Of a DNA stretch of 34,367 nt, positions 1 through 34,367 are shown piece by piece; within the stretch, counting starts at the first letter, position 1, and every line of letters starts with the position of its first letter. The translations under genes and the position numbers were made by a program. A model generated the notes under the pieces. That model did not search any database and was not told the origin of the DNA. It worked only from the letters and a program-made list of their open reading frames with translations. Origin of the DNA: a virus; IMG/VR virus record IMGVR_UViG_3300012920_000008, positions 1 through 34,367 of that record, one strand, 5' to 3'.

Positions 1-123
1 AGATCACAGCTCTTCACAAACTTACCCATGTCGGTTGCCGAGTTTTCGTCTGCCCCGAGCAGCGCCCTCGCCACGGTGTCGATAACCACGAGAGAGAACT
101 TGCCGTTCTTTTCTTCTAAGCCT
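1..123. repeat. Terminal direct repeat, left copy
   Basis: These 123 bases are identical to 34245-34367. The copy lies inside a long open reading frame that continues correctly across the junction, so it is best read as the overlap left when a circular or circularly permuted genome is linearised by an assembler. A genuine short packaging repeat cannot be excluded from sequence alone. Confidence 0.95.
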
Positions 124-1343
124 TCGATGGTTGCCAGCAGCTTCTCGATATCTTCCTGCTTGCTGAAGTTCACCGCTGTTGGCAGCACCCAGAAAGGCAG
201 CGTTGATTGATCAATGCCCACGCCACGATTGTCGATCCACGCATTGACTCGTTTCCCGATACCGCCAACGCCTTCTCCAGCGATGTACAGCACACTGCCC
301 TTGTCTACCTCCATGCCGTGGAATCGCAACCCGGAGGCGACGCACAAAGAAACATCCAGAGCAATAAATGTCTTCCCGCATCCGGGCGGTCCATACATGA
401 CGCTAAAACCATGCCGGGTGAACAGTGACTCAACCAGCCACTTGATTGGTGGCATGTCTTTGAGTTGTCCCAACGACATTACATCAAACTTTGGTACGTC
501 TGGTTTGATCTCTCCGGGATCAGGCAACGCCTCGTCAATGCTCGGGGTACTGCGTATCAGGCTGGCTAGCTGCTCCTTTGTCTTGCCACTGTCCAGCCAA
601 TCAACGATGTCGCCCTTGGACGGTAGCTGGTCTGAAAGGTCCAGCAGCTTGATCTCAGACGCGACACCGAGCAGCGAGTTGACCACCTTTGCCCCGTGTT
701 TTTGTCCTACCTCGTCATTGTCCGGGACAACCATGACCCGACGGCCCTCGAGCCATCGACTGTGTTCAGCCTTCCACTGACCCGAACCGCCTGAGTTCGT
801 CGTTGCAAGTATGCCAATATCCCGGAGTCTCTCGACGCACTTCTCGCCTTCGACAATCCAGACCCATTTGTTCTTGTTGTGCATGATCTCTGGTAGGTTG
901 TACGGGATTGGATCAACGCCCTTCAGGTTCTTGATCCATCCCCCACGCCCGTCTGGTTGCTGTTGACGAAACGTCTTTGAGCCGTCCGGGAAGTCGGTAC
1001 GAATGACCTGATAAACCAGAACCCCATGATCACCAATGTAGTCGTAAGTAAGAACCTGGTTTTTTTCGCGTAAGCTACTGATTGGTTTAGCTTTTTTCAT
1101 GCCAAACTTTGTTTCTATCAGATCCGCAATTTGTCCATTTGACTCGGGATAGGCCAGCTTGCATAGATCAACAAAGCCCCCGCCCTCCTCAGTTTCGTGA
1201 TCGGTCCAAACCGCCTTCTCCAGATCGACAGACTTAGAACCATGCGAGCCGAACCGTAGCACGTTGCCGTGAGATAGGGTTTTGTTTTCTTCTCCCCACA
1301 GCTCACGAGCGACGGCTCCGATATGCTCAGAATACTTGCTCAT
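1..1343 (-). CDS. TOPRIM primase / RepA-type helicase, N-terminal part (cut by the window end)
   Basis: This is the first about 447 codons of a 639-residue protein completed at 33668-34367. Residues 1-60 resemble the primase zinc-ribbon region but lack its cysteines (WTDHETEEGGGFVDL remains). A TOPRIM domain follows, with EGEK at 165-168 and PDND at 207-210. A RecA/RepA-type ATPase has Walker A GPPGCGKT at 318-325 and Walker B LVVID at 418-422. Such proteins prime and unwind DNA at phage forks. The ATG at 1343 follows GGGGGTGAGGT, and a terminator hairpin lies just upstream, so expression probably needs read-through from the SSB-like gene. The family call is firm; whether the zinc-less N-terminus primes DNA is unknown. 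Confidence 0.92.
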   Translation of the reverse strand, partial: MSKYSEHIGAVARELWGEENKTLSHGNVLRFGSHGSKSVDLEKAVWTDHETEEGGGFVDLCKLAYPESNGQIADLIETKFGMKKAKPISSLREKNQVLTYDYIGDHGVLVYQVIRTDFPDGSKTFRQQQPDGRGGWIKNLKGVDPIPYNLPEIMHNKNKWVWIVEGEKCVERLRDIGILATTNSGGSGQWKAEHSRWLEGRRVMVVPDNDEVGQKHGAKVVNSLLGVASEIKLLDLSDQLPSKGDIVDWLDSGKTKEQLASLIRSTPSIDEALPDPGEIKPDVPKFDVMSLGQLKDMPPIKWLVESLFTRHGFSVMYGPPGCGKTFIALDVSLCVASGLRFHGMEVDKGSVLYIAGEGVGGIGKRVNAWIDNRGVGIDQSTLPFWVLPTAVNFSKQEDIEKLLATIEGLEEKNGKFSLVVIDTVARALLGADENSATDMGKFVKSCD

Positions 1344-1354
1344 ACCTCACCCCC

Positions 1355-1376
1355 AAAAAAAACCCCCCGAAGGGGG
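1355..1376 (-). terminator. Intrinsic terminator with UUCG loop, inside the replication operon
   Basis: Read on the minus strand, CCCCC (1376-1372), loop TTCG, GGGGG (1367-1363) is followed by eight T (1362-1355). The hairpin sits between the stop of the SSB-like gene (1383) and the ATG of the primase-helicase (1343), with no room for a new promoter. It should reduce primase-helicase transcription relative to the SSB-like gene. Confidence 0.88.
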
Positions 1377-1382
1377 CTACGC

Positions 1383-1949
1383 TCAGAACCACTCACCGTC
1401 CGATTTTTTATCAGCACTTGGTGCTGGAGCTGGTTCTGCTTTCACCGGGGGTGCCGGTTCTTCTGGGTTATCTACCCATCCTGTTAGCTCAAAGACGGGT
1501 ATCTTCATTGGGTCCACGTCTTTGGCTCCCTTGAAAGCTAGCTTGGCCAGCTTTCCTTTGTTTTCCTTAGCTTGTTCATGGACCTTCGGCCACACATCGT
1601 TTATCCCAATACCGGTGCCCTTGGCGTTCGTGGTCCAGTTACGCCAGCCCACGTCTGGGATAAATACATCCAGTGAAAACCCACGTTTGAATCGGTCACC
1701 CGGCTCTGGCCCTTTTGCTTCAGGCTCTGGCCCCCTGATCCCGAGCTGTTCATCCCACACCCACTCTGGCGACGCGCCTTTCGTGATGTACCCCCAGCCA
1801 GTGCGTAAGCTCTCAGGGTCAACAAGTATACCCTTCAGGTCCAGTAAAATATTATCATTGCCATCAATTGAAAACTTGCCAATGGCGTTGACCCACTTTA
1901 AATATTGCAGCTCACCGCTGCCTGTTGACGTATCAGCTAAGTCTAGCAT
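1383..1949 (-). CDS. Putative single-stranded DNA-binding protein
   Basis: The protein has 188 residues. I do not recognise a named family. Its build is SSB-like: an N-terminal region rich in beta-type sequence and aromatics, then a proline/alanine-rich linker (EPAPPVKAEPAPAPSADK), then a short acidic tail ending in Phe (SDGEWF). T7 gp2.5 and bacterial SSBs also end in an acidic tail with a terminal aromatic that contacts replication partners. It lies between a nuclease and the primase-helicase. The ATG at 1949 is chosen because GAGGAG lies about 8 nt upstream and the previous gene stops at 1955; a longer form from GTG 1991 would overlap that gene. The function is inferred from architecture and position only. 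Confidence 0.5.
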   Translation of the reverse strand: MLDLADTSTGSGELQYLKWVNAIGKFSIDGNDNILLDLKGILVDPESLRTGWGYITKGASPEWVWDEQLGIRGPEPEAKGPEPGDRFKRGFSLDVFIPDVGWRNWTTNAKGTGIGINDVWPKVHEQAKENKGKLAKLAFKGAKDVDPMKIPVFELTGWVDNPEEPAPPVKAEPAPAPSADKKSDGEWF

Positions 1950-1954
1950 TCGTC

Positions 1955-2341
1955 CTACTCCTCTATTGTTTCTCTCACGATGCCGCACCACAGCTCAAAG
2001 CTGATAGTTGCGACCCCAAGTATTGAATCACCGTAGCAGTCAGCTCCCGGTCCAAGCCACTGAATGTGTACCTGTATCGGTTGCCGGTCTGCCTTGGTGA
2101 TCAGACACGGCCTTGCAGCAACCTCCGCTGCTTGCCTGACCGTTTGATCCCAGAACTTATTGATGTCTGCCTGAGTCAACTTTGCGTAACGCTTGCATTC
2201 AACGGCCCAGCCCGGAACCCCGAGTAAATCATGGCCGCCTTCTGCCGTCTGCATGAGATTGCGTTTCGCATCGAACCCGAGATGATCCCGGATCAGTGTT
2301 GCGATCTCTCTCTCAAAAGCAGCTCCCTTACGTCGGCTCAT
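1955..2341 (-). CDS. PDDEXK-fold nuclease, Holliday-junction-resolvase-like
   Basis: This protein of about 128 residues has the layout of small archaeal/phage Hjc-like or VRR-type nucleases. An N-terminal KGAAFEREIA helix supplies an early Glu, followed by GGHDLLGVPGWAVECKRY, which holds the Asp and the E-x-K catalytic set. A basic helix with QxxRQA follows. A role in resolving branched replication or packaging DNA is likely. It is the first gene of the leftward replication operon. The start is uncertain: ATG 2341 (MSRRKG) fits the family best, while ATG 2350 or GTG 2359 would add a few residues; no start has a strong Shine-Dalgarno. Confidence 0.72.
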   Translation of the reverse strand: MSRRKGAAFEREIATLIRDHLGFDAKRNLMQTAEGGHDLLGVPGWAVECKRYAKLTQADINKFWDQTVRQAAEVAARPCLITKADRQPIQVHIQWLGPGADCYGDSILGVATISFELWCGIVRETIEE

Positions 2342-2380
2342 GCCGCCCATTTGTATCACCCATTCGCTCTAGTTGGACTG

Positions 2381-2409
2381 AGCTTACGCAAGGTATTTAT
2401 CAAGTGCAA
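2381..2409 (-). promoter_or_regulatory. Candidate leftward promoter for the replication operon
   Basis: On the minus strand a -35-like TTGCAC (2409-2404) is separated by 17 bases from a -10-like TAAGCT (2386-2381), just upstream of the nuclease gene. It lies back to back with the rightward promoter at 2442-2470. It lacks the palindromic operator seen in the rightward promoters. The match to consensus is moderate. Confidence 0.4.
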
Positions 2410-2441
2410 GATACAAAATTAAATTTTTTTTCATAAGGGGG

Positions 2442-2470
2442 TTGCAATTCTGTGAACGAGCGTTTACATT
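2442..2470 (+). promoter_or_regulatory. Early promoter P1 with palindromic operator
   Basis: -35 TTGCAA (2442-2447), a 17-base spacer and -10 TACATT (2465-2470). The spacer holds TGTGAACGAGCGTTTACA (2451-2468), a near-palindrome that also overlaps the -10. The same geometry recurs at 3862-3890 and 4494-4522. The inner GAAC-N4-GTTT matches the Gram-positive-type LexA box. The LexA-like protein encoded at 6736-6945 is the obvious candidate to bind it. Confidence 0.8.
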
Positions 2471-2528
2471 ATAACTGTGGTCAGGGGAAACCGGCTACAA
2501 ACAAGAGAGAAAACAGAGAGAGTCACAA

Positions 2529-2765
2529 ATGAACAAAGAAATGAAAACAGTAAAGGGTGTCATCAGCGTCGAGACTTACGGTACTGATGACGAGGGTTGT
2601 GCAGTGAGTGTCAAGCTTGACGGTGCTGAGATTGCTAACGGGGACTACGACATGTGGGCCAATGCGATCTTCCTGAACGGCTTTGAGAAAGCTTGCTTTG
2701 AAGACTTTGAGGAAGTGCTGCGGTACGCAGCGATGATAGTTTGTGACCTTGGGGCCGCTGCGTAA
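2529..2765 (+). CDS. Small early protein, unknown function
   Basis: A 78-residue acidic protein I do not recognise. It starts VKGVISVETYGTDDEGCAVSV, suggesting beta strands, and ends in an alanine-rich helix. It is the first gene after promoter P1 and has only a weak purine-rich (AGAGAG) leader. Its stop codon lies in the loop and start of the 3' arm of an intrinsic terminator, so termination and translation of the last codons probably interact. The next gene begins with a similar MNKE start but is otherwise different. Confidence 0.7.
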   Translation: MNKEMKTVKGVISVETYGTDDEGCAVSVKLDGAEIANGDYDMWANAIFLNGFEKACFEDFEEVLRYAAMIVCDLGAAA

Positions 2766-2780
2766 GCGGCCTCTTTTTTT
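2753..2780 (+). terminator. Intrinsic terminator overlapping a stop codon
   Basis: GGCCGCT (2753-2759), loop GCGTA, AGCGGCC (2765-2771), then TC and seven T (2774-2780). The TAA stop of the upstream gene (2763-2765) lies at the end of the loop. It would limit P1 transcription reaching the SprT-like gene, or couple it to translation. Confidence 0.85.
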
Positions 2781-2791
2781 GGGAGAGTGAA

Positions 2792-3031
2792 ATGAATAAA
2801 GAAGTGAAAGGTAAAACGCTTGGAATGGTTTTCTTTGGAACTAACAAGGAAACCGGCGACGAAGAAATTCTTGAGGTTTACATGCTCGCGCCTTGGGAAA
2901 GAAAGCTGGATGAAAAAGAGGCTTGCAAAATCCTGTTCGATAGAGTCGGCGGGTACTGGAACGCCAACGAAAAGTTCTTTGAGCGCCGAGGCTATGAAGA
3001 TTTTGGAATGAAATGTTTAGAGGTTGTGTGA
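2792..3031 (+). CDS. Small early protein, unknown function
   Basis: A 79-residue protein, charged, with aromatic residues in the second half (GGYWNANEKFFERRGYEDFG). I do not recognise a family. GGGAGAG precedes the ATG at a normal distance. It follows the 2753-2780 terminator and precedes the metalloprotease gene, so it depends on read-through from P1 unless another promoter exists that I did not see. Confidence 0.7.
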   Translation: MNKEVKGKTLGMVFFGTNKETGDEEILEVYMLAPWERKLDEKEACKILFDRVGGYWNANEKFFERRGYEDFGMKCLEVV

Positions 3032-3050
3032 TGGGTAAAAGGAGTTCGAC

Positions 3051-3860
3051 ATGACTACAGCAAAGCCTGAAAAAATCTCTGCTGATACAGTCAAGCTCAT
3101 TGAGTCAATGGTTCGCCGTTGCATGAATGAGTTGAAGAAGAAGCAGTACGAGCTTGGCATCAACAAGGCTGACGTTGACTACGCGGTCAAGGTCACACGG
3201 GTTGTACGCCGCGCTACTGGCGGTGCAACGTATGCCGGAGCAAACTCTATCCAGATCAACCTCGGCTACTGGCAACACCGCTCTGAAAAGGCGTACCACG
3301 AAGAGTACGAATCGTTCGACAAAGACCCGGTTATCGGTGGCGTGGTCACGTACAACATGAACGATAACCTGCTGATGTCAGTTGCCCATGAGGTTGCACA
3401 CCATGTTCAGCGCCGTAAGTGCAGAACCATTGCCCGGTTCAGCAAGACGCACCGCAAGCCACACGGTGACTGCTTCAAGTGGGTCTACCGTCAGCTACGC
3501 GCTACCATCGTTAACCCGGCAGTCGAGGAGTCTCGCAAGGCATGGGTGCAGGCCAACACGGTCAAGATGCCTGTGACCATCCACGCCAAGTCCGAGTTGT
3601 TCGCTGTCCTGTCTAAGAAGATGGACAAGCGCCGGATGCCAAGTCGCATCAAGAACGAGTGGTTGCAGTGCCAGTCACTAGCAAAGGGCAAGCGCGTGAC
3701 AGCCGAGTTGCTCGGCCACATCATCGGCGCTCTTGATGAGGCCAACCGCTCACTGTTCTACAAGTCACAGTTACAGATCGTGGGCAAGCGTTCTGTGACC
3801 AAGAAGCGTTACCTCGCAGGGCGGCGCATTAAAAAGCAACTGACAGCCTTGGCTGTCTAA
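3051..3860 (+). CDS. SprT-like zinc metalloprotease
   Basis: 269 residues. The motif HEVAH at 113-117 is a classic HExxH zinc site. About 20 residues later comes HGDCFKWVYRQL (138-149), matching the third-ligand H-G-x-x-F region of SprT/Spartan-like proteases. The first 100 residues are helical then strand-like, as in SprT domains. The C-terminal 100 residues are strongly basic, with no zinc ribbon visible, and could bind DNA. SprT-type proteins in cells cut DNA-protein crosslinks; in a phage early operon the target is unknown. AAGGAG precedes the ATG. A GACAGCC/GGCTGTC inverted repeat sits at the very end of the gene (3842-3857). Confidence 0.82.
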   Translation: MTTAKPEKISADTVKLIESMVRRCMNELKKKQYELGINKADVDYAVKVTRVVRRATGGATYAGANSIQINLGYWQHRSEKAYHEEYESFDKDPVIGGVVTYNMNDNLLMSVAHEVAHHVQRRKCRTIARFSKTHRKPHGDCFKWVYRQLRATIVNPAVEESRKAWVQANTVKMPVTIHAKSELFAVLSKKMDKRRMPSRIKNEWLQCQSLAKGKRVTAELLGHIIGALDEANRSLFYKSQLQIVGKRSVTKKRYLAGRRIKKQLTALAV

Positions 3861-3861
3861 G

Positions 3862-3890
3862 TTGACATCGTGTGAACGATCGTCTACACT
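3862..3890 (+). promoter_or_regulatory. Early promoter P2 with palindromic operator
   Basis: Consensus -35 TTGACA (3862-3867), 17-base spacer, -10 TACACT (3885-3890). The operator TGTGAACGATCGTCTACA lies at 3871-3888. It starts three bases after the -35 exactly as in P1 and P3. It drives the genes from 3923 on. Confidence 0.87.
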
Positions 3891-3922
3891 AAAGACTGAG
3901 TTGGTTAATTAAGGAGTGAGAG

Positions 3923-4165
3923 ATGACGTATTTCGATAGCGAACAACACGGCAAGGTAGTTGCCGTCGAGCGACTCAACAACAGCGCCAACGGCAACCCC
4001 CGATACGAGATCACTCTCGATTGGGGCGTGAAGTGCCGAACCGCTGCTGACGAGGGTTGGGTGTACGGCCTGAACTGGGACAACCTGATCGGCAAGAACG
4101 TGAAGGTTCTGACCCGTCGGCCCCGAAAAAATTTGATGATCTTGAGCATTGTGGAGGAAGCGTAA
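3923..4165 (+). CDS. Small early protein, unknown function
   Basis: 80 residues with alternating hydrophobic residues (GKVVAVERL, PRYEITLDWGV, KNVKVLTRR), which suggests a small beta-barrel such as an SH3- or OB-like fold. No family is recognised. It is the first gene after promoter P2, and AAGGAG lies close upstream of the ATG. Its stop overlaps the ATG of the next gene (TAATG), so the two are translationally coupled. Confidence 0.75.
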   Translation: MTYFDSEQHGKVVAVERLNNSANGNPRYEITLDWGVKCRTAADEGWVYGLNWDNLIGKNVKVLTRRPRKNLMILSIVEEA

Positions 4166-4497
4166 TGGGTTTGTGTTTAAGAGTAATGGGTAGCAAGTGC
4201 GGTAACGGCAGCTACAGCGACAACCATGACCGCATCGTTGTGGTCAATCTTGACGGGCCGTTTGAAGCTCGCTGCCCTGAAGAAGAGTATATGCTGGTTG
4301 ATGACCGGCCTTGTGGCCGCCCGTATCCAAAGCTACGCCCGGTCCACATCAACCGTCAGCCGGGTGAGGTTGGACCAATGTATAGCGGTAACTATGCCAC
4401 TGGTGACAGCCGCTTTAGCAAGGCTGTCGAGAAGATGGGCGGCGGTCCATACGGTGTGGTCCCAATCCATGATCGGATGGAAGTGCCATGGCGTTGA
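4165..4497 (+). CDS. Small early protein, unknown function
   Basis: 110 residues, rich in Gly, Pro and Arg with four Cys (C4, C12, C38, C50), so a metal-bound or loop-rich fold is possible but no zinc motif is convincing. The start at 4165 is chosen because it overlaps the previous stop and has GGAGGA about 6 nt upstream; an earlier in-frame start at 4057 would run through the preceding gene. Promoter P3 overlaps its stop codon. Confidence 0.7.
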   Translation: MGLCLRVMGSKCGNGSYSDNHDRIVVVNLDGPFEARCPEEEYMLVDDRPCGRPYPKLRPVHINRQPGEVGPMYSGNYATGDSRFSKAVEKMGGGPYGVVPIHDRMEVPWR

Positions 4498-4522
4498 TTA
4501 TTTGTGAACAATTGTTTACACT
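4494..4522 (+). promoter_or_regulatory. Early promoter P3 with palindromic operator
   Basis: -35 TTGATT (4494-4499), 17-base spacer, -10 TACACT (4517-4522). The operator TGTGAACAATTGTTTACA (4503-4520) is the most symmetric of the three copies, with one mismatched pair between half-sites. The promoter begins inside the last codons of the upstream gene. Confidence 0.85.
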
Positions 4523-4541
4523 GTAACTGGAGGTTAGTGAG

Positions 4542-4715
4542 ATGAAGATAAAGATGACATTGCAGGAGGCCCTCGCTATTTGCGGGTTCCCTGAACGTCG
4601 GGTCTTGCGCAATACGGTACATGCCCTAACTACGTTGGGCGACGGACGTACCCCGACGCAAGACCGCAAACTAGAAGCTGCCAAGATTGTCTTGGCCAAC
4701 TACCCAAAACTGTGA
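4542..4715 (+). CDS. Small early protein (57 aa), unknown function
   Basis: It begins MKIKMTLQEALAICGF and ends AAKIVLANYPKL, a helical, slightly basic protein. It is the first gene after promoter P3. GGAGG precedes the ATG by about 8 nt, which together with the tight fit between P3 and the next gene supports it as real. The sequence TLQEALAICGFPERRVLRN has a helix-turn-helix flavour, but I cannot assign a domain. Confidence 0.7.
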   Translation: MKIKMTLQEALAICGFPERRVLRNTVHALTTLGDGRTPTQDRKLEAAKIVLANYPKL

Positions 4716-4727
4716 GGAGAGATTTAA

Positions 4728-5003
4728 ATGAAAAATAAAGACTTTACACGCCAAGAGTTTCTTGGTGCTGCAACAGAAGCGAAAGCTGCTGCATTTCAGG
4801 CAATCATAAACTTGGTGCATTCGGACATATTCTGGGACCGGACAGCGCGCCAAGAGTACGACACTAGGCTAAAGCTTATTAAACTAGCCATGAATATTTC
4901 AGAGGGGCTGAACGCAGACGAATCAATATTCGTTGCCGAAGGTTTTGCTCAGGATGAATTTGAAAAGCGAAAAGCAGAAAACAACACATGGAGTACAGTG
5001 TAA
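4728..5003 (+). CDS. Small early protein, helical, unknown function
   Basis: 91 residues, predicted mostly helical by its spacing of charged and hydrophobic residues. The first half is alanine-rich (FLGAATEAKAAAFQAIINLV). GAGGAG lies about 8 nt upstream of the ATG. Its TAA overlaps the next ATG. No family is recognised. Confidence 0.72.
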   Translation: MKNKDFTRQEFLGAATEAKAAAFQAIINLVHSDIFWDRTARQEYDTRLKLIKLAMNISEGLNADESIFVAEGFAQDEFEKRKAENNTWSTV

Positions 5004-5239
5004 TGGAAGACAAAGACATGAAAACAGCACTGGTCCAGAGCTGGATTCAGAACATAGGAACTCAGATAGCAGAAGTGATTGGTAGCCTAGATACGTCAGT
5101 AGGATCATCTGACGGCTTACCACTTGGACCGCCAGTTTGGGAGGATGACGAAAGGCTTCAAGACTTTGAGAAAGTATATGCTCGGCTGGTCGGTGCCAAG
5201 GCAATCGTTGACGCTATGGCAGAGAGATATGAGGTTTGA
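5003..5239 (+). CDS. Small early protein, unknown function
   Basis: 78 residues, acidic. The middle is Gly/Pro-rich and probably loop-like (SVGSSDGLPLGPPVWEDDE), followed by a helix ending AKAIVDAMAERYEV. The start at 5003 (TAATG overlap, GGAG 9 nt upstream) is preferred over in-frame ATG 4988. Its 3' end overlaps the next gene by 11 bases. Confidence 0.68.
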   Translation: MEDKDMKTALVQSWIQNIGTQIAEVIGSLDTSVGSSDGLPLGPPVWEDDERLQDFEKVYARLVGAKAIVDAMAERYEV

Positions 5240-5474
5240 AGTTCGCGCCACTAGTTACGAGGAGGGCGGCAGCGTTGTCGCCCACAGGCAAAACCTGAAC
5301 TTCGTTGAGGCAGTGGAAGAGGTTGGCGGTTGGGGCATGACTGCACAGAGCGTCGGTGAGTTTGCCGAGCTGGTCCACAAGACCGCCTTTGAAGATGGCT
5401 ACCAGTGGGAAGACTGCTACATTGAGAAGATGGATGCTGACCCTTTCACTGTTTACATAGGAGTAGAGTGGTGA
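5229..5474 (+). CDS. Small early protein, unknown function
   Basis: 81 residues, acidic and aromatic (GGWGMTAQSVGEF, DGYQWEDCYIEKMDADPF). I do not recognise it. The ATG at 5229 overlaps the upstream gene's end and has AGAGAG just before it; an in-frame start at 5124 would lie deep in the previous gene. The TGA stop overlaps the GTG start of the following gene. Confidence 0.65.
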   Translation: MRFEVRATSYEEGGSVVAHRQNLNFVEAVEEVGGWGMTAQSVGEFAELVHKTAFEDGYQWEDCYIEKMDADPFTVYIGVEW

Positions 5475-5671
5475 CTATAGAAGACATGTCTTTGGCCTTT
5501 GCCAACCGCCGTATGCGCACACTGGAGGATCGTGTAGCAAAACTCAAGGGCTACCTACACGCTGCAATCAAAGAGGGAGAGAAGGAGATAGCCGAGCGCA
5601 TTGAGCTGACCATCGCTGACGATGAGTTGCTCATGTCTGAGCTGCAGGAGTTGATCAATGGACGTAGTTGA
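5471..5671 (+). CDS. Small coiled-coil early protein
   Basis: 66 residues, almost entirely helical with heptad-like spacing (LEDRVAKLKGYLHAAIKEGEKEIAERIEL), so probably a small coiled coil or adaptor. A GTG start at 5471 is chosen from AGGAG 7 nt upstream; GTG 5468 and ATG 5486 are alternatives. It overlaps both neighbours by a few bases. Function unknown. Confidence 0.65.
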   Translation: MTIEDMSLAFANRRMRTLEDRVAKLKGYLHAAIKEGEKEIAERIELTIADDELLMSELQELINGRS

Positions 5672-5801
5672 TATCTTCGTTTGGATCGCTGTGTTCCTGA
5701 TGATCTATGGACCACTCATGTTTCTGAGTTATCTGATCGACAAGGCGCTGCGTAAGTTAGGCAAGAAGGGTATTTACCCGGAGGGATACTTTAAATGGTA
5801 G
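5658..5801 (+). CDS. Small single-pass membrane protein (47 aa)
   Basis: One strong transmembrane segment covers about residues 3-27 (DIFVWIAVFLMIYGPLMFLS), followed by a short basic tail (DKALRKLGKKGIYPEGYFKW). By the positive-inside rule the tail should face the cytoplasm. AGGAG lies 8 nt upstream, and the gene overlaps both neighbours, as real genes in this operon do. Small early membrane proteins in phages can act in superinfection exclusion or host takeover; the role here is unknown. Confidence 0.68.
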   Translation: MDVVDIFVWIAVFLMIYGPLMFLSYLIDKALRKLGKKGIYPEGYFKW

Positions 5802-6739
5802 GTAAGGTAACGCCAGACAACATTGCAACCGGCTCAACGCTTGCTGCAATCATGGGCCACAACAAGTATCAGACACCGCTTGAGGCGTACAACAATGCGG
5901 TCAATGGGCGGCCTGAGTGGGTGCAAAGTCTCCCGGCAAAGATCGGTGACTTCATGGAAGACTTTGTCTTGACCGAGTCGGCTGAGATTCTTGGTCTGAC
6001 CGATCTTCAACTCGATCACTCAGAACCATATTTTTATGGTAAAGAAAGCAAAGCTTTTCTAGCTGTCAGTCTGGACGGTAAAGCAAGGGCCAACGAGCTG
6101 ACCGTGTATGATAATCCCGACAAAGGTATCTATGTGATCTCTGATAACGATTCGATTGTTCTTGACGGATGGGGCGTTCTTGAGGCCAAGACAACCAGAG
6201 TATCACCCCAGACAGTCCCTGATCTGTATCGCGGTCCACTGCAGCTACAAGCACAAATGCTGTGTACAGGAGCAAAGTGGGGTGCGGTGTGTACTCTGTA
6301 TCAGGGTAGTGAGCTGCGCATCTTTGTTTACAAAGCGAACCGCGAGATGCAAAAGCTGATCATTGAGGCAGCCAAAGACTTCCAACGGCGCGTTAAGGAA
6401 AAAGATCCGTACCCAGCTTTCTCTCCTGCCGAGGCGATAGAAAAGTATCCACCGGGAAAGGAGAAAAAAATTATCTACGCGGATGACTCTTTGTGCGACA
6501 AGGTGCGGCAACTCAGCCACATCAGGTCAGAGCTGAAGTCGTATGAAAAACTGGAAGAAGATCTACAGACCGACATCATGGAGACGATGAAGGACGCAGA
6601 CGAGTGCTACGCTGGCCATCAAAAAGTAATCTGGCCGGTGCGCAACATCAAGGCCAAGCCTGAACAGGTGAAGGTCATACCCGCTGTCGAGGCAGAGCAG
6701 AAGCGTGGCAAGACACTCAAGATCGAGGATATGAAATGA
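5795..6739 (+). CDS. YqaJ-type viral exonuclease (lambda-exonuclease-like PDDEXK)
   Basis: 314 residues. The order of motifs is that of the YqaJ/lambda-exo group: GDFMEDFV with an early Glu (about 55), SLDG at 92-95 with the metal-binding Asp, LEAK at 129-132 (E-x-K), and QLQAQ at 150-154. The last 100 residues are charged and helical. These nucleases degrade one DNA strand to leave 3' overhangs for annealing. No Red-beta, Erf or RecT partner is visible, so annealing may depend on the SSB-like protein or the host. GGAGGG precedes the ATG by 9 nt. Confidence 0.85.
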   Translation: MVGKVTPDNIATGSTLAAIMGHNKYQTPLEAYNNAVNGRPEWVQSLPAKIGDFMEDFVLTESAEILGLTDLQLDHSEPYFYGKESKAFLAVSLDGKARANELTVYDNPDKGIYVISDNDSIVLDGWGVLEAKTTRVSPQTVPDLYRGPLQLQAQMLCTGAKWGAVCTLYQGSELRIFVYKANREMQKLIIEAAKDFQRRVKEKDPYPAFSPAEAIEKYPPGKEKKIIYADDSLCDKVRQLSHIRSELKSYEKLEEDLQTDIMETMKDADECYAGHQKVIWPVRNIKAKPEQVKVIPAVEAEQKRGKTLKIEDMK

Positions 6740-6945
6740 AAGAGCATAATAAAAAGCTGCTTGATTTCATTAAGCAGTACATCAGCGACAACGGCTACGC
6801 TCCGTCATACACTGAGATGATGAACGGCACAGGGGAGAAGTCAAAGAACGGCATCTTCCGCAAGTTGAATGATCTGGAGGAGGGAGGATTTATTTTGAGA
6901 TCAAGTGGTAAATCAAGAGCGCTGGTAGTAAACTCAAATCACTAG
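6736..6945 (+). CDS. LexA-type winged-helix repressor without a peptidase domain
   Basis: 69 residues that align along their whole length with the N-terminal DNA-binding domain of LexA: LLDFIKQYISDNGYAPSYTEM, then the helix-turn-helix region (KSKNGIFRKLNDLEEGGFI), then the wing (SGKSRALVV). The LexA dimerisation and self-cleavage domain is absent, so RecA-triggered autoproteolysis cannot remove it. It is the last gene of the early operon, coupled to the nuclease by an ATGA-type overlap. The three promoters upstream in the same operon each carry a GAAC-N4-GTYT palindrome. I infer that it represses its own operon. Confidence 0.82.
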   Translation: MKEHNKKLLDFIKQYISDNGYAPSYTEMMNGTGEKSKNGIFRKLNDLEEGGFILRSSGKSRALVVNSNH

Positions 6946-6983
6946 CACTGATTCTCTCACTCACACTCGCTAGTATCCCTCAC

Positions 6984-7009
6984 AACCCCCTCTTCGGAGG
7001 GGGTTTTTT
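6984..7009 (+). terminator. Strong intrinsic terminator of the early operon
   Basis: CCCCCTC (6986-6992), loop TTCG, GAGGGGG (6997-7003), then six T (7004-7009). It lies between convergent transcription units. Leftward transcripts would form the same hairpin but have only two T after it, so it acts mainly rightward. The stop codon of the endolysin gene overlaps the T-tract. Confidence 0.92.
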
Positions 7010-7397
7010 AGTAGGACCAAACAGTCGGGCGAGGGAACCCATCCTTCTCTTGAAGGTCATCAATGTGAATGAACCGAGACTCCCACGGTCCTTTCTGCGC
7101 AATACCAATCCCGGTGAAGCCATGCTCCAGCGCAATCTGAATGATTTCATGGGCCGTCTGGCCAGCAGCAAGGATGTCTACTGCTCTACCAAGACGATGC
7201 GCTGAAGGCGTTCCTGCTGCTTTCCTAGCCTCTACAGGATGGGTTGCATGGCGATATGCTGAACTCACTGTCATCGGCTTACCATAAGCTTTTCTGAGCG
7301 CTGTAAGCTTATCCATGAACAACACGTCCATTATTTCTGAACCAGTGTGGCGGCACTTCATTTCATCTGATGTAAAGTATGGAGACTCCCAGCTCAT
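7008..7397 (-). CDS. Endolysin, M15-family peptidase
   Basis: 129 residues, a complete single-domain Peptidase_M15_3-type enzyme. It shows SAYRHATHP, the zinc site AHRLGRAVD (His67 and Asp74) and the second ligand pair FIHIDD (His111, Asp113). Relatives cut the peptide part of peptidoglycan (D,D-carboxypeptidase or L-Ala-D-Glu endopeptidase). No signal peptide is visible, so release needs the holin two genes upstream. It is the last gene of the leftward late operon. Confidence 0.9.
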   Translation of the reverse strand: MSWESPYFTSDEMKCRHTGSEIMDVLFMDKLTALRKAYGKPMTVSSAYRHATHPVEARKAAGTPSAHRLGRAVDILAAGQTAHEIIQIALEHGFTGIGIAQKGPWESRFIHIDDLQEKDGFPRPTVWSY

Positions 7398-7407
7398 AAA
7401 ATTAATC

Positions 7408-7620
7408 CTAAATTTTGTTTATAAACTTAATTTTATCTTTAAATCTGATTTCTAACAAACTAACAAGCTCACTAAAATTTGATTGACCTTTACGTATTTC
7501 ATCAAGTAGTTCTTGGTATTGTTTCTCGCTGTACTTGAGTTCGCCTATAGCATCTGAAACGCTGGTAAGTAAAAAAATGAAATTGTTATGTTTGTTTTTT
7601 AGATCAATGGTTATTTTCAT
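7408..7620 (-). CDS. Small lysis-cassette protein, unknown
   Basis: 70 residues from ATG 7620, which overlaps the stop of the holin gene and follows AAAGGA at a good distance. The protein is charged and helical (KYSEKQYQELLDEIRKG) with Phe/Ile-rich stretches and no clear membrane segment. It lies between holin and endolysin. I cannot assign a function. Confidence 0.65.
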   Translation of the reverse strand: MKITIDLKNKHNNFIFLLTSVSDAIGELKYSEKQYQELLDEIRKGQSNFSELVSLLEIRFKDKIKFINKI

Positions 7621-7994
7621 TTTTTCAATCCTTTCATTCCGCGTAGCCCAAAGCTGGCTGCAATGCTTGCGTACATTGCCCATTGAAACCAATCGGGTGT
7701 GGTTGCCAGAACCTCAAATCCTCTTGTTACATAGGGCTGCGTGTGTGGGATAAAGCACATAGCGATAATGGTTATGAAACAAATGGTCCACGCTTCATCC
7801 TTCCAAGAGTCTTGTGAGGCTTGGGCCATGATCTTCTCCCAACCAGCCTCGTGCGTCGCAGCGACTTTCATTACTTCGGCTTCAGCCCTAGCTCTGGCTA
7901 CCTTAACTTCGGACGCTGCTGCCTTTTCTTCAGCCTTGCCCTTTATCCAGTTCCCGGCAACCTCGCCTATCATGGGCAATAGAGCCTGTATCAT
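7617..7994 (-). CDS. Putative holin (GTA holin 3TM-like)
   Basis: 125 residues. An amphipathic N-terminal region is followed by an alanine/glutamate-rich helix (about 20-55), then SWKDEAWTICFITIIAMCFIP and FQWAMYASIAASFGLRG as two clear membrane segments, with a basic C-terminus (GLKK). This matches my memory of the GTA_holin_3TM family found in alphaproteobacterial gene-transfer agents and marine phages. It would permeabilise the inner membrane to release the endolysin. Confidence 0.75.
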   Translation of the reverse strand: MIQALLPMIGEVAGNWIKGKAEEKAAASEVKVARARAEAEVMKVAATHEAGWEKIMAQASQDSWKDEAWTICFITIIAMCFIPHTQPYVTRGFEVLATTPDWFQWAMYASIAASFGLRGMKGLKK

Positions 7995-8317
7995 TTGCTA
8001 GCCCCCTTTGCTTGATAGGCACTCGCGCCAAAGAAACTGGCGACAAGGGCAGACACCCCAATGAAGTAAGTGCCACTTATGTCGGCGATAAGTTCAGCCG
8101 CTTTATCAAGTCCAACAAGGCTACATATAAAAATACCAGAGGGATACAGCAGTAAGCCAAACAGCGCAAACCACGCCATCTTGCGGATCGAATCGCGTTG
8201 AGCGTCTTCATCCTCCATCTTGCGACGGCGATCCTCAAGCTCAATAAGAGCAAGCTCGTGCGGATCGATAACGCCGTTGTTGTTCGTGTCATACTTCTCT
8301 AGTTCTATCTCTGTCAT
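7991..8317 (-). CDS. EF-hand membrane protein of the lysis cassette
   Basis: 108 residues. An N-terminal 12-residue loop DTNNNGVIDPHE (residues 10-21) carries every position of a canonical EF-hand (D1, N3, N5, G6, I8, D9, E12). A charged helix (about 22-45) and two membrane segments follow (about 48-68 and 83-103). It is coupled by ATGA overlap to the holin. Calcium or magnesium binding is predicted. It could be a holin partner or regulator; that role is inferred from position only. Confidence 0.72.
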   Translation of the reverse strand: MTEIELEKYDTNNNGVIDPHELALIELEDRRRKMEDEDAQRDSIRKMAWFALFGLLLYPSGIFICSLVGLDKAAELIADISGTYFIGVSALVASFFGASAYQAKGASK

Positions 8318-8499
8318 GTACTGCCTCCGATCTGGTCAGTAGGGATACAGACTACGTTGTAATTTATAAGAGGCTTGCCCATTTCTTGAGTCAACGTCTC
8401 TCCCGCGTACAGACATTCTATATGTGTTGAGTGTACGCCTAATATTCTGAAATAAAAGGTCATGTCTGCTACGAATATTCCCATCAGCACCCAAGACAT
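8314..8499 (-). CDS. Small lysis-cassette protein with N-terminal hydrophobic segment
   Basis: 61 residues from ATG 8499, which overlaps the previous stop (TAATG) and follows AAGGA. Residues 1-20 (MSWVLMGIFVADMTFYFRIL) could be a membrane anchor or signal sequence. The rest is polar with two Cys and no lipobox, so I do not call it a spanin although its position would allow one. Confidence 0.6.
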   Translation of the reverse strand: MSWVLMGIFVADMTFYFRILGVHSTHIECLYAGETLTQEMGKPLINYNVVCIPTDQIGGST

Positions 8500-8969
8500 T
8501 ACCGTCCTTTCATCGAAATAATTGCTAGTAAAAGCCAAATGCCCAAGCCAACAGTAAGACAGCCGATAAAGACAGCCAGAAGAACAAGCAATCCATCCTT
8601 GATGGCTTTTTTCTTAGCAAGTTTCCGAGCCACTTCACGCTTTCGAGCCTTCTCCCGCATCTCTTTGCGGTTCCTCATAAAAGTCTCGTAGTCTTTGAGG
8701 AGGTTTGCCCGCCCTCCCCAAACCATCAGTTCTTTTATGCGTCGTTCCTCTTGGGCTATGTTTTCGAGCGCCCAAAACGCTTCATCGTCTCCGTTCTTTG
8801 CATCCCTTTCGAGTTCTTCTTTGGCATCACTGAGCTTAGTTAGGTCTTTGCCCAAACAACTCCCAACGGATTTAATATCGTGAATATTTGTGCAGAGTTC
8901 GCGGATACTAGACACCGCCTCATTAGCGGCTTTGACCGCACTGACAGCGAGGCCGATCTCAGCGAACAT
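8499..8969 (-). CDS. Coiled-coil protein with C-terminal membrane anchor
   Basis: 156 residues. The N-terminus is alanine-rich and helical. A long charged helical region (about 45-125) includes a very basic run (REVARKLAKKKAIKD). One strong transmembrane segment follows near the end (GLLVLLAVFIGCLTVGLGIWLLLAII). I recall similar proteins beside holins in other phages but know no function. A role spanning cytoplasm and inner membrane during lysis or entry is plausible. Confidence 0.7.
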   Translation of the reverse strand: MFAEIGLAVSAVKAANEAVSSIRELCTNIHDIKSVGSCLGKDLTKLSDAKEELERDAKNGDDEAFWALENIAQEERRIKELMVWGGRANLLKDYETFMRNRKEMREKARKREVARKLAKKKAIKDGLLVLLAVFIGCLTVGLGIWLLLAIISMKGR

Positions 8970-9164
8970 CTAGGTCACCTTCATCAACACAGCAACAAGC
9001 ATGGCGATAATGCTACCCGCTGCACCAATCATCACCGCCTCAATTCTTTTTATTCTGAGGATAGTTTCTTTCCAACGCTCGGCACAAACAGCTTCGTGCG
9101 TACCTAGATTAACTTCCATCTTATCCAGACGGATATGTGCCGAGGCCGTGGTGCGGTTATTCAT
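8970..9164 (-). CDS. Small tail-anchored protein, XhlA-like architecture
   Basis: 64 residues: a helical N-terminal 40 residues (RLDKMEVNLGTHEAVCAERWKET) followed by one C-terminal membrane segment (MIGAAGSIIAMLVAVLM). This arrangement is shared with XhlA/hemolysin-like holin accessories, though I see no specific family match. The ATG at 9164 overlaps the end of the upstream 22-codon reading frame, suggesting coupled translation. Confidence 0.65.
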   Translation of the reverse strand: MNNRTTASAHIRLDKMEVNLGTHEAVCAERWKETILRIKRIEAVMIGAAGSIIAMLVAVLMKVT

Positions 9165-9225
9165 CACTCAGCCCAAGGAACACCAGTGACAGTGTGCGCT
9201 CAAGTTGTGCAATTGTGAGTTCCAT
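9157..9225 (-). CDS. 22-residue microprotein or leader peptide
   Basis: A short frame (MELTIAQLERTLSLVFLGLSDE) starts at ATG 9225 with an excellent Shine-Dalgarno (TAGGAGTAAAC). It ends inside the start of the next gene, which itself has no good Shine-Dalgarno. It may be a leader that delivers ribosomes to the membrane protein, or a functional amphipathic peptide. It fills the only gap between tail and lysis genes. Confidence 0.5.
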   Translation of the reverse strand: MELTIAQLERTLSLVFLGLSDE

Positions 9226-9233
9226 GTTTACTC

Positions 9234-10832
9234 CTAAATTAAACTAAATCCATTAACAGCATCATAAAAATTACCTATCACCCACAGTTTTGTTTTGTCG
9301 GGTTTTAAATACATTCCTTGGGGACTCACTTCGTATAACTGAATCGCTTTGATTTTTTCGGTAGTCTTGGTAAACGATGCTGTCGATAAGTCCCATGCAG
9401 TACTCATTGCATACTCATGGAGTCTATCGGTAGAAGTTCCCAGAACATAAAACTTCAGTCCAGACTCTGTTATAGCCAAGGATTTCGGTTGAGTTTCTTG
9501 CGATGTAACACTAAATGATGTTGTAAACGATGCGGTGGAAATATCCCACGCAGTACTCAACGTATATTCATATATGGAGTCGTTTGTTTGGCCTGCCACA
9601 AACATTTTTGTACCGTCTGGTTTAAACTGTACAGCTTGTGGGCCTGTGTCTTGTGAGGCTACCGAAAAGCTTTGCAAGTAACTAGCGGTAGTAACATCCC
9701 ATGTTGTACTAAGATCATATTCATCAATATCGTCAGTAGAACCATCTGATACATACATCTTTGTTCCATCAGGTTTAAATGTTATATCAGTTGGGAATCC
9801 GCTGTTCGATCCTAAATTTTTTTGTGCCGGGGCGCCTCCGCTTGTAATGTCCCAAGGGGTACTTAATGTGTACTGATTAACTCGGTCACCTTGACTTCCA
9901 ACAACATACAACTCAGTCCCATCTGGCTTAAATGCGACGCCAAGTGGAGTATTCTGAACTGACGAAACATCTAAATAATCTTTGCTTGGAAATTGATATG
10001 ACAGTGTTGAAGTGTCCCAAGGAGTTGAAAGATCAAAGGCTTGAATTGAATCTTTTGATCGTCCCAAGAGATACATCACTGATCCGTCCGATTTAAATAC
10101 TATAGCTTCTGGGTTACCGTCAAATTCGCTCAATGCAACATTATTAGTAAACGACGCAGTCGAAACATCCCATGCGGTGCTTAAACTGTACTGATTAAGC
10201 TCATCAACTTCTTTTCCACAGATGTACATGATTGTTCCGTCTGTTTTAAAAGCAATTCCAGAAGGAATTGTTTCTTGACTGCTCAGATCAAAACTTTGAG
10301 TCAATGACGTTGTTGAGACATCCCACGCAGAACTTAAAGCATACTCATACACTTTATCATTGGCGCTTCCTACGATGTAAAAACGAGTTCCGTCAGGTTT
10401 GAAAAAAATATCTTGTGGCGCACCATCATTTGATTTTGTATTAAAATTTATTCCATTGTATGACGCAGTTGATACGTCCCACGCAGTGCTTAAATCATAC
10501 TCTCTAACACGGTCACTGCTGGTTCCAATGGTATACATCTTTGTACCATCATCTTTGAAAAATACTCCAGTTGGAACTGCTTCTTGTGCATTAACTGAAA
10601 ATGTGTTCTTAAGTGTTATATTCGATAAATCAAACGGATTATATAAATCAAATTCTGCTACTTTATCTAGCGTGTACCCGGCAACATAAAACTTTTTACC
10701 ATCATCTCGAAAGTACAATCCAGCAGGATTGGATTCCCCCGTCCGAGAAAAAATACCAATGTGAGTACCGTAGATGTGATTTAACTTATCAATGTCCGGT
10801 ACTTTGAGCTGTGACGCTATAATCGAAAACAT
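9234..10832 (-). CDS. Tail protein with ten beta-propeller-like repeats
   Basis: 532 residues from ATG 10832 (ATGA overlap with the upstream fibre gene). After a 30-residue N-terminus the protein is built of ten repeats of about 51 residues, the last partial. Each has the pattern P-x-G-I-x-F-K-P-D-G-T-K-M-Y followed by V-x-G, then D-x-V-x-Q-Y-D-L-S-T-A-W-D-V-S-T-A-S. The repeats resemble propeller blades such as YVTN/NHL types. Its place at the end of the tail genes suggests a fibre tip or receptor-binding protein. The same repeat is found inserted in the nozzle protein at 20433-23465. Confidence 0.8.
   Translation of the reverse strand: MFSIIASQLKVPDIDKLNHIYGTHIGIFSRTGESNPAGLYFRDDGKKFYVAGYTLDKVAEFDLYNPFDLSNITLKNTFSVNAQEAVPTGVFFKDDGTKMYTIGTSSDRVREYDLSTAWDVSTASYNGINFNTKSNDGAPQDIFFKPDGTRFYIVGSANDKVYEYALSSAWDVSTTSLTQSFDLSSQETIPSGIAFKTDGTIMYICGKEVDELNQYSLSTAWDVSTASFTNNVALSEFDGNPEAIVFKSDGSVMYLLGRSKDSIQAFDLSTPWDTSTLSYQFPSKDYLDVSSVQNTPLGVAFKPDGTELYVVGSQGDRVNQYTLSTPWDITSGGAPAQKNLGSNSGFPTDITFKPDGTKMYVSDGSTDDIDEYDLSTTWDVTTASYLQSFSVASQDTGPQAVQFKPDGTKMFVAGQTNDSIYEYTLSTAWDISTASFTTSFSVTSQETQPKSLAITESGLKFYVLGTSTDRLHEYAMSTAWDLSTASFTKTTEKIKAIQLYEVSPQGMYLKPDKTKLWVIGNFYDAVNGFSLI
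9391..10500 (-). repeat. 153-bp tandem coding repeats
   Basis: The plus-strand marker TCCCA beginning the W-D-V/I-S part of each repeat falls at 9391, 9544, 9697, 9850, 10015, 10168, 10321 and 10477. Spacing is 153 bp six of seven... counting in order 153, 153, 153, 165, 153, 153 and 156 bp. Repeats are in frame and diverged at the DNA level. Confidence 0.85.
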
Positions 10833-12391
10833 CAGATTGCTTGTAAATCTCCAACTAAAACCCACGTATCTGTTGCGAGTTTGATTGCACTTGCGGCTGA
10901 CCACTGCGCTCTTAACTTCAATGACTGTGCGCTGTTAACTGTTACGCCTGATCCTGCGGCTACTGTGACCTGCCCTGCTCCCTTGGCGAGTAAATCAATC
11001 TTAGTTCCTGTTGGATACGCCACAGATGAGTTAGGTGGGATTGTTACAGTGATGGCAGAGGCGTTATCCAGTGTGACTAACTTGGAACGATCTGCTAGGA
11101 CTGTTGTATAGGTTGTGCCTGTCTGAGCGTTGATATCTATATTAGAAGTTACAGAGCCTGCATCGACAGTGCCAGAGACAGTGATGTTTCCTGTAACGTC
11201 TACACCACCAGATTGAGTCTTTATCTTTTCAGAGCCGTAGTGATAAAGAATTGCGTCACCAGTAGAACCATCTGCTCTGAAGTAATTTGCTGTACTGCCA
11301 GAACCATCGTCGCTGTTGATGACTACATCTTGATCGTTTGCAAACTGGTTAAGTTGAAGAGAGCCAGTGTTATTATTTATTTGCGAATGAGTGCCGTTGT
11401 GTTTAATAACTAAATCAGTACCAGCACCAAACTGGGTTGTAACGTTATCACCAAGCACAATATTGCCGGTCATCGTGCCGCCAGCTTTAGGCAGTGCCGC
11501 ATCAGCCGTTGTTCCTTGGGCCGCTGTAGCATAGTCAGAAGAATCGAAAGCTTTTACTTGCGCGAGATTTGTAACCTCTGAATCCATCAATGCGCCAGCG
11601 GCGGCTACATTTGTGGCATCTGTTACATCAGCGGAAGCCTCGATGCCGTCAAGTTTAGTGCCGTCAGCAGCTATGTTTCGGCCATCTACAGTGCCCTTTG
11701 GCGTACCAATCATTGAGATATCGCCATTTACAATTAAGCTTCCGTGGCCTAGTCCACCTAAACCGGTGATATTGGTTTGACCGTAAAGGTAATTTATACC
11801 TAGTGTTATTTCGACTTTTTTTTCGTCTAAGCTTTCGTCTTCTTCTCCACCAATCCAAAATTGAATTACATCTCCTGAATTTATAATAGTTGTTGCGAAT
11901 CCTCGTAAGGCACCGTTTGAATCCCTAGGCTTTGGATGCAAGAAAACCAGACGATTTAAAAGGAATATAAAAAACGGAATGCTCATTCCGTATATTGATG
12001 GAGGATCAAACAGAGTGGTTTTATTGAACTCTAAAACATTTGTTCCATCATTTTTTGCGTTATTGGAGCTTGCTTGCGCTGATCCAGCAAAAACAATTTT
12101 TTTCCCGTTAGATTGCAAGTCTCCACCAAGTTCAGGAGTTAAATCCTCAACAACATTATCCAAAGCATTTGGATTAGCAGTAGCTGCTGAAGCTATGCCA
12201 CTTAACTTTACATTATCCGCATCTAGTTTAGTTTTGTCTCCGTCAACAAAAGCGCCTTCAGCAAGAATATTTTGTTTTCCTGCGTCCTCTGCAACCAGCT
12301 CTATGAAATTGTTGTCTAATTCCGAATTACTCAAAGGAGCGTTCACATTCGTGACACCAGTGCCGTTTGTTTGTCTGGTCTTGATTGCCAT
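10832..12391 (-). CDS. Tail fibre protein
   Basis: 519 residues. The N-terminus (SNSELDNNFIEL) is typical of fibres that attach to podovirus tails. Collagen-free fibre motifs follow, including DGTKLDGIEASADVTDATN (about 243-261) and ALPKAGGTMTGNI. The last 90 residues (SKLVTLDNASAITVTIPPN to DTWVLVGDL) match a common fibre C-terminal domain. An unusual hydrophobic stretch lies at 136-152. GGGAG precedes the ATG. It would bind the host surface, together with the propeller protein downstream. Confidence 0.8.
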   Translation of the reverse strand: MAIKTRQTNGTGVTNVNAPLSNSELDNNFIELVAEDAGKQNILAEGAFVDGDKTKLDADNVKLSGIASAATANPNALDNVVEDLTPELGGDLQSNGKKIVFAGSAQASSNNAKNDGTNVLEFNKTTLFDPPSIYGMSIPFFIFLLNRLVFLHPKPRDSNGALRGFATTIINSGDVIQFWIGGEEDESLDEKKVEITLGINYLYGQTNITGLGGLGHGSLIVNGDISMIGTPKGTVDGRNIAADGTKLDGIEASADVTDATNVAAAGALMDSEVTNLAQVKAFDSSDYATAAQGTTADAALPKAGGTMTGNIVLGDNVTTQFGAGTDLVIKHNGTHSQINNNTGSLQLNQFANDQDVVINSDDGSGSTANYFRADGSTGDAILYHYGSEKIKTQSGGVDVTGNITVSGTVDAGSVTSNIDINAQTGTTYTTVLADRSKLVTLDNASAITVTIPPNSSVAYPTGTKIDLLAKGAGQVTVAAGSGVTVNSAQSLKLRAQWSAASAIKLATDTWVLVGDLQAI

Positions 12392-12405
12392 AATTTAAAC
12401 TCCCT

Positions 12406-12873
12406 TTATGATGCCGACAAAGATATGGTCCAATTAACTAACATGCTGTCTGTGGCAGACATATTAACCGGACTAAAAACAATGCGGCAGAGCATTAAAG
12501 CATTGTTGCTAGAAGAATTAAAAATTCCTGCCTCAGTGATTGCCCCAATAACATCTCCGGGGCTACTAGGTGTAAAAGAAGCTTGGTATGTAATACTAGC
12601 GCCAGTTATAGATGGAAAGGAATTATCAAACTGTTTTGATGAACCTACTTTAGACGTAAGCCCAGTTTGGTTATTAACCACTGCAGTTGCTCCAGTTCCT
12701 AAAGCAATGTGCGACATTACATTTTGTGATGTTCCTTTCATTCTTTGTAAAATGTGATTCAACCCATTATTGACAACTAAATTGTTTTTTTGCCTTGTTT
12801 CTTTAATCTTGCCATTTTTATCTCTAACGACAATTTTGACACTTCCCTTTATCTTAATATTATCATTAGACAT
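12406..12873 (-). CDS. Tail/baseplate-associated structural protein
   Basis: 155 residues: VVNNGLNHILQRM, MSHIALGTGATAV, ASITYQASFTPSSPG and ITEAGIFNSSSNNALMLCRI form the signature of a phage tail-associated family I recognise by pattern but cannot name exactly. The final strands (MLVNWTISLS) suggest an all-beta fold. AAGGAG precedes the ATG. It lies between the fibre and two other small tail genes. Confidence 0.65.
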   Translation of the reverse strand: MSNDNIKIKGSVKIVVRDKNGKIKETRQKNNLVVNNGLNHILQRMKGTSQNVMSHIALGTGATAVVNNQTGLTSKVGSSKQFDNSFPSITGASITYQASFTPSSPGDVIGAITEAGIFNSSSNNALMLCRIVFSPVNMSATDSMLVNWTISLSAS

Positions 12874-12885
12874 GTTGATCTCCTT

Positions 12886-13260
12886 TTAGAATTCTTGCTC
12901 TTGACCTACGTAGTTTTCTGCAAAATAACTCATGTCACTTGTGTAGTTTTGCGTTCTAGTAAAACCCGAATCAGACAATACAGCAGAATCTGAAAATGCC
13001 TTGGTAGTCGTCAACACATGCAAGTCTGTTAGCGATAATGTGTCATCGAATTCCTTAAACTTAAAAAATTTCCCAAGTAAAATTTTTGCTTTAAGAGCAT
13101 TTTCTTGAATAGAAATTTTAAGTTGCTGATTGTTTAAAGAAATGCGCAACATATTTTCAGTTGCGTTTAACATCAATCGAGTAGTTTTATTTGCAAAAAC
13201 AAGATTAGTTGCTGTGATCGTTGCGGCCTTAATGGTGTTACGAATAACTTTCAGTTTCAT
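12886..13260 (-). CDS. Small tail-module protein, unknown
   Basis: 124 residues. The N-terminal 70 residues are basic with repeated hydrophobic positions. The C-terminus (SGFTRTQNYTSDMSYFAENYVG) resembles a short motif seen in other marine-phage structural proteins, probably a docking segment. It overlaps the upstream gene by ATGA. No domain is assigned. Confidence 0.6.
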   Translation of the reverse strand: MKLKVIRNTIKAATITATNLVFANKTTRLMLNATENMLRISLNNQQLKISIQENALKAKILLGKFFKFKEFDDTLSLTDLHVLTTTKAFSDSAVLSDSGFTRTQNYTSDMSYFAENYVGQEQEF

Positions 13261-13589
13261 GCAAAGTCTTCTCGCAAGACAAATTGAATTATTTCAAAAA
13301 CCGTTTCTCTAGTTGAGTCTGCGTAAACGACTTCAACCTCGCCTTCATAATCTCCTTCTGAAATATTAAGTTGGCTTCCGCTAAAATTAAATACAACCTC
13401 GCCCTTGGTTGCATCCACCCCAGCAAACGATCCAGTAAGCGAAAAATTAACGGTTGTCGAGAGCGCGGGACGAAAGTGCAAACTGATCGTTGCCCCCGAA
13501 AGATTTTGTGCTGTTCCATCATCTCTGGTTAGTGTGACCTTTATCTGTGGTTTGGTGTCGCCTTGCACCAAGTAAATGACATCGCTCAT
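13257..13589 (-). CDS. Baseplate/tail protein with Ig-like beta fold
   Basis: 110 residues: YLVQGDTKPQIKVTLTRDDGTAQNLSGATISLHF and the following strands resemble the N-terminal domain of BppU-like baseplate proteins and other phage Ig-like modules. GGAGGA lies just upstream of the ATG. It probably links the tail tube to fibres. The assignment rests on pattern resemblance. Confidence 0.6.
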   Translation of the reverse strand: MSDVIYLVQGDTKPQIKVTLTRDDGTAQNLSGATISLHFRPALSTTVNFSLTGSFAGVDATKGEVVFNFSGSQLNISEGDYEGEVEVVYADSTRETVFEIIQFVLREDFA

Positions 13590-13598
13590 TGGTTCCTC

Positions 13599-16544
13599 CT
13601 ACTTGGCCGCGTCAATTTTTGCCTTCAGCTCTGGATAGATCATGTAGAGCTGCTGCCTCGCTGCTGACCGCTGACTTGCCACAATTGCCTTTAAATCGTT
13701 TAACTTGTCCTCGTCATCTTGAATACCAAGATATTCTTCTTGGTATATCCTATTCTCTAAACGATCCTTTAGCGTAGAGAAGACATCATAGCCCGTATCT
13801 TCTGGAAGCCTTCCAAATGAGTCCAGAGTATTAGTCAGCTCAATGTACTTCAACCTTTGATCTCTAGTCAGCATAACGCCGCTAATTTTTTTGGGGGTAC
13901 GCCCCACTGAACTGCCGAGACGCATAAACTCTGCATCAATTCCTGAATACTTTGTGTCCTTAATTCTGACAGGAGACCAGAACTCCCACGAAGCGCCTGT
14001 TCCTGCTTCTAAAACCTCATTCCACTCATTGACCGCCGGGGGTAAGTCTTTGCTAAAAAATGGATTGCGTGACTTGGCTTTTTCTAAAGCGATATACGCT
14101 CCACGCATCCAAGCTGGTGCATCTGTTACATCCATATCTGTAAATGGAACCTGACCTTCTGGCAACCCAACAGCTCGTTGAGTTGGATCGCCAGCTCTTT
14201 CAACCCCGGCCATGAATGAACTGCCACCAACAACAGGTACTGTACTGATAGCGGCGCTAGCTATTTTTTCGGAGAAAAGCTCTAACAGCAATTCTGCTTT
14301 AATTTTAGGGTCACGCTGGGTCAAGGCAAGCGACAACTCCTCTACTCCCTGCAACATTGGCTGGGTCATTGCGTACTCTGAGATTGCCAAAGTAAATGCT
14401 TGCGCTACCCCGCCTAGAGTGTCGGCGTCCTCTTCGTATTGAGAGTAGTATGCAAAGTCTGCAGCCATTGCCAAAAGTCCAGACACAGGATCAAATCGAG
14501 AATAGGTAATAGACCTGTATGTGCCATCCTCTTCGCCTTCAATGCCCATTGACTTAGCTAACTCTGAGCCTTTCCGAACATTAATTGAGTAGGGCTGTAT
14601 TCTTTGATTAGCTAATGACCGGCGGCCTTCGGGACTAGTCGGTCCAGCTCCCATGACAATGACATCTTGATTTTCATCAGTGTCGTAAAGACCAGATGCA
14701 AGATACGTCATAGCACCCATGATCGCAGACCCGGTTGCAATTTTACCCAAAGCAATGTCGGCATCTCTGCCGCCAGCCATAATCGCTTCTCTGATTTTTG
14801 GATGGGCGACAGCAAGAGGAGTGCGCTCAAAAACTGCTGTCATAATATTGACCGGGGTTCTAAAGAACGGCACAAACAGTTTGACCAAAGGATGCGACAT
14901 AAAATGTTGCGCACCGGATAGTGCTTCCAGATCATTTTGGAAGGTCATTACCCTTGCAGCTTCTTTTGTGTCTGCAACCATTTGCGGCGGAGGATTGTTG
15001 AGCAGCTCCACACGCCTCTGCCCAGATATCTCTCTGGCCTCTGCTGCAGTCTTGCCAGCCTGAATTGCTTGATCGTATGCGTCACCGGCTTGCATTTCGA
15101 CAAGCTGGTGTAGCTTCATTCTGGCCCCGGTAACTTTAAAGTATTCGTCTTCCATTAGAAGAGCGCGGCTGGCTAACCTTTGGCTTACACCAAAGATGTT
15201 GACAGAAGCGGCCATAAGATTGCCTTTGCGTATCTCTTCTCCTATGACTCGCAGATCGCCGGTTGTGCCGATAGCTCTGCGTCTACGGGTGTCGATCTTT
15301 GAAGCAAAATCACCAGCCTCTTCGGTAATCGCTGTTTTTCCTGCAATCAATATCGCGTCAAAGAAACCGGCCCGGATGCCTTCTAGTTGCGCAATCATTT
15401 CTCTGGCGCGAACCTTTTCTGCCTTGCCAATGCCTAGACCGCGTCTTCCAGAGCTAATTGCTGCGGCCATGCCAGTTTCTAGTACTTGCTGATATCGGAA
15501 CATTGTATTACCAGCAATGTTCACAGCATGAGTCACCGGAGAAGATAAAAGTGAGTTGATCCAGATTTCCATGACAGCGTCCATGCCACGGCCAATCAAG
15601 CCGCCCTTAGCCATCTGTATTCGCTTGTTTGGATTATCTAAGACCATGTACATGCGCAGCATGTGATCAATATCTTGAGCGTTCTCAAGCCCGAATAATT
15701 GATCTGCTCTCGACGCAGCGTCTGGGAAACCAGCTTTGTTTAAAGTGCGCAGTGCATACAATGCTCGGCCAGCTTCTGATCCAGCGCCAGAAACACTTGC
15801 TGCTATTTGGGCCTCAAGCCTAAGTAATTGCAAAGACCTGTTTCGTAATTCTTCTGTCGGCGTAGAAATGTATTTTACAATAGAAGCGCTCGTTTCCTGC
15901 ATGACACCGTCTAAGGCAACAATACCCGCGACTAGCTCTTCTGCGTTTGCAGATTCACCGGGCGCTCTGGTTGCCCAATCATGCACTAGCTGATCCATGT
16001 TCTTGTTCTTGGCTAAAGCAAGAATCGCGTCCATATTTAGCGTTCCGCGCCGCTGATGCTCAAACAAATCCTGATTAATATTTCTCAGGGTTTGCATGTA
16101 CTCCTCATAACTTGGCACTTCGTAAACAGTGTCAATGCCACCAATACCCTTAATCTCAGGGTAATTAATACCTTTGACATAGTCCCCGCCCAAAGCCTCG
16201 TTAAGACCGGCAATCATCTCGGGATCTTCTCTGATAACTAGCCGTCCACCAACTTCTTGGATCGCCTTATCTGGCAAGTCTCTACCAGCTCTCTTCTCTG
16301 CCTGTAGTGTTTTCTCAGACAAGAACTTACCAATACCCCCAACAAGGCCAGCAACCTGTAGTGGCTCGTCTGTGTTTTCTATTGGCTGCTCTTCTAGGAA
16401 ATCTGGTTGATCAATAGGGCTTTCATCTGCAATTAGACTAGGAGCTTGATTCTGATCAGGATCTTGACCACCAAAGACGGCCTCTGTAGCAATAGTGCCA
16501 GCTACCGTTTTATCTATTTTTTTCTCTAGTTCTTTGCTGATCAT
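13599..16544 (-). CDS. Large internal virion (ejection) protein
   Basis: 981 residues, the last and largest of three ejection-type proteins following the nozzle, as gp16 does in T7. The first 60 residues are disordered and acidic. The region SPVTHAVNIAGNT (335-347) and a later FVPFFRTPVNIMTA are hallmarks I associate with large internal proteins of marine podoviruses. A hydrophobic stretch (IATGSAIMGAMTYLASG) could enter the membrane. No lytic transglycosylase motif is visible. It should form part of the DNA ejection conduit. Confidence 0.75.
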   Translation of the reverse strand: MISKELEKKIDKTVAGTIATEAVFGGQDPDQNQAPSLIADESPIDQPDFLEEQPIENTDEPLQVAGLVGGIGKFLSEKTLQAEKRAGRDLPDKAIQEVGGRLVIREDPEMIAGLNEALGGDYVKGINYPEIKGIGGIDTVYEVPSYEEYMQTLRNINQDLFEHQRRGTLNMDAILALAKNKNMDQLVHDWATRAPGESANAEELVAGIVALDGVMQETSASIVKYISTPTEELRNRSLQLLRLEAQIAASVSGAGSEAGRALYALRTLNKAGFPDAASRADQLFGLENAQDIDHMLRMYMVLDNPNKRIQMAKGGLIGRGMDAVMEIWINSLLSSPVTHAVNIAGNTMFRYQQVLETGMAAAISSGRRGLGIGKAEKVRAREMIAQLEGIRAGFFDAILIAGKTAITEEAGDFASKIDTRRRRAIGTTGDLRVIGEEIRKGNLMAASVNIFGVSQRLASRALLMEDEYFKVTGARMKLHQLVEMQAGDAYDQAIQAGKTAAEAREISGQRRVELLNNPPPQMVADTKEAARVMTFQNDLEALSGAQHFMSHPLVKLFVPFFRTPVNIMTAVFERTPLAVAHPKIREAIMAGGRDADIALGKIATGSAIMGAMTYLASGLYDTDENQDVIVMGAGPTSPEGRRSLANQRIQPYSINVRKGSELAKSMGIEGEEDGTYRSITYSRFDPVSGLLAMAADFAYYSQYEEDADTLGGVAQAFTLAISEYAMTQPMLQGVEELSLALTQRDPKIKAELLLELFSEKIASAAISTVPVVGGSSFMAGVERAGDPTQRAVGLPEGQVPFTDMDVTDAPAWMRGAYIALEKAKSRNPFFSKDLPPAVNEWNEVLEAGTGASWEFWSPVRIKDTKYSGIDAEFMRLGSSVGRTPKKISGVMLTRDQRLKYIELTNTLDSFGRLPEDTGYDVFSTLKDRLENRIYQEEYLGIQDDEDKLNDLKAIVASQRSAARQQLYMIYPELKAKIDAAK

Positions 16545-18211
16545 TTTTTGGGCCTCGTTTTTCTTACCCTTTTGCCATTGCTCGTTGGGCTACTCGCGTC
16601 ATCATCTCTTCGTACTCTGGCTTGTCCATCGCTGCCTCCGCTTCTTCTTGACGACGATCCCAATCTTCTCGCGTCAATACCCGAGGCTTCGATGATGTTG
16701 TCATCGTCTCGGATGACGATTCTTGGCTCACCTTTTCCGGGGTTGTTGTTGACTTTGGTGTAAGCATCTGCTGCTCCTTCCTCTACTAATTGATCAAACG
16801 CTTTAGTTGGATCTGTTCCTACTTTTGCCACTTCTGGCGGAATTAATCTGTCCTTACTTACAAACCTAGAATACATTCTTTGCAATGCCACTTCTGGGTC
16901 AACCATCATGTCAACCAAGGTAATCCTGTATCCAAACTTTTTGGCTGGCCCGATATATCCTGAAATAATGTTCTCTGCCTTACCGCCAACCATTGGCACA
17001 ACAATGTTGTTACCTGTTCTAATAGATGCTCCAAAGACTAGCTTGTTAATTTGTGAGCTTTCCTCGTGAACCACGTTAGACCCAACTCCGTTATCGTATC
17101 CCGGAATCAGCTTCTTAGCTTCGTCAGCATCAATTATCATTGCACCTTTGTGTCTAGCAATTGGATTGGCCATTTTGCTTTTACCGGCTGCGGGCGGCCC
17201 AACAATGATAATCAACTCTTTATCTTGCTTAACTGGATTTGCCGGGGCAGGCATTTTGTCATCAGTCCAAGCAAATGTCTTAGCGTGATTTACTAACCAA
17301 TCAGTTGCTGCTTCGTAACCTTTAATTTTTTCACCAGCTTCAGATGTATAGTTTCGTGACTCTTGCCACTCTGAGGTATTCCAAACACCTTGCTTTTTGG
17401 CAACCTCTTCAGTGGTTGGCCTCGACAACATTTCATTGGTTGTGTTCTCAACGTGAGGATGTTTCTCCAAAGTTTCAGAATTGGCTTTTGAATCGAGCAA
17501 CCTTTTGAAATCTGGTTTTGTGGAAACATACCCAGTGCTTTGAATGAATTCACCGTCTTTGGTCATAATGAACTGACCAGTTTCTGCGTCTGGTGAGCCG
17601 GGAGCAAGCTGTAAATCATCTTTTGATCCGGGGACTTTTTCCAAAGTGCCGGTTGCGCTTGGCGTTCTCGGAGTTTCAAACGGCTCACCTACCATGCCTT
17701 TTAAAGTTTTGGCTCCTTTGACCGCACCCTTGGCTCCAGCAGTTGCAGCTCCACCAACGCCAACAAATGACCCTGCTTCAGCTCCTGCTTTAATGCTTTC
17801 CTTAATTTGATCCGAAACAGGAAGAATATCTGCTGCTTCTCGGATAAATTTAAGAACGACTTCCGACCCGTAGTCTTCGGAGATGCCAGCCATAGTATTC
17901 AAGAACGTATCAAGCTTCTGACCCTCTTCCGCTGTCAGACCTTCATACGCTCCAGCGAGCAGTCCTATGATGTCTCCGGGAGCGCCGACTGTTCCTGCAA
18001 CCGCACCGGGGACAATACCACCAACAAGTGTTAACGCAGCGCCGCCCATCGCTTCGGCAAAACGCTGTAGCCCTTCTTGTGGTGTAATGAAGTTTTCACG
18101 GTTTATATCATCCTGTGTATACAGGTTACCGTCGCCACCCCCATATAGCTGTACCCCAGACTGACCCAGCTCAATAGATTCTGCAAGTTTTTGCTCTAGG
18201 TCATAGTTCAT
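16541..18211 (-). CDS. Ejection-type protein fused to a zeta-toxin-like kinase domain
   Basis: 556 residues. The first 160 are typical of an internal virion protein, with a Gly/Ala-rich hydrophobic stretch (56-90). A linker leads to a P-loop kinase of the zeta/UNAG-kinase type: Walker A GPPAAGKS at 338-345, IIDADEAKK (Asp361/Asp363 region), VHEESS at 381-386, and YSRFVSKDRLIPP at 447-459 with the paired Arg expected for ATP binding. Zeta toxins phosphorylate UDP-N-acetylglucosamine and block wall synthesis. No epsilon-like antitoxin is seen. After residue 510 the sequence is low-complexity and basic, while another frame looks more natural (see 16564-16767). Confidence 0.8.
   Translation of the reverse strand: MNYDLEQKLAESIELGQSGVQLYGGGDGNLYTQDDINRENFITPQEGLQRFAEAMGGAALTLVGGIVPGAVAGTVGAPGDIIGLLAGAYEGLTAEEGQKLDTFLNTMAGISEDYGSEVVLKFIREAADILPVSDQIKESIKAGAEAGSFVGVGGAATAGAKGAVKGAKTLKGMVGEPFETPRTPSATGTLEKVPGSKDDLQLAPGSPDAETGQFIMTKDGEFIQSTGYVSTKPDFKRLLDSKANSETLEKHPHVENTTNEMLSRPTTEEVAKKQGVWNTSEWQESRNYTSEAGEKIKGYEAATDWLVNHAKTFAWTDDKMPAPANPVKQDKELIIIVGPPAAGKSKMANPIARHKGAMIIDADEAKKLIPGYDNGVGSNVVHEESSQINKLVFGASIRTGNNIVVPMVGGKAENIISGYIGPAKKFGYRITLVDMMVDPEVALQRMYSRFVSKDRLIPPEVAKVGTDPTKAFDQLVEEGAADAYTKVNNNPGKGEPRIVIRDDDNIIEASGIDARRLGSSSRRSGGSDGQARVRRDDDASSPTSNGKRVRKTRPKK
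16564..16767 (-). CDS. Overlapping reading frame, 67 aa (nested gene or frameshifted C-terminus)
   Basis: This frame is +1 relative to the zeta-domain gene. Its ATG at 16767 follows GAGGAAGGAGCAGCAG, a strong Shine-Dalgarno at normal spacing. The product has a Ser/Thr-rich N-terminus and a well-formed charged helix (TREDWDRRQEEAEAAMDKPE). In the main frame the same DNA encodes an unnatural Ser/Arg-rich tail. Either a separate small protein is made here, or the main protein is meant to shift frame near 16690. Confidence 0.5.
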   Translation of the reverse strand: MLTPKSTTTPEKVSQESSSETMTTSSKPRVLTREDWDRRQEEAEAAMDKPEYEEMMTRVAQRAMAKG

Positions 18212-18212
18212 T

Positions 18213-19895
18213 CTATTCCTCGCTTAATTTTTTGAATCTTATGTAGTCTTGCAAAGCTTTTGTTACAGGACTATCAGCGCCAAATTGTGGATCAGCTATG
18301 GCTTTCTGCAAAAGCACTTCTGGATTATCTGATTTGTATTTAGCTTTTACTTGAAAATAAGCAGTTCTTGCAGCTTTCCTCGTAGCTGCAGTTCGTCTTT
18401 CATCGGTAGCCGTTTGTATCAGAGGCTTTACAATATCCATGGGGTCAACGTCAGGCTCTTCTCGCAACTTAAAAAACAACTTGGATTCTATAGCTGCAAC
18501 TTCTTGCATCGCCTGACGATCTATTGCGTCTGTGTTGTAAAGAGGCTTGTCTGGTAAACCTATCTGACGCTTAACCTCTTTCATAGCGTTCTGGTAGTTT
18601 GTCTTGCGCGACAAGCGAACTTTTTCTAAAAGTGATACATAGGTATCACTGGTGATCTTGCCTTGTGTCCTGACCGTGTTGACGGCTTTCTCGGTAATCG
18701 TGTTGTTAATAAACATACTATTTAGGCGTTCTACTTCTGCGTCGTCATCAACGCCTCCGTCTGTCATCATTGCGTCAGCGTAAGAACTATACTTATCAGC
18801 GTCGTATACTGACAGCTCTTCTAGTGCGTCCTTCATCCCTTGAACATCACCTTTAAGCTTTGCAGAAACTAACATAACAACTGCGTCGTCAGCCTTTTCA
18901 CGCATCTCTCTATCGTTTCTGGCATCTTCAGCAGACTCTAAAGCGTTCTGAGTGCTGATTGCTGAAACAATTTGTTTTCGCGTTTCAAGGCGCAATGCTT
19001 GGTTCATGCTATCCAAAACAGTTTGAGCTTGAGTTGTTAGATGTCCTTTCTGCCCTTCCAAAGCTAACAAGCCTTTGCCGGGGTCTTGGATGACATCAGA
19101 AACAATAGCGTTTACCTTTGCTGTGTTTACCCTCTGCTCAAGCTCATTTAGCTTTGTTTGAGTTAAGGCTGGGTCATCAAGCTGCACACCCTTTGCTGTA
19201 ATTCGATCTCTAAGCGACTGCACATAATCGTCAATCGAAACAAACTCACCATTGTTTATAGTCCCGCCATTGATAACGACGTTATCAACTTCACGTATGT
19301 CTTGATCTATTGCCGCCCTAAAGACTGATTCCTGATCATCTTTAATGCGTTGCATTTGGGTTTTTGTAGCAGATAAGAATGCTGAATTGCCTGTTGTAGC
19401 TAACGACGCTTTAAGCTTTGATGCGGCGGTTGGGCTGACATCCTGCAAAGTGCTGCCATAAGTATTTTGGATTTCTATTAATCCAAGCTGAAGCTGGGAC
19501 AAATCAATTTGTTCTGCTTCAAACAGTGTTTGGAGATTGCTAATTGAGTCACGAGCCTCTTTCTCCATGTTGACAGAGAGTGTTTCCAAAGCAGCCGTTC
19601 TTGCGGCTGTCCCAAAAACAGAAAACGTATCTCCCGGCAAAAGTGACTCAGGGTCTGCCCCTGACTTTTTAGCCTCTTCAAGCTGCTCTTTTGTCGGCGC
19701 TCTAGTTGCTCCGTACTCTACGCCCTTAACTTTGGCTTGCTGTTCAGCAACCCCAAAAGCAGCCCTAGAGACGCGGTCCATCGCAGCAGAAAACGCCTCG
19801 GCGCTTCTTGATGCCTGTGTCAGCGCAGCTCCGGGATAACTCGGGCTGACGACTGATAGCAAACCTTCTTTTCTGTAACGCGGTAGTTCAGCCAT
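18213..19895 (-). CDS. Internal virion protein, helical
   Basis: 560 residues, almost entirely helical with many Gln/Glu/Lys heptads and no membrane segment. It lies between a gp14-like protein and the zeta-domain protein, so it is the middle ejection protein (T7 gp15 position). It starts MAELPRYRKEGLLSVVSPSYPGAA; the opening segment is probably a docking arm. Start and stop abut the neighbours. No enzymatic motif is seen. Confidence 0.72.
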   Translation of the reverse strand: MAELPRYRKEGLLSVVSPSYPGAALTQASRSAEAFSAAMDRVSRAAFGVAEQQAKVKGVEYGATRAPTKEQLEEAKKSGADPESLLPGDTFSVFGTAARTAALETLSVNMEKEARDSISNLQTLFEAEQIDLSQLQLGLIEIQNTYGSTLQDVSPTAASKLKASLATTGNSAFLSATKTQMQRIKDDQESVFRAAIDQDIREVDNVVINGGTINNGEFVSIDDYVQSLRDRITAKGVQLDDPALTQTKLNELEQRVNTAKVNAIVSDVIQDPGKGLLALEGQKGHLTTQAQTVLDSMNQALRLETRKQIVSAISTQNALESAEDARNDREMREKADDAVVMLVSAKLKGDVQGMKDALEELSVYDADKYSSYADAMMTDGGVDDDAEVERLNSMFINNTITEKAVNTVRTQGKITSDTYVSLLEKVRLSRKTNYQNAMKEVKRQIGLPDKPLYNTDAIDRQAMQEVAAIESKLFFKLREEPDVDPMDIVKPLIQTATDERRTAATRKAARTAYFQVKAKYKSDNPEVLLQKAIADPQFGADSPVTKALQDYIRFKKLSEE

Positions 19896-20431
19896 TAAGT
19901 CATACCTCCCATACCGCTATTATAGAAATAAGTGCCTTGACCGTATGTGACGCTGCCTTTGGGTGTAGGGCTGGGAGGCTTGCCACCGCCAATCATCGCG
20001 GCGCTAAACGCGGCCTGACCAATCTGGCTAATAGCACCTATTCGTGCTTGATACATTGCTTGCGCACCAGCTTGTCTTGCATCAATTGCAGTCAGGATGC
20101 CACTCAGTTGAATCAACTCGGCATTATCCTGAACCATCAAAAGATCTTCTGTTCCAGCTCCGTATGCAAAAGTCTTGAGCATTGCCGGAGTTCCCGACGC
20201 AGCATCAATAGAACCGGCTGCTGACCTTGCATTAATTGTCGCTGCATACGCCCCCATCTTTTCCATGATATTAAGAGCCTTGCGCTTCTCATTTGTTTCA
20301 GATTGACCAGCTTGCAGCTCTGCAATCCTAGCCTTTACACCAGCTAACTTTTGCTGAATTTTGCCAGATTGATAAGTGCCGTATGCACCAAGTAGTTTTG
20401 TCGTTACTGCAATTGCTGCTGCTGCTTCCAT
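19895..20431 (-). CDS. Internal virion protein, gp14-like
   Basis: 178 residues with alanine-rich helices and a Gly-rich C-terminus (GGGKPPSPTPKGSVTYGQG). Size, composition and position directly after the nozzle gene match T7 gp14, the first protein ejected into the outer membrane. RSAAGSIDAASGTPAML is a motif I recall from podovirus proteins of this class. Confidence 0.75.
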   Translation of the reverse strand: MEAAAAIAVTTKLLGAYGTYQSGKIQQKLAGVKARIAELQAGQSETNEKRKALNIMEKMGAYAATINARSAAGSIDAASGTPAMLKTFAYGAGTEDLLMVQDNAELIQLSGILTAIDARQAGAQAMYQARIGAISQIGQAAFSAAMIGGGKPPSPTPKGSVTYGQGTYFYNSGMGGMT

Positions 20432-20432
20432 T

Positions 20433-23400
20433 TTACTGCCCTGTTGATACTTCGTAATCGAGCGATAACACAGTCATATCTAACGGTTCGCTCTGGGTAA
20501 TCGTGATTGTCGCGTCTCGCGTGTATCCTAGCAAGGAACCTTTTTTCTTAAAGCCTGTAAACGGAGTAATAAATCCGTTAGTGTCAGCATCAAACGCGAT
20601 GATCTCCCCATCTATGGTTAGTCCTTGCGTCTCAAAAAGCTTTGCGGTCACTGTTAAGATTTTCTTGCGATATGCTCTGATTGGACCAGAAGACAGCCTA
20701 GCTTCAAACGGCAAGATTTTAATTGTCGATGTATACGGCAATCCAACTTCAAAAGAATTAGTTGCTGCTGTAGCAAATGAAATAGCTCCACTTGAAACAG
20801 TTTTGTCTGACTCAACAACGCCGTTTCTTAAAACATCAAGCGTTTTACCTTCAAGATATGTTAATTGAGAAACGCTTGCTGTAGAACCTGAAACCGTTTC
20901 GTGTTTTGCAGAATCAGTGTTTAGGGTTTCTACAAAACGCTCAACATAATATTTTACGGCGCCGTTAATCGTGCGTTTTACGACTGTATAAACATCAGAT
21001 ATATCTACACCAACTTCAACGTAATTGCCGTCTGTCGTCCACTCGCTGGGGGCAACGATCTGCTCTGATCGCAATAACGTAAAACAAGCAATCGAACCAT
21101 CGTCGTCATTAACAATTAGTACACGATCACCCTCATCAGTTGACGTAGCCTTGCGAACTGCTAAAGACGACGGATTTTTTAACAAGTGAGAAGACAGCAA
21201 ACTGATTCTAGTAGAAATGTAACCAGCCACCGAATCATTAAATAAGAACTCAGACAAAGTCTTACCTTGGCGCTGGATAAATAAAGTCGATCCGTCAATA
21301 TTGACAACAGGAATGCCCGGCTTGACACCATTAGATGTCTGCTCCTTGACCGACAAGGTTGATGGCGTGATCGGATCGCCCAATGTTTGCGGAATGTAGA
21401 ACTCACCGCCAGTGGTAAATATCTGTAAGTTGCGTCCTGAGTACAGATCTACAATTGCATTAAACCTGCCAGTATCTAATGTAGCTTCAAGTCCGGCATC
21501 ATCTAATTGCTCGCCCGGATCAAAGTTAAAAAAATCAGAAACTCGGCTACCCCAAAGTGTTGATGGACGAGACTTTGAGCCACCCAAAAACAGCCGTCCT
21601 TCGTGAAACACGCAGGAACGAGGCCAGCCACGAGTGTCTGACCAAACATCTTCGTACCCGTACTCTAGCTCCCAGTTACCTGATGTTATTGCGTCAGTAT
21701 CAAAAAACGGTATTTCAGTAACAACTTTAACCACTGTGTCGCTTACAAACTCTGTGACCCGAGCGCGTCCAAATCCGTTTTTAGCAACAATATATTCGTC
21801 AACACTGTCCTCACCGAAAGCCCTAACCTGATACTGTGACGTATTATCAGGGGTAGTGGTAAACGCTGGATAAACAGTTGCTACCTTGGTGCTAGCGACA
21901 TAACTAGCAATATGCCTTACCTGACCGCTTCCTGTCCCGGCAGTGATTTTTATGTGCAGCCCAGCACATTGATTGTCTGAAGTATATGAAGACGACGACT
22001 TCAGCGTAATCGTATTTGATGTCCCTGCCTGAGCTGTTCCGGTATCTGTCGTCACAGATGACGCAGTCAATGTGATGTTACCTGTCACATCTGAAGGAGT
22101 AATTGTGTATTGAGGATCATCAATATTTAGGGTGTATGCAAATTTTGGAATATGAGAAAAAGTTAAATCAGAAACTGTCCAGTTGCTGTCCCCTGCACCG
22201 CGCTGAATAAACTGTGGATGCATATCTGGATGCACCAGAATTAAAGAGTCGGCTGCTTGAGTAAAGTTAATTGTATCAACATACCTATTACGCAGTGCGG
22301 GTATTTCAAAATAATTATTAGATGTGCCATTGATGTTCGTAACTAGCGCACCGTTTTTGAAAACATACATACGCCCTTGAGTCAATACCAACATATAAGA
22401 ATCATCAACAGAAAACTCAAAGTGAACCATTTTGAACTTTGGGACAAATGCATTAGGTACAATGATTAAGTCATTTTGAGAAGATGTTGTTCCCTCAACG
22501 TAGTAATACGTTGACTCGTCATCACGCACATAAAATGCGTAATGGACTTCTGGTGGATGACTAAATGCACTGGCTGAGTCATTTCGTGACGCTGTAGAAA
22601 GATCGTATGCCGTAGCCAGCTCGTACACTCTTTCTCCAATATAAATTTTTGAACCATTGTTAGCAAAAGAGAAATACCACCGATTATCACCTCGTATCCC
22701 GACATCAATCTCATGGCTCTGAGTTTCACCAATAAAGTTATAAGCAGACGCAAGATTATATTGCACCAATTTCATTTCATCATTGTTGTCTATCCCCGGA
22801 TTGTTTGAGCCAGATGTTGAATCAGACAACAAAATAAATGCTTTAGTGCCATCACCATTAAACTTGATGTCGTATGTTCTAAAATTTGCATGGCTGTCGT
22901 ATAGAACTTGTCTTGTTACTGAAACACCAGCAGTCGACAAATCCCAAGCTGTACTCAACACAGATTCTGAAATATTGCTTAATGACGACGCGTCGCCACA
23001 GCCAAATATTCTTAGTCCGTCATGGCTCATCGTAAGACCGTTAAAAGCTAGGCCATGAGCAGAGGTTGCTGTGTAAGTTATGTTTGTAACATCCCAAGCG
23101 GTTCCCATTGAGAACTGATTAACATAATGCTCAGTGCCAGAGTCGCCGGTATTTAAAACGTACATTTCTGTACCGTCTGGTTTAAACCAAATGCCATTAT
23201 CGTTTATAAACTCAGTGCCTGTGTGCGACGCAATTTGAATTGCAGCATTGAATGGCAAAAGATCAACAGTCTCGTAATCATTTGTCGTAACTTCTGCAAC
23301 AAATTCAGAACCATCACGCCTTGTAACACCACCCTGTGGCAGTATCGTTACATTTTGCGCTATCTGCAGCCCGTTATAGTATTGCTGAAGATCAATCCGG

Positions 23401-23465
23401 GCATTGATTTTTGGATCAATTTCGCCAGTAGTGAAATTAGATTGTACCGAGACAATCCTGCTCAT
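20433..23465 (-). CDS. Tail nozzle protein (gp12-like) with inserted propeller-like repeats
   Basis: 1010 residues. The N-terminus (NFTTGEIDPKINARID, ILPQGGVTRRDGSEFV) is diagnostic of podovirus nozzle proteins. The normal sequence seems to resume at about 343 (FKMVHFEFSVDDSYMLV) and continues with GWPRSCVFHEGRLFLGG, another hallmark. Between residues about 75 and 342 lie four to five degenerate repeats (FKPDGTEMYVL, STAWDLSTA, FANNGSKIYIG) of the same family as the protein at 9234-10832. The ATGA overlap with the adaptor gene is typical. Confidence 0.88.
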   Translation of the reverse strand: MSRIVSVQSNFTTGEIDPKINARIDLQQYYNGLQIAQNVTILPQGGVTRRDGSEFVAEVTTNDYETVDLLPFNAAIQIASHTGTEFINDNGIWFKPDGTEMYVLNTGDSGTEHYVNQFSMGTAWDVTNITYTATSAHGLAFNGLTMSHDGLRIFGCGDASSLSNISESVLSTAWDLSTAGVSVTRQVLYDSHANFRTYDIKFNGDGTKAFILLSDSTSGSNNPGIDNNDEMKLVQYNLASAYNFIGETQSHEIDVGIRGDNRWYFSFANNGSKIYIGERVYELATAYDLSTASRNDSASAFSHPPEVHYAFYVRDDESTYYYVEGTTSSQNDLIIVPNAFVPKFKMVHFEFSVDDSYMLVLTQGRMYVFKNGALVTNINGTSNNYFEIPALRNRYVDTINFTQAADSLILVHPDMHPQFIQRGAGDSNWTVSDLTFSHIPKFAYTLNIDDPQYTITPSDVTGNITLTASSVTTDTGTAQAGTSNTITLKSSSSYTSDNQCAGLHIKITAGTGSGQVRHIASYVASTKVATVYPAFTTTPDNTSQYQVRAFGEDSVDEYIVAKNGFGRARVTEFVSDTVVKVVTEIPFFDTDAITSGNWELEYGYEDVWSDTRGWPRSCVFHEGRLFLGGSKSRPSTLWGSRVSDFFNFDPGEQLDDAGLEATLDTGRFNAIVDLYSGRNLQIFTTGGEFYIPQTLGDPITPSTLSVKEQTSNGVKPGIPVVNIDGSTLFIQRQGKTLSEFLFNDSVAGYISTRISLLSSHLLKNPSSLAVRKATSTDEGDRVLIVNDDDGSIACFTLLRSEQIVAPSEWTTDGNYVEVGVDISDVYTVVKRTINGAVKYYVERFVETLNTDSAKHETVSGSTASVSQLTYLEGKTLDVLRNGVVESDKTVSSGAISFATAATNSFEVGLPYTSTIKILPFEARLSSGPIRAYRKKILTVTAKLFETQGLTIDGEIIAFDADTNGFITPFTGFKKKGSLLGYTRDATITITQSEPLDMTVLSLDYEVSTGQ

Positions 23466-24082
23466 CTTCTAACCTGTATCAACGAAAAATCTTGTATAAC
23501 TTCGTTTTGCTTGGAGCTGCCATCAATGTTGGACGCAGTTCTAAAGAAACCTCCACGGTTGTTTTCTTGTGTGGTTCCCAGAGCTATTGTTCGCCAATAA
23601 TCAGCTTTTGTGATTTGATCAGTCACTGTTTCAGCAAAATGCCAAGCTAGTTGATACTTGAGGAGCTGCACAAAATACTTTGGCAGCTTTGATTCATCGA
23701 CATCTCGCTGGTAGTCGATAACAATTGTTTCTTGATTAGTAATCAATACATCGCCAAGAATTTCCCAGCCAACCTGTATTGGTGCAGCGCCAGACTGCTC
23801 TGAGTTGAAAACTGCTTTAACACCAGAGATGCGATGCACGTCGCTTGGAAGCTTGAATTGATTTTTATATTCGTTGACCGGAGATGTGCTGCCTTTAGTC
23901 AACTTTTGTTTGGTCAACGTAAAAGACCACGGGTACATTGCCAGCGTGGTTACCTTGATGTCTTCGTATAAACGATCACAAACAATAGATGCGTCTGAGG
24001 AATCGAAAGAAGCCAGTGGAGCTTCGCCCAGCATAATCAGGGCATCCGAACATATTGAAAGTTTGGTATCACCTGATGCCAT
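23462..24082 (-). CDS. Tail adaptor protein (gp11-like)
   Basis: 206 residues: LSICSDALIMLGEAPLASF at the start and YPWSFTLTKQKL and NQFKLPSDVHRI further on are the usual landmarks of podovirus tail tubular protein A. It forms the ring between portal and nozzle. GAGG lies upstream of the ATG. A hairpin separates it from the upstream decoration-protein gene. Confidence 0.88.
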   Translation of the reverse strand: MASGDTKLSICSDALIMLGEAPLASFDSSDASIVCDRLYEDIKVTTLAMYPWSFTLTKQKLTKGSTSPVNEYKNQFKLPSDVHRISGVKAVFNSEQSGAAPIQVGWEILGDVLITNQETIVIDYQRDVDESKLPKYFVQLLKYQLAWHFAETVTDQITKADYWRTIALGTTQENNRGGFFRTASNIDGSSKQNEVIQDFSLIQVRR

Positions 24083-24101
24083 TGTGTTACCTCATAAGAA
24101 C

Positions 24102-24121
24102 GGGGCTGCCGAAACAGCCCC
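24102..24121 (-). terminator. Hairpin between capsid module and tail adaptor (weak terminator)
   Basis: Minus strand GGGGCTG, loop TTTCGG, CAGCCCC, followed by only GTTCTTATG. The 7-bp GC-rich stem without a full T-tract suggests partial termination or an mRNA-stabilising 3' end for the abundant capsid transcripts. Confidence 0.55.
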
Positions 24122-24128
24122 AACTCCA

Positions 24129-24413
24129 TTAGTCGCCGTCGGTTACCACACCAATCACAGAGCCGTTTGAGATGTCTACAACGCCAGAAGCGTTAGACAC
24201 AACAATGTGCATAGTGATAGTACGTGTACCACCTGTTGACCCGTGAACAATGATCATGTCGCCAACCTGTAAAGTGTCGGACAGATCATTGAAATAGCCG
24301 CTGTTATCGACTGCTGTGTGAGCATCAGCCGTTGTATAAACATACAAAGCAGGGCGACTGCCAGCTAAAGATTGGCCGCCAAGAGCGCCAAATCCATCTT
24401 TAGAATAAGCCAT
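24129..24413 (-). CDS. Small head protein, possible decoration protein
   Basis: 94 residues, rich in beta-type sequence (TLQVGDMIIVHGSTGGTRTITMHIVV). It begins MAYSKDGFGALGGQSLAGSRPALYVY, a pattern I remember from genes just downstream of marine podovirus capsids. AAGGAG precedes the ATG. Decoration or capsid-stabilising function is inferred from size and position. Confidence 0.6.
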   Translation of the reverse strand: MAYSKDGFGALGGQSLAGSRPALYVYTTADAHTAVDNSGYFNDLSDTLQVGDMIIVHGSTGGTRTITMHIVVSNASGVVDISNGSVIGVVTDGD

Positions 24414-24425
24414 GTCTAATTCTCC

Positions 24426-25277
24426 TTATGCCTCGTGACAAATAATTTTTACAATGCCATCGTTATCAATTGCAGTTGCACCGGCTGAGAACATTGAAGC
24501 TACCAAGAAAGAAGTCTTCTCAGGAATGTAGTCAACGCGAGACGTTTGATTCATGCCAACACCAAGACCTACTGCGTCACGATGGAATGCATATAAAAAG
24601 CGCTCATGGTTGCTTAGCACCAAGCCGCCCTCGTCACGATCACCAAACGTAATGAACTTGAAGCCTAGGAAGGTGTCAATCTCACCTGTGACCAAAGCCT
24701 TAACAGTGTTGAAGTCGCTAGACACAACTTCTGTTTCAGCTAAAAGACCAGAGATACTGTTTGCGTGACAAAGAATTGTGCGCCCGTCTGATGGTACGTT
24801 TTTTGCGTCCAAGCCTTTCTTTGCAGCACGTAATTTACCAATGTTTAAGTTGGAGTTAGTCGCACTGCCCGAGCTTACAACATTCTTTGCAACAGTGGTT
24901 GATGGAGAAGAAGCTGTTAAAGAGTCAAGTAAAACCTGATCCATGCGACGAGCAATTGCTCCAGAAACAACTTGAACAAGCTCTTGACGCTCGTTGAAGT
25001 TTACCTTCTGCTGATTGAAAATGTCTGAGTATTCTGCAGCAATGTAGTCTTCCATTGTCGCAGTTACTCGTGAATAAGACACGTTAAGTGGAGTGACATC
25101 GGTTTGCGGTACGCGAATTGATGCCGAACCTTTCCCAATCTTAGGGAATTGGACGGTAGAGCCTTCGATTCCTGTACGCTCTCGGGTAGTGCCAGCCAAG
25201 AGACGTTGCCCTTGGTACGCTTGTTTTACCTCTGAGTCAAACAGGGTTACAAAGGCTGCTGAGATTTGAACTGCCAT
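24426..25277 (-). CDS. Major capsid protein
   Basis: 283 residues. VTATMEDYIAAEYSDIFN, MDQVLLDSLTA and a C-terminal half rich in strands (FLGFKFITFGDRDEGGL, RVDYIPEKTSFLVAS) fit an HK97-fold podovirus capsid protein, and it follows the scaffold. AAAGGA precedes the ATG. The 150-bp leader (25278-25427) contains a terminator but no convincing promoter, although TATAGT at the right distance for a weak -10 is present. Confidence 0.88.
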   Translation of the reverse strand: MAVQISAAFVTLFDSEVKQAYQGQRLLAGTTRERTGIEGSTVQFPKIGKGSASIRVPQTDVTPLNVSYSRVTATMEDYIAAEYSDIFNQQKVNFNERQELVQVVSGAIARRMDQVLLDSLTASSPSTTVAKNVVSSGSATNSNLNIGKLRAAKKGLDAKNVPSDGRTILCHANSISGLLAETEVVSSDFNTVKALVTGEIDTFLGFKFITFGDRDEGGLVLSNHERFLYAFHRDAVGLGVGMNQTSRVDYIPEKTSFLVASMFSAGATAIDNDGIVKIICHEA

Positions 25278-25399
25278 TGTTCCTTTCCTCGTATAACTAA
25301 TTTTTGGTAAAACCTGTAACGGTTGTCCGAGAGGGCCGTGTGCATCAGGTCACCGGCTCGTTAGAGTTGTCGGTTATTGCGACTATATCAGATTGCCAG

Positions 25400-25425
25400 A
25401 AAAAGCAAAGGGGCCGTAGCCCCCT
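25400..25425 (-). terminator. Intrinsic terminator between scaffold and capsid
   Basis: Minus strand AGGGG (25425-25421), 7-base loop, CCCCT (25413-25409), then TTGCTTTTT. The 5-bp stem and interrupted T-tract suggest partial termination just after the scaffold stop at 25428. Confidence 0.6.
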
Positions 25426-25427
25426 GT

Positions 25428-26198
25428 CTATTTTTCGCCGTGATACTCGTAAAACTTACGCTCTACTTGTTGAGTGTAGTGCATGTCTTTGCCGTATCTG
25501 GGATCGGCCAGCATTGCCTGAAGATCAGCTAGATTTTCCTGATGACCCTCCATGACATCAATTGAAGGGATAGACTGCTCCCCGTTGATCTCTCTGATCT
25601 TGTTAAAAGCGGTGACAAACTCTGCCTTACTCGCAGCGTCGATAATTGCATTAGTCTCAGCGTCTGTTAGTACACCTGACGATTGCAGCTTACCAATCCA
25701 TTGCGAGGTTGCCTTCAGCATCTTCTCGCCATTTTTGCCAAGCTTATCCATTTCAGCCTGTACGTCTAACTCAATGCTTTCAGTCAACTCACCAACATGG
25801 TTCATGTACATGCCAATAATTTGATCAAACTGATCCTGACTCAAACCATTATCTTTGGCAAAAGAAACAAAATCATTGAGCAGTGGATCATCATCTTCTA
25901 CGCCTTCAGCAGATGCCATGTCATAATTACCATCTTTAGGGGCTTTGTGTTTACCCTGAGACATCTTGCTTCTTAGCTCAGTATAAGATTTAGCCAGCCC
26001 TTCAAGGTCCGGTCCATCTTCTGTGGTCCAGAACTGCTCTAAACCTTCCATAAAGTCTGGGCGCTCACCCCACTCAAAGTCACCTTCTTCTACTGGTGCT
26101 TCTTCAGTTTGAGCTAGGTGAGGCATCGCCTCGGGTTCTGATTCCTCAGACACTGGCTGCTCTACATCGAGCAAGCTGGTTTGTTCTTCTTCACTCAT
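25428..26198 (-). CDS. Scaffolding protein
   Basis: 256 residues, very acidic N-terminal 80 residues (Glu-rich), helical middle and a short basic-aromatic C-terminus (YTQQVERKFYEYHGEK) that would contact the capsid protein. The segment DFMEGLEQFWTTEDGPDLEGLAKSY and placement directly before the capsid gene are typical of podovirus scaffolds. It overlaps the Bbp19-like gene by 8 bases. Confidence 0.85.
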   Translation of the reverse strand: MSEEEQTSLLDVEQPVSEESEPEAMPHLAQTEEAPVEEGDFEWGERPDFMEGLEQFWTTEDGPDLEGLAKSYTELRSKMSQGKHKAPKDGNYDMASAEGVEDDDPLLNDFVSFAKDNGLSQDQFDQIIGMYMNHVGELTESIELDVQAEMDKLGKNGEKMLKATSQWIGKLQSSGVLTDAETNAIIDAASKAEFVTAFNKIREINGEQSIPSIDVMEGHQENLADLQAMLADPRYGKDMHYTQQVERKFYEYHGEK

Positions 26199-26454
26199 AA
26201 CTACGCCCTCTTTCTATGCGCTTCATTATTTCTCGGACAATCGAGTTTTGCCCTTCTCTTGCATACCCGTGTGACGGGTCTTCTCCCGGATACCAAGCTG
26301 GCTGATCTAATGTCATACTGACTAGGTAATCAAGAACTGCTTTACCCTCTTCTGTCGAAAACGTGCGTACAAAGTTTTTATCTAAATCTTTGACTGCCTG
26401 ATCGACAGACAGAGCCGGGGCTTCGACTTCCCTCAAGTCGTCCCATCCCTGCAT
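26191..26454 (-). CDS. Bbp19-like phage protein
   Basis: 87 residues: FVRTFSTEEGKAVLDYLVSMT and YAREGQNSIVREIMKRIERG match my memory of the Bbp19 family, small proteins found between portal and scaffold in podoviruses. Function is unknown; a role in head assembly is assumed from location. AGGAG precedes the ATG. Confidence 0.75.
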   Translation of the reverse strand: MQGWDDLREVEAPALSVDQAVKDLDKNFVRTFSTEEGKAVLDYLVSMTLDQPAWYPGEDPSHGYAREGQNSIVREIMKRIERGRSYE

Positions 26455-26457
26455 AAA

Positions 26458-28005
26458 TTACTCCTGTGGCACTGCTGCCTGTTGTTGTTGCATTGCCATC
26501 ATTTGCTGCTGCATCTCTGCTGCAATCTGCTGACGCTGCTCTTTGCTATTGACCACTCGTTGCGGGATGCCTAGCTGCTCTGCAATATAGTCAATCATCT
26601 CGTCTTGGTTAAGAGCTATCTGCCCTGCTGGTCCAGCCGCCTGTGTGAGCTGCGCAAACTGCAATACCTTCTCTAGGTCTTCCATGTTTTGCGCTTGAGC
26701 CAATGGTGATGTTGGAGCAATCTTAACTTCAAGACCGTCAGTTTTTAGTGGTAAGTCAATCAGCCCTTGATCATCCATGATATATAAAATGCGTCTAACT
26801 ATCGGAGTCATCGCTTCAGTAATTAATCGTCCATAGGCTGAACCTAGATTTTGTGACAGCTCTTTCATGCGCTGCACGATTTCGGTTGCTGACCTTGCCG
26901 ACATATTGTCTGGCGGTAACGAGTCATCGTAGAGCATCTTTTTAATGTTCATCACCAAATCATTAATCACGAGTTGCGAGACGTTGAAGTCAGATGCTGT
27001 ACGCAGTGGACGCAATGATTCGCCTTGCGCACCACCGTTTCTGGCAACCGGAATAATAGCGCCCGGAGTAATGCGTATTGTTTGCGGATTCAAAACACCA
27101 TCATCCGCTGCGGTGTAAACACCAGATATTGCTAGTGACGCATTAGACAAGACCATCTCCTTGACCTTGTTCAGCGTCTTAATATCTGGTAGCGCAGTGA
27201 CCAATGGACCGCGCCCATACACCTCACCGGGTACTTTCATAAATCGAGAGACGATCCAAGGCGAAACATCCATTGTGCGATAGGCCAGCTCTGACACAGG
27301 CTTGCCTTTTGGCCAGATCAAGTGATAACAATAAGTGTCTTCTTCTATATTAAAAACTGTCGCCTCAATCAAATCTATTTCTGCGTCTGGTTTCTTTTCT
27401 ATTTCTCTTTGTAAATCTTGAGGAATGTTGGAGTCAGGCCATTGCCGCTGTATCGCTTCTCCGCGAATGCGCAGCTTTCGGTAAACGTTATCAACTGAGC
27501 CGTATGGCCCCTCTTCAAAAGAAACTAAATATTGAGGTACGGCTGTAAAGCGAATCGGAGTGTCGGCATCTCCGGGCTGGATTAGCATAACTGCTGTTCC
27601 AACGCAAAGGTCTAGTAAAAACTCAGACATCGCCAAGTCAAAGTTTGTCTGCCTTAAAACAGCAAACATTCTAGCCTCGAATTCATCTAGCCCTGCATTA
27701 ACATCTTCTTTGCGTTCATCAGGAATATTGGTTCCCGGCTGCAAAGAACACCATGTTCTGTAAGGCGGGAACAAAGCAGACTGAATACGATTGGCAAAAC
27801 GCTGTGTTGCATTGATCGCCGTAGAGTCAAACACGCGATTCATTTTTTGCTGACCCGGTGTCCCGCCCTCATAGTGACCGTCGTAAAGATTGCGCTGGGG
27901 CAAGGCGAACTCGTAACACTCCTCATAAATGTTACGCCAATTTTCTTTTCTGGCTTCACACTTCTCTTGGCGTTTTACAATTTCTGCCGGGGACATTTTT
28001 GCCAT
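26458..28005 (-). CDS. Portal protein (head-to-tail connector, gp8-like)
   Basis: 515 residues. RNLYDG, FDSTAINATQRFANRIQSALFPP and the later SARSATEIVQRMKELSQNLG are classic markers of the T7-type connector. The C-terminus is Gln/Met-rich (MQQQMMAMQQQQAAV) and probably flexible or barrel-forming. It forms the dodecameric DNA gate and binds terminase. Confidence 0.92.
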   Translation of the reverse strand: MAKMSPAEIVKRQEKCEARKENWRNIYEECYEFALPQRNLYDGHYEGGTPGQQKMNRVFDSTAINATQRFANRIQSALFPPYRTWCSLQPGTNIPDERKEDVNAGLDEFEARMFAVLRQTNFDLAMSEFLLDLCVGTAVMLIQPGDADTPIRFTAVPQYLVSFEEGPYGSVDNVYRKLRIRGEAIQRQWPDSNIPQDLQREIEKKPDAEIDLIEATVFNIEEDTYCYHLIWPKGKPVSELAYRTMDVSPWIVSRFMKVPGEVYGRGPLVTALPDIKTLNKVKEMVLSNASLAISGVYTAADDGVLNPQTIRITPGAIIPVARNGGAQGESLRPLRTASDFNVSQLVINDLVMNIKKMLYDDSLPPDNMSARSATEIVQRMKELSQNLGSAYGRLITEAMTPIVRRILYIMDDQGLIDLPLKTDGLEVKIAPTSPLAQAQNMEDLEKVLQFAQLTQAAGPAGQIALNQDEMIDYIAEQLGIPQRVVNSKEQRQQIAAEMQQQMMAMQQQQAAVPQE

Positions 28006-28006
28006 T

Positions 28007-28174
28007 TTACTTACCTATTTTTTTACGCATTGCTTTTGCAAGCTGGCTTTTTTCGTATACACGCTTTGACGATTTACTGTGTTTAGCGCCGGTATGTATC
28101 TGTCCATTAGGCATCTTATGAACTTCTCCATTGTACGGTCTTCCATCAGAAAAGTAGTGCGTACCCTTAGCCAT
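28007..28174 (-). CDS. Small basic head-module protein (55 aa)
   Basis: MAKGTHYFSDGRPYNGEVHKM begins a Lys/His-rich protein (pattern HTGAKHSKSSKRVYE), which resembles small proteins I recall upstream of portals in marine phages. It overlaps the previous gene by ATGA and ends two bases before the portal ATG. Function unknown; nucleic-acid contact is plausible from charge. Confidence 0.72.
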   Translation of the reverse strand: MAKGTHYFSDGRPYNGEVHKMPNGQIHTGAKHSKSSKRVYEKSQLAKAMRKKIGK

Positions 28175-28278
28175 CAGTAACTACTCCTCGGTTTAGGTTT
28201 TGACTTAGGAGAAGACTTTTTCGCGTACTTTTTCTTCATCTTTTCCTGCATCTTTTTCATTTTTGGGTGCGTCATCAT
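28174..28278 (-). CDS. Very small, lysine-rich protein (34 aa)
   Basis: ATG 28278 follows AAGGAG at 7 nt, the best Shine-Dalgarno in the neighbourhood. The peptide (MMTHPKMKKMQEKMKKKYAK...) is nearly half Lys/Arg with several Met and Ser/Pro at the end. It lies between two coupled genes and overlaps the next by ATGA. It may bind DNA or a negatively charged partner. Confidence 0.6.
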   Translation of the reverse strand: MMTHPKMKKMQEKMKKKYAKKSSPKSKPKPRSSY

Positions 28279-28279
28279 A

Positions 28280-28555
28280 TCAGGACTCCTTCTTATGCCG
28301 CTTGGCAAAGTTTCTTGCTGATTCAGGTGATCTAAACCCCCAAGCTTTGAGGGCAAGTGCGTATCTTGTCGGGCGGCCTTTGTCGTCTTTCATCTTCGCG
28401 TTCATTCCTGCAAAACGTGCAGCGAAAGAAACTCGACGCGGATTGACTCCACTCTTAACTGGCGACTTTAGGTTACCGCCATCTTTGCGCTCAAAATGCT
28501 TTCTCCCCGCTTCATTCAGGCCGCCTTTAGGATTTTGATGCTTCTTTAGAGTCAT
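28280..28555 (-). CDS. DUF6321-like small basic protein
   Basis: 91 residues: KKHQNPKGGLNEAGRKHF, GVNPRRVSFAARFAGM and ALALKAWGFRSPESARNFAKR match a family I remember as DUF6321, common in marine phages and of unknown function. Strongly basic. Coupled to the gene upstream through an ATGA overlap. Confidence 0.72.
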   Translation of the reverse strand: MTLKKHQNPKGGLNEAGRKHFERKDGGNLKSPVKSGVNPRRVSFAARFAGMNAKMKDDKGRPTRYALALKAWGFRSPESARNFAKRHKKES

Positions 28556-28785
28556 GCGCGATACCTTCTTACCTTGTTCGCAATCTTCTTCGGTTGCGCA
28601 ACAGAAGAACCAGTACCGCCGCCTTTCCTCTTAGCTCTCGTTGTAGCCGCATATTCTTGTGGGGACAGCGCCTTGATAGCCGCCTCGGGCAAGTATCTTT
28701 CGCCAGTGTCACTGGACCGCTTGCCTGACTTTGTTCGCCACTTCTGCTTGCCCCACTTCATTAAAGACACTTGCGGCTTTTTCAC
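28552..28785 (-). CDS. DUF5872-like small basic protein
   Basis: 77 residues: KWGKQKWRTKSGKRSS, RYLPEAAIKALSPQEYAATTRAKR. The pattern fits a family I recall as DUF5872 (phages and giant viruses), function unknown. The GTG start at 28785 overlaps the TGA of the previous gene (GTGA), which supports it over internal starts. Confidence 0.7.
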   Translation of the reverse strand: MKKPQVSLMKWGKQKWRTKSGKRSSDTGERYLPEAAIKALSPQEYAATTRAKRKGGGTGSSVAQPKKIANKVRRYRA

Positions 28786-28952
28786 GATGTGTATCCACCG
28801 CCTTTAGCTTTGTACTTCTTGGCAAGCAATTGTGCTTTGCGAGCTGACCATTTACCGGCTGGCGTACCCTGTACATTTGATGCCTTGATACGCTCAAACA
28901 TGCGCTTGCGCATTCCGGGCTTGGTGTAATTACCGGCTGCGTTAACCGCCAT
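28782..28952 (-). CDS. Small basic head-module protein (56 aa)
   Basis: MAVNAAGNYTKPGMRKRMFE starts a protein continuing with TPAGKWSARKAQLLAKKYKAKGGGY, a pattern I know from small phage proteins of unknown function near terminase and portal genes. The ATG overlaps the previous stop (TAATG) and its TGA overlaps the next GTG start. Confidence 0.75.
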   Translation of the reverse strand: MAVNAAGNYTKPGMRKRMFERIKASNVQGTPAGKWSARKAQLLAKKYKAKGGGYTS

Positions 28953-29224
28953 TATACGCCACCCAGACGACGTGCCAAACCACCCACTAGCCCACTACGA
29001 TCTGGAGATAACAGTGATCTCATACCTCGGCCTCCGCGTCTTGCACGAACTGCCGCTGATCTTTCTGCCGCTGCAGCGACTGACTCCCGACGATCTTCGG
29101 CAATATTTTTTGCCTTGGTAGCAGCTTGCTTGCGAGCAGTTGCCGTTGCTTGCGCTTTAGGCTTCCCAGCAATTACTTTTTTAACCGGCTTAATAACTTC
29201 CTTGATAACTGGGGCGTTACTCAT
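28952..29224 (-). CDS. Small basic protein with RSLLSP motif
   Basis: 90 residues from ATG 29224 (GGAG 6 nt upstream; overlaps the previous gene by 8 bases). An alanine/lysine-rich, probably disordered or helical body is followed by RRGGRGMRSLLSPDRSG. The RSLLSP-x-RS segment is repeated in the next upstream protein. Function unknown. Confidence 0.68.
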   Translation of the reverse strand: MSNAPVIKEVIKPVKKVIAGKPKAQATATARKQAATKAKNIAEDRRESVAAAAERSAAVRARRGGRGMRSLLSPDRSGLVGGLARRLGGV

Positions 29225-29441
29225 AATCGACTCCTGACAAACCAAATGATCGCGAGGGGCTAAGTAAAGAACGATAACCACCTGATCGCCTTGAGCGAAT
29301 CCTAGCGGCAAGCTTCTTGCGTTCGTCAGCAGTTTCGCGTTCTAATCGCTCTTGCTGCTGTTGTAAGATTTCTTCTTGCCTTTCCATAGACCTTTCTTGT
29401 GCGGCCATGTCCGGCATCTTAGGTTTGAACATATTAGTCAT
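29217..29441 (-). CDS. Small coiled-coil protein with RSLLSP motif
   Basis: 74 residues. Residues about 12-48 are a strongly charged helix (QERSMERQEEILQQQQERLE), then SRRSGGYRSLLSPSRSFG near the C-terminus. The shared motif with the gene after it suggests both dock on the same virion partner. GAGG precedes the ATG by 5 nt. Confidence 0.7.
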   Translation of the reverse strand: MTNMFKPKMPDMAAQERSMERQEEILQQQQERLERETADERKKLAARIRSRRSGGYRSLLSPSRSFGLSGVDYE

Positions 29442-29925
29442 AGAACCTCGCCAATACTAAATGATCCGAACCATCTGGACCGTATCGCTTCAAAGTCGCC
29501 TCGATCTCAAAGCCAAGAAGCTTGGACCAAGACAGCGCCTGTTTGTTGGCAACAGATACCACAATTTGGCACCGACGTAAATCGAAAGCTGCACCGACAT
29601 TATCAAAGAACCTTAGCGTCGCTTTGGTCAGCGTTATCCGACGACTTGAGATCCCTTTGGTATCCACCATCAGCCAAGCCTCTGCGCAGCCTTCCCAATA
29701 CTTTGAAATACCAAACATAGCCAGACAACGAGCATCCCCGATCACGGTCCACCCACAACCGGCTTTCCCTAGTTCATCAATCCGATCTCGATACCCCTGA
29801 TGAGTATCCACGGTGTACTGCGCTTCTGGGTACAAAGTCATCAAATTCAGTTGCGAACTGTGACAGGGGACAACTTGCATTTCCTTAACATTAAGCCACT
29901 TTGCAACTTCTGCGCTGCTTACCAT
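29434..29925 (-). CDS. GNAT-like acetyltransferase-fold phage protein
   Basis: 163 residues. GYRDRIDELGKAGCGWTVIGDARCLAMFGI, then EAWLMVDTKGISSRRI and NKQALSWSKLLGFEIEATLKRYG follow the strand-helix order of GNAT acetyltransferases, with the helix before the final strands (WSKLLGFE) especially typical. Such proteins (DUF2833/gp13-like in my memory) occur between terminase and portal in T7-like phages. The substrate is unknown; the acetyl-CoA loop is not clearly conserved, so it may be structural. Confidence 0.7.
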   Translation of the reverse strand: MVSSAEVAKWLNVKEMQVVPCHSSQLNLMTLYPEAQYTVDTHQGYRDRIDELGKAGCGWTVIGDARCLAMFGISKYWEGCAEAWLMVDTKGISSRRITLTKATLRFFDNVGAAFDLRRCQIVVSVANKQALSWSKLLGFEIEATLKRYGPDGSDHLVLARFYD

Positions 29926-31499
29926 ATTGAAAACTGCGTCTTTGCCTGATACTGCTGACCAGCAGCTCCGTACCGGCCCCCATATCCACGAGTCATCACG
30001 CGATGCTCGCCTCCTCCTAACAACAGATAGCCAAAAGCGTCTCCGACGTGCGAATGTTCGTTTTTGTTTGGAGCGTCGCGAAATCTTTCTTGTCCTCCGG
30101 TTAGGGCTACCCGCTTGAAGTGATAACCACCAGCAAGCGACTTCCGCAACCTATGACAATTTTTATGAACCAGCAAGCCCGGTCTACGATCAATGAACCG
30201 ATTCATAGGCATAGCACCGGCCTCGCGTCGTACCTGAAAATCGTTTGATGCTGTAGGCCGCGCATTCAGGCCAATCGTTCTCAAATGATCAAACGCTGTC
30301 ACTTCAAAAATTTCGTCACGTTTCTGACCAGCCGGATCACCCCACACCAAGATGTCTTGCTTCAGATATCGCAAATTGATCTCGTTCTGCAAAATCAAGC
30401 CAAAACGCTCTAATCCCATATCGTCTGTAACGATTTCTTGTAAAATATTCCAGCGGCCCGACGTCATCCTCTGCCCAAAGACTGCGGCTGGAGTCAATCC
30501 AAAGTCCAAGCCTATGTGTACGGGGAGCGTCGGGTCCACTTGTATCTCTGCGTCAGACATCAGCGAGTCGTCATACTCTGGCCAAACAGGTCTGCCCTCC
30601 TGCACATACACATACTGACCACCGGCATAGCAGCGAATCCAATCCAGATTTTTGCCGCCAAGCTGCTGATCATAGTAACCAATAGGTAGATTGTTGATGT
30701 TCTCGGCCTTAGGGCTGACCTTCCAAAACTTGTTGGCTGCCGGTATCGCTTCGGGATCGTCACCGGACACCTCCATCACTCCACCGGGCTGCTTCCAGAA
30801 TCGCCATGCATACTTGCCCTTGACCGGCTCCTTCTCTGCCAACCTGTACCACCAGTGATCATCGTCCATCGGGTTAGTGTCAAGCCAGATACCGCGCCAC
30901 GGGCAACCGCCATTCGACTTAGTCGGGTAACGTCCCACCCGGTGGGTCAGCCCCTGCACTACAGCCAACGGTAGCTCTCGCGCCTCATTCACCCATGCCC
31001 CGGTCAACTCTAGCGACAATAGCTTGCGAACATCTTTTGGTTGATCAAGCGCCATAAAAATCACCTCGCAGTCAATCCCGTGAGCGTCGCCTCGTGACGG
31101 CAGCTTTAAATGATGCGATATCGGAGGTGACCAGCGCATCGGTCCCCAGATGTGTTCCGGGAACAGCTCAAGCCATGTCTTAATCGTAGTTGTGCGCAGC
31201 TCTGGGTAGCTGTTTCGGACGATAACAAACCGGGAATACCTAACCCCATCCTTTGGGCTTGGAGGCTGCCTGACGGCTCTGAGCATAATCTCAGCAGCAC
31301 ATGCGTAAGACTTGCCAGAGCCAACCGGCCCCATCAGACCGCGCACAAACGAGTCATCGTTCAAAAAATCCCAAGTGGTTGGCGCCCCAGAAAAATCTAG
31401 GTCAAGACCGCCAACCTGATCAGAATAGGTCTTGCTGCTCGTCTTCGCCCTTCTGGAACGACTCGTTCTCTGGCTCTTGTCCTGATTCTGTCTCGCCAT
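29919..31499 (-). CDS. terL: Large terminase subunit
   Basis: 526 residues. Walker A GPVGSGKS at 57-64, Walker B-like GAWVNEARE, and the nuclease acidic triad in GLDFGLTPA, WGDPAG and HVGDAFGY. This is the DNA packaging motor and nuclease. The ATG at 31499 follows GAGG at 9 nt and lies 80 bases inside the small-subunit gene; no later in-frame start keeps the conserved GGLDLDFSGAPTTWDFL region. Confidence 0.95.
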   Translation of the reverse strand: MARQNQDKSQRTSRSRRAKTSSKTYSDQVGGLDLDFSGAPTTWDFLNDDSFVRGLMGPVGSGKSYACAAEIMLRAVRQPPSPKDGVRYSRFVIVRNSYPELRTTTIKTWLELFPEHIWGPMRWSPPISHHLKLPSRGDAHGIDCEVIFMALDQPKDVRKLLSLELTGAWVNEARELPLAVVQGLTHRVGRYPTKSNGGCPWRGIWLDTNPMDDDHWWYRLAEKEPVKGKYAWRFWKQPGGVMEVSGDDPEAIPAANKFWKVSPKAENINNLPIGYYDQQLGGKNLDWIRCYAGGQYVYVQEGRPVWPEYDDSLMSDAEIQVDPTLPVHIGLDFGLTPAAVFGQRMTSGRWNILQEIVTDDMGLERFGLILQNEINLRYLKQDILVWGDPAGQKRDEIFEVTAFDHLRTIGLNARPTASNDFQVRREAGAMPMNRFIDRRPGLLVHKNCHRLRKSLAGGYHFKRVALTGGQERFRDAPNKNEHSHVGDAFGYLLLGGGEHRVMTRGYGGRYGAAGQQYQAKTQFSIW

Positions 31500-31887
31500 T
31501 TTCTATTACCTCGTAGGTTGTTGCAGTTGGACCTTTCATGTTGATGCCGATAACACTCGGGCGACTATCGCTGTCTGCGTTTGGCTCCATCAAACCATGA
31601 TGCCTTGCCAAGACGCGTAGCGCAGACAACTTGTCGTGCATCTCAACCTCAATTGCATTGCCATGCTGATTTGGTGTGACCTTGACTTTCTTGATCGCTT
31701 TCTGAACATGGACCGGGATGTCGTCAGTTTTCAGAAGTGCCATAGCGCCTGACTCGGTCCACCGGAGTACGTCGGTAATATTTGACGCTGCGATTGATGC
31801 TAGCTCGTGCTTAACAGCTTCTTTCTCGTTGTCGCTGCCGTACACCAGCGCCTTCCTTGCCTGACGTGTTGTCATCTTTCTAGCCAT
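31420..31887 (-). CDS. terS: Small terminase subunit
   Basis: 155 residues from ATG 31887. The first half is helical (TTRQARKALVYGSDNEKEAVK). The region TDDIPVHVQKAIKKVKVT and MHDKLSALRVLARHHGLME is typical of small terminases that recognise phage DNA. The C-terminus is acidic (EPENESFQKGEDEQQDLF). Its 3' end overlaps the large subunit by 80 bases, unusually long for this genome. Confidence 0.78.
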   Translation of the reverse strand: MARKMTTRQARKALVYGSDNEKEAVKHELASIAASNITDVLRWTESGAMALLKTDDIPVHVQKAIKKVKVTPNQHGNAIEVEMHDKLSALRVLARHHGLMEPNADSDSRPSVIGINMKGPTATTYEVIENGETESGQEPENESFQKGEDEQQDLF

Positions 31888-32131
31888 GTTTTTTTGCCAA
31901 CTCTTCTTGCAGTTCCATGTCTTCGATTTCGCCAATCATATCATTGACGAACCACTTTGCTTTTTTAAGGTCATCTTTGCCGCCCTTCTCCTTCCAGCGC
32001 CACAGATACTTAATGGCAGACCCAGTGGAGTAGGCTTCAGCGCCGGTCAGGTTTTGGACCGCTGCCTTGATAGCATCAATGCATTCCATACCGTCACGCT
32101 GGTAGTGGTCAGGGTTAATTTTGTCTTTCAT
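31880..32131 (-). CDS. DUF3310 protein
   Basis: 83 residues: INPDHYQRDGMECIDAI and STGSAIKYLWRWKEKGGKDDLKKAKWFV are the clear signature of DUF3310, often labelled nucleotide kinase-like in phages though the activity is unproven. ATG 32131 follows GGAG. It is the first gene after the 232-bp noncoding region. Confidence 0.85.
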   Translation of the reverse strand: MKDKINPDHYQRDGMECIDAIKAAVQNLTGAEAYSTGSAIKYLWRWKEKGGKDDLKKAKWFVNDMIGEIEDMELQEELAKKHG

Positions 32132-32363
32132 ACGAAACTCCAAATAATTTTGCGAGACATCCCCCCTCTATAGCGCAAGGGGGCGGGAGGGGGTATATAC
32201 CCTTTTTTTTGACAGCGCAGATATACACAGCCACATGCATTGTGCATTGCACAAGATTTAACATAATTACAATTATGCGACATAGGCACCTTCGTAAGCT
32301 GTTGATATTGCTAGCATTCTCAAACTGTGGATAACTGTGCGCAATTATTGATCAATTTGCTCA
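32132..32363. other. Noncoding region with DnaA box and palindromes, candidate origin
   Basis: This is the longest noncoding stretch. It holds a perfect DnaA box (TTATCCACA on the minus strand, 32326-32334), the inverted repeat CATAATT/AATTATG (32262-32277), TGTGCATTGCACA (32241-32253), the 12-bp palindrome GGGTATATACCC (32191-32202) and an eight-T run. It directly follows the initiator-like gene. It probably also holds the promoter of the packaging operon, but no promoter stands out. Confidence 0.5.
32326..32334 (-). promoter_or_regulatory. Perfect DnaA box
   Basis: TGTGGATAA on the plus strand is the reverse complement of TTATCCACA, the strong bacterial DnaA-binding consensus. A single copy can occur by chance, but its position beside an initiator-like gene is suggestive. 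Confidence 0.6.
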
Positions 32364-33086
32364 TTATTTGTACAGCGCAGCCCATCTGCCAACCTGATCC
32401 AAGTTGATTGGTGGTGTCCGTCCCAGCTTGAGCTGCTCGCGGCACATTGACTTGGTATAATTACGCACCTGATCAACCGTAACTCCTTGATTATGCAACA
32501 CTTTTGCTGCTTGATGACTGTGTTCTGCCAGCCGATTGATGCCTGTTGCCTCTTCGACGGCGTTTCTAAACGCTTGTGCGAGTGTTTGGTATTCTGTCGA
32601 TTCTTTCCCCCAGACCCCCTGTTCATTATGTGTATCAGAATTATCGACTTTAACCTCGCCATCCTCAACGTAGTAATCCTCGGCAGCTACCTTCGGCCTT
32701 GGCGCCCAAAACTCCTCACGAGTTGGTAGCGTCTCGTTACCTTCCCACAACACTTGGTAGCGATTTGTCTTGCGTCTGCCACGCTGTACTATCTTCTCCG
32801 GGTAAGCTTTGGGGTCTAACTTCCTAATGTAACCAGCCCTCAAGAGTCGCTGTATGTGGCGCGACACAGTCACGCGAGACTTGCTGATGTGCAAGGCCAG
32901 AGTCAAAGTAGAAGGCCAGCAGACACCAGCTCCGTTTGTATGAAGACCAAGAGCAGCTAACAAGTGAAATGATGTCGGGTGCAGCGAATCATCTTGAACA
33001 GCTCGCGCTGGAATCACAGAGAACTTCCTGATCTTCGGTTTCTCTTTCGGATAATCTTTCTTCGCTAAATTAGAAAGGGATTTCAT
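32364..33086 (-). CDS. Winged-helix replication-initiator-like protein
   Basis: 240 residues. Residues about 38-95 (FHLLAALGLHTNGAGVCWPSTLTLALHI, then SKSRVTVSRHIQRLLRAGYIRKL) form a winged helix of the HTH_36 / phage replication protein O type. The C-terminal part (ATGINRLAEHSHQAAKVLHN) may bind the helicase. It overlaps the upstream gene by 17 bases and follows the primase-helicase, which supports a role in starting replication. A transcription regulator is the alternative. Confidence 0.7.
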   Translation of the reverse strand: MKSLSNLAKKDYPKEKPKIRKFSVIPARAVQDDSLHPTSFHLLAALGLHTNGAGVCWPSTLTLALHISKSRVTVSRHIQRLLRAGYIRKLDPKAYPEKIVQRGRRKTNRYQVLWEGNETLPTREEFWAPRPKVAAEDYYVEDGEVKVDNSDTHNEQGVWGKESTEYQTLAQAFRNAVEEATGINRLAEHSHQAAKVLHNQGVTVDQVRNYTKSMCREQLKLGRTPPINLDQVGRWAALYK

Positions 33087-33540
33087 CTTCTACTTCCGGT
33101 GAATGATTAAACTGTACATTTTGTAATGTTGATGTCGGGAACTCTGCCTTGATTCTTCTGATATCAGCTAGACTCTTTGCTTCCATTACTTCTGCAACTT
33201 CAGCCAGCGTGAACACAACAGAGTCCTTTTTCATCTTGGCTGTTACCCGTTGTTGATCGAATTGATCTGCAACAAAATAATAGTCGCGCTCTTTACCTTT
33301 GAAGTGCAGATAATAAAAGTCATCGGGATGATTCGACTTGCTGATCTCTTCGTCGATCATCTTCAGCCCTTTAATCAAATTATCAGCCAGCTCAACGTTC
33401 TTCGATTCAAACCACTGCTTTCTCAATCTGTCATACTTCTCCGCCATGCTGGGTAAACACAATCGTTTCCAAGCGTAGTGTCCCCACTTCTTATTCATCC
33501 TTTCTTCTGCTGCCAGCAGATTGTCTTCAAACTTCATCAT
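33070..33540 (-). CDS. Unknown replication-operon protein with SSB-like C-terminal tail
   Basis: 156 residues from ATG 33540 (ATG 33537 also possible). The body is helical and charged (KYDRLRKQWFESKNVELADNLIKGL), with YYLHFKGKERDYYFVADQFD in the middle. The last eight residues, EVEDEIPF, closely copy the acidic tip of bacterial SSB (DDDIPF) that recruits replication and repair proteins. It may dock on the same partners as SSB. A longer form from ATG 33579 would translate part of the GTGAC repeat cluster but lacks a Shine-Dalgarno. Confidence 0.65.
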   Translation of the reverse strand: MMKFEDNLLAAEERMNKKWGHYAWKRLCLPSMAEKYDRLRKQWFESKNVELADNLIKGLKMIDEEISKSNHPDDFYYLHFKGKERDYYFVADQFDQQRVTAKMKKDSVVFTLAEVAEVMEAKSLADIRRIKAEFPTSTLQNVQFNHSPEVEDEIPF

Positions 33541-33547
33541 TATCCCC

Positions 33548-33694
33548 GTGACACCCTCCGTGACATCCGTGACACCCATAGGGTGGTGTCACGTCACGTC
33601 ACGCTTCGGAGTCATGTCCGTTTTTATGTCACAAGCGTGACACCCATGTCACACCCCGCGCCATTGCTCACTCTCCGTCTGTCACATCTGTGAC
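33548..33694. repeat. GTGAC/GTCAC cluster, iteron-like
   Basis: Eleven copies of GTGAC or its complement GTCAC lie within 147 bp: GTGAC at 33548, 33560, 33569, 33637, 33690 and GTCAC at 33588, 33593, 33598, 33628, 33648, 33681. Several form inverted pairs, for example GTGACACC (33569-33576) with GGTGTCAC (33585-33592), and TGTCAC-ATCT-GTGACA (33680-33695). The array spans the end of the primase-helicase gene and the gap after it. Confidence 0.75.
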
Positions 33695-34367
33695 ATCAAT
33701 GTTCGTTAAAGATTTAAACTCAAGCCGTCGGCCCTGATCAAAACTCAGCACGATGTCACGCTCTACGAGGGTAGTCAGCGCACGTTTCCAAGCTTGTCTA
33801 CGACTGCTTCTTGACTTGTCATCAACGCCCGGTATACCGCCTTCATTCTGCAACCAATAATAGAAACTATCTTTGGCCATGTGTACATCAATGACATTAT
33901 TTGTAGCTGAGTCACGCATACAGTCGAGCGCCCTGAGCTGACGAGTTGAAAGATCAGATACCCTTGCATCGTCTGCAGCGATGCCCTCAAGCTTCTCAAG
34001 GTACACAGACGACTCGACACCAAACGTACCGACATCAACTGACCTCATCATCAGCAATATGTCTTCGATTGGCTCTGCGTCTTTCTGCTTGTCCATGTTG
34101 AGTGTGACCTGATCAGTTGCTTTTTTGATTTTGATCGACGTGTCGACAGCACCCATCAGTGCGCTGGAGCCACGCATCCCCTTGCTGCTGTCTTTGCCGC
34201 TGTGATGGATGGCCAACACTGCGCAGTCGCAATGCTCCTTGACAAGATCACAGCTCTTCACAAACTTACCCATGTCGGTTGCCGAGTTTTCGTCTGCCCC
34301 GAGCAGCGCCCTCGCCACGGTGTCGATAACCACGAGAGAGAACTTGCCGTTCTTTTCTTCTAAGCCT
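33668..34367 (-). CDS. TOPRIM primase / RepA-type helicase, C-terminal part (cut by the window end)
   Basis: This is the rest of the protein that starts at 1343; the frame is continuous through the 123-base overlap and gives 639 residues in total. This part holds the end of Walker B (VVIDT), the ATPase sensor region with AIHHSGKD (about 460-466), and the conserved GSSALMGAVD. The C-terminal third has a winged-helix feel (SSRRQAWKRALTTLVERD). It ends IDVTDVTDGE, encoded by the repeat cluster. Confidence 0.92.
   Translation of the reverse strand, partial: GLEEKNGKFSLVVIDTVARALLGADENSATDMGKFVKSCDLVKEHCDCAVLAIHHSGKDSSKGMRGSSALMGAVDTSIKIKKATDQVTLNMDKQKDAEPIEDILLMMRSVDVGTFGVESSVYLEKLEGIAADDARVSDLSTRQLRALDCMRDSATNNVIDVHMAKDSFYYWLQNEGGIPGVDDKSRSSRRQAWKRALTTLVERDIVLSFDQGRRLEFKSLTNIDVTDVTDGE
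34245..34367. repeat. Terminal direct repeat, right copy
   Basis: Identical to 1-123. The unique circle is therefore 34,244 bp, and gene coordinates crossing the junction should be joined through this overlap. Confidence 0.95.

Follow-up and report, generated by a model that had tools for sequence, protein, structure and literature searches.

Small marine and freshwater podoviruses that lack their own RNA polymerase must somehow time their early and late genes, and our literature search turned up no regulator of such kind for these phages. This raises the question of how the early genes are timed in the 34,367-nucleotide stretch analyzed here (referred to as the window; IMG/VR record IMGVR_UViG_3300012920_000008), which combines three similar early promoters with a gene for an isolated LexA DNA-binding domain. 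A terminal 123-bp repeat is present at both ends of the window, which therefore represents a complete genome (34.2 kb; unit of 34,244 bp) of an uncultured, podovirus-like phage. A phage collection search for close DNA relatives gave no match; judging by the portal protein, the nearest cultured phage is MEP301, whose host belongs to the proteobacterial Methylophilales. As detailed below, a truncated LexA is probably the means by which this phage shuts down its own early genes.

Early gene cluster

The rightward early cluster and its control elements, all on the + strand, are as follows.

2442 to 2470, +, promoter P1 (-35 TTGCAA, 17-bp spacer, -10 TACATT), preceding the first rightward gene
2451 to 2468, +, putative operator O1, TGTGAACGAGCGTTTACA (pattern scan and weight matrix)
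2529 to 2765, +, first early gene, 78 aa (ORF list)
2751 to 2773, +, terminator-like hairpin that overlaps the first gene at its end
2792 to 3031, +, early ORF, 79 aa (ORF list, Pfam/PHROG scan)
3051 to 3860, +, SprT-like (metalloprotease-like) ORF, 269 aa (Pfam PF10263, 2e-4, below the gathering score)
3862 to 3890, +, promoter P2 (-35 TTGACA, 17-bp spacer, -10 TACACT)
3871 to 3888, +, putative operator O2, TGTGAACGATCGTCTACA (pattern scan and weight matrix)
3923 to 4165, +, early ORF, 80 aa (phrog_20597, a family of unknown function)
4165 to 4497, +, early ORF, 110 aa
4494 to 4522, +, promoter P3 (-35 TTGATT, 17-bp spacer, -10 TACACT)
4503 to 4520, +, putative operator O3, TGTGAACAATTGTTTACA (pattern scan and weight matrix)
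4542 to 4715, +, 57-aa protein behind P3, predicted to form three helices
5795 to 6739, +, RecE/YqaJ-type recombination exonuclease (phrog_434, 4e-33; Pfam YqaJ)
6736 to 6945, +, LexA DNA-binding-domain-only protein, 69 aa, the proposed repressor (Pfam, AF2, Foldseek)
6984 to 7005, +, terminator-like hairpin that closes the early cluster

Apart from the 69-aa protein, the Pfam and PHROG scans found nothing regulator-like in this cluster; the start of the gene for this protein overlaps the recE stop codon (ATGA). The first early protein, of 78 aa, has no match in Pfam or PHROG. The original prediction assigned the promoters and the LexA-domain gene to the same operon. This gene does end the early cluster, and no + strand terminator-like hairpin stands between P2 or P3 and it, but P1 is cut off from the greater part of the cluster by the hairpin at 2751 to 2773, and the arrangement is therefore not one simple operon. 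The GGCCGC-TGCG-TAAGCGGCC sequence of that hairpin recurs in three related phages, L005, L013, and L107, which were retrieved via the operator or RecE.

Putative operators within promoter spacers

A pattern scan for TGTGAACNNNNGTYTACA yielded three exact matches, all on the + strand (2451-2468, 3871-3888, and 4503-4520). At each of P1, P2, and P3, this 18-bp near-palindrome begins 3 bases past a TTGNNN -35 element and overlaps a TACAYT -10 element, just as had been claimed. Each copy deviates from a perfect palindrome by 1 or 2 bases. The further claim that the genome holds no other copy is borne out by the scan of the whole record, with 3 forward matches and none for the reversed-pattern control, and by a weight matrix, in which O1 to O3 score 27.6 to 29.4 and the next-best distinct site, excluding the same sites as read backwards, scores 10.4; the top score in 20 shuffled genomes was 18.6. 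Among the repeated palindromes ahead of the 69-aa gene, this operator family also ranks first, and the candidate operators are confined to early promoters, between the -35 and -10 elements.

The operator could be regarded as a mere strong-promoter sequence. We rejected this reading: the left arm is kept although it is no promoter element, and in some relatives the -35 spacing slips by one base while the arms and the -10 element stay together.

A LexA domain without its cleavage domain

The 69-aa protein matches the Pfam family LexA_DNA_bind (PF01726; 1.1e-13) at profile positions 8 to 65 of 65, where the ORF ends. The NCBIfam model of full-length LexA (TIGR00498) is matched only at positions 6 to 70 of 203, and the score of 48 bits falls short of the 110.95 cut-off. 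The C-terminal Ser-Lys autocleavage and dimerization domain is thus absent from the ORF, in agreement with its earlier description as a LexA DNA-binding domain devoid of the self-cleaving part. The AF2 model is a winged helix-turn-helix (pLDDT 89.6), for which Foldseek returned LexA 3k2z_B as the best match and also the LexA-DNA complexes 3jsp and 3jso. Given that the C-terminal domain is the main dimerization domain of LexA, the affinity of the 69-aa protein for DNA is uncertain.

Co-occurrence and co-variation in related phages

Spacer operator-promoters are found in 2 copies in L005 and in 3 copies each in L107 and L013 (one of the latter newly placed), and some of them precede genes other than those in the window. 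The O1 sequence is identical in L005 despite differing flanks, and the O3 slot in all three phages holds the perfect palindrome TGTAAACAATCGTTTACA. The contigs of L005 and L013 end short of the LexA-gene position; that of L107 also encodes a LexA domain (Pfam, 4e-10), but this phage was retrieved by its operator, so its protein-operator co-occurrence is not independent. Single-sequence queries with the 69-aa protein and RecE had no match among viral contigs, and alignment queries later succeeded. A query with the 69-aa protein family only retrieved L270 and L272, both with long upstream sequences, and these contain three spacer operators and one, respectively, with the core RAAC-N4-GTTY, in early promoters; one more spacer operator is found in L268. 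The P1 slot carries an operator in L005, L013, L107, L270, and L272. In L112, retrieved by RecE, the LexA domain is 41% identical to that of the window, and the spacer of the P1-homologous promoter contains a GAAC-N4-GTTC core; a core of this kind appeared at that position in 8 of 4,000 shuffles. Divergence of the protein is thus accompanied by divergence of the box, which is still of the LexA type, at the corresponding promoter; this is the kind of co-variation for which the original prediction had proposed to look. The recognition helix reads SKN in the window and L112 but SKR in L107, L270, and L272.

The operator recurs in relatives, was regained from the protein side, and co-varies with the protein in L112; these observations, each of which might have turned out otherwise, support the proposal that the LexA-domain protein is the candidate cognate repressor of the spacer operators. 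Outside this group, MEP301 has neither the 69-aa protein nor the operator. A Pfam-supported LexA domain stands behind RecE in six further phage sequence types; the operator of the window was not found in other RecE-LexA-domain phages, and a de novo palindrome search of other LexA-domain phages showed no convincing multicopy operator family, which counts against the proposal.

LexA boxes and the host repressor

The operator core had been likened to the Gram-positive LexA box, and the comparison holds: the box is GAAC-N4-GTTC in Bacillus subtilis and mostly GAAC-N4-GTTT in Clostridium difficile, whereas that of Escherichia coli is CTGT-N8-ACAG (PMC4234289). A true LexA box of the Gram-positive type might be held by the host LexA, or by another host repressor, which would make P1 to P3 responsive to DNA damage and leave the phage LexA domain with some other role. 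There is a precedent in the Bacillus phage GIL01, where host LexA boxes in promoters are combined with a LexA-domain protein that serves as an activator, and the operator differences among phages could follow their hosts rather than the phage proteins. We consider this explanation unlikely, however, as the protein-side search shows the phage protein and the operator co-occurring, and the nearest cultured phage has a proteobacterial host, with the E. coli box being of the other type. In addition, many operator-bearing promoters in the genome scan belong to toxin-antitoxin modules, and inspection by eye recognized no lexA or recA gene behind the genome-scan sites.

Similar sites in toxin-antitoxin promoters

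Matches to the promoter-operator pattern in other viral and genome sequences are mostly in unrelated contigs or toxin-antitoxin promoters. A near-identical 18-mer occupies the same spacer position in bacterial promoters of RelE-type toxin-antitoxin modules, which account for 28 of 74 matches in a strict motif count and for 39 of 81 sites in a looser, hand-made list; this type of sequence is therefore not private to LexA. These modules, with HI1420-type antidotes (TIGR02683/TIGR02684) and a RelE/ParE toxin, encode an XRE antitoxin, which presumably binds the 18-mer, in place of the LexA domain. Their frequency among the matches and the shared spacer position would suit an XRE-type repressor, such as the antitoxin of a host module (TIGR02684), acting at the phage promoters. 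The centers of the sites differ in kind, however: the central four bases are Y..R in 36 of 39 toxin-antitoxin sites and R..Y in 11 of 11 counted phage sites (16 of 16 with the other 5 read off). As no such antitoxin or XRE gene was found in the window's early cluster, and neither a RelE/ParE toxin nor an XRE antidote was matched among the scanned early proteins, an XRE repressor appears decidedly improbable.

The 57-aa protein is encoded directly behind P3; it is present in the window, L005, L013, and L107, and a homologue (~40% identity) is found in L111, whose three promoters share another spacer motif, but it is a very unlikely repressor, because a fold search with its predicted three-helix structure (pLDDT 89) matched no DNA-binding structure and the protein is undetected in L112, which retains the LexA-type box.

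Comparison with known regulators

Among the closest parallels to the LexA domain of the window is gp6 of GIL01, a truncated LexA homologue with a palindromic target in a phage promoter (PMC6182141). Both are phage-encoded LexA domains without the cleavage domain. However, the gp6 site is centered at -43.5 (GaCACAnnTGTGaC) and serves to activate a single late promoter, whereas the window has three early promoters with a LexA-box core inside the spacer. That the LexA domain binds O1 to O3 and, like gp6, mainly activates, or that it competes at host LexA boxes, is scarcely credible, since the gp6 site lies over the -35 element and those of the window lie between -35 and -10, partly covering the latter, which is the position of a repressor. 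This would be a second use of a truncated LexA by a phage, as a repressor instead of an activator.

The window's protein resembles cellular LexA in its DNA-binding domain and in the core GAAC-N4-GTTC/T box, which is that of B. subtilis and C. difficile, but differs in its predicted phage regulon and in missing the autocleavage and dimerization domain, so that a RecA response is not expected. Short genes for LexA-domain-only "LexA repressors" are also present in the rightward clusters of pelagiphages HTVC103P, HTVC104P, HTVC106P, and EXVC031P Hodr; these share 29 to 42% identity with the window's protein, and no 18-mer operator family was found there.

In its proposed mode of action, it would resemble Cro of phage lambda and Ner of phage Mu, small early proteins without an inducer or cleavage domain that lower the activity of early promoters, including their own. 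The 69-aa protein is likewise small, early, and devoid of a cleavage domain, with operators in promoters leading to its own gene. In contrast to Cro and Ner, it has the LexA winged helix, a different fold family; no opposing lysogenic repressor was found, and single operators are placed in three separate promoters.

Proposed mechanism

The most plausible reading, in which we have considerable confidence, is that a noncleavable LexA domain represses early transcription by negative feedback, in the manner of Cro and Ner. Upon entry, the host sigma-70-type RNA polymerase would initiate at P1, P2, and P3, which have the corresponding promoter shape. Next would come the product of the final gene in the cluster, the 69-aa protein, whose dimer is predicted to bind the 18-bp near-palindromes (core RAAC-N4-GTTY) between the -35 and -10 elements, as suggested by the protein-operator co-occurrence and co-variation in relatives. 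An occupied operator, judging from its position, would exclude RNA polymerase and close the promoters, including those leading to the repressor's own gene. As the cleavage domain is absent, RecA or DNA damage should be unable to lift the repression, which would make the switch a device that ends the early phase and not a prophage guard. No integrase was matched by PHROGs among the scanned proteins (a few ORFs lay outside the scan), and no second repressor was seen among the scanned phage proteins; both results agree better with a timing device than with a lysogeny switch.

Since the protein-operator pair can be predicted from sequence alone, the timing circuit is directly testable, and the natural series of LexA domains and their boxes offers material for studying shifts in recognition specificity. 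More tentatively, it is possible that in widespread lytic podoviruses a noncleavable LexA domain encoded directly behind RecE serves as an early-transcription timer with lineage-specific spacer operators, and that accessory genes enter with a ready-made promoter-operator.

Such a switch would also account for the addition of accessory early genes without loss of control. In the relatives, the operator-promoter adjoins exchanged early genes, by which new cassettes may join the regulon. L005 lacks both the SprT-like ORF and P2, its copy of the 80-aa ORF (phrog_20597) has no promoter-operator of its own, and homologues of the 78-aa gene stand behind P1 in L005, L013, and L107.

The early promoters and the LexA-domain protein

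The window holds the full genome of a small phage; its two ends share a 123-bp repeat, giving a unit of 34,244 bp. Genes for tail, head, portal, terminase, and lysis run leftward, and small rightward genes are clustered between 2442 and about 7000. The top portal match (64.5%) is to MEP301, an OM43-clade (Methylophilales) phage, and no integrase was found among the proteins scanned.

As the original prediction had it, the three early promoters P1 to P3 (2442, 3862, and 4494) share an 18-bp spacer operator (O1 to O3) that has no other copy: TGTGAACNNNNGTYTACA occurs exactly three times in the genome, at 2451, 3871, and 4503, all on the plus strand. Each copy starts three bases after the TTGNNN -35 element and overlaps the TACAYT -10 element, with a 17-bp spacer. 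In a weight-matrix scan of the whole genome, the operators score 27.6 to 29.4 versus 10.4 for the next site, a wide gap; a pattern search that tolerates three mismatches gives nothing unusual (8 matches versus 5.5 expected). The core, GAAC-N4-GTTT (right half GTCT in O2), resembles the Gram-positive LexA box, as had been proposed: most Clostridioides difficile boxes are GAAC-N4-GTTT, and the Bacillus subtilis box is GAAC-N4-GTTC (PMC4234289). The other features of the cluster are as follows.

2751-2773, terminator-like hairpin at the end of the first early gene
6736-6945, LexA-domain-only gene (69 residues), last of the cluster, overlapping the stop codon of the RecE/YqaJ exonuclease gene
6984-7005, terminator-like hairpin 3' of the LexA-domain gene

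The predicted single operon stands only in part: because the first hairpin lies at the end of the first gene, P1 by itself may not feed the entire cluster, whereas from P2 and P3 no terminator-like hairpin interrupts the plus strand up to the LexA-domain gene. Hairpins closing single early genes, as at 2751-2773, also lie behind several genes of another phage, L111, which suggests promoter-gene-terminator cassettes.

The 69-residue product was correctly recognized as a LexA DNA-binding domain alone. It matches that domain only, its AlphaFold model (pLDDT 89.6) has three helices and a two-strand wing, and all 9 Foldseek matches at E < 0.001 are LexA, LexA-DNA complexes among them.

Similar sites in toxin-antitoxin modules

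Scanned against 84,980 genomes, the promoter-operator pattern matched at least 80 stretches. Among the matches listed, many precede genes for RelE/ParE toxins and HI1420-type antidotes; therefore, a near-identical 18-mer also serves another DNA-binding family, which is the chief caveat. What tells the two apart is the center of the 18-mer, being Y..R in 36 of 39 toxin-antitoxin sites (assigned from reading translations, with four proteins confirmed by NCBIfam) versus R..Y in 11 of 11 phage sites; five later phage sites are also R..Y by eye. Bacterial genome stretches from many phyla (L185 to L264) carry TGTRAAC-YNNR-GTTTACA in the promoter spacer of RelE/ParE modules (TIGR02683/TIGR02684).

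Operators and LexA domains in relatives

Two relatives found by operator or RecE, L005 (the same contig as L012) and L013, have RecE 72 to 75% like that of the window; both contigs stop inside RecE, so that the position of the LexA-domain gene lies beyond their sequence. In L005, O1 is identical letter for letter, the P3 slot holds a perfect palindrome, and P2 is absent along with the SprT-like gene. Of the three operators in L013, one precedes a gene that has none before it in the window.

Operator and LexA-domain gene do co-occur in relatives. L107, itself found by its operator, has three operators and the gene on the same contig. A protein-side search, with an alignment of three LexA-domain proteins as the sole query, added two contigs that combine extensive upstream sequence with a protein 52 to 57% identical, namely, L270 (three spacer operators) and L272 (one, in the P1 slot); in L268 a single operator occupies the P3 slot. 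L112, found through RecE, offers a diverged pair: its LexA domain is 41% identical, and the spacer of the homologous promoter contains GAAC-N4-GTTC. The TTG-anchored core arises in 0.2 to 1.6% of shuffled promoter regions of L270, L272, L268, and L112, values that are not to be multiplied because these regions are homologous, but P2, P3, and the new slots are separate places. As the first base of the half-site, the window has G in the left arm and L112 has G in both arms; L107, L270, and L272 have A in both. The recognition helices of these three carry SKR, and those of the window and L112 carry SKN. This apparent co-variation is no more than suggestive, since independent changes are few.

Proposed mechanism

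The early promoters would be active immediately; as the product of the last gene, the LexA-domain protein would build up, occupy the spacer operators, and obstruct the polymerase, possibly as a timing device. Since it lacks the cleavage domain, RecA should be unable to remove it, making the switch insensitive to DNA damage. Promoter and operator anatomy, protein identity, and co-occurrence are established parts of this scheme, and the comparative evidence supports the predicted role of the protein as a putative repressor of its own cluster. The nearest precedent is gp6 of Bacillus phage GIL01, a lone LexA domain able to bind and regulate; however, gp6 activates, from -43.5 (PMC6182141), whereas the window system is proposed to repress. 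Like Cro/Ner, it would be an early autorepressor, but one built on truncated LexA.

The wider RecE-LexA-domain group

Of 156 RecE-matching contigs or contig pieces, a redundant set, 94 encode a small LexA-like winged helix within 3 kb behind RecE. Strong scores come from about 27 distinct sequences, and another large group, of the L019 type, stays under the Pfam cut-off. In L112 to L179, a LexA-domain-only gene is directly 3' of the RecE/YqaJ gene (e.g., L115:10824-11042 and L136:10170-10379). The two form a recurring pair across many diverse small phages. In some lineages, the main early promoter carries another spacer inverted repeat: ATGGTAYCGTRATGGKRCCAT in L115, L119, L120, L124, L125, L128, and L133, and TACCACAMTGGT in L135, L137, L138, and L142 to L145, with ACCACAMTGGT in L137/L142. 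These are possible operators for the LexA domains of the same phages. In L111, three plus-strand promoters (4834, 5709, and 6254) have a different spacer motif in common (TGTGCAGAACCTKCA, TTGAAGAAACTGCA), and close to the cluster end (about 7286) lies an XRE-like gene: the same design, perhaps with another repressor. Finally, a 178-kb phage contig has a perfect TGTAAACGATCGTTTACA inside a TTGACA promoter (L095:1184-1222) and, about 12 kb away, a gene for a LexA-domain protein whose length is at most 129 aa (L182:1468-1854).

Follow-up and report, generated by a model that had tools for sequence, protein, structure and literature searches.

A zeta-type kinase domain on a putative fourth ejection-cassette protein at an exchangeable position in a T7-like podophage genome

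The window, by which we mean the whole stretch of DNA that was analysed, is a virus record of 34,367 bases with a perfect direct repeat of 123 bp at its ends (1-123 and 34245-34367); from this repeat the record is probably a complete genome. A search for near-identical DNA among phages returned no match. The structural genes encode a T7-like portal (PF12236), a Phage_capsid_2 head protein, tail tubular proteins A and B (TTA and TTB) and proteins resembling gp14 and gp16 of T7. On the minus strand, the TTA-like gene (23462-24082) and the TTB-like gene (20433-23465) lead into a gp14-like internal virion protein (19895-20431; phrog_418, 4.4e-12), a gp15-like ejection protein (18213-19895), the gene of interest here, which we call the slot gene (16541-18211), and a gp16-like internal virion protein (13599-16544; phrog_6651, 5.3e-24). 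The order TTB-gp14-gp15-slot gene-gp16 is the same in relatives. The gp15-like assignment, directly upstream of the slot gene, is made by synteny; Pfam and PHROG searches with this protein gave no match worth naming, and it shares 24% identity over 170 residues with gp26 of Methylophilales phage MEP301.

MEP301 is the closest isolate, with an identical gene order and with 49.5% and 39% identity to the window in TTA and TTB, respectively. Its gp25, of 161 amino acids, sits between the gp15-like gp26 and the gp16-like gp24/gp23. In the annotation of MEP301 two overlapping ORFs (7960-11059) together make up the gp16-like protein, which a single ORF encodes in the window. The TTB of the window carries an insert at residues 77-343 that is absent from MEP301, and a β-propeller-like protein of 556 amino acids encoded elsewhere in the window (9234-10904) is 30% identical to the corresponding part of the TTB of one relative (L009). 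Further matches in the window are to a YqaJ-like recombinase (5795-6739), to HTH_36 (32364-33086) and to AAA_25 (33668-34333), the last in a gene at the end of the record.

The slot gene encodes 556 amino acids, starts with ATG, contains no internal stop and is preceded by a Shine-Dalgarno-like AGGA; its stop overlaps the start of the gp16-like gene in the sequence ATGA. The product combines an N-terminal domain, N1, a putative adaptor, with a C-terminal zeta-type kinase domain. N1 spans residues about 51-169 (17705-18061, minus strand), with a glycine-rich hydrophobic stretch at residues 54-88, and the first 180 or so residues of the protein correspond to MEP301 gp25, a short cassette protein that occupies the same position. 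A direct blastp comparison of N1 with gp25 was not significant (E = 0.46). The homology is drawn instead from the shared position, start and motif together with an iterated profile, which matches MEP301 at 2.8e-23, although repeated rounds over one set of loci can make such values too favourable. The suggestion of the first-pass annotation that the N-terminal part looks like an ejection protein is thus upheld, in that gp25 stands alone at the equivalent position in MEP301.

The same annotation proposed a zeta-type kinase at residues about 330-500, and here several lines of evidence agree. The domain occupies residues 269-505 (16697-17407, minus strand), taking the span aligned to chain B of the Zeta structure 1gvn. 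Pfam Zeta_toxin (PF06414) matches residues 327-464 with 54.7 bits against a cut-off of 22.3 (E = 1.2e-14). A profile built from 30 rows of family members finds, in the PDB, Zeta 1gvn at 9.3e-16, PezT at 7.4e-10, Pnkp1 at 2.4e-8 and AvrRxo1 at 1.4e-4. The profile is needed for this result: a phmmer search of the PDB with the slot protein as a single sequence missed Zeta and returned only P-loop noise. An AF2 model made from 36 sequences (the window and viral contigs) has a mean pLDDT of 76.6, with ten-residue blocks at 85-98 across residues 231-510, and a basic C-terminal tail of low confidence (residues 524-556; 16544-16642, minus strand). Compared with known structures by VIA-align, the model matches Zeta 1gvn_B with Z 16.3 and an rmsd of 2.8 over 198 residues, PezT with Z 15.3 and AvrRxo1 with Z 14.4. 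The C-terminal domain of the slot protein is a zeta/PezT-type kinase fold; from these Pfam, profile and fold matches the fold is clear and the exact substrate is not.

Among the enzymes that share this fold is a bacterial polynucleotide kinase, that of Clostridium thermocellum, which the model matches with Z 14.3 over 161 residues. Together with the Pnkp1 profile match and a match of the slot protein to phrog_505, 'polynucleotide kinase' (3.7e-5), this could indicate a kinase of nucleic acid ends that helps to repair DNA or RNA at the time of entry. We consider such a role distinctly unlikely, since the profile match to Pnkp1 is weaker than that to Zeta and the aligned stretch shorter, and the Pfam scan shows no adjoining ligase or phosphatase domain.

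The catalytic residues were mapped by HMM alignment to 1gvn, and conservation was counted over 38 family members, the window included. All of the motifs named in the first-pass annotation lie where it had placed them, again on the minus strand: the Walker A sequence GPPAAGKS at residues 338-345 (17177-17200), in which Lys344 corresponds to zeta Lys46; IIDADE at residues 359-364 (17120-17137), with Asp363 equivalent to the catalytic Asp67; HEESS at residues 382-386 (17054-17068), where zeta has Thr92 and Tyr94; and the lid YSRFVSKDRLIPP at residues 447-459 (16835-16873), in which Arg449 and Arg455 correspond to zeta Arg158 and Arg171. Lys344, Asp363 and Lys366 are present in 38 of the 38 members and Arg449 and Arg455 in 37 each. 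His382 (38/38) and Glu384 (37/38) are equally well conserved, and both differ from zeta.

The position of zeta Glu116 is occupied in the window by Pro406 (16994-16996, minus strand), an equivalence read from the HMM alignment, which has no gap in this stretch, and not from superposed coordinates. Proline is found here in 28 of the 38 members, the window among them, followed by glycine (5), aspartate (4) and alanine (1). The four aspartates belong to a MuF-fused protein of cyanophage PSS2, a halovirus protein, a Bacteroides-phage protein and the protein of locus L043. Other zeta positions are altered in the window as well, with Glu100 replaced by Lys390, Thr118 by Val408 and Arg120 by Gly410. 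In zeta, alanine mutants of Lys46, Asp67, Glu116, Arg158 and Arg171 are without toxicity, and the Glu116 mutant is neither toxic nor active as an ATPase (PMC6356619).

These replacements bear directly on whether the domain is a true UDP-GlcNAc kinase like Zeta and PezT, which would weaken the wall at the time of injection in the way suggested for MuF-zeta fusions. Zeta and PezT are the top matches in both sequence and fold, and Iyer et al. (2017; PMC5512222) propose that the zeta-like kinases of polyvalent and MuF proteins weaken the wall. Nevertheless, the loss of a glutamate that is essential in zeta, the three further replacements and the nearly equal fold matches of AvrRxo1 and the bacterial polynucleotide kinase make this assignment unlikely in our view, and the cell-wall target put forward in the first-pass annotation loses its footing. 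With Pro406 at the Glu116 position the enzyme need not be a UDP-GlcNAc kinase; we tentatively prefer, with low certainty, a substrate of nucleotide type that either replaces UDP-GlcNAc or is used in addition to it.

Purifying selection acts on the kinase parts of the relatives. The dN/dS ratio is 0.044-0.049 in three pairs (L009/L020, L026/L027 and L026/L028) and 0.09 (with saturated dS), 0.125 and 0.147 in three others; a value of 0.273 comes from one near-identical pair with almost no differences. Were the domain purely structural, either a relic or a plug of the ejectosome without catalysis, one might point to those relatives whose slot protein consists of the N domain alone or lacks a C-terminal domain that can be recognised. 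The retention of catalytic residues in nearly all of the diverse members and the low ratios in the first three pairs run counter to this idea, which we judge very unlikely.

A protein search of viral contigs with the window gene found a single relative and a search of a genome collection found four; an alignment-based search of viral contigs by the kinase yielded 36 loci. Fifteen of these 36 place the kinase in a cassette led by TTB, 12 of the 15 with recognised gp14 and gp15, and the remaining 21 lie in other contexts or lack TTB in the stretch that was fetched. To avoid selection on the kinase itself, we took the 80 top-ranking loci from a search by TTB that found at least 581. The slot gene is complete in 41 of the 80, and four of these 41 genes encode the kinase; in 10 loci it is partial, and in the other 29 no slot gene is within reach. 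Adding the earlier loci, the window and MEP301 gave a set of 69 slot proteins, 58 of them complete, that range from 161 to 1293 amino acids. They consist of an N-terminal domain followed by a changing C-terminal domain, the N domain being alone in MEP301; domain classes were assigned by hand. N1 occurs in 22 of the 69, and the other N-terminal types are N2, N3/N4 and N5.

The C-terminal domains, or payloads, are of several kinds. A Pfam scan of 30 slot proteins identified Zeta_toxin in five (L009, L012, L021, L034 and L120), DUF7178 in four (L048, L049, L051 and L107), PBECR5, an RNase-like domain, in one (L046, 2.8e-13) and ART-PolyVal in two, both below the Pfam cut-off (L109, 6.2e-6; L078, 2.4e-5). 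The remaining 18 gave no domain worth naming, so that the term 'effector' applies on evidence to a minority of the proteins. The two ART-like sequences have HGSG and YGYGLYFTD stretches in common, which we take to recall ADP-ribosyltransferase motifs. No usable match came from profile searches of the PDB with the ART-like, L064-type or DUF7178 payloads, and the repeat-protein rows among the results trace to one 18-residue stretch. We considered whether the DUF7178-type payload (L049, 14362-16758; also L061, L107 and L108) resembles HhH-GPD DNA glycosylases and rejected this as insufficiently supported; the AF2 model is poor (pLDDT 57) and 8-oxoguanine glycosylases are matched with only Z 3.2-4.5. 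Both PBECR and ART belong to the effectors described from polyvalent proteins (PMC5512222). The PBECR5-type payload of L046 has a match, with 32% identity, in an 8.5 kb gene (5262-13781) of Acinetobacter phage Ab9 that follows soon after internal virion proteins. The fusion of a kinase to an ejection-cassette protein, as first annotated, is borne out, and what had been missed is that several interchangeable payloads occur at this position.

How the two halves of the slot protein are inherited was examined on trees of the neighbouring genes. The gp15 tree used 48 of the 69 rows, omitting eight duplicate or near-identical contigs, two without a recognised gp15, one without an N class and ten cut by a contig end; L020 was kept although it too is cut. 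On this tree the N class changes eight times, against 24.7 expected for shuffled labels. Proteins whose payload was labelled 'none' do not form a genuine class, as some of them have up to about 200 further residues, and the test was therefore rerun without this label. For the 28 rows with a recurring payload class the N class changes three times, the minimum being three, and the payload nine times, the minimum being five; the shuffle mean for the payload was 13.4 and none of 500 shuffles gave a count as low. The payload is thus not free of the gp15 tree, its changes being rarer than with shuffled labels. Restricting the rows to the 15 with N1 or N2 gave one N change (minimum 1) and seven payload changes (minimum 4), with six of 500 shuffles as low. 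A gp16 tree of 22 rows, 'none' included, gave four N changes (minimum 3) and ten payload changes (minimum 6). ART-like, L049-type, L052-type and L064-type payloads are found on both N1 and N2, and the kinase is found on N1 and N3. By these counts gp15 and the N domain are passed on together and the payload is the more mobile part, with the reservations that linkage of neighbouring genes contributes to the tracking of gp15 by the N domain and that the trees are quick ones with some weak forks and long branches.

Individual pairs of phages show crossovers at the domain boundary of the slot protein. L009 and L020 share 95% identity in the kinase part, 77% in gp15 and 40% in the slot N domain. In L007 and L008 the C-terminal part is 96% identical and the N domain 35%, and in L049 and L061 the C-terminal part is 97% identical, with 25% for the N domain, 28% for gp15 and 26% for gp16. 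L052 and L056 are 98% identical in TTB and 97% in the slot C-terminal part, with 24% in gp15, 24% in the slot N domain and 26% in gp16. The converse is seen in L090 and L078, where gp15 (96%) and the slot N domain (98%) are nearly the same and the slot C-terminal part and gp16 are each 25% identical. When identity is computed in 40-residue bins, the shift falls close to the boundary between the domains, and the DNA matches end and resume there. The window itself shares 59% identity in the slot N domain and 22% in the C-terminal part with L046, the PBECR5-bearing locus. With L044 it shares 84% in TTB but only 29% and 22% in the slot N and C-terminal parts, so its nearest tail relative has a different slot protein.

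These observations lead us to regard the slot protein as probably, though by no means surely, a kinase payload at an exchangeable slot, made late, packaged, ejected and acting on a small molecule of the host. The protein would be a fourth member of the T7-like ejection set, in which N1 links it to the ejection machine. The computations show the kinase fold with its conserved catalytic residues, the purifying selection on the kinase of relatives, the place in the cassette, the swapping of domains and the tracking of gp15 by the N domain; that the protein is packaged and ejected, that it is active in the cell and what its substrate is are what we infer. An active zeta-fold kinase would be made late and packaged with gp14, gp15 and gp16; the N domain would dock in the ejectosome and the C-terminal enzyme would be carried into the cell, ahead of or with the DNA, where it would phosphorylate, as infection begins, a host nucleotide, nucleotide-sugar or nucleotide cofactor. 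Recombination would exchange the C-terminal enzyme and retain an N domain matched to gp15. Against ejection, the folded kinase would have to unfold for passage through the portal and tail.

Zeta proteins are most familiar as members of toxin-antitoxin pairs, and the slot gene might accordingly be a toxin-antitoxin or superinfection module merely located in a late operon. We give this only a slim chance. As first annotated, the genome has no antitoxin, at least of the epsilon type, which was the type tested: Epsilon_antitox (PF08998) has no match at E ≤ 10 anywhere in the record. The overlap of the slot-gene stop with gp16 leaves no space for a downstream immunity gene, and the N-terminal part is a cassette protein that stands alone in MEP301. 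For a packaged and ejected kinase a missing antitoxin would be no paradox, because the virion has no ATP supply and the protein would appear late; an enzyme made late and packaged may need no antitoxin.

Several known systems invite comparison. Polyvalent proteins are late-region phage proteins, predicted to be injected, that bear effector domains (Iyer et al., 2017; PMC5512222), and the examples given in that paper include PBECR RNases, ARTs and also zeta-like kinases, which in phages are joined to MuF; zeta kinases are thus in print for phage MuF fusions and for conjugative elements. The likeness drawn in the first-pass annotation is a fair one, as N1 and the kinase are disparate domains joined in one protein among virion genes, between gp15 and gp16. 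The carrier differs, being an ejection-cassette protein of T7-like podophages and not a MuF, portal or giant protein, and in the slot the N domain and payload exchange independently. The MuF polymorphic toxins of temperate phages have a constant virion N-terminal part and variable C-terminal toxin domains (PMC5576092), an arrangement that the slot proteins resemble. The MuF domain (PF04233) is not matched in the slot protein of the window by Pfam at E ≤ 1, and no small immunity ORF lies between the slot gene and gp16, whereas small ORFs follow 89.4% of 191 MuF toxin genes (PMC5576092). Like the kinases of Epsilon/Zeta and PezA/PezT, the window protein has the fold and the equivalents of Lys46, Asp67, Arg158 and Arg171; unlike them, it lacks equivalents of Glu116, Thr118 and Arg120 and an epsilon antitoxin, and its kinase is the C-terminal domain of a cassette protein. 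Gene order and neighbours are shared with the gp14/gp15/gp16 set of T7, to which the cassette of the window adds a fourth protein with exchangeable enzyme domains. Exchange within this set has a precedent in the lysozyme domain, which is swapped between gp16 and gp15 homologues according to a review of T7 ejection proteins (PMC8954989).

Among the open-licence PMC articles returned by our literature searches, none had a title or abstract opening that dealt with the ejection cassettes of podoviruses as carriers of zeta kinases or of exchangeable payloads. Given that MuF-zeta fusions, MuF toxins and lysozyme swapping are known, and that we did not find a fourth, polymorphic ejection protein described, the slot is best seen as a variation on an established theme. 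By analogy, it can be read as the equivalent in podoviruses of MuF polymorphic toxins and of polyvalent proteins, with an ejectosome-matched adaptor and exchangeable effectors. The wider proposal, that T7-like marine podophages trade polymorphic effectors (a kinase, RNase-like and ADP-ribosyltransferase-like enzymes and several of unknown kind) on a fourth ejection protein whose N-terminal domain is matched to the ejectosome and follows gp15, these effectors being delivered at infection and free of antitoxins because they are made only late and packaged, we hold to be evenly balanced between right and wrong. If it is true, an abundant class of podophages has polymorphic toxins of its own, borne by the ejection machine, and the interval between gp15 and gp16 is a defined place for anti-host or anti-defence enzymes in uncharacterised podophage genomes. 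A simple question would then arise for each: which domain lies between gp15 and gp16, and how does it act in the first minutes?

The same kinase family occurs in other settings. In the minor head protein of cyanophage PSS2 the kinase, 30% identical, is fused to a Phage_Mu_F domain, and in L043 (597-4580) one protein contains both a NUDIX domain and a zeta-type kinase.
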